DNA from: Eutreptiella sp. 'Long Island Sound 2002'
Lineage: Eukaryota > Euglenozoa > Euglenophyceae > Eutreptiales > Eutreptiaceae
DNA: 64,000 nucleotides
Direction: 5' to 3'
Assembly (NCBI GenBank): GCA_964036045.1
Contig: OZ038379.1
Coordinates: forward strand, 117,131,104-117,195,103
Shown here in pieces: positions 1-64,000 of this stretch (position 1 is the stretch's first letter; each line of letters opens with the position of its first letter). The notes under the pieces were generated by a model. The model was given only the letters and a program-made list of their open reading frames with translations, had not been told where the DNA came from and did no database searches. Position numbers and translations under genes: made by a program.

Positions 1-1048
1 GCACTAGTGGAGTGGTCCCGGACGACCATCCATCTCAGGATGATGCAGCATGTGGCGCAAGTGTTGACGGAGAAGGTCGTTGCGGAAGCGGTGGCCCGCA
101 CACAGGGGGCGCTAATGAAGGAGGTGGACATGTACCGTATGGCCGCGCCCATGGGGCGAGTCTTGGAGACAAAAGATACACGTACAATGAAAGGTAGACG
201 CCTGTACATTGTGGAAAGTCTTGTGGGTGGCGTTCCAAGTGCGGCACCCCCGGTCCACAACGTACAAACCCGCCGTACGGCAGCAGTTGCGGGTCATGAG
301 CGCGACCCGGCAGCCACTGCAAAAATGGTAACCTGTGCAGTGGTACCACAATGGCGACGGGGAGACGGAAATCGTTTTGTGGCGCGCGCTCAAAGAAATG
401 GAATGGGAGATAGTAGATGTGACCGCTCAGCTCCGCCGAAGAGAGGGCCTGCCGACGCTACAACTGCCCTCGGAAATGTGGGCGGACACCGTCGCAGCGA
501 GGGGCGTGCCTGTACACTCGGATGCCGGGGCTTGACAAGACCCGGACGCACGAAGTGGGTGCAGAGTGGGCTGACCAGGATCGGCCAAAACTAGTGGGGT
601 GTGGCGTTGCCCCTGGAGGACTGGACCAACAACACAACGGCCGAGCTGCTGGGGATAGTGCTCGGATTGCATGTCGTGGAGCGCTTACATGACGTGGGAG
701 CGTGATCGATAGAGCAGGCATATGGCGTGCAAGCGGCGGCAGCGGTGGCGGAGTCGCCTCCGGAGAGATCGTGGCACCCTTGGCGGAGGGCGTTGCAGTG
801 GTCTGTAGGGCAAGCGGCAAATGCGCACCGGTGGGTGAAGTCTCACCAAGAGGTGTGTGCCCTTCCTGCAGCATGGGAGGTCACGACAATGGGCAACATC
901 ATGGCGGACGCATCGGCCCCGGAAGCTATGGACTGGAGCGCTCGAGGACAGAGGGTAGCGGTGCCGCTGCCATTGCAGCCGACGTGCGGAGTGCGCGTGA
1001 TGTCGTGAAGCATGTCAAACATGGAGTGGCGCATCCACGAGCTGCATA
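1..1048 (+). pseudogene. Retrotransposon pol remnant, RNase H domain
   Basis: Pieces in three frames join into an RNase H domain, which in retroelements removes RNA from the RNA-DNA hybrid. In order they read VPVHSDAGA (first Asp block, near 505-533), TTAELLGIVLGLHVV (second acidic block, near 635-680), SIEQAY after a stop, and WVKSHQ...GNIMADASAP (final His and Asp, near 830-915). At least two frame changes (near 335-535 and 535-600) and a TGA at 703-705 break it. The TGA sits where the DSxxA motif should have its Asp. Upstream codons 7-330 look like the end of an RT-connection region. The element is cut by the left edge of the window. It is a dead fragment; the RNase H call rests on motif order and spacing. 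Confidence 0.6.
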
Positions 1049-1801
1049 AATGCAGACCCCCACGGCACCTTCATCATAAGATGGAACAGCTCCTTTGAGA
1101 GTTCCCTGAAACAGGGATAATGCTCGTACCGCTGCACCTGGGTATGTGGCACGCGGTCCTAGAAGCCTGCTAGCCCTGTGAACACCACAAAGAAGTGACG
1201 ACTCGATTTTGGTGCCTGTGCTACAGGTTGGAAGGCGTTGGTCCCTGCAAGCAGCAGACCCGCCTTGGCGATTGCATGGAGGGGTGGCATTGAGCATCAT
1301 CGGCGAGGTCCCCCGATGGCGCACATGCATAGCTGCCGAGGGCACGCACGCCTATGGTGGTGTGTCGGTGCACAGCAATTGGAAAGTGGAGTATGGTGCA
1401 CTTGCAACAATGCACCATGTGGACGAGCAAGCATGCATGACAATGGAATCAATGAAACAGCAAGTTTGTGTTTGCTTCTTGTCGTTCTAGTATTCTTCTA
1501 ATCCAGGCTAGAGCGTTCTAGGGTAGAAGTCATAGCCGAGAGGGAGATTGGCCGTTCTAGCATGTGCAAAGGGTACGTCCGCACCTCTTTTGGATAGTTC
1601 ATTTTCTCATTTCAAGATTGGCGGAACGTGCATTTTGGTGTATTGTACTTCTGCGTTGCTTGTGGAGCAGAGAAGGCAAGGAGCTGTGCTCGTTGCCGCA
1701 TCCACCCTCATGGAAACACCGATGAAGGTGTGCAGGGGAAGGGGGATATTGCAAAAGGGGCCATTGAAGAGAAGACCACTTCCAACAAGGCCCCCAACTA
1801 G
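1049..1801. other. No recognisable gene
   Basis: Only short overlapping frames without recognisable motifs are seen. Nothing can be supported here beyond unique-looking sequence between two gene scraps. Confidence 0.5.
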
Positions 1802-2053
1802 GGGGCTTCCCGCATAGCCGCTAAAACGAGGTTTGCTGCCACAAAGACGTCTACCAGGGACACGATTGCCAAGAAAGGGTTTCCCTTTGTTGCGACTAAA
1901 CAGAAGGTTGCTGCCAAGAAGTCCACTAACGAGGAGATTGCCGCAGAGCATACTACCCACCTGTGGGCTACCCGCTTTGCCAATGAACAACAAGCCCGAA
2001 AGATTTGGGAGGAGAGGGCTTCGAGGGAGGAACCTAGCCGCGTTGCAACTTAA
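1802..2053 (+). pseudogene. Lys/Ala-rich coding scrap, no start codon
   Basis: Frame 2 is open from the TAG at 1799 to TAA at 2051-2053. It encodes about 83 residues rich in Ala, Lys and Thr (for example FVATKQKVAAKKSTNEE), ending in a charged stretch with WATRFANEQQARKIWEERAS. The composition resembles a histone H1-like tail or a basic nucleic-acid-binding ORF1 segment. There is no ATG at its start and no flanking coding sequence I can join to it. I do not recognise a family; it may be an exon or a relic. Confidence 0.3.
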
Positions 2054-2281
2054 GGGTAGGTTGCTGCCAAGGAGGCCGCCATGTAGAAGGTTGTCACAAA
2101 GAGGGCCTCCAACACATGTCGCAAATCACTTTGCTTCTTATGTCCAAATCCCTATCCATTTTCCACCGGATTTAGCGGAAATACCCGGGTATACACGCCG
2201 GGATTGTCAATCATCGCTGCCAAAATGCTTAGGATAAATCCCGACCCGAGAAAAAAACGCTCGGCATATATTCTGTTGCCG

Positions 2282-2400
2282 CTCGGGATATCGCTGGGAA
2301 TTTTTCCGGGGGCCGCTCGTGATATCGCTTGGGATTTATCCGGTGGCCGCTCGGGAAATCGCTTGGGATTTATCCGGGGGCCGCTCGGGATCCTCCTTAG
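2282..2400. repeat. 34-bp minisatellite, 3.5 units
   Basis: Units start at 2282, 2316, 2350 and 2384, each beginning CTCGGGATATCGCTTGGGAT or a close variant and ending CCGGKGGCCG. The spacing is exactly 34 bp. The same unit recurs at 4982-5070. Confidence 0.9.
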
Positions 2401-2639
2401 GGATTTTTGCCAACGTGCCTTACTCAACCGCTCCTCTGCACCACCAGGCCAGTGCACTCTGTCCCTTGCAATTTTTTGTCACGGAATCACCCCCAGGGGC
2501 CGTCCAAATGTCAACATCAAAGCTGCCCTGGTAGACCTGGGAGGGACACTTTTCCCTTTTGTTGAAAATGTTCCCGAAATAACCGGTTTTTTGATCTGGC
2601 GAGAAATGTCCAAGGTTGATTATAGTGGTTGGGTGGCTT

Positions 2640-3780
2640 AGCATAGACCTAGGGAGTTGAATACTCTAGCAGCCCCGCCTTTTGTTGTGCCTGTGTTTTT
2701 TGCGGGATGTGTCCACGGTGTGCAAGTCACGGTTGCTTTTCATTTGTAATTGCTGACCACCATCAGCTATGGTGGGAGTTGGGGGGGCGTGCCCGTGTTG
2801 TGTGCCCTTGGGAAACTGGGAAAGAGCACACGCTGCTCGGGACATGTTCCTACATGAACCGCTGCCCATTCATGAACGCCGCTGCACAAAATTTGCGGGC
2901 ACCACTGGCCTCCAAAATGTTTTTCCTATGCAACGTGTCTTGCATAATATCAAAGGGGCCATTAGTCGTGCATGCATCGTTGCATGGCGCGTATTACCCC
3001 CCGCAGATGCAAACCTACTGTTCCAGTATCTGGTTACCGTGGCAAAGCGCTACATTATCACATAACTGCCTGTTGACTCCCGTCAGCATCGCTGGTTAGT
3101 GCGACGCCATTTCCGGACCGGTGTGTCGCTGACGGGTTTGGAGGCCAGGTCGCTTGCGTCACGGCTTGCACAAGATGTTGCCCTTCCGTTGCCTTACCAT
3201 GTGTTGTTCCTCTCGATCTGTCACATCGTTGTTCTAATCTATAGTGGTACCCTACAAATACCCACCACTGAATGGCGCATCTGGGGCCCGCTTCATGTGT
3301 CTTTGATGCACCTTATCCTGGAATACGGTGAGGAAGGTAGCACATAGACCTTGTATTTGTCATGGTATGGAACATGTTTTTCAGCTGCCTCGGTTACCGA
3401 TGGGTTGTACAGATGAGGCAGGAGAGAGGGAGAATGAGGCTTGGCAAGCGCTTTGCCCACCTCACCTCCACCGTGACATACAAAAGTATTTAAGAGACGT
3501 TGGGGCATGACATGTATGTCAAATTCCTAGGGTGCCGTGCCCGTTGCTCTGAGGTCCATTTGTGGCACCCCTAGAGGCCGGGGGTGGTTTTGGAGCAGCG
3601 TGTGGTCAGCACCTCCCCCATGTGCAGGGCAGTGTTCGAGCGATTGCTTGCAAAAAATTTGACAATAATACGTTCAGGTGCTACATGCATATGAGCACCC
3701 AGTCAGTATATATAACCACTAACACCTGCAAGCCGCAAATGGATGTGTACTGCATCTATGGCTGTTGCGGTGCTGAGCGG
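2640..3780. other. Unrecognised open frames
   Basis: Plus-strand frames at 2769-3065 (starts with ATG, 98 codons) and 3099-3347 (82 codons, no ATG) read like diverged coding sequence, for example LLFQYLVTVAKRYIIT followed after a frame change by LASRLAQDVALPLPYHVLF. No family is recognised. They may be one broken gene or chance frames. Confidence 0.25.
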
Positions 3781-3810
3781 AGTGGACAATGGCGCTGGAC
3801 TCTTACAACG

Positions 3811-4145
3811 ATGGCAGCGGTACGGCACCGGCCCACATTCAACGATGCCAATGCGAACCCTTATGTAACCAAAAAACAGCGGAAACAATTGGCCAAGGAA
3901 CGGGCAAAAGGTAAGGCAGTGGTAGGTAAGCATAGTACAACCCGCGAAGAGAGACGAAGGTGACAGTGGTGACAAACAGTGCTGAGGACTCAGCTGCATC
4001 CTTTGATATTGGTCCTGTGTTGGACTCAGCCACACAGCGGACCCAACCAATGCGTGCTGTCAAGCTGCACAGGCGCATTGTTGTGGATGCAAATAATTCG
4101 TCAGACCCTGACCCAACAGCTTCAGACAGCTCCGGTAATTCGTAA
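3811..4145 (+). pseudogene. Basic then acidic Ser-rich coding scrap
   Basis: Frame 1 reads a basic stretch (KKQRKQLAKERAKGK) up to a TGA at 3961-3963. Frame 3, open from 3960, continues with an acidic, Ser/Asp-rich stretch (DSATQRTQPMRAVKLHRR, then NNSSDPDPTASDSSGNS) to TAA at 4143-4145. The overlap suggests one broken frame. Low complexity prevents family assignment. A Ser-rich continuation may lie at 4570-4880 after the minisatellite. Confidence 0.3.
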
Positions 4146-4239
4146 ATGGCATCCAGTGACGCATCTTCACCACGGGCGTCCTTAAGGGACGAGCTTTTTT
4201 TTTTTTGCTAAGGAAAGCCCCTAAGGACAGCCCCAAGGG

Positions 4240-4492
4240 ACCACCAACCGCCAACCGCCAACTCCCATCAACTGCCACCGCCACCAACCGCCAGCCACCA
4301 ACCGCCACCAACCGCCAGCCACCAACCGCCGGCAACTGCCAGCGGCGACCAACCGCCAACTGCCAACCACTGCCAACTGCCTCCAACCACCAACTGCCAG
4401 CCACCAACCGCCGCCAACCACCACCAACTGCCACCAACCGCCAGTTGCCAACTGCTAACCGCCAACAGCCGACCGCCAACTGCCACCAACCA
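4240..4492. repeat. CCAACYGCCA-type minisatellite
   Basis: About 250 bp made of shuffled CCAACCGCCA, CCACCAACCGCCA and CCAACTGCCA units with no G on the plus strand except in the CCG steps. It is bounded by T-runs at about 4196-4206 and 4541-4549. Confidence 0.9.
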
Positions 4493-4981
4493 TGGTCGAG
4501 CACATGGAGTGCCCGCGGGCTTTTTTGGGAAACCGAAACACTTTTTTTTTGTTTTTCTCTCCCGTTAAGGACACCCCTGATCTTCACATACGGACAGCGG
4601 TAATTCTACAAGTGCTGGCACCCCCAGTACCACCAGCAGTGGCAGCAGCAGTGACTCCCTTGTCCCGGAGCCCCACCTACAAAAAAATTTCGCCGCAGCG
4701 GCGTCCCAAGCAAGGCAACTGTGAAGGTGGCGTGCATTGATGTGGATGACGCATCCTCAAGTGCCCCCCCTGCCACCTTGCCTTGCGAAAGTGACCATTA
4801 CCCTACACACTATGTTGACCGATCATCTTTGCTGACCTCTACCTCAAGAACCCACTCCCCGAGGTCCTCGGTGCGGCCGGGGTATACCCAAATTGATGTT
4901 ACCTACCTTCTTTTGGCGTGGGGCGGTGCGATTGTCGGACTGCAGCACCTAGGCCGCATAGGCAACTGGCCGCATACCCAA

Positions 4982-5070
4982 CTCGGGATATCGCTTGGGA
5001 TTTATCCGTTGGCTGCTCGGGAAATCGCTTGGGTTTTTTCCGGTGGCCGCTCAGGAGATCCCCAAGCATA
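4982..5070. repeat. 34-bp minisatellite, second locus
   Basis: Units start at 4982, 5016 and 5050, with the same 34-bp spacing and sequence as the array at 2282-2400. Confidence 0.85.
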
Positions 5071-5390
5071 TTCGGTTTGGCCTTAGGTGTATCCGAGCAC
5101 GTTCCTAGGCATTTTTCCCTTTAAAATCCCCGGCGATTTGGACATAAGAAGCAAAGCGATGGAGCGACATGTGAGGAGAAGGCTTCCCAAGTTGGTGTTG
5201 AAAAGAAGGTTGTAGCCCGGCTGGCCTTGTTGTGGTTTTCTTTCACTTTCAATGTTCCCCAATGCACATAACGCCGAGCCGGACCTTTCTTTTGCCCATG
5301 TGCCGAAAGCGGGGTCACTTTTGCCTATGTTCCACCGCTATCCTCTGGGCTGTCAAGGCGCTGGTAGGGGTGTGTGCGCAGGCATGAGCG

Positions 5391-5404
5391 CCCCCCCCCC
5401 CCCC
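5391..5404. repeat. C14 homopolymer
   Basis: A run of 14 C, one of many such runs in the window (others near 10467, 14374, 14748, 14856, 24699, 25148, 25341, 27050, 28347). Confidence 0.9.
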
Positions 5405-5736
5405 TCGCCAACGAAATCACCACGATGGGGGGTTTCGCCCGTGCCATGGGTGTTCAATGACGCTTGTACTCACACCTCTGGTGAGGTCCTGGCTCCCCCG
5501 ATAGTGCCGATTGTTACTTTTCACAATGTGGAATATTTTGTGCATACATGTGTTCAGGTTTTTCATTTCCCTTCGATATCATGGGGCACGGTTGTGTAGA
5601 GTCTGTGTGTATATCTGTTTTGGCTTTTTTGCTATTTTCTGCACTACTTCTATGACATATGGCAAAATCGTGGTCCGCTGTTGCCCTATCCCCATAGATA
5701 TGCCTATGTCATGTGTATATGTCGTGATTTTTTTTG

Positions 5737-5832
5737 CGCACCTGCACTGCACATCAATATTTGGTTATGCTTTTTTTTTGGCCCGTGTGTGTGTGTGTGT
5801 GTTTGCGTGTGTGTGTCCCCATTCTTTCAGAC
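5737..5832. repeat. Dispersed repeat ending in TTTCAG
   Basis: The segment begins GCACCTGCACTGCACATC, passes through T9 and a GT-rich run, and ends CCCCATTCTTTCAG-AC. A diverged copy lies at 14244-14325 and a shorter one near 13987-14052. All end in a pyrimidine tract plus AG-AC, like a 3' splice site. Confidence 0.6.
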
Positions 5833-5833
5833 C

Positions 5834-5955
5834 AAATTACCGCTAACCAAAAATTTGCCGCTCTTGTGACCAAACTCATGGGGTCTATTAAGAGCCTGCA
5901 GCTTGAAATGCAAATTCTTCAGACATGGGGAAAACACGCCGACACTAAAATATAA
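5834..5955 (+). pseudogene. Short coiled-coil-like coding fragment
   Basis: Directly after the TTTCAG-AC at 5832 a frame reads KFAALVTKLMGSIKSLQLEM and stops at TAA 5953-5955. Heptad-like spacing of hydrophobics suggests a short coiled coil. If the upstream repeat is an intron end, this would be an exon. No family is recognised. Confidence 0.3.
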
Positions 5956-6950
5956 TGTAAGCAGCACAAGCTCACAGCTCTCGGAACATGGCGGTCTGAA
6001 GGGGCACGCGTAGTTACACAGGTAATAACTACATCACGATTCTAAGCATTTGTCAATTCGCGGTTCAATGAGGTGGAATCTTTGGCGCATGCAGCCCTCC
6101 CCAAGTTTTCCTTTGTTGCCTTTTCGGCAAATATGCCAAAAACAGCCGTTGACGAGCAAGCATCACAAGATCTGTGTCCCACTAAGGGGAATTGGCACAT
6201 GAGTACCATATGTGCAAAAAGATGTGAATCCTAGTGAGACGGTGGTCCGTTGGAAACAACAAAACGACAAAATTTTAGTAGGTAGTGTGACAAGCCTTCC
6301 GTAGGTGCTGGCGAGTTTGCGGCAGTGCCCATACCAACCACGGGGACAACTAGCTGCTCTAGCTTGTCAGCCGCGGTGTCACTCCCGTAGTGGCTACACA
6401 TTCCGCCTTCAAAGAAGTACCCATGAAAATCAGAGGCCTTGGATGTACTATTCGCCGAATGAAACGCACATGTGGACATTCGATTTCAAAATTTGGTGGG
6501 AGACCACGGTACAGAGGAAATGGCACAGGCAGCTCGAGATGGATTCAGCTTAGTGTTGAGGTCTACGAAGTGTGCCTCGTCCCCGCTTCACCTTGCGGGG
6601 CCACTGTGGCCGCTAGCCACTTGTTCCATTCTCCTCCGGCTCGGTGTTGCGCCTCCTTGCGTGCTACGTCGCCCTACCTTTGGGCCCCGGTGACCCCTCA
6701 CACCATTGCAGTACGCACACACAATTCTGATGTCATGTATTCCCTCTCCGTCAACCCACCGGTGCGTTGTTCTTGACTCCACGCTTTGTCTTCACCAACT
6801 TAATGCGAGCGGAGTAGCAGGGGTATGCGCCTGCCAAATCGATGGCGGCGCTGGCGGGGAAAGTTCGTCTGGCGGTGGTGGGGAAATTTCCCATAATTCG
6901 TGAAGGCCATAGTGGGCTTGTCGAACAGCTGCTGGTGGGATGATTGAGAT
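5956..6950. other. Gene scraps, no supported gene
   Basis: Short frames only. One plus-strand frame at 6472-6693 contains a plausible stretch (FQNLVGDHGTEEMAQAARDG), but it has no start codon support and no recognisable domain. Confidence 0.3.
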
Positions 6951-7195
6951 TGGTGGAATTATGGGGAATTATGGGGAATTTGGGTGGAATTATGGGGAAT
7001 TATGGGGAATTATGGGGGAATTATGGGGGAATTTTGGGTAATAATGGTGGAATTATGGTGGAATTATGGGGAATTATGGGGAATGGTGGTGGAATTATGG
7101 GGAATTATGGGGAATTATGGGGGAGTTATGGGGAATTATGGAGGAATTATGGTGGAATTATGGGGAATTATGGGGAATTATGGGGAATCATGGGA
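6951..7195 (+). repeat. GGGGAATTAT minisatellite, G-strand array
   Basis: About 24 units of a 10-11-bp repeat (GGGGAATTAT, with GGTGGAATTAT and GGGGGAATTAT variants). Stops are rare, so all plus frames stay open and the 10-bp unit reads GNYGELWGIM. The opposite-strand version of the same array lies at 7842-8720. Confidence 0.95.
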
Positions 7196-7259
7196 TATCA
7201 TTTGTTGTGTTGTTGATGGTTGTTTTTTTGTCGTTGTATGGCCCCTTGCTTCCACAGAC

Positions 7260-7721
7260 ATGTTCGACTTTCATCCTCACACTCCTGCTGGTTTGCCGGC
7301 TGCTGGCACGTCTGATGCTGCTGCTGATGGTACACCACCTGCAACTGCAGATGCTGTGACTGCGGACAATGCTGCTCATGAGCCTCCTGAACAACCTGTT
7401 GCGTCTTCCGCTGTTCCACCTGGTGACAGTCTTGCTGCACTTGATGACACTGTTGCTGCACCACATGGCAGTATTGATGCACTTCTATCTGTTGCTCCTC
7501 AGGAGTCCACGGTGGCACAAAGTGACCATCTTCATGTTGCTGCTGCGCAAGCTGTTGCTGCTCCGCAGGATTGTGGTGGTTCGGCGACCCGTGTTCCCAA
7601 GTTGCAGCAGAGGTCTCTGTCCGACTTCGTGGTGCAACGTCCTGCTGCTCAACTGGTCGCCAAGCTGGCCAAATCTCGGGTAGAACTGATTGCCAATTCT
7701 GCCACCAGGAATCAAGAATAG
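7260..7721 (+). CDS. Ala/Pro-rich 153-residue protein, unrecognised
   Basis: An ATG at 7260 follows a good 3' splice-site-like stretch (GCTTCCACAG-AC). The frame runs to TAG at 7719-7721. The first ~110 residues are low-complexity Ala/Pro/Asp/His. The last ~40 are better structured: LQQRSLSDFVVQ, then AAQLVAKLAKSRVELIANSA, a probable amphipathic helix. QRSLSDFV partly resembles a PIP box (QxxLxxFF) but has Val where the second aromatic should be. It lies exactly between the two inverted GGGGAATTAT arrays, which continue its frame upstream. It may be the cargo ORF of a repeat-flanked unit, or an exon. Confidence 0.4.
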   Translation: MFDFHPHTPAGLPAAGTSDAAADGTPPATADAVTADNAAHEPPEQPVASSAVPPGDSLAALDDTVAAPHGSIDALLSVAPQESTVAQSDHLHVAAAQAVAAPQDCGGSATRVPKLQQRSLSDFVVQRPAAQLVAKLAKSRVELIANSATRNQE

Positions 7722-7841
7722 ACCAGCAGGGATCACCAGGAACTGGGCACCACATCAGGAATCAACAACAAGCGATCGGGAAGCATCAAAAGCAATCCAT
7801 CGGGAACAAAAGCAACACATCAGGAATGAAAACCGAGCCCC

Positions 7842-8720
7842 AATTCCCCCATAATTCCCCATAATTCCCCAAAATTCACCAAAATTCCCTATAATTCCCC
7901 ATAATTCACCCATAATTCCCCATAATGCCCCATAATACCCCATAATTCCCCATAATTCCACCATAATTCCCCATAATTCCCCATAATTCCACCATAATTC
8001 CCCATAATTCCCCATAATTCCCCATAATTCCACCCAAATTCCACCAAAATTCCCCATCATTCCCCATAATTCCCCATAATTCCCCATAATTCCCCATAAT
8101 TCGCCATAATTCCCCATAATTCCCCATGATTCCCCATAATTCCCCATAATTCCCCATCATTCCCCATCATTCCCCATAATACCCCATAATTCCCCATAAT
8201 TCCCCATAATTCCCCATAATTCCCCATAATTCCACCATGCTTCCCCACAATTCCCCATAATTCCATAATTCCCCCATAATTCCCCATAATTCCACCATAA
8301 TTCCCCACAATTCCCCATAATTCCACCATAATTCCCCATAAATCCCCATAATTCCCCATAATTCCCCATAATTCCACCCAAATTCCACCATACTTCCCCA
8401 TAATTCCCCATAATTCCCCATAATTCCCCATAATTCCCCATAATTCCCCATGATTCCCCATAATTCCACCATGCTTCCTCACAATTCCCCATAATTCCAT
8501 AATTCCCCCATAATTCCCCATAATTCCACCATAATTCCCCATAATTCCCCATAATTCCACCATAATTCCCCATAATTCCATAATTCCCCATAATTCCCCA
8601 TAATTCCACCCAAATTCCACCATACTTCCCCATAATTCCCCATAATTCCCCATAATTCCCCATAATTCGCCATAATTCCCCATAATTCCCCATAATTCCC
8701 CATAATTCCCATAATTCCAG
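7842..8720 (-). repeat. GGGGAATTAT minisatellite, opposite orientation
   Basis: About 85 units of CCATAATTCC on the plus strand, with periodic variants (CCACCATAATT, CACCCAAATT, CACCATGCTTCCCCACAATT). A higher-order block of about 230-240 bp repeats: compare 8235-8290 with 8465-8520. It is the inverted partner of 6951-7195. Confidence 0.95.
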
Positions 8721-8785
8721 TCGTCTGGCGGGGAGCCGTCGTCTGGTGCTGGCGGGCGCATACCCCTGGAGTAGGCACGGGGCAT

Positions 8786-8804
8786 GGGGGGGGGGGGGGG
8801 GGGG
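8786..8804. repeat. G19 homopolymer
   Basis: A run of 19 G just after the CCATAATTCC array, in the sequence GGCATGG(G)n-CTGCG. Confidence 0.9.
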
Positions 8805-10490
8805 CTGCGACGCGACACGGAATGACCAATCCCATGGCTGAGGCGTTGGTTGCACTGTACTACCCTCGACCACCGCCCACGGGCCCTTGATTCCATCGAT
8901 GACATGGTCACCAAAACTATGCTCACCTTGTAGTATATCGATCGCAATCTTGATTTGGAGGCGCACATTTTACGGACTACACAGCCGCATTCATGAGTTT
9001 GCATATGCCCCCGCGATGGATGCCCATACAGGCAATGCAGAGCACAACACCCGCAGCCGCACAAACATTCTCTCTCATATTTCCTCTCCACATGACGGGC
9101 AATGGACAACCAACCCCCAGTTTTGTATGGCACAACAATCCTCCGGCAAAGGGAATTGCACCTCTTGCACCCAAGCGAACCAAGCAGTTTTCAGTAACAT
9201 CAGGGTGCCACAGCGCATTATATGTCGTTTTTCACCTGTACCCCGGTGTTTTCGCGCGAAGGGGGGGGTTTCTTCCGTCCACTATTGGGGGTTTCAACTT
9301 TTTGGCCGTGTATCTCCGAGTGATCGCATTTTTGATATGGCATGTGATACATTTTTGAAAAGTGGGTGGAAAGGGGTTTCTAAAGCTTTTTTCGGTTTGG
9401 GCTAGCTCACCGATATGTTGAAATGCCGGGACGAACGAAAAAACCTTTTCGGTGTGGACGCCCCTTTTTGCTGTTCACACAGAATACTCCACATCTGCAC
9501 TGGTTAGGTTGTCTGCTACATTTTCCCAGTTTTTAGTGCAAACACATTCTTTTCAAGCAAGAGACATGCAATGGGGCTGCAAATAACCATTTTGCAATGG
9601 GCGTGTTATTGCGAGGTCAACGTGACCGTCTCCCATTGGCCACAAAAGTTGACATTGCGGCAAGAGTCACCGGTGCGGTGCAAGCAAAACTTGCACCAAC
9701 AAGCATGCCTCCGCCGCTCCAACCGATCTGCCCTACCCGTGGACCGCCAATGATAGTGCTTCTTGGTCCCTGGAATGGTCTTGGCGGGCTTCACTTCAAG
9801 CAAATTCTGTTTCATGTGTACGAAGCGATATTGTGTAAACTTACTATAGGTGCCCGAACGGGGCGATTTTTCGTGACCTTGGACATTTTTGCCACCGGAG
9901 ACTCTGCATTGTGTTCTTGTGCAGATCCGTGGCAAAATTTGCCCAAACTGCTTTTGACTGCAGCCCCAAGACCATCCACCGGGCTCTTGCCATGATACTC
10001 TACATCGTACCCCCACCCCCCAGGACAGCCATGGATCAATTCCTGCTGGGATAGGGTGTACAAAAATGTTGCTTTGCTGAAGGCAGCGCCTGCCCCTGCC
10101 GGGAAAAGTAGACGCCCTTGGCAGTCCCTCCTCGCGTACGGATCCGTGAAGCACTATCTTTCAAGCCAAACAATGCCGAGGAGGGACCTTTTGCACTGAG
10201 TAGTACGGAACATACATCGTGCTGGTGCCCGGAGAGGGCGATCTCCCCTTCCTTGGACTTGGGGAAAACGGGGCGCTGCCGCTAGTCGAAAACATGGTTA
10301 CAAACACAAAAAATCGAGAATGCTGCAAAGAGGGCGTGAGGACAAGCTCCGAAACCTTGAAAAAAGGATTGCCCACTCTCCAAATAGTGGGGGCCGGTCC
10401 CCTCACCTCACAACACCCTAATCTGCGGGGCGCACACCGCTAGTGGACGGTTTTGGATGGGTTCAGCCCCCCCCCCCCCCGCGAAAGAGC
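8805..10490. other. No supported gene
   Basis: Frames such as 8887-9405 and 9597-9995 (plus) are open but carry no motif I recognise. The second may be the diverged N-terminal part of the RT-like pseudogene that follows. A C14 run closes the stretch at about 10467. Confidence 0.35.
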
Positions 10491-12960
10491 CCACCTACAC
10501 ATCGCATACATGGGTAGCACTACTGTCACATTTATTCGCAAGCCGAGGAAGCAGTTGGCTGATGCGACGTCCGCATACGACTATGCCACCCTGCACATGA
10601 AATGAACACCACCGACTTGTCTCACAGGGATCATCCCCCTGCCGTTTGTGACTGATGATCTCCAGGCGAGTGTAAAGGAAAGGCACTGGAGGTATGTCTT
10701 GAGGCGATACATCATCAATGACGTTCCCCACGGACTCAATCGATCAGGTGACTCGAAAAAAGAAAGAGGGTTTTTCAATAAGCGTGCCTTGGCTCTTCTA
10801 CAAGGCAATGGTGATGCGCGTAGCCCGGATAACTACCCACGGCACAAACCGCTACACATTGATTTGCGTACACTAGCCATGAAGTTGTCGGTCCCCCTTT
10901 GAAACCTTGGCGATGATTGTGTCCCCAATCTGACTTTCGATGAAAAAAAGGCCATGCACACAATCATCCATAGGTCGATACATAGCTGCACTGTCCCTGC
11001 CTGGGAAAAACAAACCTTTTTACAGTCGGTCCGCATTGTGTGCACAAATCCACACACTGATAGGCATGTTTTTGAGGAACACGTGTCAAAAAATGACAAC
11101 TTGGACAGCACACTCCCATGCTCTTGCAGTGACATGACACGCCGGGGTAAAGATTGATTGATGGACACGTTGCCCTTCTCCCTGTCTTTGTCCTGTACCA
11201 TGGTGGGTCCGAATGCCGCCGCAACGACTCGCTCCCTCTCCCCGGACACTGTCATGAGGTGCAGCCATTATAATGAAAGGTGTTGGTGATAAGTTGACTG
11301 CTCCATACCCCCATTTGAAAACGGCCCTACCGCACCACTTGTGACCAGGGTCAGGCGACGCTGCGCAATCGGTCACAAAGCAAGCAAAAGCCCTCTTATT
11401 AGCTTGTATATTCGAATTGTCGACAAGGGGGTGGGACGGCTCTGGAGTTTCTGTAAGTGGTTGGCGTGGGGAGACCTCCAATCCTTCCTCGGCGATGAGG
11501 GTTATGTTGGTTGCAGCTGGGTTGCCAATTCTGTCATTGCTGACATCAAGCAAGTAGTCATTTGTAACAACTGGTCACCCAACCCTAATGCGAAGCTGGG
11601 ATGCCTGTACTTGCTAGGAAAGAGGAAGAGCCTGGTGAAAAAGGAATGATTGTGGCGTGCAATGTGCACGGTTTTAGCCCCATTTTTGACGAATAGGCAA
11701 CTGCGCGTTGGTGCGCGGTCAATGAACCAGTTTCTAAAACATTTGTCTAACGAATTTGCATGCAACATCCTGGCGCACAACGTCAAGGACGTATGCCAGT
11801 GGTACAATGTGCTCACCACACTAAGCATCACGCATATTTCAGAGGTTGACTGCAAGGACCAATTTATTAAAAACTCCCCGAAGACAGTTGCAAAACACAT
11901 GGAGCACGCATCATCACAGTGGCTTACAAAGAGGTGGCGCTGGAGAGCAAAGGAATTGATCTTGTGTGTGCACTTGACCGTGCTGGTAAGCAGGCCTTAG
12001 GTAAGTTTTGGTATATGCCTCACAACGAGCTCCAAGGAGTATTTCACTTTAAAATGTCAAAGAACATCCACCTGCAGGCTTGTGGTTCAATTTGGTGCCG
12101 CACACACTGCATCCCCATGGGCGGCACTTTTTCAGCATAGAGCATTGACCTCCACAGCTTCTTGGCACTTTATGACGGCCGCCAACTCCTCATATCTCTA
12201 GGCGATTTACAACTCACAGATTGTGGGTTTCCTTACGGGGTGATTCACCAAGGGATAGTGAGTGTGTGTCAGTTCAGAGATAATATTCTGATTGCCTTCT
12301 CTTTCCCCAACAGTGCACACACACAATTGGTCCCCAAAATCCGCGGCACGCTGGGAAAGGCCTAGAACCTAAGGGTTCGGTGTGACTATCAATGTGAACA
12401 CTCTGAATGCCGGGGTACATGTCGCAGCTCGTGTGTTACTACCATGGGTTTTGCATGGTGAGACGTAGCGATGCTACTAGGCTGGCTTATTTGCACCCCA
12501 ATGCGCTCTCACCATCCTGGGACCTCAAGCAGGGGGCACCGCTAAAGTCCGCCAGGGCCTAGCACATGAGGTATGTTACAGCAGTATTCACAGGGGCCCT
12601 AGGTGCAAGTTTTCCATGGTGCACAACATCTGCCGGACAAATACTTGGTATCAGTGCGTGGTGCTTGGTTGCAATGCGGTCCTGATACCCCCACAAAAAG
12701 GTGGCCAGATGACTCATGGTGCGATGCAACGTGCATACTCATTCACACTGCATAGCTCTAAAAAGACCGCAGGGTACATTCATCAGCGAATAGAATGCTT
12801 TTCACGAGACCGTTGCTGTCACGGCTTGGCGGTCCTGCAGTGGTTAGCAAGGCATGCGTTTTCGCGAGGTTTGCAATATTCAGCATGGTACTTACCTGAG
12901 CAGCTTTTCCCCAGTGGTATCATAGGCGCATCGTGTGATGACGTTCAAGCACTATGTCAC
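10491..12960 (+). pseudogene. RT-like retroelement protein, degraded
   Basis: Fragments in changing frames carry the order of an RT-like family found in algal and dinoflagellate genomes: NVHGFSPIF (about 11660), a block with VALESKGIDLVCALDRAGKQ (about 11930-11995), FHFKMSKNIHLQ (about 12048), HCIPMGGTFSA (about 12108-12138, motif B-like), SIDLHSFLALYDG, QFRDNILIA (about 12270-12295, at the position of the catalytic YxDD) and LRVRCDYQCEHSECRGTC after that. Stops include TGA 10900-10902, a TAG after GTFSA (about 12138) and a TAG after GTLGKA (about 12363). At least four frame changes are needed. It is non-functional. The family call comes from memory of the IPMGGxFSAQ and QFRDN motifs. Confidence 0.55.
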
Positions 12961-13027
12961 CTCCGGGGACTCTCCTCATATGGCTGCCCCTTCTGCTCAC
13001 TACCCTCACTCCCTCCCTGGCCGAATG

Positions 13028-13049
13028 TGTGTGTGTGTGTGTGTGTGTG
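13028..13049. repeat. GT dinucleotide repeat
   Basis: (TG)n run inside GAATGTGTGTG...GGGTGTAATC. Further GT-rich runs occur at 13388-13436 and 13733-13750. Confidence 0.9.
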
Positions 13050-15320
13050 GGTGTAATCCCCCGGTGACGCATGGCCTGCCACTGCAAGGCCAAGTTGAGT
13101 ATGTGCCGAGACCGATCCGTTGATTCTCTCCGCCTTCGCCCCACAAGGTGTAGGTCGCAGCTTCATGGCTGCTTGTTTTTCGTCTTTAGGGGTGGACAGA
13201 TGCTTCGCACTCTGGACCGCCCCATCGACTCTGCCTGTAGACACAATGTGTGCGCCCCCTCCTTGCAGAAAGGCACCCAGCCCACATGGCAATGCACCCA
13301 GTGTTCTTGAAGGCGAGACGAGTCATTGAGCGGCCCCGTGCTACGTTTGCTTGCATGATTTTGCTGGTATACGAGCTCTTTGCTTATTGTGTGTGTGTGT
13401 GTGTGTGCCTGTATGTGTGTATGTGTGTGCCCATTTGTGTGGTAATGTGGTGGTGAGGGCCGTGCACAAAGTTGTGCACCGTGTGTTGTATGCGTTGCCA
13501 TGGGGCACAAGAATACTATGCATGGGACAGTCCACCATCAGGCATGCCGTCTGAGGAGGCAAGCCTCATTACCTGGCTGCACCGCATAGGACCTCTGGTA
13601 CACCTCATGTTGGGACGCTTGGTGTTACACGGACAATATTGTCCCCTCCCAATTCAGCCCCAAAGGTTATGAACCTACGTGGTGCGTCGACATGCGCTTG
13701 TAGTGTGCCCAGTTTGTGCCATGACATTTTTCTTTGTGTGTGTGTATGTGGTTGGGTGTCTGCACCCAACACTGGTTGTTTTTGGACCGCCATGAACATG
13801 CACTACTCCATGTATTGATTTTTAGGTGCGTTGAATAGTGCACGACTACTCTAAATGCATCCGAACCCTCGGAAGATTTGGAGTACACCGCGCATGTTGT
13901 CTAGGATTGCACCTTGCATTCTTCATTAATTGAAAGACATTTTTGGTTGCCCTGCGGCGCTTGAGGAGTTTTTTTTCACCGCCCTTCTTGCTATGTTCTT
14001 GTTTGGCGGTTCTCAACGGGCTCGTGTGTATGTGTGTTCCTTCCCTTAGACCAAACCGAGGTTTGCCATAAGCAAACCAAGGTTTGGTACGTGCGGTCCC
14101 CCATAACCTGATGTATGCCCTTCGCCCACACTTGTGTTTGGTAGTTGGTTTTCTTATTTGTTTATTTATTGTAAGGTGGGTGGCCCACCCACCCGACCTA
14201 GAAAGTATCCATGGCATGTTTGCCTCATGCCATTGTTTTTCACGGCACCTACATTGCATATCGACGTCCGGCTATGTTCTTTTCGTTTTTTGGCCGTGTT
14301 TGTGTGTGTGTTTCTTCCCTTAGACGTAACAATCACAGGGGTCCCTGGTGCTATCTCCAAGTTTTCCTTTTTGCCCCCCCCCCCCCCCATGGGGACGTGC
14401 TGGTGAGGACTCAACCGTTTTTAAGTCGGCATTGGTTGGCTGAGAAACGGCAATTCCTAGGCTACGTTGGAGAGCCCCCATGGGCCACGGGGCTTTTGTT
14501 GGGTGATCATTTTTGTGACAATCGAAAGACATATATACTCATGGGGAGCCATGATGCTGATGTTTCGGATGCATGAATGCACCATCAACCGCTTTGGGGT
14601 TGATTGCTTGGGGAGTGTTATGTTCCAGGTGGATGTATTATGCCCAACATGCGTCAATTTAGACGTAGTGCCTCAACAATTTTTTCCTCTTACGTGGACC
14701 CCCTAACTAATCGCGGGGGTTTGGGGTTAGAATTTTGGGTGCTCTCCCCCCCCCCCCCTTCACCTGCCCGGGTGCAATATTTTAAAGACACCGGGGATCT
14801 TGTGGATAGCAGAAGATGGCTGGGGTCTAAGAAACCCGGTCCAGAAACCCACCCCCCCCCCCCCTCCCCTTCACACATACTCTCACAGTACAGATGGCAG
14901 CAGTCACAGGCCCCACATGTGACCCCCCCCCCCCGCGGTGCAAGGAGAGACCGCCAGACGGATCAGAACAAAACCGATCACCGCGCGGGGATATAGAGTA
15001 CGGTGTTACTCCAAACGTCCTGTGCCACATGCCGGGGTAGTGTTCTCCTCCTCCCAGATCAGAATGCAATGTCAGCGCATGTTATTACAAAGCAGCCAGC
15101 ACAAATGTTTATCTGTTATTACTGCAGTTGCAACACAAGAATACCCGGTGTCACGATAGAAAATCAAGCAAAAGACGACAAAGCACAAAGGATAGGAAAC
15201 AGTGACAGTGCAAAGAACATCATGTACAGCATGAAAGGGTGGGAAGAACCGAGATTCCTTTGTCAGTACGCGATCTTGTAATGGATCAATGGACAGTATC
15301 ACGAGAGGGATCATCCTCTT
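13050..15320. other. Non-coding, microsatellites and C runs
   Basis: No gene can be supported. The stretch holds GT repeats, at least four C runs of 10-15 (14374, 14748, 14856, 14924) and the dispersed repeat at 14244-14325. Confidence 0.5.
14244..14325. repeat. Dispersed repeat, second copy
   Basis: GCACCTACATTGCATATCGA, then a T-rich part, TTGGCCGTG, GT repeats and TTCTTCCCTTAG-AC. This matches 5737-5832 in order and spacing. Confidence 0.55.
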
Positions 15321-15329
15321 TGCGTTCTT

Positions 15330-15500
15330 TATTGGCAGTGGCCCGGCTTCATGGGCATCCCTTCTTGTCGGTGTTTAGTGGCAATGGCCTGGATTAATGG
15401 GCATTCCCTCGTACCACTTGGAGAGTCGTCCAATCCACGACAGCGAGGTCTCTTCTTAGCCCTTCATAAATGAACGGATTGCTGAATGATCGTCAGTCAT
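15330..15500 (+). repeat. LINE A 5'-end-like repeat, diverged
   Basis: Two imperfect units (GGCAGTGGCCCGGCTTCATG and GGCAATGGCCTGGATTAATG), then CGAGGTCTCTTCT. The same order occurs at 16110-16330. It is probably a relic of a related element's 5' end. Confidence 0.5.
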
Positions 15501-16109
15501 AGTAGGTGAAGACGTGTTAGTTTTGAACCACTTTTGCACTATAAAGCATAAGAGGCATGGACGGTCTAGTGGTATGTACCATGGGTGGCGCTCGTCGTCG
15601 TCGGGGGGTCAATCCCCGGTTCGTCCGTCCGCCCAGGGGCCCGTTGGCAAGGTCCCTGCCACCGCCCCCTTCGGCACCTCGTCCACCATCGGTACCGCCG
15701 ATGGATGGCTGGCCTGTCTCGTCCTCGTCGTTTTTTTGTTCTCATCTTGATGATCACATAGATGTAGCTGAAGACAGGCAACAGAGCACAACAAAGCACA
15801 CACAAAACGAAGCACCAAGCACAGCACACGTGCAGCAGTGCTCCCCGTCACCGGTACCGCCGGCCGACGAGAGCCGCATCTCCTCCTCGTATTCCCCTTC
15901 GGGGAATCGAACCAGCATCTTCAGGGCAGCGGCAGGCAACACGACCGCTATGGTACGTGGCCAAAACCTACTTCACGAACGAGGTACAAGGAGGGTTTAG
16001 TCACCAAAAGTCCAGAAATGTATCAAGAAGACACAAGTTTTTTGCACATTGTATTTCACAGGTCTGTGGGTTACACAGATCATCAGCAAGAGCCTAGCTT
16101 CGGGGCAAG

Positions 16110-16190
16110 ACATCTTTATCTTTGGCAGTGGCCCAGGTACAGGGCAAGACATCTTTATCTTTGGCAATGGCCTAGCTCTATGGGCAAGCT
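16110..16190 (+). repeat. 40-bp tandem pair at LINE A 5' end
   Basis: GGCAAGACATCTTTATCTTT followed by GGCARTGGCC occurs twice in a row. Tandem units at a LINE 5' end are often promoter/UTR repeats; that role is inferred. Confidence 0.7.
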
Positions 16191-16310
16191 TTCATGTAAC
16201 TATCACATCTGGCAGCCCATGGCAGAAGATTTCTTCGCAACGCTCCGTCGTCGCTTCCAGATTCAGCGGATCCGCGGCATCGAGGTCTCTTCTCAACTCT
16301 ACGGGATGAA

Positions 16311-16889
16311 TTGCCGGCATTAGTCATAAGTGGGGCACAGGCGTCAATACCAACAGCGTTCCACAAGCCTGCCAAATTTGTATGTGCCGCACTGAGATGG
16401 CTGACAGCACGTGGAAGGATTGTGCACGTTGCAAGCATCTCTAAGACTCTCACGCCGTATGGGATGCTCCTTACGGTGGCAGCGGATATCCAAATGGACA
16501 TCGAAAAGACTTCCTTGGACTATGTCCCACTTGCAATCATGACATCACCGGCACTTCGATACAACGTGCAGGAGCAGCCAATGGAAATACAACGACTTGT
16601 TCATCAGTGGGATCCCACATATCGTGCAATTGCGAACAAGGACATTAAAAACTTCTTGCAGAAGCACCTCAAACTGCCGGATGCGGGCATGAATAAGGTT
16701 TCAGCAACAGTGATGAAAGAGCAAGCGTTCGACCCGATCAGAGACTATCTCCCGCTAAATCAGCGGAAGATATGGATACAGTGGCAAAAGCATGGTCACA
16801 AGCAAATTCTTGAACACATCACGGCTCCACCACATTTGCTTCCGGCGAAGACCACATCGAATATGACCGCAGAGATCACCATCAGCTGA
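16311..16889 (+). CDS. LINE A ORF1 piece a
   Basis: Open frame of 193 codons ending in TGA at 16887-16889, without an ATG at its start. It contains SKTLTPYGMLLTVAADIQ and a basic C-terminal part (YLPLNQRKIWIQWQKHGHKQ). Its position ahead of the coiled-coil piece suggests it is part of the nucleic-acid-binding ORF1 protein. No domain is recognised. It could begin on an upstream frame that has since shifted. Confidence 0.45.
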   Translation: MPALVISGAQASIPTAFHKPAKFVCAALRWLTARGRIVHVASISKTLTPYGMLLTVAADIQMDIEKTSLDYVPLAIMTSPALRYNVQEQPMEIQRLVHQWDPTYRAIANKDIKNFLQKHLKLPDAGMNKVSATVMKEQAFDPIRDYLPLNQRKIWIQWQKHGHKQILEHITAPPHLLPAKTTSNMTAEITIS

Positions 16890-17100
16890 GTTTGCATATT
16901 CTGTTATGGCTTGCTGACCACATAGCTGTGCCGCATCTCAAGACTCTCCACAAATTCAAAGGACAGATACCGTGGATCTCAATAGAGAAAGCCAGGGAAC
17001 AACTCATGAATTCCATTCTCTTTATGAACACAGCCAATGACCTTCCTGGATCCACGGAGCGGGAGCAATCTCATGGATCACAGCTCCAACATATGCACTC

Positions 17101-17742
17101 ATGATTCCAGACAACGCACACTCAATGTCATCGGATCACATCGACTTGCTCTCTCAGCCATCAGCAAATCTATCTCTTATCACACTGGTGGATGATGAAT
17201 CAATTCTAGCCTTGAGGTCACGTTCAGCAATGAGCTTGTTTGCTGCTATCATTTCGGTTTCTCGAGTAGAATTTGAAAGTGTACAAAACGAGAGTGCAGA
17301 GAATCGCAAGCAGGCACAAGCGCATCAACAACAAATGGAAACTCTCTCACAGGAAGTTCAGAAATGGAGAAACAAGGCCCCGCTTTTGTGTGCGACCAAG
17401 GATGATCACACCATCACTAATCTTGCTTCTACCATGCCCCATTTGATTTCACTTGTTCAAAAGTCGCATGAATGGAAAGGTCCTCCTCCAGATGCGCTTC
17501 CTCAATACATTGATCATTACCTACCACCTCATGTAACCCCAGTCACCCCCATGCACAAGCATTACTTAACCATGTTACCGATTTTGGCAATTCTTTTGGC
17601 AGTCACTGGTAGAGTGACTGATTTACAACCATTGTTGACAGCACTGAACAGGAACGAAGCAAGAATGGATGCCAGTGTAAACCTTTTGAATTTTTTGCCG
17701 GAATCCCCGCCAAAAACTTATACACAGGAAAAGGAAAGATGA
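17101..17742 (+). CDS. LINE A ORF1 piece b, coiled coil
   Basis: ATG at 17101, 213 codons, TGA at 17740-17742. Residues ~60-95 (VEFESVQNESAENRKQAQAH and what follows) have the Glu/Gln/Lys heptad pattern of a coiled coil, typical of LINE ORF1 multimerisation segments. A hydrophobic stretch (LTMLPILAILLAVTG) follows near residue 155. It follows piece a after 0.2 kb and probably belonged to the same ORF1. Confidence 0.5.
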   Translation: MIPDNAHSMSSDHIDLLSQPSANLSLITLVDDESILALRSRSAMSLFAAIISVSRVEFESVQNESAENRKQAQAHQQQMETLSQEVQKWRNKAPLLCATKDDHTITNLASTMPHLISLVQKSHEWKGPPPDALPQYIDHYLPPHVTPVTPMHKHYLTMLPILAILLAVTGRVTDLQPLLTALNRNEARMDASVNLLNFLPESPPKTYTQEKER

Positions 17743-17889
17743 TCACATCGAGACACAGCATGAGGAGCTAACTCCTCTGTAGCAAGCAGGACGGACCAGG
17801 TCACATCTTCGGATGTAATGCAACGCTTTCTAATTTGGATAAACAGCCAGTCAAGTGAACACTGTGTTTAGCAAGCAAGAAGTGTTCAA

Positions 17890-18340
17890 ATGCACTTGTA
17901 TACCCATGGTATACATATACCAGGAGTTCCTCATTCCGATCTTCATGCTAAATTGAGTCAGTTGGAATCCACGGAATTGATAGATGCCATAAACAAGTCA
18001 TTCATCAGTTTCTGGAAACCCCCCCGACCCCAAAACGAGACCCAGTCCAGACAAAAGTCAAAGAGCCCACCACAGCTTCAGCTTCATCACACACTGCACC
18101 AAGTCCTGCATCCACAAATCCGGCGACGTACCCCACCAGTATTTTGGTTGGATGGTCAGCATATGATGATCCACCACAAACCCCTATCACAGCACGCATT
18201 CTAGGCACAACATTGCGTCCCATTTTAGGGAAACACTTGTGTTCCATCCGAGATGACGTGCTCAAGGTACCAAAATCATTCCATTTTCTTGGTGTGGCAG
18301 AAGAGGAAAAAAAATCACTGAGATTCCTGGTGCAGTGAAT
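17890..18340 (+). pseudogene. LINE A ORF1 piece c, frameshifted
   Basis: Frame 1 is open from 17890 (SDLHAKLSQLESTELIDAIN, helical). The reading moves to frame 3 by about 18144 (GWSAYDDPPQTPITARILGT ... VPKSFHFLGVAEEEKK) and stops at 18336-18338. The two halves make one plausible domain if a single indel near 18.05 kb is ignored. No family is recognised. Confidence 0.4.
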
Positions 18341-18547
18341 CTGTCCGGGTGGCGGGTAAACTGGAAAAAAGCAAACCGACAACCATGGACCCCGTGGGTA
18401 CGTGGTATCACATATTAAAGACCAACTGCGGCTAAGGAAACACAGAAAGAGAGCACAAGAAGGAAGCACAAGCATCACAAACGATCAAGATCACGAAGGG
18501 CCTCCTCAGCAAGCAGTGACAGCTCTGTAGACAAGGACAAACGCAAG

Positions 18548-18820
18548 GTGTCACAAGAAAGACGGGAGAAAAGAAGACACAAAAGATCACAGTCACGATC
18601 CAGATCACGGTCAAGGAGAAAGCACCAGACAAGCAAAGAAAGGCCGGATGTCACCCCGCAACACACACACTTAGCACCCCCAACCCAATACACCCGAGGA
18701 TCTCAACCCCCACCCCCTCAACCTACACAAACATATCAAACTCCGAGCCATGCATCACAGACCCGGCAGAATGGTCCTGATGGGCAAGGATGGAGAGGGG
18801 ACTCTCAATGGAACTGTTGA
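18548..18820 (+). CDS. LINE A arginine/serine-rich tract
   Basis: The frame carries RRHKRSQSRSRSRSRRKHQT, an RS-domain-like basic tract, then a Pro/Gln/Thr linker, ending at TGA 18818-18820. RS tracts bind RNA and splicing factors; in a LINE this is probably the RNA-binding tail of ORF1. The next ORF overlaps it from 18750 in another frame. Confidence 0.5.
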   Translation: MSQERREKRRHKRSQSRSRSRSRRKHQTSKERPDVTPQHTHLAPPTQYTRGSQPPPPQPTQTYQTPSHASQTRQNGPDGQGWRGDSQWNC

Positions 18821-19562
18821 CCCCTTGTCTAAAAACATGGATCCCAGTCCCTTCCCACCTGAGATTTTAGTACACATGATACGAAGATATCTCTCAGCTC
18901 AACCGAAACAACGTCAGCAATGGGGTTTATGTTTTGAAGGTACAAAATCCACCAGGCATACAGAACCCCCATTGGAACTTCTGACACCCACAAATCTGTT
19001 ACCCTCGATGATGCATGTTCAATACATCACTACAGACACAGTCCTTTCTCCTCTTCTCAGTCAATGGGCAGAGCAGATCTTTGTCTGCCAAGTCAAGGGC
19101 CATGCCACAACCATGGCCATTTCCAAACACATGCGATATGGTCCAGTCATGCTCCCCGAAAAACATTCGATCTTGTTACATAATGCATTCTTTGCACGTC
19201 ACACAGCACACATACGTCCAACATCCCAGGAGAATCAAAGTCTACTGTATGCAAATTTCAAGATGAAAACAATAAGAAATTTCTTGGGAAGGACAATACA
19301 CATACCCACACGCATTCGTGATGCATTGCACAAATTTACAGCACATGTACCCCTCACTACTTGGACTATGAGTGAACCAGCAAGTTCACCGACCTCAGGA
19401 CTACAGGTACGCTTTTTGAATACCCAAGTCTCTGTGCAATCAAAACCCGTGCTTTGCATGCTGTTATTAAGCAAACCGGAAACCTGGCCGCTCTCATGCT
19501 ACAAGAAATTGGCAAGATTCCAGAAGACTTCATTTTGCATCCACTATATGCCAGTTTTATAA
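18750..19562 (+). CDS. LINE A ORF2 N-terminal piece
   Basis: ATG at 18750, 270 codons. It begins MHHRPGRMVLMGKDGEG and continues with FPPEILVHMIRRYLSAQP and HAFFARHTAHIRPTSQEN-like segments. Around 19410 the better reading moves to the frame of 19454-19648 (LAALMLQEIGKIPEDFILHP, then TETQLVLVFWYEGHSK), which leads into the endonuclease. It is probably the linker ahead of, and the start of, the APE domain. Confidence 0.45.
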   Translation: MHHRPGRMVLMGKDGEGTLNGTVDPLSKNMDPSPFPPEILVHMIRRYLSAQPKQRQQWGLCFEGTKSTRHTEPPLELLTPTNLLPSMMHVQYITTDTVLSPLLSQWAEQIFVCQVKGHATTMAISKHMRYGPVMLPEKHSILLHNAFFARHTAHIRPTSQENQSLLYANFKMKTIRNFLGRTIHIPTRIRDALHKFTAHVPLTTWTMSEPASSPTSGLQVRFLNTQVSVQSKPVLCMLLLSKPETWPLSCYKKLARFQKTSFCIHYMPVL

Positions 19563-19596
19563 GTCACCGAACAGAAACTCAGCTGGTGCTTGTATT

Positions 19597-20220
19597 TTGG
19601 TACGAAGGACACAGCAAATTGTGGTTTTGGAGGTCCATTTTGAACTAAACTACCGAGCAGTGGTAGTACGTGCAACCATATCATCAAAAAAGGTGCAACT
19701 AATCAATGTTTACTTGAAATCAGGTGGTGAACCACGTGAACTCCGTGTCACATTAGAGTGGACTGTACCCTTTCTCTTGGATACAGAATTTTTCACTATA
19801 CATGGTGGTGATTTCCAAGCAAACCCAGGCTGGGACATGTCCTGCCCTTTGCCATCCATAGCGATCGGCACAACCATTTTGGAAACCTTTAGTGACACCG
19901 TGGTACCCAAAGAACATGATATGCCCACATGGGTCGCACCTCAGGGTTTCTATGGAGCACTGGATCATTTTTTGATACCTGAACCTTCCAATTACAATGC
20001 TACAGCACGTGTACAATCAACATCCTCATTCCCGTTAGATCATACCCTAATACTTCTTTGTATACCGAATCTCACATCTGTCACCCCCCCATTAGCGCTG
20101 CAACACACTGGCCGCATACTCAATCCAAAGGTGCTATCACCTGGTATGAAGATGCGATATCAGACAACATTTGATGAATTTTTGCCCACTGCAGCGGATG
20201 CATTGGAAGATGAGTGTTAA
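19597..20220 (+). CDS. LINE A APE-type endonuclease
   Basis: No ATG. The frame holds the endonuclease core: VQLINVYL, then HGGDFQANPGWD (the GDxNA motif), GALDHFLIP and FPLDHTLIL (the terminal DH). In LINEs this domain nicks target DNA to prime reverse transcription. The N-terminal motifs are not visible and probably lie in the preceding, shifted frame. TAA ends it at 20218-20220. Confidence 0.75.
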   Translation: MVRRTQQIVVLEVHFELNYRAVVVRATISSKKVQLINVYLKSGGEPRELRVTLEWTVPFLLDTEFFTIHGGDFQANPGWDMSCPLPSIAIGTTILETFSDTVVPKEHDMPTWVAPQGFYGALDHFLIPEPSNYNATARVQSTSSFPLDHTLILLCIPNLTSVTPPLALQHTGRILNPKVLSPGMKMRYQTTFDEFLPTAADALEDEC

Positions 20221-20238
20221 AATTTTTCAACAGCAATA

Positions 20239-20472
20239 TTGCAAGCTGCCAAGAAATTTTTTGGACCACCCACGAATCTTGCAGCCGTACCAAGAGTGGT
20301 ACAACGAGCACAAATTCACAGGCAGCAGTTTGTTGCACAATATCCACACCGGTGGAAAGATACCGCACACATACTCACATATCAAAAGAAGAAAGCATGC
20401 ATCAGGGGAGCATGGGACTTGGTACAGTTGGAGCGCAAATTACAGATTTCAATTATCAGTCCACACAGCTAA
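20239..20472 (+). pseudogene. LINE A linker between endonuclease and RT
   Basis: A 77-codon frame (QAAKKFFGPPTNLAAVPRVV ... KKKACIRGAWDLVQLERKLQ) of clear coding character continues the polyprotein after a frame change at about 20.22 kb, and changes frame again before the RT. Confidence 0.45.
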
Positions 20473-20577
20473 TGAAACAAATGCCCCGAGAAAACCCCTG
20501 TATCGGAGGATTTTCCGCACCGGGGTACAGACTAGGGTGGAACCCATGTTTGTATCAGGCCTCACCACACCCACAGA

Positions 20578-21486
20578 TTGCACGGTCTGATTGGCATGGA
20601 CCAATTTCGACGGAGACATTTGGCTCCCCCTCTCCGCATGGAAGTGGAACACATACAATATCATATGCAATGGTCTCCTCTTACAATACCAGACAACAGA
20701 ATTTTCCCAGCTCAGATGATCAAACACACAATGGCCAATGCATCTCATACCACCCCCTATCAAGACTATTTGGAGTATAAATTTCTGCGTTTCGTGTTAG
20801 ACAAACAATTGGAACGTTCGTCACAGATTGATAACCGGTGGTATAATGGAGAGTACCTCCACAAAGTTTTCCAAGGGGCCTTTTATCCTCTGCCTAACAA
20901 AATACCCCATGGACCAATAGCAAATGCTCAGCCACTTTTAGATTTCACAACCATTTGGAAGTTTATCTCGGCGTGCTTAAAACAGTTTCTTACCCCCATA
21001 TTATGCACAGCACATGTCATACCTCCATCCCAACTTGCACTTCACGGCGGTGCGTCGGCCATAGACACGCTTCGGGTCATACATGACCAAATTTTGGACA
21101 GATGGTTTGCAGATCTGCTGGTTTGCATGGTATTTGATGATGTTAGACATGCCTTTGGATCAGTACAACACGACACTCTTGAAGCTATACTTCGCTTACT
21201 CACTTTTCCTCCTCACCTGATAAGTATTGTCATGAATGCTGCCACAGGAGCCACCCTACATATGGGTGTTAAAAATGGCATCATGGAAGCCGTGGCAAAA
21301 TTTAGAGTAGGTATAGCACAGGGATGTCCCATGTCAGCACTTCTGTTTTGCATCCTTTTGGAACCCAGAATACGCATGGTCCTGCATGGTATTCCTAAGC
21401 CACGATCAAAATGTGGGGATTTTGGGCATGTAGCTTACATGGACGATACCACATATCTCTTGGATCAAGTAACACACATACAATAG
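20578..21486 (+). CDS. LINE A reverse transcriptase
   Basis: 302 codons without ATG. RT blocks are visible in order: AFYPLPNKIPHGPIANAQPL (blocks 1-2), MVFDDVRHAFGSV (motif A with its Asp), IAQGCPMSALLFCILLEP (motif B) and AYMDDTTYLL (motif C, YMDD). The three catalytic Asp are present. The frame ends at TAG 21484-21486, soon after motif C, and coding resumes in another frame at about 21.65 kb. The active site is conserved but the polyprotein is broken. Confidence 0.85.
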   Translation: MHGLIGMDQFRRRHLAPPLRMEVEHIQYHMQWSPLTIPDNRIFPAQMIKHTMANASHTTPYQDYLEYKFLRFVLDKQLERSSQIDNRWYNGEYLHKVFQGAFYPLPNKIPHGPIANAQPLLDFTTIWKFISACLKQFLTPILCTAHVIPPSQLALHGGASAIDTLRVIHDQILDRWFADLLVCMVFDDVRHAFGSVQHDTLEAILRLLTFPPHLISIVMNAATGATLHMGVKNGIMEAVAKFRVGIAQGCPMSALLFCILLEPRIRMVLHGIPKPRSKCGDFGHVAYMDDTTYLLDQVTHIQ

Positions 21487-21645
21487 CTTTTATCCAGTTT
21501 GTATCAGACAAGCATTATGACCCATCTTCACACTTCCACAGTGAAACTTGCAGTAGCTGTGGCACATCGACAGGGTCTCTAGGTCATTTTTGACAGGCCA
21601 GACATTTTGGCAGGATGAAGCACAACACCCATTGCCGATGGAAAA

Positions 21646-22746
21646 ATGTACATTAGGCTATTGGGCAGGCATGCCATGCCACACATTTTTCATACCAATG
21701 ATTTCATAAAAATGATGAGTGCATCTCGCAAAGCCAGCATGTATGTTAGATTACCAGCGAATTATCCCATTTTAATGTACAATGCTTCTGCAGGGGGGGC
21801 ACACGGATGGTTGGGAGGGATCAGACCCCCACCACCAGGACTCATGCGTTTGTTAGATCACCCCGCAGCATCGGCAATCCGTGCCACCGCGAATTGGAGC
21901 TCTGTCCCATCAGCATTATTTTTGCAGCCCCTGGAGACAGGATGGACAGGCATCCAACCCACTACAGTGGTTATGTTGCTTCAGTTTTTGCTCAACTATA
22001 TCAAGCAAGTCAGTCATACAAACCCGGTAGTCAGATACTCAATCCTGCGAAGCCTATGGCGAGCCAGGCAAAGTTTCAGTGAACACATGTCCTGTGCACG
22101 GACGCCTCTTTCCAGCATTTGTCCAGTACATTACACAGACCACTCCTGTTTTCTCCTTCTGAAGCATTCCATGGGTGTAGACACACACTTTCCTACGACC
22201 ATTATGGAACAAGGTGATGATATCCCCATGTATAAAGCAAACCACTCCATGGAAGCCAATCAAATGCATGCATGGATGTCAGAGGGATACCAAACACAAC
22301 GCAAAGCGAAGCAAATGGAATGGCCCATTCCTCTGTGGCAGTATGACCCCCCCCCCCTGAAAGCCATCCCAATTGCACACCCCCTCACAGCGCAAATACC
22401 AGTCATTACACACATACCACAGGAGCCCCTTTTTATGACAGATGGATCATCGTATCCAGATGGACGTTGTGGAGGGTGTATAGCCATCGTATGCACCCAT
22501 ACATATCAGTACACACTATACCCAGTAGTGATCCCCATCTATTTGGACTATTCATACGCAGCAGAACTATATGTTGCCTGGATCCCCGGCGCATCGGGAC
22601 AAATTTACAGTCAACAGATCATGGACAATGGTGTTTTGGAGGGCAGACATACACAGATTCTATGTCATACATTCAAGCACTGCGGGCAGAAAATGATGTC
22701 ACCACCCCCGTCGTTAACAAACTCTTGCAGGCGTGTCGTCATTTAG
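21646..22746 (+). CDS. LINE A RT thumb/connection and RNase H N-half
   Basis: 366 codons, TAG at 22744-22746. The N-terminal ~250 residues form the connection region. Near 22434 begins FMTDGSSYPDGRCGGCIAIV (first RNase H Asp) and YSYAAELYVA (second acidic residue). The RNase H then crosses into frame 3 between about 22600 and 22640. The tail after that in this frame is a shadow. Confidence 0.65.
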   Translation: MYIRLLGRHAMPHIFHTNDFIKMMSASRKASMYVRLPANYPILMYNASAGGAHGWLGGIRPPPPGLMRLLDHPAASAIRATANWSSVPSALFLQPLETGWTGIQPTTVVMLLQFLLNYIKQVSHTNPVVRYSILRSLWRARQSFSEHMSCARTPLSSICPVHYTDHSCFLLLKHSMGVDTHFPTTIMEQGDDIPMYKANHSMEANQMHAWMSEGYQTQRKAKQMEWPIPLWQYDPPPLKAIPIAHPLTAQIPVITHIPQEPLFMTDGSSYPDGRCGGCIAIVCTHTYQYTLYPVVIPIYLDYSYAAELYVAWIPGASGQIYSQQIMDNGVLEGRHTQILCHTFKHCGQKMMSPPPSLTNSCRRVVI

Positions 22747-23906
22747 TCAAATCTTTTGTATCACCCAAGCATATTCATTCGCATAGAACAGGCACATTGT
22801 TGGATAGAACTTTGGATGCTGCGGATCAGGAAGCTAAAAACACAGCACTAAAACAGCAACGGCAAGTAGGATGGATCACAGATCTGGACACAGAGCAAGC
22901 AGTTTTCACAGTGACAGGCACGCAAAAACATGATTTATCAAAATATATTGAACGTAAGCCGAGGGAGATGTACTGTACACAACTTGGAGTATCATATGCT
23001 CGCAACCACACTCAGTATGCCTTGTATGCAAACACAGTGATGAAAGGTGAACTGTTATGGTCAGTGCATTTGCACGCTGTCACACAGAGACACCACATGC
23101 AGCACCCATCGGACACCAAGTGTACCATATGCAAGTTACCAATCACTCACACGCATGCTCAAGCAGGCTGTCCACTTCTGTTCTTGAGAACATGGTATCT
23201 GTATGTCAAACTCACTCATCTCCTTCCAGCCTTGAATCCATCGTGGCGCACATGCCTGCCCACCCCGTGGGGTACTTTGATTGTCACGCCTGTGGGGCAT
23301 CTTGTTTTCACGGTCAACCCAATCACATATATGAGAATACCGCATGATTTGTGTGCTATCAGCTTGACAGGGAAAGTCTCTTGTCAGTCCATGCATCATG
23401 CACAGAGACATGGAGCCACCCACACAATGATGGTACGAGTTCTGGGATCCCTCCTCACAACATGGCACAAGGTTCAACATGTGGAGGGTCCACCACTTTT
23501 ACCGGTGCATCGAAAATACGCAGTGCCACGCAATCCGTACGGCATGACAACGCATATTCTCACCAACCCAGAGAGTTTACAAGGTAAATGGAAGCCATGG
23601 ACAGGGGGCACAATTTTGTGGCCATCCCCGCTGCTTTTGTTTCAAGTAGCTCATCAATACTCGTTGAATGCAAGTTTGCCACATATATTTCTGCCATCTC
23701 TAGACCTTTCCTCAGTTCTACACTGGTATGTGACAAAGTTTACGGGCCACTGGCCAGAAACCCCGGTAGGTGTACCTTCGGTAGCTTTTGTCGATACCCC
23801 AAAACCAATCCGACTGCAAGGGTGTATCACGGGTATCATATATTGGTCTGTGAAATATGGATACCTAGAGCACTGCAGGTATTTAACATGTATTAATCAG
23901 GAATGA
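22620..23906 (+). CDS. LINE A RNase H C-half and zinc finger
   Basis: The frame is open from 22467 but genuine coding starts near 22620. QTYTDSMSYIQALR supplies the third RNase H Asp; HIHSHRTGTLLDRTLDAADQ supplies the final His and Asp. After ~90 residues comes CTICKLPITHTHAQAGC, a CCHC-type finger common at LINE C-termini. About 240 more residues of unassigned C-terminal domain follow to TGA at 23904-23906. Confidence 0.7.
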   Translation, partial: HGQWCFGGQTYTDSMSYIQALRAENDVTTPVVNKLLQACRHLVKSFVSPKHIHSHRTGTLLDRTLDAADQEAKNTALKQQRQVGWITDLDTEQAVFTVTGTQKHDLSKYIERKPREMYCTQLGVSYARNHTQYALYANTVMKGELLWSVHLHAVTQRHHMQHPSDTKCTICKLPITHTHAQAGCPLLFLRTWYLYVKLTHLLPALNPSWRTCLPTPWGTLIVTPVGHLVFTVNPITYMRIPHDLCAISLTGKVSCQSMHHAQRHGATHTMMVRVLGSLLTTWHKVQHVEGPPLLPVHRKYAVPRNPYGMTTHILTNPESLQGKWKPWTGGTILWPSPLLLFQVAHQYSLNASLPHIFLPSLDLSSVLHWYVTKFTGHWPETPVGVPSVAFVDTPKPIRLQGCITGIIYWSVKYGYLEHCRYLTCINQE

Positions 23907-24054
23907 CCCAGGACGTTCATATCACAGGCAGCGGTCATGCAACACGTCTTCAAAGCAGTCTTTGCCTCATTGGCCATACCGGTGGCCCAAGAATATCAAG
24001 ACTATCATATCCAGATGCAACCACAGACGACATCCACTTGGCAAGTGAATTGGT

Positions 24055-24200
24055 TTGCATGAGTTTGATCAGTGCCCGTCTTGCTATGTCGCAGTCAGAA
24101 AGCAAAACCGCAATGCACACAGTGCAAGGACTTCAACCCAGGGGGAACGCTTAATCTGGTTCAGATACCGGGGGAATCACTGTAGACGTAGTCTGGACAC
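24055..24200 (+). pseudogene. Possible split zinc ribbon after LINE A
   Basis: One frame reads FDQCPSCYVAVRKQ and the adjacent frame reads KPQCTQCKDFNPGG about 15 residues later. With one frame change this gives CPSC-x(~12)-CTQC. It may be a last domain of LINE A or unrelated. Confidence 0.3.
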
Positions 24201-24422
24201 GTGTGTGTGTGAAGGGACACCCTACGGTACTCCACTAGGCTCTCAACTGGGGCGCCTGGGGGACACTCGCATGGGGCACAATATGCCGGAGGGTCTCCCG
24301 GGTAATGTGTCATACACCCATGTGGCTACAGAGTATGCGTGAGGTGGAGCGCAGAGGGTGAGTTGGAGGTCCGTCACGTGACCAGCCTTCGGCGCAGTGG
24401 ACGGCCAATTACCGTACACTAG

Positions 24423-24448
24423 TCCTCCTCCTCCTCCTCCTCCTCCTT
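24423..24448. repeat. TCC trinucleotide repeat
   Basis: Nine or so CCT/TCC units in an otherwise non-repetitive stretch. Confidence 0.9.
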
Positions 24449-24550
24449 CGCATGGGCCCTTCCCGATGAGGGCTTGGCCGTTTTCACAATGGCATGCGCC
24501 AGCTAAAAGATTTGGAAAATCAACTTGTTCATAACTCTCCTGCCACCCTT

Positions 24551-24650
24551 GGGATGGGTTTAGGTGATCATTAGGTGGCAATACATGTACTCTTGCCCCC
24601 ATGGCTGCTAGGCCCACGTAGCCTAGGCCATGGGCGCCCCAAAAGCCAGA
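24551..24650. repeat. Dispersed ~100-bp repeat, copy 1
   Basis: GGATGGGTTT, then CATTAGGTGGCAATACATG, ATGGCTGCTAGGCCCACGTA and GCCTAGGCCATGG. The same order appears at 25857-25970. Confidence 0.7.
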
Positions 24651-26340
24651 AAATCAGCTCGTAGAGGTTGTTAGATCAAAACCAGACACACCCGCATACC
24701 CCCCCCCCCCCCCCCCCACACACAGCCCCCTTTAGTGGGCCCTTTGCGTGTGCCGTCTTATAAGGTGGTGAATTGTTGCATTAACCGCCTGTAAACTCAT
24801 TATTTTGTCCAATAGTTGCATTCCCTAATCAGTTTTGGGTTGAGACCCCCTTGACTTCCCCCACTTGAAACCCACTTTTTTGGGGGGTGGGGGGAAGGGG
24901 GGTTACAGGTGAGGAAAAAAGCCGAAAAATAATTTTCCCTTTTTTTCCTTTGCATTGAAAATCACAATTTTCAGCCATTTTTGCTCCGTTGGCGTTTTTG
25001 ACGATTTTCGTGACTCGGTGGTACCCACTGTGAGGGGTGCAAGTGGGGATGTTGTAACAATATACACATACTAGAATCCAAAGGGACGATTTTTGCAGCC
25101 TTTAGCCGGACTCTGCATGAGCGGCGTGCGGGGGCATGCGTGTCTGGTGTCAACCCCCCCCCCCCCCCCTTTGGCCCAGCCCCAGACCCGACGGTGCACC
25201 TCGGCGCCCAGGGTGGTGGGGAAACGGCCCCCGGGGCCGCCGGCGCACGACAACCGACCACCAAGACAGCGAGTGCGCATGAGCGCCAACGGAGCGCGCG
25301 AGCAAGATGCTTTGCCTGCCTCTGGGGCCCATAGGGGACCGCCCCCCCCCCCCCCCCCCACCGGCGCTAAAGGCGGTAGCAACACATCGCCCCAGCCCTC
25401 CCCCCTTGCCTGCACCTACGTCGGGCATTCCCTCACCGCTGGGCTCTTTGCCCGGCCAGCACACAGCCCGAGGGGGTGAGTTCATCATCTTCTCCCTCTT
25501 CCTCATCTTCTTCTTCGGCAGTGTTAGCTGCGCTACCGCAGTTAAGCCAACCTGTGTTCATCAACGCGGGGTGGCAAGACAATTTGCTGGCCCCGGGGCT
25601 CATGCACCCGGTCCTCCCCCTCATGGAGGTCGACACACAGTGGAGGATAGCCAACACGGCTCCGTGGGAGGGCGAGCACGGAAGAGACCTAGTCCTAACC
25701 AGCTCGTCCTTCTTGACTGCCGTGGTACATAGGTGGGAGGGCCTGTATGGAGGGGGGGGGGCGAACACTGATCGCCCCCCTCCCTTCACTCCTCTACTTG
25801 TGTACATAGGCCTATGGACATTAAAGGGAGTTGGACCCAAAATTGCTGGTTTTTAGGATGGGTTTGGGTTGTCATTTGGTGAAAATACAGGTACTCCAGC
25901 ACCCATGGGGACCCATGTGGTGGCTGCTAGGCCCATGTAGCCCAAGCCATGGCCCCCCGAAAGCCCCGAAGCCCCGCTCCCCTCCTTGCCGCCAAGGATG
26001 CCTCCGCCCAACAAATAGTTGTCTCTCCTCGAGGTGCCTTGCCAAAGGCCATAGAGTTGATGCTTGATGGAAAATAGGGAGTTTGGGGGCTGAAAAGGTA
26101 AAAAAAAAGTTTTTGATTGGCAACAAAGCTTCGTGTGTGTGTGGTGGGGGGGGTGCATTGGTGAAAGATCCTGAGGACAGATTGGGGGAAATGCTGAAAA
26201 ATGGGGGTACATGGGGGGAAGGTGGGAGGACACAATAAACATACTGCTCCCTCGTGCACCACCCCCGATCTCCACATATAATTTCTACCCCTCTTTCTCA
26301 CACCAACACCATGGAGCACATTCTTGAGTATAACGGTGTA
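24651..26340. other. C-rich low-complexity, no supported gene
   Basis: C runs of 13-19 (24699-24717, about 25148, about 25341) and G/C-rich frames that are open only because of composition. No motif is recognised. Confidence 0.5.
25857..25970. repeat. Dispersed ~100-bp repeat, copy 2
   Basis: Matches 24551-24650 through GGATGGGTTT, CATTTGGTG, AATACAGGTACT, CTGCTAGGCCCATGTAGCC and the final CCATGG. Confidence 0.7.
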
Positions 26341-26349
26341 AAATAAGTG

Positions 26350-26775
26350 TAAAGTGCAGAAGTATTTGGCATTATTGCCTTTTGCTCAGCACGCCACACT
26401 TTTTGACACAGGCCAAAGACCTGTCCTTGATTTTGAGGAAGGCATGGTTATGAATATTCTTGCTCACAAATGCCTCTTTGGCACAGGTGAGACTACTTTT
26501 GCACTTCAAGTGGAGTGGGGCGCTTATTGGAGGTTGCCCGCTGTGGTTACGCTAGACCATTTTAGCATGTTGGATATTGGTGGGAGGGAATGTCGGAAAC
26601 CCTGCCCTTGTTATATGCAATTGTACGCCGCGTCTTGGCTGTTCGAGCCGCCTCTTATGATGTTGAGTGTTGCTGTTCTTCACTGAAGTGGGTCCATGAC
26701 CAACGCCAACAAGACATGAAAAAGGAGACGCGTTGTGCTGCCGTTTTGGTCCATTTCAATGGCATTGTGTATTAA
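26350..26775 (+). pseudogene. hAT-like transposase C-terminal remnant
   Basis: The first frame reads LPFAQHATLFDTGQRPVLDF and CLFGTGETTFALQVEWGAYW. The second, from about 26590, reads LPLLYAIVRRVLAVRAAS then DVECCCSSLKWVHDQRQQDM. The order 'hydrophobic-AAS-x-DVE-x(4)-S-x-K' matches the dimerisation region at the C-terminus of hAT transposases, where DVER-FS is usual; here ER is EC. One frame change near 26595 and no upstream catalytic DDE region in sight make this a relic. The hAT assignment is from motif memory only. Confidence 0.45.
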
Positions 26776-29082
26776 TTGTACACAATTCAGCAATGTATTG
26801 CTTTGTGTCGTTGTTGTTCCGTTTGTTTGGAAGGCCGCTAACAATGAGTCTACGGTAGGGGATGGCACCTCACCAATGGATGAGCAGGCAATAGGCACCC
26901 CTACTCACGCCACCCCCATATGCCGGGGACAGGTGGCACAAGCAAGCTATCAACAAGTTTTGGTGATGTAGAAAAGGTAGTCCCATTTTTCCCAATCCCC
27001 TCCACCCTAGCCTCACAAACTTGGTTATTTTCCGCACCTCCCCCTAATCCCCCCCCCCCCCCATTCCCCCCTGTTTCCACCGCACCCCCCCCCCCCATCC
27101 ATTTCCCCCCATTTCCCCCCATTTTTCGTGTTTGCTGGGTACAGTATGGGTATGATGCTGGGTACATTGCCGTTCACCTGGTCTGGGCACCCCTGAGGCC
27201 TGCATGTGCATCCACGTGTGACCCAGGCGTGTCACACCTGCAAGTGTGCGCCACGTGGCTCATCACCTGTGAAAAACTCTTGATTGACAAACAAGCTTTG
27301 TTTGGTGCTGTCCCCACTGCTCGCCATTTTGCTATGCTTTGCAGATTTCCAAGCAGCAGCTTGCTGGGACAGATTGGAGAAAGGGTGGCAAAAAGCAAGC
27401 CAAGAAGAAGACCCAAATGTTTCCGGCAGCAACATAATCATTTTGTTGGTGCTTGTGGTTTGATTTTGCGTCATATTCAGAGTGCCATGTGTAGTCCTCA
27501 GGATGGGCACCACAGCAGCCTGTTGAAAATTGTTACACCTACCATTGCATTTGGCGAAAGTACAACATGCATGCACGGAATCATAGGCATGGCAATGCAC
27601 ATATGGACATGAGTACATCTGTGCATCTGTGGATTTGTTCTCATGTGCATGAGGCTTGAGTTGAGGCATGGCAGATTTTTTTTATCTGAAATATGCTCTT
27701 TGTCATGGAGTTGGTGTTCACATCTGTGTCAGTGTTTGTGCTGAGGCTGCAGGTGATGTGCGAGCGTTTGTTGCAATTCAGGAATGATTCATCAACCTCA
27801 ATGAGTGTGAACAATAGAGTTTGGTTTTGCTTTCAGGGTAGATTTGAGGGCAGCAGTTTTTCTGTTTTGCAATGCTACTGCTTTCTGTTTTTTCATGTTG
27901 TTTCGCATTCTGTTCTCTAGTGCTGTTGCCATTGCTTCCATTGTGAGCGCATCTGGTAGTCAATCCATTAGTTGTGATTGTTTGCAAGTATTGGGTGATG
28001 TAACCAATGTTGGAGGAATTCCAGCCCAAACTGCTGCTAACAATGTCTCCTTGCTGGATTGTGTGCCCTTACAAGTGAAATGCAATCTTCTGAACATTCT
28101 CAACACCACACTGATGATTTGTATCTATGTCCATCTTGATTACTGTAAATATGAGGCTAACCTTTTGGTTCTAGATGTGTAGCACTTTTGTCAATTTTTT
28201 GGGCAATGTGTGTACAGCGCTGCTTTGCATCAGCAATGAGTAGTTTCATTTCATAATTAACACGCAGTGTCCATGGTATTGTGAATGCAAGGCTTCCATA
28301 TGTGCAGTTTTGGGGTTGGGATTTAGGTGCTCTTGTTGGAGTTATCACCCCCCCCCCCCCCGCAAAAAACAACAACAACACAATAATATTGGTTTGAAAA
28401 TGCCATGTTGTGGTGCCTGTTTGAGCCATTTGAGGGGCATCTGTTTGAGTGGCCGTGGTTCCTAGCTAACTCACAAGATTGGCTCATGGGCAGCCAGCAT
28501 CCAACAATTCTAGAGAAGTGAGGGACTGTGAATCGAAGGTGCAATGGGAAATCTCATATACGTAATGAGACTATATACAAGTGTTCAAATCCAAACAAAT
28601 CACAACACCAGGTCAGTCGGTGATAGCATGCGTCATTGATGTGGCCCGATATCGGTGTGCTCTCCAAGAGTTCTTGTGCACATTGGAGCCTGCTTGAGGC
28701 CACAAGATTCACATATTAGGCCTGATGTATACATTTTTCATAAGCGTGTAATGCTGTCGCAGGGTGTTTTTGGCGATAAATTTGTTCAGCTATCATCTAG
28801 GACCCATTGCGATGCCGCATTCATTTAGTTTGAAATGAAAGGTTACAAAGAATTCAACAAAGTTCATTTTATGCCAATGACCGTGTCCGAGGTAGCCTAG
28901 AAATGTTATGTAAAGAAAAAAATCTCCCATTGTACAGCACATTTTTCGGAGATCTGAAGTGAAGAAACAATTCTCTTTTCCTGCCGAAATTGTTTTGTTG
29001 AGTTTGCCGTAACTCTGCAGCGAAAATATTCAAAGTGTGCTGCTTGCTGTCAGCAGTGGTTTTGGTTTGATAGCTACAAAGT
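26776..29082. other. Gene scraps among C runs
   Basis: Open frames at 27155-27612 (plus) and 28157-28290 (minus, NYEMKLLIADAKQRCTHIAQ) have coding-like character, but no family is recognised and they cannot be joined. Long C runs lie at 27050-27061, 27087-27096 and about 28347-28360. Confidence 0.3.
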
Positions 29083-29169
29083 TTGAACAATTGTGATGTA
29101 TTTGCTTGTATACGATTCGTTATCTATTGTTTTCACATGTGCCTAGTGAGACCATTGGTGTTGGCAATA

Positions 29170-30267
29170 CGAGCCACCATTCACAGCCGATGTCAGCTTG
29201 ATCTACAACTCAATGCATCGATACCAATAGGGTTAGCGACAAAAAAAAAGAGAGATGTAGAGGAAGCTGCGTCAATATCAATACATGCTTTCTTTGAAGA
29301 AGTGTTTCTGTTTCGAACGAGCAGGGTGTTTGCGAAAAACTTGGCGAATGCGGTACCAAAGTCATATTATTTTGGGTCCAAGTTGGGCACAAAGTGGCTT
29401 ATGCATGGCCATCGTTGAACACACAATTTGTAGTCAACATGGTTCCAAATGATAATTGGGATGTGCTAGCTGTCCCACACCACTTTTTCCTCCTATTTGA
29501 TTGCGACATTCCATTTGTTGGACCTCAATCCTTCACAAATGGTGCATTCCAAGCCGTATGGCATTTATTTTGTGATGGACCCTTAGTCATTTCAGCCCGT
29601 GCCGAGCATCCGTTTGCCCAATTTAACACCTGGGCTTTGTGCCACGAGCTGTGCACCAAGTTGGGGATGAATTCGGAGTAGCACGTCTTACAACTCCATT
29701 AGATGGTCCATGTTGTGGTTCACATCCACCAGTTCATTAACAAGCCTAGCGTCAAGTATGCGGAGTATGATACATGGGGTCATTTTCTTGGACAGTGTGC
29801 ACTAGAGCTAACTACCCTCTCCGTGCGGCAAGTGCGGCGGGCACAAATCATTCCTCTAGTCACACAAAAGCTTTGCCAAATCGGTGATAAAAAATGCGAG
29901 TTGGCCGTTGTGAGGTCAAAATTTGGGAATAGAAAGAGACTTGGCCAGGGATGGGTATTAGTAGAAGTGGACAGCATCAATGATGGTTGGATCATTGTCT
30001 CTATCGAACCAAAAGGACATCTGCAACATGCATTGGACCACACTAGCGGGGTGCATAGGTGACTTTCATGACCTTGTATGTATGCTTGTTGAAGAAAAGG
30101 TCCCCGAGCAATCCTTAAGCTACCGGGCTACAAAGATGTGGCGATTGTCGTCAAAGCACAAGGAATCCGCTCTACATCTGGTGCCCAAGGCACCAACAAA
30201 AACAAGTCAAGTAACACTCTGTTTTCTTGGCTTTCAAGGCTCGGGACTATATGCTTGCTTGGATTGA
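29170..30267 (+). pseudogene. Unrecognised coding chain
   Basis: Four overlapping plus-strand frames follow each other: to 29418 (AASISIHAFFEEVFLFRTSR), 29394-29681 (HHFFLLFDCDIPFVGPQSF), 29703-30062 (WVLVEVDSINDGWIIVSIEP) and 29980-30267. Each ends close to where the next begins, as in a gene with indels or short introns. Balanced base composition contrasts with the simple-sequence flanks. I do not recognise a domain. Confidence 0.3.
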
Positions 30268-30667
30268 GACATTTGAAGGAGAATGGGGTGTAGCACCCCT
30301 GCCTAGTGATGCTGTGAATTTATATGTTCATTTGAGGAGTTGTGGCACTGTGTTTTTCATTTTAGTCACCACTAAGGAAATTTGTTGCATGTAATTGGTA
30401 GATTTGCTAGATATTTGGGGTTGAATAGGCAATTTTTTTTTATGACTCAGTTTGCAAAATGCCTACCTCTTTAAGTTGATGGGGATCGTGGCCGAGGCAA
30501 TCCATAGTAGAGGGGCAACGTCCATAAAGTTTACAACTGATGGTACATCTCATGTCTAGGTTCCCATGAACAGTTACGTGTCGATTTGGAAATTTCTTCA
30601 ATGATTTTTTCATGCTTAGATTTGACCAAGAAACGTCCTCTCTGACAAACAGCCCCATGTCACTACA

Positions 30668-31093
30668 ATGCCCTACCCGTATCTGAATATGGAAAACATA
30701 GTCGCGGAAATTCCGTTCAATTTGTCCGAGATGGCAAGGCATTTCCACATGTATCTGTGCTTGCGTCCACATGCCCCCTTTTTTGGGCGTAAGCTCTTTG
30801 GGGCCTCCGAGCTATGCGGAGTGTGTGTTGCTAAAGGAGCTATTGTTCCCACTGCCTACGGCTATTGCCTCATCCGAATGCCTTGGAAAGCGGGATGCCG
30901 GTGCTTTTGCTCGGTAGGCGACTCCCTCTTTGGTTGTGAACCAACTTGCCTATTGCCGGTTGTTCCTATGCTTCCGGTTGATGTTTGCTATAGTCCCCAA
31001 CACAACGTGGTGAAACCTACACTAATGGCGCTTAGAAACGGTATCTGCTGTTGGCCGGGCGGACCGGCGGAGTCTCGTAACTTTGCCCGTTGA
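30668..31093 (+). CDS. Cys-rich 141-codon ORF, unrecognised
   Basis: ATG at 30668, TGA at 31091-31093. It begins MPYPYLNMENIVAEIPFNLS and is Cys-rich in the middle (KAGCRCFCSVGDSLFGCEPT). There is no signal peptide and no recognised family. It runs directly into the ~80-bp tandem array. It may be an exon or a chance frame. Confidence 0.3.
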   Translation: MPYPYLNMENIVAEIPFNLSEMARHFHMYLCLRPHAPFFGRKLFGASELCGVCVAKGAIVPTAYGYCLIRMPWKAGCRCFCSVGDSLFGCEPTCLLPVVPMLPVDVCYSPQHNVVKPTLMALRNGICCWPGGPAESRNFAR

Positions 31094-31156
31094 GTGCAAT
31101 CTTATTTATGGCTATTCTTTGCGTTTGTGCCCTTGGGTGTGCGGGTCAGTACTATG

Positions 31157-31800
31157 TCCATGGCCCTTGGGCTCTTCTTCGTCATGCATGCGTCGCATCC
31201 TTGTAGTGCGTCCATGGTGCGTGGTTGTGTATGGTGTCCATGGCTTCTTGGCTCTACTTCACCTTGCATGTGTTAGTACTTCTGCAATGTCCTGGGTGCT
31301 TTGGTTGTGCTTGGTCTACATTGCTATTTGGCTTTTGGTCATTGTCCATGTGTGCCGTGCCTGGGCGGTGTGCCCAATACATTGGCGTCCTTGTTGTCCA
31401 TGGGTTTGTCGCTTTCGGTAACCATGCCTGCCTGACGTGCTGTGCGGTACTGCTAGTGTCCGGCTCTGCTTGGTGCCCATTGCTCTTGCAGCCTCGTTTC
31501 CCAAGCGTGCATGGCGTTCGTGTAGGATGTCGGAGGTGCGCAAGCGTGTACCGTATCCATACCTCCATTGTTGTGGTTCACAACGTGTGCATGGCCTGGT
31601 TGTGCACCGTCCGGGGTGCCTAGGTGCGCATGGTGTCTGTGGCTCCTTGGCTTTGGTTCACGGTGCCTGCGTGGTGTGCTGCTTCAGTGTCTAAGGTGTA
31701 TCGATGTGCATGGGGTGCAGGGATCATCGGCTCTCGCTCACGGTGCTTGCAAGCCGTGCTTGTGTATTGTCCGGGCTGCGTGGGTGCACATGGTACCCTT
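31157..31800. repeat. Degenerate ~80-bp tandem array
   Basis: Units begin with TCCATGG or TGCATGG about every 80 bp (31157, 31238, 31318, 31398, then less regularly to 31625 and 31706). They share TTGGCTCTNNTTCACNGTGC and a TGTGCTG/TGTCC end. About eight diverged units. Confidence 0.7.
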
Positions 31801-33135
31801 GTGTCAAATTTGGTCCTAAGTCAGCCACATGCATTTAACACTGGTTCCTTCTTTCGGAACTTCAACCTTTACCGTTACGTGGCTGTTGCAATACCTCCAA
31901 TTGCCGGCAGCCCGCGTTGGCAAGGATCACACGAGGATAAACTGAGACGAAGAACCGAATCCTCATCATGCAAATCATGGAATGGATTTACGAATGATCC
32001 AGTTCATGCTTTAAAGATCATATTTATAATGCAATGAAGCCAAGGTGGACCAAAGCACAAAGGAATGCATCGTCAAAAGGCATGTAAACACATTGAAGAG
32101 AATGCTCAACGGTGCTCTGTTTAGGATACCGCACAAGACAAACGTGGTGCACAAAATTGATACAACTTGTCTCATCATGACTACATGTGGCGACACCTTG
32201 TTCGTGTCCACCATACTATATACGCTATGACAGAAGGCAAAGCATGCAACATGCATTTAACACCAAAAATGAGACTCTATGGCATTAACATACAGAATTC
32301 AACATGAACATTAGAAACTCCTCACACATAGACGAAACAAATTGCGTAGGTTGCCCACTTGGGAGTTCCTAGCCCTCATTCTACTTCAGGAGCTCCATTA
32401 CCAAACCAATATCTCAGGTGCAAGAACCATGACCACTAGGACAATCCGTATTACGCAAGCTCGAGGACTGTGCAGCAGACTTGGGTAAGAAAAAGTCACT
32501 ACCCTGTCTTTCTTGGGTTACTTGATCCAGGCGAAGCCCCCCCTAATCCTTCGGAAGTTGTGGAGACTAACAGTTAATCATTTTTATCACTCTTTTGGGG
32601 CTTTAAGTACATTTTCAAAGTAACTAGGGTTGTAACCCTTGCCCCCCCATGAAGTTCACCACTACCAGTCAGATGAGCGGAGGTATCTTCCTTCATGGAG
32701 GTAATACCGGAATGAAATAGGCACTTCATGCCTTGGACCTTGGACGTTAAGCCTAGTGGTCTCCCACCTCACGACCCCTATACTCAATTGTTTCTATCAC
32801 TTATTGTGATTTTACCTTTTAACCGATTCTGAATTCAGTTGCTTGGCCATGCTGGCCAAGCCATATCCTGTGTCTGGCTCAGCCTACTTGCCCCAGATTC
32901 CTAACCAACTCCATTGCATGTCTAAAGGTGCACGTGAGGTGCTTGGGACCATCTTTGTGGCCAGACGTATGTCAGTTTTCTTTATAAATTCATTTGTTTT
33001 GTCCATATGTGACTGAAGCTTTGTATTTAAGCCCGCACTGTCTATCCTAGCCCCTCTTTGTTACACATGTTTTGATTGTGGAAGGATTTATCCTGATTTC
33101 ACTGATCCGGTGCCTGGACTTGCTCTACCCTATCT
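31801..33135. other. Intergenic, nothing recognised
   Basis: AT-richer sequence without long frames or repeats that I can see. Confidence 0.5.
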
Positions 33136-33492
33136 GTGTGTGGACTTTATTTTGACTTGCTGGAAAATCAGCAAGGTTTTCTAAAACACATACAAGGAAC
33201 AAGCACATGTGAGAGCAAACCAGAAGCCTTTTCTAGTAGCACAGGAAGGCCTCCCCCCTTCAACCGACTTTTTTTTGACTGGCAGACCACCGCAACACCG
33301 GGTGACCGCCGCAACCTTATCCGCACTCTGATTCCAAACTCTCTAAGTAACATATTTCGTTCACCCCTACCTGCACTCAGTTACACTCAACACAGAAATC
33401 ACCTTTACACAGCCATGAAAACATGGCGCCAACGCCTCCAAACAACACTTCAAGACGTCCAGCAGTGGCTCAGAGATAACCCCAAACCCTGA
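33136..33492 (+). CDS. Unrecognised 118-codon ORF across the repeat edge
   Basis: No ATG-verified gene model; the frame runs from 33136 to TGA 33490-33492. It includes FSSSTGRPPPFNRLFFDWQT and an amphipathic end (TWRQRLQTTLQDVQQWLRDN). It crosses position 33471, where the 901-bp direct repeat begins. A second frame (33503-33919, LSALSAALKTKLGLSDLKKP) follows inside the repeat, so a +1 frame change or splice is possible. Confidence 0.3.
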   Translation: MCGLYFDLLENQQGFLKHIQGTSTCESKPEAFSSSTGRPPPFNRLFFDWQTTATPGDRRNLIRTLIPNSLSNIFRSPLPALSYTQHRNHLYTAMKTWRQRLQTTLQDVQQWLRDNPKP

Positions 33493-34371
33493 TCTGAGTG
33501 CATTGTCAGCAGCACTCAAGACTAAACTGGGGCTCTCTGATTTGAAGAAGCCCCCACCTACCGTGTCCCCTGTGGAACTTTTGACCAGGGATGTGAGAAG
33601 CTGCCGAGGCATCCGAAGCTCTCCTATGGACACCTGTCCGAGCCCTTTCCAGCCCCGTGTGAGGACTGTGCCTGTCTGTAGTGTAGGCAACACCACAGAG
33701 GCCGAGATGAAGAGGTACGGCCTGCCTGCACTGGAGCTCATTGTGGGCAGTGCCCATGGCTATGCTATGGTTCCGGAGCCGTTCCAAGTCGGCCCCGGAG
33801 AACCATGCGGAACGCCACGCGTATACGCACATGCTTGCAAAATTCTCCCACCAGGTTGTACACACCGACTCCCAACGTTTTCCCCCTACTTGATGCTGCC
33901 TCGCACTAGGCTGCTGTAGGCAAGCATCTATTATCTTCTCCCCACCCCTATTCCGCATGAAATGGATGGCAGCAGCACACTTCATCCTCACCTTCCCCTT
34001 GCTGTTTGCCTTGTCATTATTTGATGAGGCACGGGTGCAAGTTCGTGCAGCAAGCCGTGCCTCATCTAGAACCGGTTGCAGCATGGTGAGTGCCACAGTG
34101 GCTGGTGCCTTCCTTGTCAATTGTACAACTAGGTTCCGTGTCCCGTTGATTGCACACAACAGGACACAAAGAACCCCATGGAGGCCATAATCAGGCACTC
34201 GCCTGGCACTCGTAATGGTCCTATATATAGCACCTATGGCAATAGCCGCTTGCCAATTGCCGTCTATCCCACTTGCTGTGCCAAAGGCAGTAAAGAAGGT
34301 CCCTACCAGGACCGGCCCCTGCTGTACCCCTTCCACCATTTCCCGTCACTCCTATGGTCTTGCTTCTCACC
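33471..34371. repeat. 901-bp direct repeat, left copy (empty TA site)
   Basis: This segment recurs at 51194-51485 plus 54420-55028. The first 292 bp are identical and the remaining 609 bp differ at seven positions, all single-base. The left copy lacks the TA transposon: it reads GGC-TA-TGC at 33758-33765. The left copy abuts the first base of LINE B (34372) and the right copy abuts LINE B's ACCT tail. Confidence 0.95.
33506..34339 (-). CDS. 277-codon minus-strand ORF in the left repeat
   Basis: ATG at 34337-34339 on the minus strand. It begins MVEGVQQGPVLVGTFFTAFG and has a mildly hydrophobic N-terminal half, then a charged middle (ASSNNDKANSKGKVRMK). No family is recognised. The right-hand copy of the repeat keeps the same frame for its first 190 residues with three residue changes, then is cut by the TA transposon. 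It may be part of the host locus that received LINE B. Confidence 0.35.
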   Translation of the reverse strand: MVEGVQQGPVLVGTFFTAFGTASGIDGNWQAAIAIGAIYRTITSARRVPDYGLHGVLCVLLCAINGTRNLVVQLTRKAPATVALTMLQPVLDEARLAARTCTRASSNNDKANSKGKVRMKCAAAIHFMRNRGGEKIIDACLQQPSARQHQVGGKRWESVCTTWWENFASMCVYAWRSAWFSGADLERLRNHSIAMGTAHNELQCRQAVPLHLGLCGVAYTTDRHSPHTGLERARTGVHRRASDASAASHIPGQKFHRGHGRWGLLQIREPQFSLECC

Positions 34372-35057
34372 GTCCATCATCACCGTCCGTCATCAAGGAA
34401 ACGGCGGCACGCCACAACCCAGCTTTCACACACTTCCGGGGACGCCCCATTCATCCCACCCTACCGGACCTCGACCTCCCCGCCCACGATGCGTGGGCAG
34501 TCAACATCCTCGTGCCCCACGACACCGCGCCCAAAACAGGGGACGCGACGGCACGCATCACCAAACAACTCCCCAATACCGCACTCCACTACGACATACC
34601 AACGCCAAACGTCATCGTCACCCACAACACGGGTCGCGACCACTACTACCTCCAGGCCACGCATGAGCGCTCCCCCATCACCGTATACACCTTCACCACC
34701 TACCCTGGCCTCCAGCCACCGCAACATCACCCGCGCCCGACATGGAAGCATCCCCTACACGTCGCCCCGACCCCACGCAAAAGGCCCACCCACCACGCCC
34801 CCCCTCCCGCCGACAGCACCGCCCTCCACACCGCCCGCAGACGGGCCGCGGCACACCACCAAAGCCACCTGCTCCCACGCATTAACGCTGGACCCGGCAC
34901 CGTCACCGAGGCCACCCACAAAAGCACCTTGAACCTACTGGCTCGCAAGCTACGCCCCAAAATGGCACTGGAGGACACGCTCTGGATATACTATGGCGAA
35001 GGCCGCACGGCACGGGTGGCGGACTTCCGCAACATCATCCCCCGCCACATCCAGTGA
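34372..35057 (+). CDS. LINE B ORF1
   Basis: Frame 3 enters the element from the flank and is open to TGA at 35055-35057. The element-encoded part begins SSPSVIKETAARHNPAFTHF and includes AHDAWAVNILVPHDTAPKTG and MALEDTLWIYYGEGRTARVA. An ATG at 34215 lies in the flanking repeat, so the native start is unclear. The same frame continues after the TGA into ORF2 (AVGPFTVYAVPHPKK). No catalytic motif is seen; a structural, gag-like role is inferred from its position before pol. Confidence 0.55.
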
Positions 35058-36722
35058 GCGGTAGGGCCCTTCACCGTGTACGCGGTACCGCACCCCAAAA
35101 AAGCCCCTTGCACCCACTGCAACCCTCGGTGCGCGCTACCATGCGCAGGCGCTCTGCAGCAACCCCTGTCCACCCCTACCTACAGGGAAGGCATATTCCT
35201 CGGCACGATACCCGGGGACCCACACCCCTACCTCCTGCCCGCAGCGGACCGCCACCACGCCATACCGCTACACCTTGTCGAGCACCTGGCGGTGGGACCA
35301 TCCCCCTTCCAGAAGCGCCCCCCCTACACCCCATCCGATGGACGCCCGCCAGATGAGCCGACGCACGCCACACCTGGACCCAAACGCGCCATCGCACTCC
35401 TCACCCTAAAGGCGGAAGCCGCCATCCCCCGAGACCTGGAGGGGGAAAACCACCTCATTATGGAAGGGCTGACGGAACACGTCCTGATCGCAGCCATGTA
35501 CGCCACGGCGTCCGCATCCCGCCTCTGGGAGGACCGCCCCTCCCCACCTCTAGCCCAAACAGCGCAGGACGCCCCCGACACGGGCCCCACCGCCGAGGAC
35601 ATCCACCAAATCCTCAACATGGGAGCACCCCCGAAGACCCACCCTGCGGTACGCCCCATCCAGCTCCTCAGCTGGGACGCCATGGACGCCCCCCCGACCA
35701 CCACGGAGGTCCACATCCTCAAACACCGGGACACCTGGTGGACGGTGGAATGGGACGACCACGGCAAGGTCAGACGGGCAACGGCACACGCCCCCGACGG
35801 CGAAGTCCCGCCCCCACCACGCGGAGGAGACCGCTTGCGACTCGCCGCACGCATCCCCCACGCCCCAGAGGCAGCCTGGGAAGCGCTGCACTACGCCCTC
35901 TACTGGGCGCAGGGGGCGCCAGAGGGCCCCCTCCCCCCGGAACGCACCCCAGCGTGGACACGCCACGCCACCCGCTACACGGCCCACATGCGCCGCCACG
36001 GGGCAGGCACCGGGCACCGGCTCCTCATTTGGCCCACGGACCCGCCCGACGCCCTGCAGGAGGCCGAGGAAGTGCTTGGCCTCATGACCAAGCAAGTGTT
36101 CCAGCTGAAGGACCCCGTCCCCACGTCCAAGCCCGACGTCCCAGCCGCCCGCGAACACCCCGTGTTTGCACCGGGCCACGCACCCGTACAGCAGCCCCAG
36201 GGCGCACCTCCCCAACGGGGACAACCCGCTGCCCGGCGCCGCCAAGGTGCGCAGAAGCGCAAGGCCCTCACACAGGCCAAACCCGCGCCAAAGCCAAGGG
36301 CCAAGCCGAAGAGCTGGACCAAAGAGAAACCCGCTCCCCTGTATCCCGAATACGCCATCGGCACCCGGGTGCAGCTGCCCTTCGAGTACCCCACGGCCGC
36401 GGGCCCCTCCAAGTGGATATGGGCCACAGGGGAGGTCAAGCACTGGTACCTCGTCACCGGGGACCACCAGGAATTCAAGATCCACGTCAAGTGGGACCCG
36501 GCCACCCCCAACGACAAGAAGCTGGGGCGCACCATCGAACTCAGGCGAGACCGAGCCGGTCGTGAGATGGTCCCCATGCAGCTGTGCACCCCCGACACGG
36601 AGCACCTCACCGGCACCGAGTACACGGGCGAAGTCCACAATGCCTGGGACCTACCCCAGCCCCAGAAGCGGAACCGCAGGGCACCCGCAGCTCAGGGCGT
36701 CATCGACCTCCTCGACGCCTGA
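35058..36722 (+). CDS. LINE B ORF2, gag-like with zinc cluster and basic linker
   Basis: Open in frame 3 from the previous TGA to TGA at 36720-36722. It starts with a Cys/His cluster (CTHCNPRCALPC, about 35109-35144). A globular middle follows. A very basic linker (RRRQGAQKRKALTQAKPAPK) leads to a C-terminal ~90-residue domain with GTRVQLPFEYP, WIWATGEVKHWYLV and FKIHVKWDP, resembling an SH3/Tudor-like barrel. This fits an RNA- or chromatin-binding ORF1 protein. It is in the same frame as pol and separated from it by one UGA followed by CGG. Confidence 0.6.
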   Translation, partial: AVGPFTVYAVPHPKKAPCTHCNPRCALPCAGALQQPLSTPTYREGIFLGTIPGDPHPYLLPAADRHHAIPLHLVEHLAVGPSPFQKRPPYTPSDGRPPDEPTHATPGPKRAIALLTLKAEAAIPRDLEGENHLIMEGLTEHVLIAAMYATASASRLWEDRPSPPLAQTAQDAPDTGPTAEDIHQILNMGAPPKTHPAVRPIQLLSWDAMDAPPTTTEVHILKHRDTWWTVEWDDHGKVRRATAHAPDGEVPPPPRGGDRLRLAARIPHAPEAAWEALHYALYWAQGAPEGPLPPERTPAWTRHATRYTAHMRRHGAGTGHRLLIWPTDPPDALQEAEEVLGLMTKQVFQLKDPVPTSKPDVPAAREHPVFAPGHAPVQQPQGAPPQRGQPAARRRQGAQKRKALTQAKPAPKPRAKPKSWTKEKPAPLYPEYAIGTRVQLPFEYPTAAGPSKWIWATGEVKHWYLVTGDHQEFKIHVKWDPATPNDKKLGRTIELRRDRAGREMVPMQLCTPDTEHLTGTEYTGEVHNAWDLPQPQKRNRRAPAAQGVIDLLDA

Positions 36723-39700
36723 CGGGGCCAGGGCCGGACACGGCCCGCCCCCCCAACTACCGGTCCCCAGAAACCGGCGCCTGCGGAAGCCCACGCCCGC
36801 ATCAACATCCTCAACGAGCCCGCGGTCACCTACGACCCCACCAAGGCCGCCACACTGCAAGCCATGCCCGGGCCGCACCCCCAAGGCGCAGACCTCCTGG
36901 GGTTCCTGGAGCAAGCCCTCCGCAGAGCGGACCAACCCGAACCAGCACCGATCCTGGACCCGGAGGGGAACAAATACCACGCCCACTGGGAACGGGGGGT
37001 ACCCCTCTACCACAAGACGTCGGTCACGGTACATGCCCACCCCGACCTCGGAGTGGATGGTCGCCTCGGGGCGTACGAGTGCGTGGGGCCCGGATGGCAG
37101 CTAAACGTGCTACTCACGCACGTCCCGTTCGGGGAGGAGACCAAGGACTTCCTGGACACCCTGAGCCTGGCGTACCGCCAACTCTCCCTCCTGGCACCCA
37201 CCATCATCATAGGCGACCTAAACGCCGCCCCCACCGACGACGACCGCACCGGCCCACCCACAGCCACCGACACAGCTGTCCGGGACGCCATGCACCAACT
37301 AGGCCTCACCGACCTCACGGCAGGACTCACCGGCACACCCTCCCATTACCCCCACCAAGCCGGCACCCACCCATCCCGCATCGACACGTGCTACGGGGAC
37401 CCAACCACGGTGCGCGTCCACGAAGCAGCCTACGGGGACCTCCCGCCCACAGGCACGGGCCACCGGCCCCTCTACATCGACCTCATCATCCCCAACCTAC
37501 CCCCACCCGCGGCCACCCTGCCAGACGACACCCTCCCACCCACTCTGCAGTTCCCGGCCGAGGACGACCACGGCGCCTGGCACAGGTATAACAGGGCCCT
37601 ACACGCCATCCTGCGCCGCCCGGGTGCACCGACACTCACCACCGCCATTCGCCGGGCAGCACAAGCATGCGGCATGGAGCGTGACACCAACCACACGGGA
37701 GCACCACCAGACCTCACCCTCCAGCAACTCGTCCATGACATCTGGACCACGAAAGGGGAACTCGCCACCCTGCTACGCCCCAGCACACCGGAGGCACGAG
37801 ACCGGGACGCCCACCTCCGTGCGCTCCTCAGCACCCGCCGCCACCAACTCCAGGAATGGCAAGCCCACCGCAAAGCGGCCGCAGCCCAAGAACGCGAAAG
37901 ATACGGCAGAAACGACACGCCGTACAAGTCCCTACGGTACGTCAGCCGCATCCTGGAGGACACGGGGCGCCGTACAATCCACGCGATACGCACCCCCGAA
38001 GGAGGCCTCACCAATGACCCCGACGCCGTCCTCCAGGCAGTCCTGGACAGCTTCCAGGCACAACACGGGGACGCCCTCCCCGAGCTCGACCCCCACACCA
38101 GAAACACCATCCGCGAGAATGTGCCGAGGGTCTTCAACCGGGAACAGCGGCGCGCCATCGAACACGACCCCTTCAGCATCTCAGAACTGCAACGCGCCCT
38201 AGACCGCCTGAAGAAGGGGGTCGTGCCCGGCGTCGACGGTTTGCCGGCCGAAGCGTACCAACGCCTCACCCTGCCCATCAAACGCCGCCTGGCAGCCCGC
38301 CTGTGGGACATCGTCACGGGCGCCACGCCCATCCCCCCTGAGTGGGCCAACCTGGTCCACCCCCTCTACAAAAAGGGGGACTGGGCGCAGCCGGGGAACT
38401 GGCGGCCCATAGTCTGCGCCACCACCGAGGTCAAGCTGGTGTGGACGCTCATCCTAGGCCGCATCGCGCCAGCGGTCTTCGCCCACGTGCCCGCCAGCAT
38501 GTGGGGAGCCATGGCCGGCAGGTCCCCCCACGAGGCCATCTTCCTCCAGGACACCGCACTGGACATGAACCCCTACGAGATGATCATCGCCTCCCTCGAT
38601 GTCCAAGGCGCGTTCCCCCACGCCCCACACCGGCTCCTCACGGAGGTATGGGATGCCATGGGCCTCCCATTCCTATCCTTCATGACTGGGTACATCCAGA
38701 CCCGACTCTACGCCGTCATCACAGCCGCAGGCCTCACCCCCTGGACCGGCACAGACAGCAGGGTCCCCCAGGGAGGCGCCGAAGGCCCCTTCCTCTACCT
38801 CCTCGTCACCCTGCCACTGGCATTCGAGCTAGCACGGGTATACCCGGGGTACGCCCCATACCCGCTACGGTCCCCCCTCATCAACTTCGCGGACGACAAC
38901 CTCCTAACTACCGCCACCCGCCACCGCGACCCTGAGAACGCAGGGCTACCAACGACCACCGACCAAGCGTCCGCCATTCTCCAACTCACCACAACCTACC
39001 TGGACGCCCACCAGCTCCTGGTGCACCCCCGCAAATCGGTCGGGCTGGCCGACGCCAAGACCCCCACCCCCCACATCCGGAAAGGCGAACCCCTACACCT
39101 GGAAGACACCACAGTCCACCTGGGAGTCACACAGGCCACGCGGCACCACCACATCACACTCCCAAGCAAGCTAGAAGAGCGCCTCGCCCGGCTATCCCAA
39201 ATTGCCGGGGGGGACCTCCTGTCTACGCAGGGCCTGGCGTACTTCATGGAAGCAGTGCTCAACGCGGCCATCGGGTACCAAGCCCTGCACCTCCCGCGCC
39301 CCCAAGACGCACTACGCCACGCTCGACAGCAAGTGACGAAGGCATGGGCGCAACACGGAGGCTGGCCCACGTCTTTCCCCAAGGAGGCCATGATGGCCCA
39401 CTGGCGCTACTACGGAGACAATACGGGCGCCCTCGCCGACATGGCTTATGCCAAACACGCAGCACACCTCCTACACAGGGTAACACACAACCACCAACCA
39501 GAAGTTCGCGAGGCGGCAGCCATACACATAAAAGAAGCGCAAATGGCCCGCAACACCTGCCCCCGGTGGATACTGGCGCAACACGGCGTCTCCACCCCCG
39601 TGGGCACTGGCATCTGGGCCCAGCTACAACTCCTCCTACCGCACCACACACACGCCATCCTGACAAACCACCACTGCGATCAACAGGGGCCATTCGTGGC

Positions 39701-42046
39701 CACACACACCGACATCCACCGACGCCCGGCAGGCGAGGTGGACACCCTGCGCCTCGTAGGGGCCACCATCACCATAGTGTATATCACCCCAACACAGATG
39801 AAGATCATGGCCCAATGCGACGCCCACCACGCCCCGTTCCTTTCCGACCCACAATGGCCAGCACTCCACGTCTTCCAAGCGTACCTCCGCGCATGTGCTA
39901 CGAAGGCAGGGCGCGACATGCCGGGGCCCAAGGACATCGACACGGCGTACACAGCCTTCCAGCGCCAGCACCCCCGGCCCCGCCCGAGCGAGCACGAGAC
40001 CCCCAACGACGGCGGCACGACGCAGGGGGAGCCCACCCCGTCAGCCGAAGGCTGGACACCACCCACCATCCTGCTACTAGCACCAAACGGCCACAAACAT
40101 GCTACCCGCACTGTCCAGCGACACCATGCCCCCTGGTCCATCCCCAAACACAATGCACCGGAGACCGATGTACCACCAGTCAGACACAGTGACCAGGGCA
40201 TACCACGCACGTGCTGGCACTGCGGCCCGGCAGCCCTGGACACTCCGTGGCCCCTGCTGCACCTCATCTCCACCCACTACCGCACCCCCACCGCCGCCGC
40301 CACCGCCGACCAGCAGGCATGGCTCTCCCCCTGGTTTCACACGGTACCCCCAGACCACCCGGCGCACGTAGCCTGGACCCAAACACCCACGGCGACATGG
40401 ACGTTCACCAACGAGCGGGCAGACCCGGACAGCGTAGCCATGGAGTACGACCGCTGCGACCCACACCGCGCAGGACCTCAGGAGGCACCCATGCGCCCCC
40501 TACAGCACAAATGCCCCACCCTCCGCGGCGACAAAGACGACAAGGAGCGGCGACAGACCATCACGTGCCAGAAGTTCCACCCCAACACGGGATACCTCTT
40601 CCACCTCATGTACGCGTATATCACCCAGGGACGCCCAGACAGGGGCCTCCTCCGCCTCACCCCACGAGCCCAGGCCATCATCACCCAGGGGATAGGCGTC
40701 TATGCAGCGCCACTACTGCAACCCACGCAAATCACCGCCAGAACCGCCCAGGGGAACCCCATCTACGTCTATCACCCAACAGCAATCGCCCGCCTACCCA
40801 TACCCAGCGACACCGACATCATCTACTTCACTGACGCATCCGGCACCCAGCAACGCACCCCCACGGTCGGTTGCGCCTCCGTGCGCATCACCCGGGGCGC
40901 GGACGGCCTCCACGTGGAACACCACACCGGGGCCACCATCTTTGGGGCGTCCTCCCACGGCGAACTGCGCACCATGGCAGACGCCGTCACCGCCACACCG
41001 CCACCCACGACGATCCGGCCCCGCAACATCTGGGTAGTCGTGGACGCCACGGTCGACATCCACCTCACCAGGCGCCTTGCGGACCTGCCCCTCCACAAAG
41101 CACTCGAATCCGGCCTCACCACACAAGCGTTGGGACTATGGATGGCCTTCAAGGGCATGCACCCCCAGGACGCCCTACACATCATCAAGCAGGAGTCACA
41201 CTGCTACGCAAACGGCAATGGACGCGCAGACACGCAGGCCAAACACCAGAACACCAACCACACCCCAGGGCTCGAACGCGTGCGACTGGACACCCCACAC
41301 CACAGCCACCTGCAGCACCTGCCCCCGATACCCCTGGCCACACAGCCCCCCCAATGGATGCCCGAGGACACGCCGTACACGGATCGAGACAAGCAGTACC
41401 ACTACCCCACACCCATCCAGCAACTGGCCACCACACTGGGCCACCCAGCGAACACCGAACTCCTCCGACGCCTCGAAGACTCCGTCCACACCCCCCTCTA
41501 CTACTCCGCCCTGCCACGGATAGTCTCCCAGCACACCTACAAAAGCCCCGACTCCAACTCGCCCTCGAACAACTTTCCCTCCTCACCCGATACCACCGAT
41601 GGTATACGCGCCGCTCGATCCACGTCCCCGCAGGACACACCAAATGCATCTGCAGCCACGCGGAAGAAGAAACATGGGACCACTTCAAGGCGTGCCCCCT
41701 GTACAGAGGACTGGACACCCTCACAGACTGGAACCCAACCCACACCATCGCACAGCACGCCAGATGGCTGACGCAGTCCCCGGCGACCCAGCAACTCACC
41801 ACCGTCCTCAAGCAGACGGAGGTGCTCGAGGCAGTCCGCAGGGGACTCGTCCCCACTGCCGTCTACACCTTGCTACGCACCCACGCGGAGGACCCCCAGG
41901 CCACGGCGGCGCACATGCAGCGGACGGCCGTTGCCAAGACGGCGGAGCAGCTCACATACCGCACCCACAAATACCTGCAGCATGCGGCAACCCTGCCCCC
42001 AACAGACCAAGCCCACCTCCTCAAACTCCTGTTCTACCAACCATGA
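36723..42046 (+). CDS. LINE B pol: endonuclease, RT, RNase H, CCHC finger
   Basis: Open in frame 3 directly after the TGA at 36720; the first ATG is at 36864, but ARINILNEPAVTYDPTK upstream of it is likely domain sequence. Endonuclease: IIIGDLNAAP, SRIDTCYGD and GTGHRPLYIDL (about 37205-37480). RT: YKKGDWAQPGNWRPI, IASLDVQGAFPHAP (motif A), VPQGGAEGPF (B) and FADDNLLT (C, about 38887). RNase H: FTDASGTQQ, HGELRTMAD, VVVDATVD and GNGRADTQAK (40.8-41.25 kb). Near 41530 the reading shifts to frame 2, where KCICSHAEEETWDHFKACP gives the C-terminal finger; frame 3 ends at 41771 and frame 2 at TGA 42044-42046. All RT catalytic Asp are present. Confidence 0.88.
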
Positions 42047-42061
42047 GAACCTACCCCGTGA

Positions 42062-45000
42062 CATACCAACACGGAACCCCCACCACGTCTACACACCATC
42101 CACCGAGCACAGCACTGGCACAGCACACACGGACACCACAGGCACCGCACACACTCCCACCAGCATGCGCGCGCCACCAGCCCCCATCCCCCCACGCCGC
42201 CGTCCGTCCACAGGTACCACCAACCACCAGCCACCGCATGTCCCCTCTGCGTTAGCCGGCGGCTACCACAGACAGCCCTGCCCTGCAACCCAGACCACTG
42301 GGTCTGCCTAGGAGCCGCGCACCGCCTCACCCGCTGCCCCCACTGCGGGGACCTCAACCCCCGCCACCACGAGCGGCCCGCGGCCCCAGCCGCACCCCAC
42401 CCCACCAGCCACCCCAGCTTCTTCGGGTTCCTCACCGACACCCTCCGGGACCACCTGGGAGGGTACTACGTGGCGGACGCGGCGGACCACGCATGGACCA
42501 TAGCCGTGGCCGCGGGCAGCACACCCCTGCCCCCCCACAGCCCACCCCTACGCCACAGCGGAGGCGGCTTGAACGTGGCGGCCCGCCACATCCTCCTCGC
42601 CCTATACCTCCACCACCGAGACCTACACCTCCCAGACCCACAACTCCCGGCCCCCCAAGCAGCAGCCCTGACGCCGGAAGCGTGGGCCGACACGGCACCA
42701 GAGGAGATAGCAGCCTACCTCCGAATCACCTGCCGCCGGTTCAAAAACGCCCTCGGCCGACGGAAGGGAACACCTTACCCCCTCAGCGCACTCCTCTACC
42801 CGACACACCACCCCCACCCCGCACAACAGACGCCCCCGGAGGGCTGGGCGTCTTTTCGGGACGCCCACCTGGCCGCCTCCGACGAGGCCACCGCCACGCG
42901 GATGGGCCTCACGGACCAGGAAACCTACGTCAGAGGCCTCAAGACGAGCCTCCAAGAGGCACACCGCTGGCACGCCCGCTCCCCGTCGCCCCCACAGGGA
43001 CAGGGGGGTTCACCCGCCCCCGACACCCACCAGGCCAAGAAGACCAAGACAGGTCAGGGGGCCCGCCAACGCGCCCACCAGCAGGGCGCAACGCCCCGAC
43101 CAAGGCCCGGGTCCAGCCACACCGCACCACCCCACGCCCAGACCCCCGGGGCACACCAACAACACCGCCACCGCCAGCGCCCACCACCACCACCGTACCG
43201 CAGCACCCAAACCCTGCAGCCCAGTCAGCCACCACCGCCCACACACGTCCACACCATGCCAGGACCACCATACGCGCAGAGCCAGGGGACATGGCACCAC
43301 AAACACCACCACCACGCCCCCGTCCCTCCCAACCCCTACCCCCTAATGCCCCCAAGCTACAGCGACCCCCACCAGCTACATCCCCACCACGCCCCAGCAC
43401 AACCAGGCCCCGCGAACCACCCACCCCACATAGCGCACATCACCGCACCACACCATCACGTATTCCACCACCACCAGCCCCTGCCACCACACCCACCAAC
43501 GCCGGGGTACCACACACAACCGGCACACCCTCCACACGACCACCACGCGGTCCAGCACCACCCGCCGCCCCCGCTACACGGGCCCACGACATACGAGCCA
43601 CGGTACACCCCCATGGACCCGCGAGGAGCCGCGCACGCACACCAGCAACACCAGGGCCTAGTAGGAGCGCCCCACCACCACCAACAGCCCCCCCACCCAC
43701 ACCCCATACCAGCGAGCACCATCCACCAGCAGCCACCCATCACATACGGACCACAGCCCCACCCGGGGACTTCCTCAGGTGCAGCGGACGGGGCTTGGCC
43801 TTGGCCTGCTTGGCGACTTCGAGGAAGTTGCCAAGGGTGGTGTGGCCGGGGTGGTGACCGCCACTGGCCCGTTGGGGGCTGGGGGCTGGGGTTCCGCCCT
43901 TGGCGGCTCGGGCGGCTTCGGCGGCCAGAGATTCCTGGTAATCCTGCCACTTCCTGTCCCGCCTCCTGTCCCCGGCGGACCGCTTCTCCTTCCCAGGAGA
44001 CGCGCTGCTGCTGCTGCCCTGCAGCGTGCGCTCGTTCCCTGGCTCCGGGAACTTCTTTTCGATCATGTCCCACATGGAGACGTTGATTGTGGCGCCCGAC
44101 GGGTACTCGTTGGGGTTCTCGTCCTCCTCAATCCCGTTGGAGCGCAGCCCTTCGCCGGGTCTGTCCGGGCGGGTCCAGACCCTCTAGCGCTTCTGGCGGA
44201 AGCGATAGGAATATCTTTCCACCCGCAGCCAGTCTTCCACTGCTTTCAGGCGGTCGTCGCCCATGTTCTCGCGGAGCTCGAGGCATGCCGCCTTCGCACT
44301 GCGGGTTGCTGTGGCGGTAGTCTTTCCCCCGCACCAACCCACGCAGTAGGCGCACCGCATGGGGGTGGGGCAGCGGCCACGTCTTGCCCGCCTCCTGCCA
44401 ATTCACCATCGTTCCCCTCGATGGACTAGTCCTGGAGGTGGCTGTTGAGGCGGTTGATGTAGCTGGGAGTGCGGCCGGTGCTGGTCGGCCGAAGGAACTT
44501 GCTGATGTCGGAATTCCGGTCCCTACACCTCCTTCACTGACTCGGCGCTGTTGCCGGGCGGCGCTGCGAAGCCCGTGGTACTCGGGGTTCAGGTGGCCCC
44601 GAGTGGCACGCAAGGGATGGGCTCATGCGGCCGCCTCCCACCCGCACCCCGGCACCACAACCAGTCAAGAACCGCAAGGGCCACACGGCGCACACACGCA
44701 ACACCCACACGACCCACAGGGACGCCCGGACCCCCAGCCGGCACAACACCCACCCCCGCCCCCCCCAACCACCACCACCAGCAGCCCCCCCACCCACACC
44801 CCATACCAGCGAGCACCATCCACCAGGCCACGGACACAACACGCGGCAGCCAGCACCAGCCAATCGACGTCGATACCCCCGCCGACACACGCCACCGCGA
44901 ATCCCCCCTCCCGCGACCGCCACAAGAGACCCCATCACCGGACCCCACGCGCGACAACGATGACCACCCCCCCCAACCCACACCACCCCCCCCATCACAC

Positions 45001-46122
45001 CCCGCACCACCAGTCGCCGCACCGGCCGAACCCTACGCCCTACACAACCCCGCAGCGGTACGGCAGCACCTCCGGGGACTCGGGGAACAGGACGTCGTGC
45101 TGTACCTCCGCACCTCCGGCACCAGCACCCCCATCCGGGCGGCCACCCCGGTCCAGGCGGCCACCCTGGGGGAAGGCGTCAGAGACTTCCTCTTCGACGC
45201 CTTCCTCCACGTCGCCCGACACGAGCGCCCCCCACGCGCCACCCCAGACGGCGAGAGCCCGCCCCCCACGGGGAGCCGGATCTGGGTGCCCCCCATCGAC
45301 TGGGGGCGACACCTGGTCGGACACCCCGTGCCGGGGCGGGTGGGCACCAAGGGCCGCACCCGCTACCACGAGCCCGACATGGCCCACCCCCCACCCGACG
45401 CCACCCCCGACAGCACCAAAAAGTGGGAGCGGGAAACATGGGTAGCCCGGATGGCCTCCCTGAGCAACTTCCGGCACCACGTCCCGGGGGACATCCCCAC
45501 CCCCGACGAGCAGCAGCCAGCCCCCTCCACGTACATGACCCTCCTGTACAATCTGCACTACACCCTCTCCACCACCACCTACGACGCACCCACAGACCAC
45601 TGGGTGGTACACGGCACCAACTCCCTCCTCCCCGCCGACTACACCCCCCCCCCACACAACCCGGGCCCCGACACGTACGCCAGGGGGGACGACCCGGACG
45701 ACCCCCACATCTGGGGCACGTGGGAACCCAAATCCCTGGACACGCTGCTCTCCATCCGCAGCGGCTACCAGGGCCTTGGTAGGGCGATGTATTGCCTCGC
45801 CAAGTGGACCCAACGGACCTGGGGGATCCCCACGGACCGATGGGTGTGGGTGGTCACGCGGCGCCCCCAGCAGAGGGAAGCCCCCCGGAACCGCAGGGGA
45901 CCCACCCCCCCACGCCCCACCACCCTACAACTATGCCCGTACATGGTGGCAGCCCGCCTCATGACGCTGCTGTGGCCGGGCCCCCACACCCCCACCCAAA
46001 ACTACCCCCACCTCACAGAGGAGGACATGCCCAGCATCCAGCGATGCTTCTTCCAGACCCTCGACTACCTCCAGCAAACACACCCGCACGTCCTGGAGCA
46101 GATATGGCCACCCCCCGGGTAA
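42062..46122 (+). CDS. LINE B ORF4, split by a nested insertion
   Basis: Frame 2 is open from TGA 42059-42061. A Cys/His module (CPLCVSRR...RCPHCG, about 42239-42340) precedes SFFGFLTDTLRDHLGGYYVA and a helical domain to about 43000, then a long Pro/His-rich linker. At 43729 the frame is interrupted. It resumes in frame 1 after 44826 and continues with GEQDVVLYLRTSGTSTPIRA, WVPPIDWGRHLVGHP, a conserved-looking globular domain, and TAA at 46120-46122. Two copies of a 58-bp repeat bracket the interruption, and its 1097-bp offset accounts exactly for the frame change. Function unknown. The first ATG is at 42470, after the Cys module. Confidence 0.5.
43672..43729 (+). repeat. 58-bp direct repeat, left of nested insertion
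   Basis: Matches 44769-44826 at 57 of 58 positions (the mismatch is at 43684). It encodes HQQPPHPHPIPASTIHQ in ORF4. Confidence 0.9.
43730..44768 (-). mobile_element. Nested insertion with antisense coding
   Basis: A 1.04-kb segment whose first ~0.9 kb departs from the C-rich strand bias of LINE B. On the minus strand it reads as protein: MVNWQEAGKTWPLPHPHAVR (about 44410-44350), NPQCEGGMPRA, then after frame changes AVEDWLRVERYSYRFRQKR, and MWDMIEKKFPEPGNERTLQG with KWQDYQESLAAEAARAAKGG (44075-43850). The inferred protein is charged and helical; no family is recognised. The last ~140 bp (44630-44768) are C-rich like LINE B. It is bracketed by the 58-bp repeat. Confidence 0.55.
44769..44826 (+). 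repeat. 58-bp direct repeat, right of nested insertion
   Basis: Second copy of 43672-43729. ORF4 resumes directly after it in a frame shifted by the 1097-bp offset. Confidence 0.9.
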
Positions 46123-47565
46123 CCCACGTGCCCGCACAGCCGAGACAACGCCGCCACGCCAGCACCAGCACGCACGGATCACCAGGGAAAACGCGCGCAC
46201 ACGCCCGATGCCCGAACCTGCACCCTCGTTCTCGCTACTTACAGGACCCAGCATCATACGCCCGCCCCCGAGGCCCAGGACCCTCCGCCGTCTCCCACAG
46301 CCCTCTCCTCCGCCTCCGACTCCACAACCTCCACCACCACGACCACCTCATCCACCACCACCACCACGTCCTCATCCAGCACTCCACCCCCCAGGCCGCG
46401 GGGGACACCTCCCAAACGGGCCTCCAAACCCGCACCCACCGCGAGCAGCCCCGCCGCCGCCAAGGCCCACGCCCCGACGAAGCCCACGGCCACGACCCAG
46501 CCGACGCCCAAGACCGCCGCCAAACGGCCACCCAAACCCAAGGGTCAACCCGCAGCCAAGCCCAAACCCAAGCCCAAACCCGGCGCCACGACGGCAGCGC
46601 GAGCCCGGCCCCCCGAGGACGTCCTCTACGACATCCGGCCCCAGCCCACCCAGGCCCGAAGGCAGCAGCGCCCAGCGCGGCGCCCCCCCACCGTCACCGA
46701 CGCCACCGCCACCACCTTCATGGCGGAGCGCGCCGCGGCCGAAGCGCGACGCACCTCGTCCCGCCACCTCTCAAAGCCCGCACCACAGGCCCACGGACCG
46801 CTCCCAACCAAGCCAGAACAACGCCAGGGTCCACCAGCAGTGTCCCCGCCCCCCTACCGGCCCTCGATGACAGCCCACATGCAACGCATGCCCCACTACC
46901 GCCGCCGCCGCGAATCCCCACCCAACCCCGAGGCGGAGACCGTACGCGCACACCCGCGGGTCCACATCCGCGTGCACCCCCACTCCCCGCGCACCCCCAC
47001 GGAACAGGACTACGAGGAATCCCCCAGGCCCGCCACCGCCGCCAGTCCCCACGACCACGTCGCACCCACCCACGCCCACTCCTCCGCCCAAGACCGCAGG
47101 CCCGCCCAGGAACAGTGGTGGCAGCGCTGGACCCACACGCAGCTCTGGGAGCTGCGGAAGTGGGCCCGGGGAGAGCCCTCCCTCGAGGGCCTGGTCCATC
47201 GGCCCCGCAAGGGGTCGGTGGAGAACTGCCGCCTCCGGCCGGCGGGGGGGTGGATGCCGCAGGCCGCATGGGAAGCCATGCTGGCCGATGCGCTCCACCC
47301 CCTGGGAGTCCACCCCCGCAACCTCCCCGCGCCCCAGGACCACCCGTATGTCCTCAGGCGCCTGCGGGAGACCCTCCAGGAAACGCAGCGAGACGGCATC
47401 CGCCTGTGGGACATCACCCAAAGCCCAGCCCCGCACGCACACACCCCCTCACCACTCCACAAGCGTCGGCGCACGGACACCGGCAACACCCACAGCACCC
47501 CAAAAGCCCTGCGCGCCACACAACACGACGCACCTGACCCCCCGGCCAGCGGCGCCGCCATCTAA
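46123..47565 (+). CDS. LINE B ORF5, Pro/Lys/Ala-rich then globular
   Basis: Same frame as the ORF4 C-terminal half, separated by the single TAA at 46120; the first ATG is at 46720. The first ~180 residues are low complexity: a Thr/Ser run, then a histone H1-like KPAPTASSPAAAKAHAPTKP and KPKGQPAAKPKPKPKP. After 47100 a compact domain follows: EQWWQRWTHTQLWELRKWAR, GWMPQAAWEAMLADALHPLG and RRLRETLQETQRDGIRLWDI. It ends at TAA 47563-47565. Nucleic-acid binding is inferred from the charge. Confidence 0.45.
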   Translation, partial: PTCPHSRDNAATPAPARTDHQGKRAHTPDARTCTLVLATYRTQHHTPAPEAQDPPPSPTALSSASDSTTSTTTTTSSTTTTTSSSSTPPPRPRGTPPKRASKPAPTASSPAAAKAHAPTKPTATTQPTPKTAAKRPPKPKGQPAAKPKPKPKPGATTAARARPPEDVLYDIRPQPTQARRQQRPARRPPTVTDATATTFMAERAAAEARRTSSRHLSKPAPQAHGPLPTKPEQRQGPPAVSPPPYRPSMTAHMQRMPHYRRRRESPPNPEAETVRAHPRVHIRVHPHSPRTPTEQDYEESPRPATAASPHDHVAPTHAHSSAQDRRPAQEQWWQRWTHTQLWELRKWARGEPSLEGLVHRPRKGSVENCRLRPAGGWMPQAAWEAMLADALHPLGVHPRNLPAPQDHPYVLRRLRETLQETQRDGIRLWDITQSPAPHAHTPSPLHKRRRTDTGNTHSTPKALRATQHDAPDPPASGAAI

Positions 47566-48190
47566 CCCCGTTACCCAGCAAACCACCACCACGGGGCGCC
47601 ACGCCAGGCCCCGCCCAGAAGTCACCAAACGAACCGGACGCCGAAGGAAGCCAACACACACAACAACGAGCACCACTACGCCCAAAGGCGCCGAGCCCAG
47701 GCCCGCTACCGTGGGCTCCTCTCCACCCTCAGCACGACACACACGTCGCTGGCGTCACTCCTCCGCCGTGCCCCCTCCCGCGCCACCGCCCCGCCCCCCC
47801 CCCCCTTCCCGCCGCACGTCCCCACGCCGCCCAGCACCCAGCCCCACACACAGCGCCACAGCATCGCCCTAGTCCGGCTCCTCCACCATCGCGCCACTTG
47901 GCACCTCACAGTAGACCGCCGTCCTGTGGTCCCGCTCCCCCCGGCACCGCTCCTGGGGCCGCACCCGGCCCACGTCGTGTTCGCCCCCACGTCGCGGGCC
48001 GCGGACATCCTCCCGCTCCTCGCCGCCACCCCTCCCGGGCATCGCATACTGCTTGCCGCCAACCCCTCGGTCCTCAGTGAGGTCCTCATCGGGCACGCCG
48101 ACGCCCTGCACGTGCCCGCTGCTGCCCAACCTGCACGCTGCGTACGCCCCCGGCACGCCCGTCGACCCCTCCGTGTGGGACTCCCAGTGA
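47566..48190 (+). CDS. LINE B ORF6, last ORF of the C-rich block
   Basis: Again the same frame, open straight after the TAA at 47563. The order is basic QRRRAQARYRGLLSTLSTTH, a Pro linker, and IALVRLLHHRATWHLTVDRR leading to HVVFAPTSRAADILPLLAAT and HRILLAANPSVLSEVLIGHA. At about 48115 the better reading shifts frame (LPNLHAAYAPGTPVDPSVWD) and ends at TGA 48188-48190, where the C-rich coding ends. There is no ATG at the start. The alternating hydrophobic segments look like a small alpha/beta domain; no family is recognised. Confidence 0.4.
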
Positions 48191-48270
48191 GGCCACCGGC
48201 CACCGGCAGGGTTGGTACCGTACGGCGTTCATGAACGCGTACCGTCCGCGAACGCGTACCGTCTGGTATT

Positions 48271-48297
48271 AATACCGCACAGCAGGTGTGCGGTATT
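48271..48297. repeat. Perfect hairpin, 11-bp arms
   Basis: AATACCGCACA, loop GCAGG, TGTGCGGTATT. Subterminal in the hAT-like element. Confidence 0.85.
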
Positions 48298-48805
48298 GAG
48301 ATGGTGCCGCAGACAGGCACCGCATTGCAGCACGCGCGCACGCTAGACGGAAAATTGCCAGATGAATTCAAATATTGCGAAGAACACGCTGCTGGATCGA
48401 AGGTTTACTACCGATGTTGGTAATTAGCATTATTATGCATTACGGCACCACTTTTAGTCTTGAATCGTAATGTCGCAGTTTTGGGAACATAAGAACGAAT
48501 TCTGCTAATACTAGTATTGTTGTGACCGCGTTGCAAATGCGCATTCAGCGGTGCATGAGTTTCCAGCAGCGGTGCCGTGTACGCTGAAAAACACTGCTCG
48601 CAAGGTTTTAAATCCCTCCTTTTAGATGGGCCATGTGAGGACGTGCTTGTGCAGGACGCGTTCAAAGCCGACGACGATCAGCGTGATGACCACCCTACTG
48701 ACGAGCGGCGTGTATGTTCGGGCCTCAGCCCCTCTCCCTGTGCAAGCGCAAGCCCCATGCTCCAGTGATGCGTCCACCAACGTGCAAGCCTCAGCAATGG
48801 GCATA

Positions 48806-49004
48806 GAATCAGGGCGAAGCAGCCCTGCGCGCACTGCGCGGGACTTCAAGGCGAAGCAGCACTGCGCGTAAAGTCAAGGCGAAGCAGCACTGCGCGTGAA
48901 GTCAGGGCGAAGCAGCACTGAGCGTAGAATCAGAGCGAAGCAGCACTGCGCGCACGGCGCGTGAAGTCAGGGCGACGTGTGAAGTCAGGGCGACGCAGCA
49001 CTGC
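48806..49004. repeat. Minisatellite, 29-37-bp units
   Basis: About seven units built on AGTCAGGGCGAAGCAGCACT plus GCGCGTGA, with length variation. Confidence 0.9.
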
Positions 49005-49645
49005 CTGGGGCGACCTCCGCGCTGCGCCCAAGCGCCAAGGTAAATAAGCGTCGTCTGCCTCCAGTTGTATTCGCCAGAAGTCTTGTTTTCAGTGTGTGTC
49101 ACGTGCGTGTGCCTGTCATTCACATGCAATGAGTGGATCTGTAAATTTGACTTTGGCCTCTGTGCCTCCATCAACCCTGAGGCGTGGCATGCATGTGTGT
49201 ATTGATATCCTGATGTGTAGCCTTGCCTTTGTTTAGCTCTGTTGAATCCTGGGACCCCTCTTTCAAGGCCCACGCTTAGCGCTGGACCAGGAAGAAGACA
49301 GTGTGCAGTAAAGTCGACGTTAAATTATTCTTTGTGTCTGAGTTGCAGGGCAAGACAGGGTAGAGCTGAAAAGTCATTTGCACGGTGTTTTAAGAAACAT
49401 TGTCTTTTTGGCTGAACTGCAGGCAGGGTAGTGCATAAAAGGGAAGCAAACAATTTAAGGTGTGAATCATTTGCAGGGTGTTTTGAGAAACATTTAAAAG
49501 CAGGTCTGTGGTAACAAATATTTGTTGAAATCTTCTGGTGTTTTTGGGACAAAAGTTTGGTTGTTGGAATCAGCTCAAATATATCGTAAAACCAAGGATT
49601 CAGCGGACATTTAGTGGTGCCTACTGGGTCTTCATTGGGGCTAGG

Positions 49646-49683
49646 CGATACCATACAGGACACCGGAGTACTGTATGGTATCG
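49646..49683. repeat. Perfect hairpin, 13-bp arms
   Basis: CGATACCATACAG, a 12-nt loop, then CTGTATGGTATCG. It lies near the right end of the hAT-like element; CTGTATGGTA occurs again just before the right terminus. Confidence 0.85.
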
Positions 49684-49814
49684 ATACCGAACGGTACACG
49701 TACTGTATGGTACCAACCCTGGTACCGGCCGGCCCGCACGCACCACCCCGCACTCGCCTCGGGCGCACGACCCCGTGGACGCCGCTACCCGCACGCCCGG
49801 CCCCGCGCAACCGC

Positions 49815-50190
49815 CTAACCGAGCCAGAACCCAAGCACAAATCAAACCCGAGCCACACCCCAAAACCGCTAACCCTTGACTCCTAACCAAGCCCGCCGAG
49901 GGAACACCGAAACCACAGCCCACACCCACAGCCCACACAGCCGCCTAACCAGCCAGCTCCAGAAGCAAAGAGACACCTCACCAAACCCACCCTGACCCAA
50001 GCCTAACCGAGCCGAGGCCCCAACACAAATCAAACCCGAGCCACACCCCGAAACCGTCAACCCTTGACTCCTAACCAGGCCCGCTGAGGGAAATACGTAG
50101 ACACAGCCCACAGCCACAGCCCACACAGCCGCCTAACCAGCCAGCACCAGAAGCAAAGGGACACCTAACCAAACCCACCCTGACCCATAC
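49815..50190 (+). repeat. 188-bp tandem duplication in LINE B 3' region
   Basis: ATCAAACCCGAGCCACACCC occurs at 49841 and again at 50029; the flanking sequence matches through CGCCTAACCAGCCAGC and CAAACCCACCCTGACCCA in both units. Confidence 0.9.
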
Positions 50191-50440
50191 CCGTGTACAT
50201 CGGGACGCGCGAGCCGCACCCCTGGGGCGCGACCGCCGCCACAGCACCGACGACACACGCCAGAGGACACAACGCTATTGCACCGCCGCACCAGCTGCCC
50301 GTGCCTGTGCCTGCAGTGTACGCGCGCCCCTGTTTTTCTCTTTTTTGTAAAAAAAAAAAAAACAAAAAAAAAACGAAAATTAGGGGGGGAGGAAGAGGGA
50401 CACAACCACCCATGGCACACGCGCACCGCACACAGCACGC

Positions 50441-50610
50441 ACACCGGTGAACAGGAGCCCAGTGGCCCAGGACACCGCACATGCAACACAACACACCGAG
50501 CGAGCACACCGGTGAACAGGAGCCAGCTGGCCCAGGACACCGCAGACACACCACAGCAAACCGCGCGGGCACACCGGTGAACAGGAGCCCAGCGGCCTAG
50601 GACACTGCAC
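50441..50610 (+). repeat. 65-bp tandem repeat, three units
   Basis: ACACCGGTGAACAGGAGCC at 50441, 50506 and 50571, each followed by GGCCCAGGACACCGCA or a close variant. Confidence 0.9.
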
Positions 50611-51173
50611 ACACGTAGGGCGGCCGAAGGACAGGAAAGAACCAATACCCCATGGGTCGGACGCACTGGGGCGACCCAGCCGACCCACCGGGCCAGTGGC
50701 AGGAGCGGTACTCCAAGGCCACTGGTCCGAGCCCGGCCAGGCTGCATCGGGGACCATGGCAAACGTCACCCGGAGCCATGGAAGCAACCGGTGACAGGCG
50801 AGCCGGTACACAGTCCAGGAGGGGGTCACCTGCCAAGCAGAGTGGCCCCGCAACTCAAGCCACAAGGGTGAGGCGGTCGTACCGTAGACAAGCGGGAGCA
50901 ATACCCCTTGTGGTGAGAGATACTCCACACGGCTGGGCAGCCCCCCAGAGCTGCCGCCCAAAGGAGGGGGCATGTGGCCCTACCCATGGACACATGTGGG
51001 GACACCCTCCCACCTGGGACACATGGACCAGGTGGCCGCGACAATGCTTTCCCAAGCACATGCGGGAGCGGCTCAAGAGGCACCTGACATAGGGCAGTGG
51101 GAGGGACAGGACATCCCCTTGGTAAGACCTTCCTCCTGCAATGTCAAAGAAGGCATCCCGAGCTCCCGAAGAT

Positions 51174-51193
51174 ACCTACCTACCTACCTACCT
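51174..51193 (+). repeat. (ACCT)5 tail of LINE B
   Basis: Five exact ACCT units, followed at once by the first base of the right-hand 901-bp repeat. A simple-repeat 3' tail is typical of some non-LTR retrotransposons. The same tail ends the copies at 57201-57220 and 62993-63008. Confidence 0.85.
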
Positions 51194-51485
51194 CAGAGAT
51201 AACCCCAAACCCTGATCTGAGTGCATTGTCAGCAGCACTCAAGACTAAACTGGGGCTCTCTGATTTGAAGAAGCCCCCACCTACCGTGTCCCCTGTGGAA
51301 CTTTTGACCAGGGATGTGAGAAGCTGCCGAGGCATCCGAAGCTCTCCTATGGACACCTGTCCGAGCCCTTTCCAGCCCCGTGTGAGGACTGTGCCTGTCT
51401 GTAGTGTAGGCAACACCACAGAGGCCGAGATGAAGAGGTACGGCCTGCCTGCACTGGAGCTCATTGTGGGCAGTGCCCATGGCTA
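51194..51485. repeat. 901-bp direct repeat, right copy, first part
   Basis: Identical over 292 bp to 33471-33762, ending in the TA that was duplicated when the DNA transposon inserted. Confidence 0.95.
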
Positions 51486-51509
51486 CCCTAGTGACCCCTT
51501 TTGCACACC
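51486..51509 (+). repeat. Left terminal inverted repeat, 24 bp
   Basis: Starts CCCTAGTGACCCC and ends GCACACC; an exact reverse complement of 54394-54417. Confidence 0.95.
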
Positions 51510-51520
51510 TTTGAGCGTAG

Positions 51521-51610
51521 CGGTTGAACAGCGGTTGAACCCAGTTGAACAGCATGTTGCTGTTCAACCCCCCAGTTGAACTCGGTTGAACGCGGTTGAA
51601 CAGTTCAACT
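51521..51610. promoter_or_regulatory. GTTGAAC motif cluster, left subterminal
   Basis: Eight GTTGAAC sites (both orientations) within 90 bp, starting 12 bp inside the left inverted repeat; another at about 51654. Clustered subterminal motifs usually bind transposase; some could also act on the adjacent gene. Confidence 0.7.
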
Positions 51611-51836
51611 GGCCTATCGCGCCAATCGGTGGCGCGTGCTCACGCGATCACGCGTTCAACAGTGGTTAATTAATATACATGACGCATTGAATTGAAGAAT
51701 ATTTAATTTCACCTTTGTGCAATATGGTAGTGTCACCAAAAATAACGTAACAATAAGAACAAATTAGAGCACCAAGAGATTCCCCATTGTGGTTTCTTAC
51801 TTGTATGCAAGGATCCCTCTCATTTTACAATCAAAA

Positions 51837-52187
51837 ATGCCAACGTCAAACTTGAAGCAATGTATTGCAGATCACTACACTGGATTACAATCGGATGAAT
51901 TGATGAGTGATTTGGTCAACTTGTTCACCGCATCCAAGGGTGGTCGTACACTATGGGAACGCCTCAAGACTAGAATGGGTAGTGGGCGGCGTAGTCGACG
52001 CAATGACCGGAAGGTCATGGAAAGGGTGTTTACACCCAAGGATGCCGTCCGGTTGATCCTTGACTTGGAAATGCCGAAAAATAGGTGCTCTACATGTCCT
52101 ACATGCATACCATGGTGCGTTGCATGTATGCAAGGAGTGTTCAACCGTATGCGAGATGCGTTCAAGTGTGCGGTTGAACACATATGA
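51837..52187 (+). CDS. Cys-rich 116-residue ORF of the TA transposon
   Basis: ATG at 51837, TGA at 52185-52187. It begins MPTSNLKQCIADHYTGLQSD. A helical, basic middle (LFTASKGGRTLWERLKTRMG, then RRSRRNDRK) precedes a Cys cluster CSTCPTCIPWCVAC, which could bind zinc. Its last codons overlap an inverted pair of the GTTGAAC motif (about 52138-52182). A DNA-binding role is inferred from the charge and cluster. It may be a first exon spliced to the next ORF. Confidence 0.5.
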   Translation: MPTSNLKQCIADHYTGLQSDELMSDLVNLFTASKGGRTLWERLKTRMGSGRRSRRNDRKVMERVFTPKDAVRLILDLEMPKNRCSTCPTCIPWCVACMQGVFNRMRDAFKCAVEHI

Positions 52188-52289
52188 AACAAATGCGACT
52201 CATGTTTGTGCAACATAGAGTGCCTACCTAGGTTTCATCGAACTATCATGTATATGTCTTCTTCCACATGCAATTTTGGCCCCATTTAA

Positions 52290-53168
52290 AAACGCCGCCT
52301 CGACGAGAAGCGCCAAGAGGCACGTGAGAAGTTCGGGTTGCCAGCGGGATCCGCAGTACGGTGGGTGCTGACCGAGGGTCCAGACAAGCGCCACCGCATC
52401 GCAGTGGGCGCCGTGGCAAAGCCAACGAAGGACGACCCCAAGCCACGGAAGGGGGAGGAGATGGTGAAACTCCCCCCCCAATGGCCCGGAGAGCAGAGTG
52501 AGGCCAACGTCACGTGGCCAGTCATTGTGCGCCTCCGCCACACAGCGTTCACGAGCGAGGATGAGGCAAAGGCCATGTTGGCGAAGTGGGAGGAGAACAT
52601 GGAGAAAGCGACCAAGGAAACCGAGAGCGGAGATGCAAGACATGAAGGCCACGACAAGGAAACCGAGAGCGGAGATGCAAAACATGGAGGCCAAGACGCG
52701 GCAACCGAGAGCGGAGATACAAAAGATGGAGGTCAAGATGGGGCAAGCACGGAAGCAATCGCAAGCACGGAAGCAATCGCGGGAAGTACCACCAATGCGT
52801 CGGACAATGGCACCAAGGAGGACTCCGAGGATCCCATGAAGGAGAGCACTTCAAATGACGTGGACGATTCCAACAAGGAGGGCATGTCCGTGGAGGATTC
52901 GAACAAGGAGGGCACGTCCGTGGACGATGCCAACAAGGAGGGCATGTCCTATGCCCTCAACAACCCCAAGGTGGAGCACGATGCCAAGGAGAATGAACGA
53001 CCTCATGTTGGAGATGATGCAAAGGAGGAAGGTGGACCTCAAGACGGCATGCACGAAGGTGGGAGCGAAAGGGCAATGGCGAGCACAAGGGAGAAGGAGT
53101 GTGCCGATGATGGGAAGGAGGAGGTCGGACCGGAGACGCAAGCGCTATGGGCCGTGGACTCAAAGTGA
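52290..53168 (+). CDS. Acidic repeat-containing ORF upstream of the oxygenase
   Basis: Frame 3 is open after TAA 52287-52289; there is no ATG before about 52460, so an upstream exon or start is likely. The N-terminal ~110 residues are mixed (KRRLDEKRQEAREKFGLPAG, TWPVIVRLRHTAFTSEDEAK). The rest is acidic and repetitive: three ETESGDARHEGHD-like units and four DSNKEGMSVE-like units, probably disordered. It ends in ...WAVDSK-TGA at 53166-53168, with CTAG directly after the stop. The same frame continues into the oxygenase. Confidence 0.55.
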   Translation, partial: KRRLDEKRQEAREKFGLPAGSAVRWVLTEGPDKRHRIAVGAVAKPTKDDPKPRKGEEMVKLPPQWPGEQSEANVTWPVIVRLRHTAFTSEDEAKAMLAKWEENMEKATKETESGDARHEGHDKETESGDAKHGGQDAATESGDTKDGGQDGASTEAIASTEAIAGSTTNASDNGTKEDSEDPMKESTSNDVDDSNKEGMSVEDSNKEGTSVDDANKEGMSYALNNPKVEHDAKENERPHVGDDAKEEGGPQDGMHEGGSERAMASTREKECADDGKEEVGPETQALWAVDSK

Positions 53169-53756
53169 CTAGCCGACAAGGTCCATGAAGCCTTACAAGG
53201 CTTGAAGGGATGGCTCCACAAGAAGAAACATGGAGGAGAGTACCGCCGGATCCTATGGGGAGCAACAAGGAAGTTTCCGACGTTTACACACGTGGGCATG
53301 TCTAAGAGGACACATGATGATGCACATGTTGTGCGCCTTGTAAATAATTTCCTCACAGTTTGTTTACCGTCCCTCAGTTACACCGCAATTTCCATCGTGT
53401 GGGGCAACGGATGTGCACCCATGGATGTACACAAACATCCAAGGGATGACTCCGCGTTGAGTGGGGTGGTGGCGGTGGGTGATTTCCGTGGTGGTGGTTT
53501 CTTTACTACGGCGTGGATGGGTGGTGGGGGGGAGGGGGGGGCGCAGCGTCAAGCATGGATGCAATGTGGGCGTCAAATTGTGCAAGGGGTTGTTGTGGAT
53601 GCACGAAAGGGGGTGATTTTCAATGCGTGGCGTACGCATGGGCCGGAGCGATGGGAGGGTGAAAGGTATGCCATTGTGGCGTATACATCTATCGCGTGGC
53701 ACCGCCTTCCCGCTCCGATGCGCACTGAACTCCTGGACCTGGGGTTCCCATGGTGA
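53169..53756 (+). CDS. TET/JBP-like 2-oxoglutarate/Fe(II) oxygenase domain
   Basis: Same frame as the preceding ORF, entered through UGA-CUA. LADKVHEALQGLKGWLHKKK leads to the domain; the first ATG (in VGMSKRTHDD, about 53298) lies inside it. Features in order: LSYTAISIVWGN, MDVHKHPRD (metal-site block), SGVVAVGDFRGGGFF, VVVDARKGVIFNAWRTHG (distal His), EGERYAIVAYTS (Arg for 2-oxoglutarate) and ELLDLGFPW. This order matches a protist family related to TET/JBP, enzymes that oxidise methylated bases in DNA. The usual HxD reads HKH here, which questions activity. In fungi such genes travel with KDZ transposons; here the carrier has a TA duplication. Confidence 0.7.
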   Translation, partial: LADKVHEALQGLKGWLHKKKHGGEYRRILWGATRKFPTFTHVGMSKRTHDDAHVVRLVNNFLTVCLPSLSYTAISIVWGNGCAPMDVHKHPRDDSALSGVVAVGDFRGGGFFTTAWMGGGGEGGAQRQAWMQCGRQIVQGVVVDARKGVIFNAWRTHGPERWEGERYAIVAYTSIAWHRLPAPMRTELLDLGFPW

Positions 53757-53856
53757 CAGGCACTGGGATTGTTCATCCAATTTGACGTGAATTGTTGGTG
53801 CCATTGTTGTGTGATTGCGATTACGTGCGGCATTTCTCCTAACGCGCTCCAGTGTG

Positions 53857-53920
53857 TGTTCAACCGTGTTCAACCGTGTTCAACCGTGTTCAACCGCGCG
53901 GTTGAACACGCAGTTGAACA
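53857..53920. promoter_or_regulatory. GTTGAAC motif cluster downstream of the oxygenase
   Basis: Four head-to-tail TGTTCAACCG units followed by inverted GGTTGAACAC and AGTTGAACA. Further palindromic pairs lie at 54097-54122 (11-bp arms, 4-bp loop), at about 54311 and at 54358-54380 near the right end. Confidence 0.7.
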
Positions 53921-54393
53921 TGGCCGAACGCGTATGGGCGGCAATATGAAAGTAGCAGAAAATCCATGGTTTTGTGGTTATAATTGATTTGGATAAGGCA
54001 GGTGCACACTGCAAAAACCTCTGAACACCATCCACGATAGAATGGAAGCCAAAGGACCACAATGAAGGTCAAAGCTTAGGGGAATGTGTCAGGTGGGGTG
54101 TTCAACCGCATGGTTGAACACCAAGGCGGCGTTGACGCTACTCTTGGACATGATAGAAAGGGAGTGGCAATGTGAGGGTTATGGCATGGAATAGTGCATT
54201 GGGCATTAGTATGTTGTTAAAAGCATGGTACATCGTCATGGATGGTTTGGAATGGCATGGTGATACGTCAAAAGTTTAATTTTTGGTAAAATTGCACTAC
54301 GCGCGGTGGGGGTGTTCAACCGCTGTTCAGGGGTGGTTCAAGGGCCCAGGTGAAGTCAGTTGAACACCGGTTGAACATAGGACATGGCACCAT

Positions 54394-54417
54394 GGTGTGC
54401 AAAAGGGGTCACTAGGG
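54394..54417 (-). repeat. Right terminal inverted repeat, 24 bp
   Basis: Exact reverse complement of 51486-51509, followed by the TA duplication. Confidence 0.95.
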
Positions 54418-54419
54418 TA

Positions 54420-55028
54420 TGCTATGGTTCCGGAGCCGTCCCAAGTCGGCCCCGGAGAACCATGCGGAACGCCACGCGTATACACACATGCTTGCAAAAT
54501 TCTCCCACCAGGTTGTACACACCGACTCCCAACGTTTTCCCCCTACTTGATGCTGCCTCGCACTAGGCTGCTGTAGGCAAGCATCTATTATCTTCTCCCC
54601 ACCCCTATTCCGCATGAAATGGATGGCAGCAGCACACTTCATCCTCACCTTCCCCTTGCTGTTTGCCTTGTCATTATTTGATGAGGCACGGGTGCAAGTT
54701 CGTGCAGCAAGCCGTGCCTCATCTAGAACCGGTTGCAGCATGGTGAGTGCCACAGTGGCTGGTGCCTTCCTTGTCAATTGTACAACTAGGTTCCGTGTCC
54801 CGTTGATTGCACACAACAGGACACAAAGGACCCCATGGAGGCCATAATCAGGCACTCGCCTGGCACTCGTAATGGTCCTATATATAGCACCTATGGCAAC
54901 AGCCGCTTGCCAGTTGCCGTCTATCGCACTTGCTGTGCCAAAGGCAGTAAAGAAGGTCCCCACCAGGACCGGCCCCTGCTGTACCCCTTCCACCATTTCC
55001 CGTCACTCCTATGGTCTTGCTTCTCACC
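54420..55028. repeat. 901-bp direct repeat, right copy, second part
   Basis: Continues the repeat interrupted at 51485 and matches 33763-34371 at 602 of 609 positions. After 55028 the sequence is unique, so the host flank resumes here. Confidence 0.95.
54425..54996 (-). pseudogene. Right-copy version of the repeat's minus-strand ORF
   Basis: The first ~190 codons of the ORF at 33506-34339, with three residue changes, truncated where the TA transposon begins. No family is recognised. Confidence 0.35.
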
Positions 55029-55595
55029 AGGTTCTGCATGATCTTGCCCTATCCTGCACAATTTCCTACAAAAAATAGTAAAATACGGCTCCTTCACACA
55101 AATCCTGATCTCTTGCAATAACCGACTCCCAAGTACAATAGCTCAAATCCAAATCCACACTGAGGGCTTCCAAGGGTGTTTGAGGTCCCGCGTTAACACT
55201 CAACAACTCCTTTTAACACGCCGGTCGTCTCACGGTGCACACGGAGACACGGGCGTTGGGCATGTACATAGAATTGCACCAAAGAGGAAGCCCTGAAATT
55301 GGCATACGAACACAAATCAGGCAAAGTTTGGGAAAGATGGAAACATACACAATCACAGCCATAGACCCCTCATTCCCTGGACTCAGGACCTTCCCTTGAC
55401 TCGCCAACATGATGCCCTGAACCAAGTCAAATAAGATGGCTAAATGCCATGTGTCAAAGGTCACTACACCAACCCCAAAAATGTGTTCCCTCCCAAGCCT
55501 CTAAATCCTAGCCCAATAGGGGAGGTGGCGTGTCATGGCCTAGAGTGGCACTCAGGATCATGCCCTACCCTGACATAACCTTGGTTGGACTTGGA
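55029..55595. other. Unique flank, nothing recognised
   Basis: Non-coding sequence between the end of the 901-bp repeat and the next element. Presumed continuation of the locus into which LINE B inserted. Confidence 0.5.
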
Positions 55596-56700
55596 GTCGA
55601 TTGGGTGCAAGCGGAGCACGCACACAAACACGCACATCCCAACACCCCAGCCAGGGGTGGCGGGGCGCAGCCCAAACCCGAGCCCAAACACACACACCCA
55701 CACTGCGCACCCGTGCCAGGAGTGGCTGGGTGCAAGCGGAGCGTGCACACGAGCACACACACAGCCCAACGTCCCAGCCAGGAGTGGCAGGGCGCAGCCG
55801 AAACCCGAGCCCAAACACACACACCCACACCGCGCACCCGTGCCAGGAGTGGCTGGGTGCAAGCGGAGCACGCACACAAACACGCACACCCGAACACTCC
55901 AGCCAGGAGTGGCGGGGCGCAGCCGAAACCCGAGCCCAAACACACACACCCACACCGCGCACCCGTGCCAGGAGTGGCTGAGTGCAAGCGGAGCGCGCAC
56001 ACGAGCACACACACAGCCCAACACCCGAGCCAGGAGAGGCGGGGCGCAGCCGAAACCTGAGCCCAAACACACGCACCCACACCGCGCACCCGTGCCAGGA
56101 GTGGCTGGGTGCAAGCGGGGCGCGCACACAAGCAGACACAAACCCCGACACCCCAGCCAGGAGTGGCGGGGCGCAGCCGAAACCCCAGCCCAAACACACA
56201 CAACCACACCGCGCAGCCGTGCAAGGAGTGGCTGGGTGCAAGCTGAGCACGCACACAAACACGCACACCCCAACACCCCAGCCAGGAGTGGCGGGGCGCA
56301 GCCGAAACCCGAGCCCAAACACACACACCCACACCGCGCACCCGTGCCAGAAGTGGCTAGGTGCAAGCAAAGCGCACACGAGCACACACACAGCCCAACA
56401 AGCCAGCCAGGAGTGGCGGGGCGCAGCCGAAACCTGAGCCGAAGCACACACACCCACGCCGCACACCCAAGCCAGGAGTGGCGGGCTGCAAGCGGAGCGC
56501 GCACACAAGCAGACACAAACCCCGACACCCCAGCCAGAACTGGCGGGGCGCAACCGGAACCCGAACCCAACCATACACACCCACACCGCAAACCCCAGCC
56601 AGGAGTGGCAGGGTACAAGCGGAGCGCACACACAAGCGCACACACACCCCAACACCCCAGCCAGGAGTGGCGGGGCGCAGCCGAAACCCGAACCCAACCA
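55596..56700 (+). repeat. ~125-bp minisatellite, about nine units
   Basis: Units contain GCCAGGAGTGGCTGGGTGCA (positions near 55715, 55842, 55967, 56094, 56222, 56346 and on), a CACACACAC run, CAGGAGTGGCGGGGCGCAGC and CGAAACCCGAGCCC. Confidence 0.9.
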
Positions 56701-57220
56701 CAACCCAGACCCAAACACAAGCGCCATGCAACAGTAGGAAACCCAGTGTCCATAGCCCGGGCACTGAGGCAGCCCGTGCCATGCAGGTGACCCGGCCAAA
56801 CGAGATCCGGAGACCGGGGGTAAGGCTGCATCCTAAGGCCTTCGCTGCTTTGGGACTCGAGGCGGGACGTGCGACACCCAAGCACCTCGGAACCCCAGTA
56901 CCAAGAACATGCATGCATGCCTTGGGAACGGGATACGCCAGGAAGTCCGGTAAACCCCTAGGGTTCAGCCCAAAGGAGGGGACGTGCGCAAGCACGGGGG
57001 CCCACCCTCCCGGCATGAAAAGCAGTCACGCTGGCGGCGATCAGCCCTCACGGTGTTGCCCGGGGCCGCTTTGTTGGGGGACACCAGTCAGGTCTAGCGG
57101 GATGTAAGCCGCCTCCTCTCTTCACGCGCGGAACCTCTTCCTGTTCGTCACAGGGGCGACGCCAGGGGGAACCATGGGGCGCCTCTCCACGACCGAGTGC
57201 ACCTACCTACCTACCTACCT
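55596..57220 (+). mobile_element. ACCT-tailed element end, copy 1
   Basis: A ~125-bp minisatellite (55596-56700), a ~500-bp unique part and (ACCT)5 at 57201-57220. This is the same architecture as the LINE B 3' part (minisatellite, unique part, ACCT tail). A near-identical inverted copy occupies 62993 to the window end. There is no ORF I can assign; open frames across the array reflect composition. It is probably a 5'-truncated retrotransposon of the same clan. Confidence 0.6.
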
Positions 57221-59243
57221 ACTTGGAGAGGTGCCCCATGAAGATGACCTCACAACATGGCAAAATCAGGCAAATCACACCATAATGCCCCAAAATTTCT
57301 TATATACTCAAAAATGCATACCGCAAATATTCAAATGCTCCATGCATGTGTCAAACGGGAAAGTAATATACAAGGGTGATATAGACCAAAGGTGGATGCC
57401 CAAGAATATCCCAACATTGGCTCTCAAACCCCTTCCGGATATACACATGCCATGCTTCATAAGTCAGCTCATGAGTTTGAGACCTAATTTTGTGAGGCCT
57501 CGTGTGCCAAGCCAAACGGCCACGTGATCCGGCATATGGTGAGGTACAACACCGCAGCATATGCGAACATATAAACAACATACCATAGTTCACGGATCTC
57601 AAGGCACTTTACTGTCAGGCGACCAGTTGAGCCCATAAAATACAAAAATGAGCATAAAATGAGGTCAAAAACATGCAAATAATGCCAAATTCAAAGGAAT
57701 CACAATAGTATATAACTTCGCTCACCCATGGCAGCAACATATGGTTCAAAACACAATTGTCTGGGACCATTTGCAAACAATCCCCCCACTTGGATCCCCA
57801 CATGGACGCATGGGGACACCTTCGAACCTCCTCCCAACACGCACCATGAAAATGGAGAAATTGATAGTGGCGCTTGTGGGTCGCTCTGTAAACCTTCCCA
57901 CATGCACTCTATGTGCGGTAGACATAGTCTAGCGCTATGGAGCTCAACATTAGGACATGGGCAAAGCCCTTGCCAGGCATGACTCCACATATCTTCCTAC
58001 AAACGGAGATATATAAAATGGGTGTGAGCATAGCGAAGCACATACCATCCATATAACACATACCCTTAAAAGTGGCTCCCACCATGATATGCCATGCCCC
58101 TCCATGGACGTAACTGCACGTTAAAAATACGTAGGAACCCAAGGAAAGTTTCTTTGCAACACCAACACTCATGCGGTACACTCGAAAGTCGCATTAAAAT
58201 ATTCGGTTGCACGGTCCAAGAGTTATAACTCATTTTCTACCCTCTTGACTGTTATCCCTTGCTACACCAGGCATGTGTACACATCAAAGGCGTTTGATGC
58301 TTTCTCAATTAAGTTGAGACCAAGGTGATTCTAGCCCATATCTCAAAATTGTCACTCCTCGGCGTGAGCCGAAGATATGACCTCCCAAAGTGGCCTCACG
58401 AATCAATTTTGTTTTGCCTATATCTCCAAGAAAAATGAAGGAGACAACAAAAGGAAGGTTGATTCGTGATCGGGGAAAAATGTAGGACCACTCGAAATTC
58501 ATCATATCAAGTGCGGCGACCTTGAAGTCGAAAATCTGATTCTGAATGTCTGAAAAAATCCGAATAAATTTGCGAGTGTATAACATGAAAACTGCGGAAG
58601 CAACGAACCCGTTACTGATGAAATCTGACCCTTCATCGGGGTTTCCGCCAAAATATCTGGAAAAAACAGTTAACCAATCGGTTACCGCAAAATCGCGAGC
58701 CAACTGACAGTCGCCGATACATTGACAATCAGAACGGAAGGCTGAAAAATTACGGAAACATTATGATAAAAAAACCCTGTTGATTCCTGACATTTCCATA
58801 TATAAATCTCAGCCGGCGGCACCTCGGTATTGAATATGGCCGCTCATAGCTGGAATGGCCAAATTTATCACACTATCACATCAGGTTAGGTCAGGTGGAT
58901 GGGAGAGTATGATATCAGCCAATGACAGCTTGCCCGCACATAGATACACAACCCAAGTGACCCAAAGATGGCCATGGGGGTCGGAACCGGCTTCAGTAGC
59001 AGGGCACAGAGCACGGTTTCACATGCAGACCCAACACACAGTGGCACCAGGGGATTCTGCCTTCCAGTATTGGCAGCCCGCCATGAGCACCTGTGCTTTA
59101 CCATCTGCACACAGAAAAAAAAGGGACTGCCTATCGTTCCCTCCCGTGTCCTTCAATTTTACGGTTGCGGCCTTGCGCAACTCATCATTAAAAATCGATT
59201 TCTTGGGAGGCCAGGTAGAGGGTCTCCCACTCTTCACTGCCCC
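57221..59243. other. Mostly non-coding; one weak minus-strand ORF
   Basis: AT-rich sequence. A minus-strand frame at 58305-58703 (132 codons, MARDFAVTDWLTVFSRYFGG at the start) is the only long one and matches nothing I know. No repeats noted. Confidence 0.4.
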
Positions 59244-59848
59244 CTAGTAGCCACCAACTAGATAGTTGGTTGGGGCTGGCGGTGCCACCAAGCGTGCAAT
59301 GGACGTACCAGGCCTCATGCCTGGAGTACCGTCCACCGCAATAGGCAACCAATGCAGCCGCTGGTCCCCGGGCTGCATGATGTCCGAGGGTGGGGGTGGT
59401 CGACACTTGAACAGGTGGCTGATGCGGTCAGGTAGGTAGCAGGCCGCACCATTGATGGCCGTGTCGTCTCCCGTATAGGCAGTGAACGCCCGGGACTCCG
59501 GTAACGCTAGCTTCCGAAGCATGCCGTACACCTGGTCCCATACCACACCGTACGTCATGCTCCCCACTAGGTACCGCAACTCCGTCCTAGAGAGGTGCAA
59601 TGACCGGATCCGCCAGACAGCCATAATCAACCTCTCCTCCATGGTGGGCTCAGGCTGGATGGTGGCTACAACTCTTCTTTCGGGGGTAAGCACTATTTGC
59701 CCCGTGTCAGGCAGGTACTTGACGGTGTAGGGTGCTGCACGCTCCTTGGTAACATCTTGCTGGAGCTCTTGTAGGCGCCTCCGTTGCGTACGACCCGGTA
59801 ACAAATGGAATGGCTCCTTGGGCCACGGCATGGTGTGAGGAACACGAC
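59244..59848 (-). CDS. Terminal exon of the minus-strand gene relic
   Basis: An acceptor-like TTCCACAG precedes base 59848. An ATG at 59829-59831 opens 195 codons to TAG at 59244-59246. Sequence includes HLLPGRTQRRRLQELQQDVT, EERLIMAVWRIRSLHLSRTE, LRYLVGSMTYGVVWDQVYGM and INGAACYLPDRISHLFKCR. It is intact and of balanced composition, unlike the upstream exon. No family is recognised. It may be the 3' exon of the gene at 60583-62992 or an independent gene starting at this ATG. Confidence 0.45.
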
Positions 59849-60582
59849 CTGTGGAATGGGGGAGGCATTTATCGCAAGGTTTCTACCATCCCCCTGCTCC
59901 AGACAACTAGACTTTGTTGGTCTGTACTGTGATTCGCATGCAATTGGAAGAAATTCACATAAATTCGTACGAAATTCGTATGAATTTCATACGAATTTCG
60001 TGCGAATGTCACGTGAATGAATGTGTGTGAATATTTCTGGAAATGTAAAATTGGTACAAATTTGGTACGCATGCCATGTCACTGTCACAGAATTTGTGCC
60101 GAAACCTCATCCTTTTGCCCTCGTCGGCCCTCACAAAGCAAGCACAGGATGGTGTTCGTGGGTTACAACACACGCAGTCCAGTGCTCCTCCTTCCGGCTG
60201 ACACTCAGTCAGCAGTGTAACAGGTCAGGGGGCATAGCATACCCCGAATAAAAATACAAACAGTGCTGCAGAAATATTCGCAAAGTGGGGGTGGAGTGCC
60301 CCAAACGTCGGTCAAACTGCCCATGCCTGGGGGGGGGGGCAGGATATTTGTACATACATTCATGTATATAAATGTACAAATAACATTCGTGGAGGTTACA
60401 AGGGACATGTGGCCTGAGGTTAAAGGGTGAGCTACGCACCCCCCCGCCCTCTGGAGCAGAGCTCCGGCTAGCGGAGCCCTGGGAGCTCTGCTCCGCCCCC
60501 GCCTCCACAAAGGAGATGGCTGCCGACGTGAGGCGGTGGGGGAGGGGGGCTGCCGGTGCACATCCTCCAGTGCGGCACTCAC
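59849..60582 (-). other. Predicted intron 2 (734 bp)
   Basis: On the minus strand the donor is CGCAAG-GTGAGT and the acceptor CCCCATTCCACAG. It contains a palindrome-rich repeat (ACGAATTTCGT units, plus strand 59935-60075) that is also present, inverted, in intron 1. Splicing is inferred from consensus only. Confidence 0.5.
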
Positions 60583-61931
60583 CTTGCGGACGTTGGAGGC
60601 CACGCTCATCACATTGGCCTGCTGGCCACTGGCCATCATGGCCATCGGCAGGCCCGTGGACACTGCCGACATCTGGCCGGCGCATGCCACGCCTGTGCGC
60701 CGGCCACAAGGTACTTGACACCGGCGGCACTGCCCCCCCCCCCCCGCTGTCATCTGGGGGGGCCTCGGCCCCCTCAGGCCCCTCCAATGCCTGTGCTGCC
60801 TGTGCCGGTGGCTTTGCCTTGCGCGACGTCGCCAGGTCGCGTTCAAGAGTTTTCACCTTCGTGGCCAGCCGGTCACGCTCCTTGGTGACGTCCGCCAACC
60901 GCGACTCGGCGTCCTGCCTGTCCTCGTTGGCCCTGGAAAGAAGGGCCTCGAGGTGCGGTTGGCGGCCTCCGCGCTGATCGCGCGGGCCTCCAGCACCCCC
61001 GCCCGCTGCTGCGCCACCCACCTGTGCACCACCCCCCTCTGCCCCCGCCCCGTCGCCGGCTCGGCCCGCTGCGCCCGCTCCACCGGGGTGGCCGTACGCG
61101 GGGCTTTCGGGGGGGGTGGGGGGGCTCCCTGTCCCCTTGGGGACGGCCTTTCCGCTTGCGGGCCGAGGGGGTGGGGGGTTCGTCCTGCTCCTCGACCTCA
61201 ATGACGTCAGCCACCCCCATCTTCTGCTGCCTCCCCACATGGATGTGCATGGCAAGCCATGCCACGTCCGCCCACTCCGGCCTCCTCTTGTCCCAACCCG
61301 TGAGCACATTCAGCCCAAAGACCCCAGCCGTGGTCACCGCCCCCTCCTACCCAATCCGCGACACCCCGGTTTGCACCGTCCAGTGCCCACTCACAAGCCT
61401 GTAGGCAAACAGACCCACCAGCTCCTGCCCCTCGGGCAGGTTGGATCCCCCCGTGACCACCATGGGGCAGGGAAAAGAGATGCGGAGAGTGCCCTACACC
61501 CCCCCGGACTCCAAGACCATGTCCCACAGGGCAGAGAGACGCCGCTGCCGCCCATCGGGCTAGGGCGGCCCCTTTTGGGTCCAGGCCAGATCCGGCTGCC
61601 TGGCGGCCAGGGTGACCCGGTCCAGGGGGCGGTTGGTGTGAGCTTGGCCCAAGTCGTCGCGGGATGGCATGGGCACGACCACCTCGCGCGCCACATGCCC
61701 CGCGGCGGTGCTGGCCTCGCTGCCGGCGCCTGCCGAACGTCCATGCCGCCGCGAGCCCTCACTGCGCGCACTGCTGGCCTCGCTCGGGGCCCGTCCAGCC
61801 CCGGCGCCTCCCGCCCGGTCGCCACCGTTGCCTGCGGGCCGGTCGCCGTGCTCCTCGGGCAGTCGGGCCCGGGGCCGGTACTTTCCCCGGGTGTGGTGCC
61901 GAATGTCCGGCGACCAGGTGAAAAAAGGCAA
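60583..61931 (-). pseudogene. Large internal exon, coiled coil and nuclear-type basic region
   Basis: The exon starts after the acceptor CTCATCTGTAG. The minus-strand reading is FTWSPDIRHHTRGKYRPRAR, ..., LWDMVLESGGV, GTLRISFPCPMVV, ..., FGLNVLTGWDKRRPEWADVA, VADVIEVEEQDEPP, a basic KRKGRP motif, VERAQRAEPATGRG, EARAISAEAANR and a coiled coil (RLADVTKERDRLATKVKTLE). It carries three in-frame TAG stops (61560, 61494, 61347) and frame changes at C7/C8 and G12 runs. A repeat-encoded protein is my best guess; no enzyme domain is visible. Frame changes at homopolymers could be sequencing errors, but the TAGs are unlikely to be. Confidence 0.5.
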
Positions 61932-62199
61932 CTACAGATGAGGGGATGTGTGCAAGGCACAAATTGAGAAAGGTGGAGTGGACATGAGGCAATGCAACAA
62001 GAAAACGAAGAAATTGGACGAAATTCACAGAAATTCGTACGAATTTCGTACGAATTGCATATTTCCAGAATATTCACACAAATTTATTCACGTGAAATTC
62101 GTACGAACTTCGTACGAACTTCATACGAATTTCACTCAAATTTCGTCCAGTTTTCCACTAAACAAAGCAAACACACAGGCAAGCACACCTTGCACTCAC
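61932..62199 (-). other. Predicted intron 1 (268 bp)
   Basis: On the minus strand the donor is GCCCAT-GTGAGTGCAAGG and the acceptor CTCATCTGTAG. It holds CGTACGAATTTCGTACGAA-type palindromes (plus strand 62010-62165), an inverted copy of those in intron 2. Confidence 0.55.
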
Positions 62200-62992
62200 A
62201 TGGGCATGTGATTGACCATGCCCTGGTCTTCGCGCACTTGGGCAACCGCCACGCTGGGGCCATGTTCGCCAGATGTCACAGTGTGGTCGGCCGCTCCGGT
62301 GGGGAAATGTCGGTCATGGCGAAGTGGATCTCCGACTCAGCATCGGCATTGTCCGCGTTGCAGACCTCCAGCTGGTGCACGCGCCCCCTGAAGAAGAGCA
62401 TGCACTGCTCGCCGACCTCGATGATGGCAAGGTCGGAGGCAGGGGCCTACCGGGAGAGGAAGGTGGGGTGGAGAGGGGCAGGTGGGGGCGCCTGCCGGGA
62501 CGGACTCGGGGGGGTCGGCGAAGAGGGCCTGGGCAGTGTCCCCCTCCCACAACCCGACCCTCCCAACCGCCCCCTTCCCCACCCACAACACCTGGTCCAC
62601 GCTGGGGACGTCCAAGCTGGACAAATCCCCAGCAACGTCCAGGGCCTCCTTTTGGGGGGGTGGGGTTGTGGTGTGTGGTGTTGGGCTGGTGGTGTTTGTG
62701 TGCGTGGTCCGGGGTCCAAAAGTGAAAAGGAGCCCCCTGCAGCCCATCCTTGGAGTATGGGAGGGCGGGCACCCCATGGTGGCGGCTGGTGGCCACCACA
62801 AGCAGCATGTCCCCCCGCTGCAGCTCAATGGTGTCCCAGTGCGCCTCCCCTGCCTCCCCCTGGGCCGTCCCGGCCTGCATCGCCACCTGGTAGTCCTCGG
62901 ACAAGCAGAGGAAGCTACTTACGTGGCACCCCGAGATGTCCTTGCTGTTGGGAGGGAGCACCTCGGTGTGGGTGGCTACATCGGAGTGGGGG
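62200..62992 (-). pseudogene. 5' exon with cupin/2OG-oxygenase-like segment, truncated
   Basis: The minus-strand reading begins at the junction with the ACCT tail: HSDVATHTEVLPPNSKDISG, ..., AHWDTIELQRGDMLLVVATS, RHHGVPALPYSKDG, FHFWTPDHAHKHHQPNTTH, ALDVAGDLSSLDVPSVDQVL and, near the exon end, VGEQCMLFFRGRVHQLEV, ESEIHFAMTDISPPERP. RGD-x(9)-RHHG looks like the distal strand of a cupin or 2-oxoglutarate oxygenase fold; the HxD/E may be in ATHTEV or in lost sequence. One frame change lies at a G7 run (about 62651-62657). The 5' end is cut by element copy 2. Confidence 0.45.
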
Positions 62993-64000
62993 AGGTAGGT
63001 AGGTAGGTGCACTCGGTCGTGGAGAGACGCCCCATGGTTCCCGCTGGGGTTGCCGCTGTAACGAACAGGAAGAGGCTCCGCGCTTGAAGAGGGGAGGCGA
63101 CTTACATCCCGCTAGACCTGACTGGTGGCCCCCAACATAGCGGCCCCGGGCAACGGCGTGAGGGCTGATCGCCGCCAGCGTGACTGCTTGTCTCGCCGGG
63201 AGGGTGTGCCCCCGTGCTTGCGCACGTCCCCTCCTTTGGGCGGAACCCTAGAGGTTCACCGGACTTCGTGGCGTATCCCGTTCCCAAGGCATGCATGCAC
63301 TTTCTTGGTACTAGGGTTCCGAGGCGCTTGGGTGTCGCACGCTCTGTCTCGAGTCCCTAAGCAGCGCAGGCCTTAGGATGCAGCCTTACCCCCGGTCTCC
63401 GGATCTCGTTTGGCTGGGTCAGCTGCATGGCACGGGCTGCCTCAGTGCCCGGGCTTTGGACACTGCGTTTCCTACTGTTGTGTGGTGCTTGTGTTTGGGT
63501 CTGGGTTGTGGTTGGGTGTGGGTTTTGGTAACCCCGCCAGTCCTGGCTGGGGTCTTGGGCGGGTGTGTGTGGGTACGGTTTATGGTGTCGTCCCTCTTTT
63601 GCCGGCTCGGGTTTGTGGTGTTTGCGGTTGGGCTTGGGTTTTGGCCTGCACCCCACCTTTCGTGGTTGGGGATATGGGACGTGCGTGGTTGCGTGCGCGT
63701 TCTGCCTGCACCCCGCCGTGCGTGCTGGGGTCTGGGTTTCGGCTGCGCCCCGCCACTCCTTGGGGGGTGTTGGGGCGTGTGTGTGCTCGTGTGCCCGTCC
63801 CGCGTGGTCTCCTGCACCTCCTGGTTGGGGGTGCTGTGGGGGGGTGTGTGGTTGGTGCCACGCCCCGCCACTCCTGGCTGGGGCGTCGGGGTGTGTGTGT
63901 GTTTGTGCCCGCGCCCCGTTTGTTCCCCGCCTCTCCTGGCTGGGGTGTGCTGTGTGGGCGTGCGTGTTGGGCCCGGGTCTCCGCTGTGCCCCGCCCTTCT
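62993..64000 (-). mobile_element. ACCT-tailed element end, copy 2 (inverted)
   Basis: Read on the minus strand: C-rich minisatellite (64000 to about 63530, continuing beyond the window), the ~500-bp unique part, and four ACCT units at 63008-62993. Its unique part matches 56700-57200 closely. It is inserted against the 5' end of the minus-strand gene relic. Confidence 0.6.

Follow-up and report, generated by a model that had tools for sequence, protein, structure and literature searches.

The Kyakuja, Dileera and Zisupton (KDZ) elements are known carriers of TET/JBP genes, but such genes also occur in hAT, Harbinger, IS3EU, EnSpm, ESTA, Plavaka and Helitron elements (Kojima 2025, PMC12730594). 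According to that paper, oxygenase-carrying transposons outside KDZ have already been published in fungi, including some that duplicate TA upon insertion, and two lineages carrying TET/JBP genes, PHISTA (within Harbinger) and ESTA, duplicate this dinucleotide. An earlier sequence-only reading of the locus studied here, which held that the described TET/JBP carriers are KDZ elements, is therefore outdated on this point.

Here, we describe an element found in a 64,000-nucleotide window (the whole stretch of DNA that was analysed) of the genome of Eutreptiella sp. Like the KDZ, it has an oxygenase-like frame, but KDZ duplications are 7–8 bp long (PMC12730594), whereas here they are of 2 bp in all 13 copies with two intact ends. 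Its family resembles the TET-carrying EnSpm, ESTA and Plavaka of fungi in that a DNA transposon with a short duplication combines an oxygenase-like frame with a (candidate) transposase frame. The fungal elements differ by their termini and by their duplications, given as 3 bp in EnSpm, TA in ESTA, and 2–3 bp in Plavaka B, instead of 2 bp of unfixed sequence (PMC12730594). The termini given for Plavaka in the same source, TGT..ACA or CATCA..TGATG, are not those of the window element. Its ends, the 2-bp duplication of unfixed sequence, the empty site, the scattered insertions of the family and the deletion relative to a full-length copy are direct observations, and we are confident that it belongs to a young DNA transposon family of high copy number, as a non-autonomous copy with an internal deletion.

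Boundaries and target site

The features that delimit the element and its target are the following.

51484..51485, no strand: left target-site duplication, TA, 2 bp (flank reading and empty-site comparison; the length is 2 bp in 13/13 two-ended copies)
51486..51509, + strand: left terminal inverted repeat, 24 bp (first 20 bases shared by 12 other copies at their left ends)
51523..51660, no strand: left subterminal cluster of GTTGAAC/GTTCAAC repeats (an extra pair lies at ~52139–52179)
53858..54376, no strand: right subterminal clusters of GTTGAAC/GTTCAAC repeats (motif count)
54394..54417, - strand: right terminal inverted repeat, 24 bp (present on this side in 42/42 aligned copies, one of which has a single base change)
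54418..54419, no strand: right target-site duplication, TA (flank reading and empty-site comparison)
33469..34371, + strand: other copy of the target repeat (903 bp), which has the unoccupied TA at 33761–33762 (joined-flank alignment)

The element spans positions 51486–54417 and is bounded by perfect inverted repeats of 24 bp (CCCTAGTGACCCCTTTTGCACACC), with TA adjoining both ends, as the sequence-only reading had proposed. The two terminal repeats are identical at 24 of 24 positions and the similarity fades past them. The element contains 22 occurrences of GTTGAAC/GTTCAAC, against a mean of 0.65 and a maximum of four in 200 Markov simulations. The first 20 bases of the terminal repeat had no matches in viral_contigs.

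When the flanks were joined without the insert, they aligned to positions 33469–34371 over 903 bp, without gaps and with seven mismatches (99.2% identity). The earlier reading had recognised this repeat, giving its length as 901 bp, and also its uninterrupted site GGC-TA-TGC, which we located at 33761–33762. The right part of the window copy diverges by 0.14% from the full-length copy L010. Divergence between the two copies of the target repeat is 0.78%, and the insertion thus looks younger than the duplication of its target.

The family and its full-length copy

The 2.28-Gb genome holds dozens or more near-identical copies of the element, with a mean divergence between copies of 0.46% over 2.1 kb. 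We found no diverged family among the copies retrieved. The full-length element of the family is ~7.2 kb long. Its inverted repeats are of 24 bp (CCCTAG...CTAGGG), and GGTTGAAC/GTTCAACC repeats lie subterminally. The window copy corresponds to positions 1–803 and 5061–7190 of the 7,190-bp copy L010, i.e., to the same element minus 4,258 bp.

51837..52187, + strand: Cys-rich ORF, 116 aa from the first ATG, which the full-length element has at its left end and which is retained here
52288, no strand: internal deletion junction, where position 803 is joined to ~5,062 of the 7,190-bp copy (4,258 bp missing, ~1 bp of overlap)

The deleted part contains a frame of 506 amino acids and most of a second gene, hereafter gene 2. 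The window element has no recognisable transposase of its own, as previously noted, and this deletion accounts for it. The deletion had escaped the sequence-only reading, which suggested looking for a transposase in longer copies; the longer copy that was read carries a candidate. The lost part probably encodes the transposase of the element. The 506-aa protein would then mobilise the window copy in trans, and the family would move by cut-and-paste using a DDE-type transposase that cuts with a 2-bp stagger.

Gene 2 and its in-frame UGA

The window retains the 3' part of gene 2.

52290..53165, + strand: acidic, repetitive frame, part of the predicted last exon of gene 2, severed here from the upstream exons
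53166..53172, + strand: in-frame UGA CUAG joining the acidic and oxygenase-like parts (TGACTAG in 42/42 aligned copies)
53169..53756, + strand: oxygenase-like frame, 195 aa, with its stop TGA at 53754–53756 (TET/JBP-like as read by eye)

The Cys-rich, acidic and oxygenase ORFs listed in the sequence-only reading are all present, but the latter two form one frame split by a single TGA (53166–53168). In the full-length copy, gene 2 would be spliced from three exons (2541–3452, 3755–4828, and 5033 onward), with putative introns of 302 and 204 nt. The predicted spliced frame has 1,160 codons, starts with ATG, and contains one internal stop at codon 965.

The assignment of an oxygenase domain lacks profile support. 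Searches of Pfam, PHROGs and NCBIfam with the frame gave no match, and PDB sequences gave weak, unrelated ones only (best E 0.59). We searched by eye for the iron site of TET/JBP, i.e., the two-His-one-carboxylate HxD/E...H followed by G-x-R. The frame reads ...MDVHKHPRDD... and ...RTHGPERWEGER..., with DxH where HxD is expected, as read from a single sequence. Its single-sequence AlphaFold model had a mean pLDDT of 35, too low for use. Single-protein scans, which detect close relatives only, found none in viral_contigs or phages; the viral contig L067, which matched a degenerate DNA pattern for GD.PWLR, was rejected because its frame is full of stops. The substrates of TET/JBP oxygenases are 5-methylcytosine or thymine. 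If active, the putative oxygenase would oxidise modified bases and might help the element escape silencing.

The acidic protein presumably ends at the UGA, and the oxygenase-like domain would either be reached by stop-codon readthrough or have been lost by mutation. We give even chances to the second reading, in which an ordinary inactivating mutation created the UGA, became fixed in the source copy of the burst and left the domain as a dead remnant. The stop lies in the high-readthrough context UGA CUA(G) (PMC4359377), which argues against such a remnant. Genes with UGA CUA readthrough (LDHB, AQP4 and others) share with gene 2 the identical UGA CUAG followed by an open frame; their readthrough was experimentally tested (PMC4359377), whereas the present case is known from sequence, and its putative extension is a domain of 195 aa. 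The term "stop codon" is absent from the main text of PMC12730594.

The conservation of the stop is less telling. Among eight further copies fetched, five cover the site and all five have TGA, followed by CTAG in four and by CTAT in one, the latter being more in line with a dead remnant. The TGA is thus kept in 47 of the 47 copies read at the site, which differ little among themselves, and this proves little because young copies share it, as they would if the mutation had been in their source. The sequence downstream of the UGA showed no RNA structure beyond that of shuffled sequences (z of -0.94 and -1.37, values that 33 and 16 of the 200 shuffled sequences also reached), which also fits a mutational loss.

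The absence of nonsense changes and indels behind the UGA points in the other direction. Among the 42 copies, we counted 46 nonsynonymous, 19 synonymous and no nonsense changes in the acidic part, and 26, 13 and none in the oxygenase-like part (39 changes behind the UGA), the expected share of nonsense being 3.6–3.8%; the wrong-frame controls of the acidic part had three nonsense changes each. There were no indels behind the UGA in 30 aligned copies. Frame indels affected the acidic part in one of 42 copies, and gaps were found in L068, L071 and L074 among the eight further stretches; in L074, 11 positions of the oxygenase-like domain are gapped, as might be expected of a remnant. The density of variable sites in the last exon (0.048–0.054) was close to that of the 3' non-coding region (0.056; 30 copies and the reference, 12 of 42 having been dropped). 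The signal of purifying selection in copy variation is weak because the copies are too young. A hidden splice that skips the UGA was considered by eye only, and the available gaps have weak donors and are far shorter than the 302 and 204 nt of the predicted introns.

The transposase candidate and its affinities

The 506-aa frame of the full-length copy has a plausible D80D230E triad (D139, D220, E451), placed by eye. At least 85 loci in the genome encode this frame with 94–100% identity (85 scored of 8,783 candidates); among 86 listed matches, 64 had no internal stop and 22 had stops. Single-sequence searches of Pfam and PDB sequences (both to E 10) and NCBIfam gave no match, and single-protein scans of viral_contigs and genome_contigs, sensitive to close relatives only, found none. 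Since no protein of the element has a significant profile match, the labels "transposase" and "oxygenase" are based on motifs recognised by eye.

Subterminal repeats and internally deleted derivatives are traits of the CACTA/EnSpm-Mirage-Chapaev (CMC) group, whose termini reportedly follow the consensus CMCWR, attributed to Yuan and Wessler in 2011. The family has both traits, with repeats in two orientations clustered near both ends, and its short C-rich termini fit the consensus (CCCTA at both ends). The candidate triad also has a large D-to-E insertion. We searched for both ends in 16 copies and found intact repeats on both sides in 13, all of which have a 2-bp duplication, with no match at a third base. 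Eight different dinucleotides were duplicated: TA in two copies, and TT, TG, CA, AT, AA, GA and TC in the remaining 11. Such a short, unfixed duplication agrees with the 2 bp given for CACTA elements in PMC6004678. However, the family ends in CCC..GGG and not in the CAC..GTG of CACTA/EnSpm, and its candidate transposase, in addition to having no Pfam match or solved relative, has no CxxC and no HxxxH or HxxxxH anywhere in the frame. These correspond to C(2)C and H(3-4)H, given as motifs of CMC transposases between the second D and the E (PMC12730594, PMC4592977). Hence, we do not claim membership in spite of the similar architecture, and put the chances of formal membership slightly under one half.

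The sequence-only reading described a TA-duplicating transposon, which holds for the window copy and L039 but fails as a rule for the family. Tc1/mariner elements duplicate an invariant TA and have 34–41 residues between the second D and the E, far from the 230 residues of our candidate. A TA-specific transposon, be it of this type or of the ESTA/PHISTA type, is very improbable, since 11 of the 13 two-ended copies duplicate another dinucleotide and 39 of 42 right flanks start otherwise than with TA (three start with it). The family duplicates 2 bp without TA specificity. The 42 right flanks differ from each other, except in one tandem array, where two of the units have the same flank. The proposed check against shared flanks or a varying duplication length thus gave a mixed result: differing flanks with a constant duplication length identify a transposon and exclude a segmental duplication, but the duplicated sequence is not TA as a rule.

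The Cys-rich ORF had no Pfam match to E 10 and two PHROGs matches taken as chance (E 0.24 and 0.26). In the genome search, long matches to the left part of the query were limited to two loci, one of them the window copy, as if a host gene had been captured, but the same left 803 bp form the left end of the full-length copy L010/L048 and of L013, which leaves virtually no room for this explanation.

Discussion

These results correct a tempting mistake, as a single copy that duplicates TA does not make a TA-specific transposon, and they place an orphan element in a recently active family that has a full-length form and a transposase candidate of its own. The family might represent an undescribed cut-and-paste lineage whose 2-bp duplications are non-specific and whose DDE transposase lies outside the known zinc-motif CMC type, with the oxygenase-like, base-modifying domain made as a C-terminal UGA CUAG readthrough extension of an accessory protein of 964 aa that is more abundant. 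We regard this combination as possible but unlikely. If true, the element would keep the enzyme at a low, fixed proportion to the accessory protein, which could bear on its success in the 2.28-Gb genome. If the UGA is read through, we would have here a transposon that rations a base-modifying enzyme via translational readthrough, and its many near-identical copies would provide a practical system for testing whether an oxygenase aids escape from silencing.

Borders and apparent relative age of the insertion

The inverted repeats of the element are identical at 24 of 24 bases and similarity is lost beyond them, a TA stands on either side, and the window also holds an empty site, which together give the following position.

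51486-54417: transposon (window copy), borders exact

When the flanks are joined without the element, they match 33469-34371 over 903 bp, ungapped and with seven mismatches, and 33761-33762 is therefore the empty site in the second copy of the target repeat. The exact borders and preserved empty site of the sequence-only reading are thus confirmed. The two target-repeat copies are 0.78% apart, whereas over 2.1 kb the element and its nearest relatives differ by 0.14%; as a comparison of divergences, with no clock, this makes the insertion look younger than the duplication.

In the empty copy of the target repeat (33469-34371) the minus strand encodes an open frame of 279 aa (33506-34345), without a match in a Pfam search, which the transposon splits in the occupied copy (51192-55028). 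Downstream of the empty-site repeat there is apparently a non-LTR retrotransposon. The window contains these other elements:

36723-41771, plus strand: 1,682-aa open frame of this apparent retrotransposon, with a reverse transcriptase domain (RVT_1, E 4.5e-15) and an endonuclease domain (Exo_endo_phos, E 7.6e-08)
18675-23906, plus strand: second reverse-transcriptase element over several frames (RVT_1, E 4.2e-11 in 20536-21486; no RVT_1 match in 18675-19562)
55503-56722 and 62990-63995: tandem array repeating every ~126 bp (a 300-nt reference matched as 8 overlapping copies); a related stretch lies inverted where the window ends

Target-site duplication

We sought both ends in 16 copies (the window copy, L009, L010, L013 and 12 retrieved left ends). 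Both repeats were intact in 13, all of which had a 2-bp duplication, with no match at a third base.

Duplications in the two-ended copies
TA: window copy, L039
TT: L009, L014
TG: L010, L028
CA: L013
AT: L011, L017
AA: L025, L012
GA: L030
TC: L032

The element had been described as TA-duplicating. This does not hold as a rule for the family, since only two of the 13 duplications are TA and only three of 42 right flanks begin with TA; the TA at the window copy is one outcome among those that a non-specific duplication of 2 bp can give. L016 (left end, L061) is missing bases 1-5 of its left inverted repeat and has no matching duplication there, and the left ends sought for L022 and L020 were not found.

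Copy number in the genome

A DNA search of the 2.28 Gb genome with the element as query yielded 519 first-look candidates; 40 of them were scored, and at least 42 long matches were listed, a lower bound that includes the window copy as well as three units belonging to a single tandem array. All 42 sequences were retrieved. Their right ends fall on the same base and their flanks differ, except for two tandem-array units with common flanks. They diverge by 0.46% on average and by at most 0.85% (861 pairs). The protein search with the transposase candidate, likewise a lower bound, gave at least 86 matches at no fewer than 85 places (identity 94-100%; 85 scored of 8,783 candidates), and 22 of the 86 listed have internal stops. 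L024 (C10:25540000-25549999) carries three copies in tandem at a spacing of 2,630 bp. This is more likely to reflect tandem duplication of the right part of the element than three insertions, because the second and third copies are cut on the left at the identical base.

A full-length copy with a transposase candidate

A full-length copy (L010 and the adjoining L048), bounded by the same repeats, is 7,190 bp long. The window copy corresponds to its positions 1-803 fused to 5,061-7,190, with 4,258 bp lost; L009 and L013 are further deletion derivatives, each with its own junctions.

846-2363 of the full-length copy: 506-aa frame (transposase candidate), in the part missing from the window copy

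The earlier failure to recognise a transposase was thus correct for the window copy, a deletion derivative without that part. The 506-aa frame has no match up to E 10 in Pfam, NCBIfam or PDB sequences. By eye, it contains RGDGFP, GGDSPW and VESLN blocks, which may form a D-D-E triad whose members are separated by 80 and 230 residues.

Putative gene 2 and its in-frame UGA

The acidic and oxygenase ORFs reported previously are both present in the window copy; they are, however, a single frame split by one TGA (53166-53168) rather than separate ORFs. In the full-length copy this frame would be the last exon of a longer gene, here gene 2, with three putative exons.

2541-3452: putative exon
3755-4828: putative exon
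5033 onward: putative exon

The two inferred introns are phase-0, of the form GTG...AG, and each has GTTGAAC or GTTCAAC repeats. The predicted spliced gene has 1,160 codons from the ATG and a sole stop, UGA at codon 965, followed by CUAG. According to the accessible part of one study, UGA CUA is the human high-readthrough consensus, strongest when G follows (PMC4359377). TGACTAG is present in all 42 aligned copies. Eight more stretches were retrieved at copies with low transposase identity; the five covering the site all have TGA, followed by CTAG in four and CTAT in one. This retention fits readthrough as well as a founder nonsense mutation and does not separate them, because the copies are young. 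No RNA structure 3' of the UGA exceeded shuffles.

Variant changes among the 42 copies comprise 46 nonsynonymous, 19 synonymous and no nonsense before the UGA, and 26, 13 and none behind it, for an expected nonsense share of 3.6-3.8%. Variation was followed exon by exon in 30 copies and the reference; the other 12 of the 42 were excluded because they had deletions, were short on the left or were duplicated in tandem. In this set the last exon has no indels, and the acidic part read in each wrong frame has three nonsense changes. Exon 2b, however, carries several indels that break the frame as well as one nonsense change, and exons cannot be told from non-coding parts by their density of variable sites. 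A single base is inserted in the acidic part of one of the 42 copies, and L068, L071 and L074 have gaps within or close to the oxygenase-like domain. Coding constraint on gene 2 is weak at best.

The part behind the UGA (195 aa) may be an oxygenase, a label that we, like the earlier reading, take from the order of its motifs. That order was read by eye (Asp/His cluster, GDFRGGGFF, THGPER, GERYAIVAY), but the first cluster reads D-x-H in place of the expected H-x-D, and the oxygenase domain claimed earlier lacks profile support: Pfam, PHROGs and NCBIfam gave no match and PDB sequences only unrelated ones. The missing match is not decisive, since strongly diverged transposon oxygenases are, in the accessible part of PMC12730594, tied to known ones by structure-based comparison only.

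Kinship of the element

The notion that oxygenase carriers are KDZ elements only is out of date, judging from the available part of Kojima 2025 (PMC12730594), where TET/JBP genes are also described from hAT, Harbinger, IS3EU, EnSpm, ESTA, Plavaka and Helitron elements. The element resembles CACTA/CMC elements in its ends, its duplication length and its subterminal repeats, which are dense and lie in either orientation (the full-length copy has 38, against 1.6 expected from simulations). Yet the ends are CCC..GGG, and the 506-aa frame lacks the C(2)C and H(3-4)H spacings given for the CMC group in the accessible parts of PMC12730594 and PMC4592977, and we therefore do not claim membership. Among the open-access literature matches listed, the accessible text names no 2-bp, CCC-ended element of this kind, which does not establish novelty in print. 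The best-supported reading is a DNA transposon that was active recently and whose 2-bp duplications are non-specific, present here as a non-autonomous deletion derivative, which was probably moved by transposase supplied from a full-length copy.
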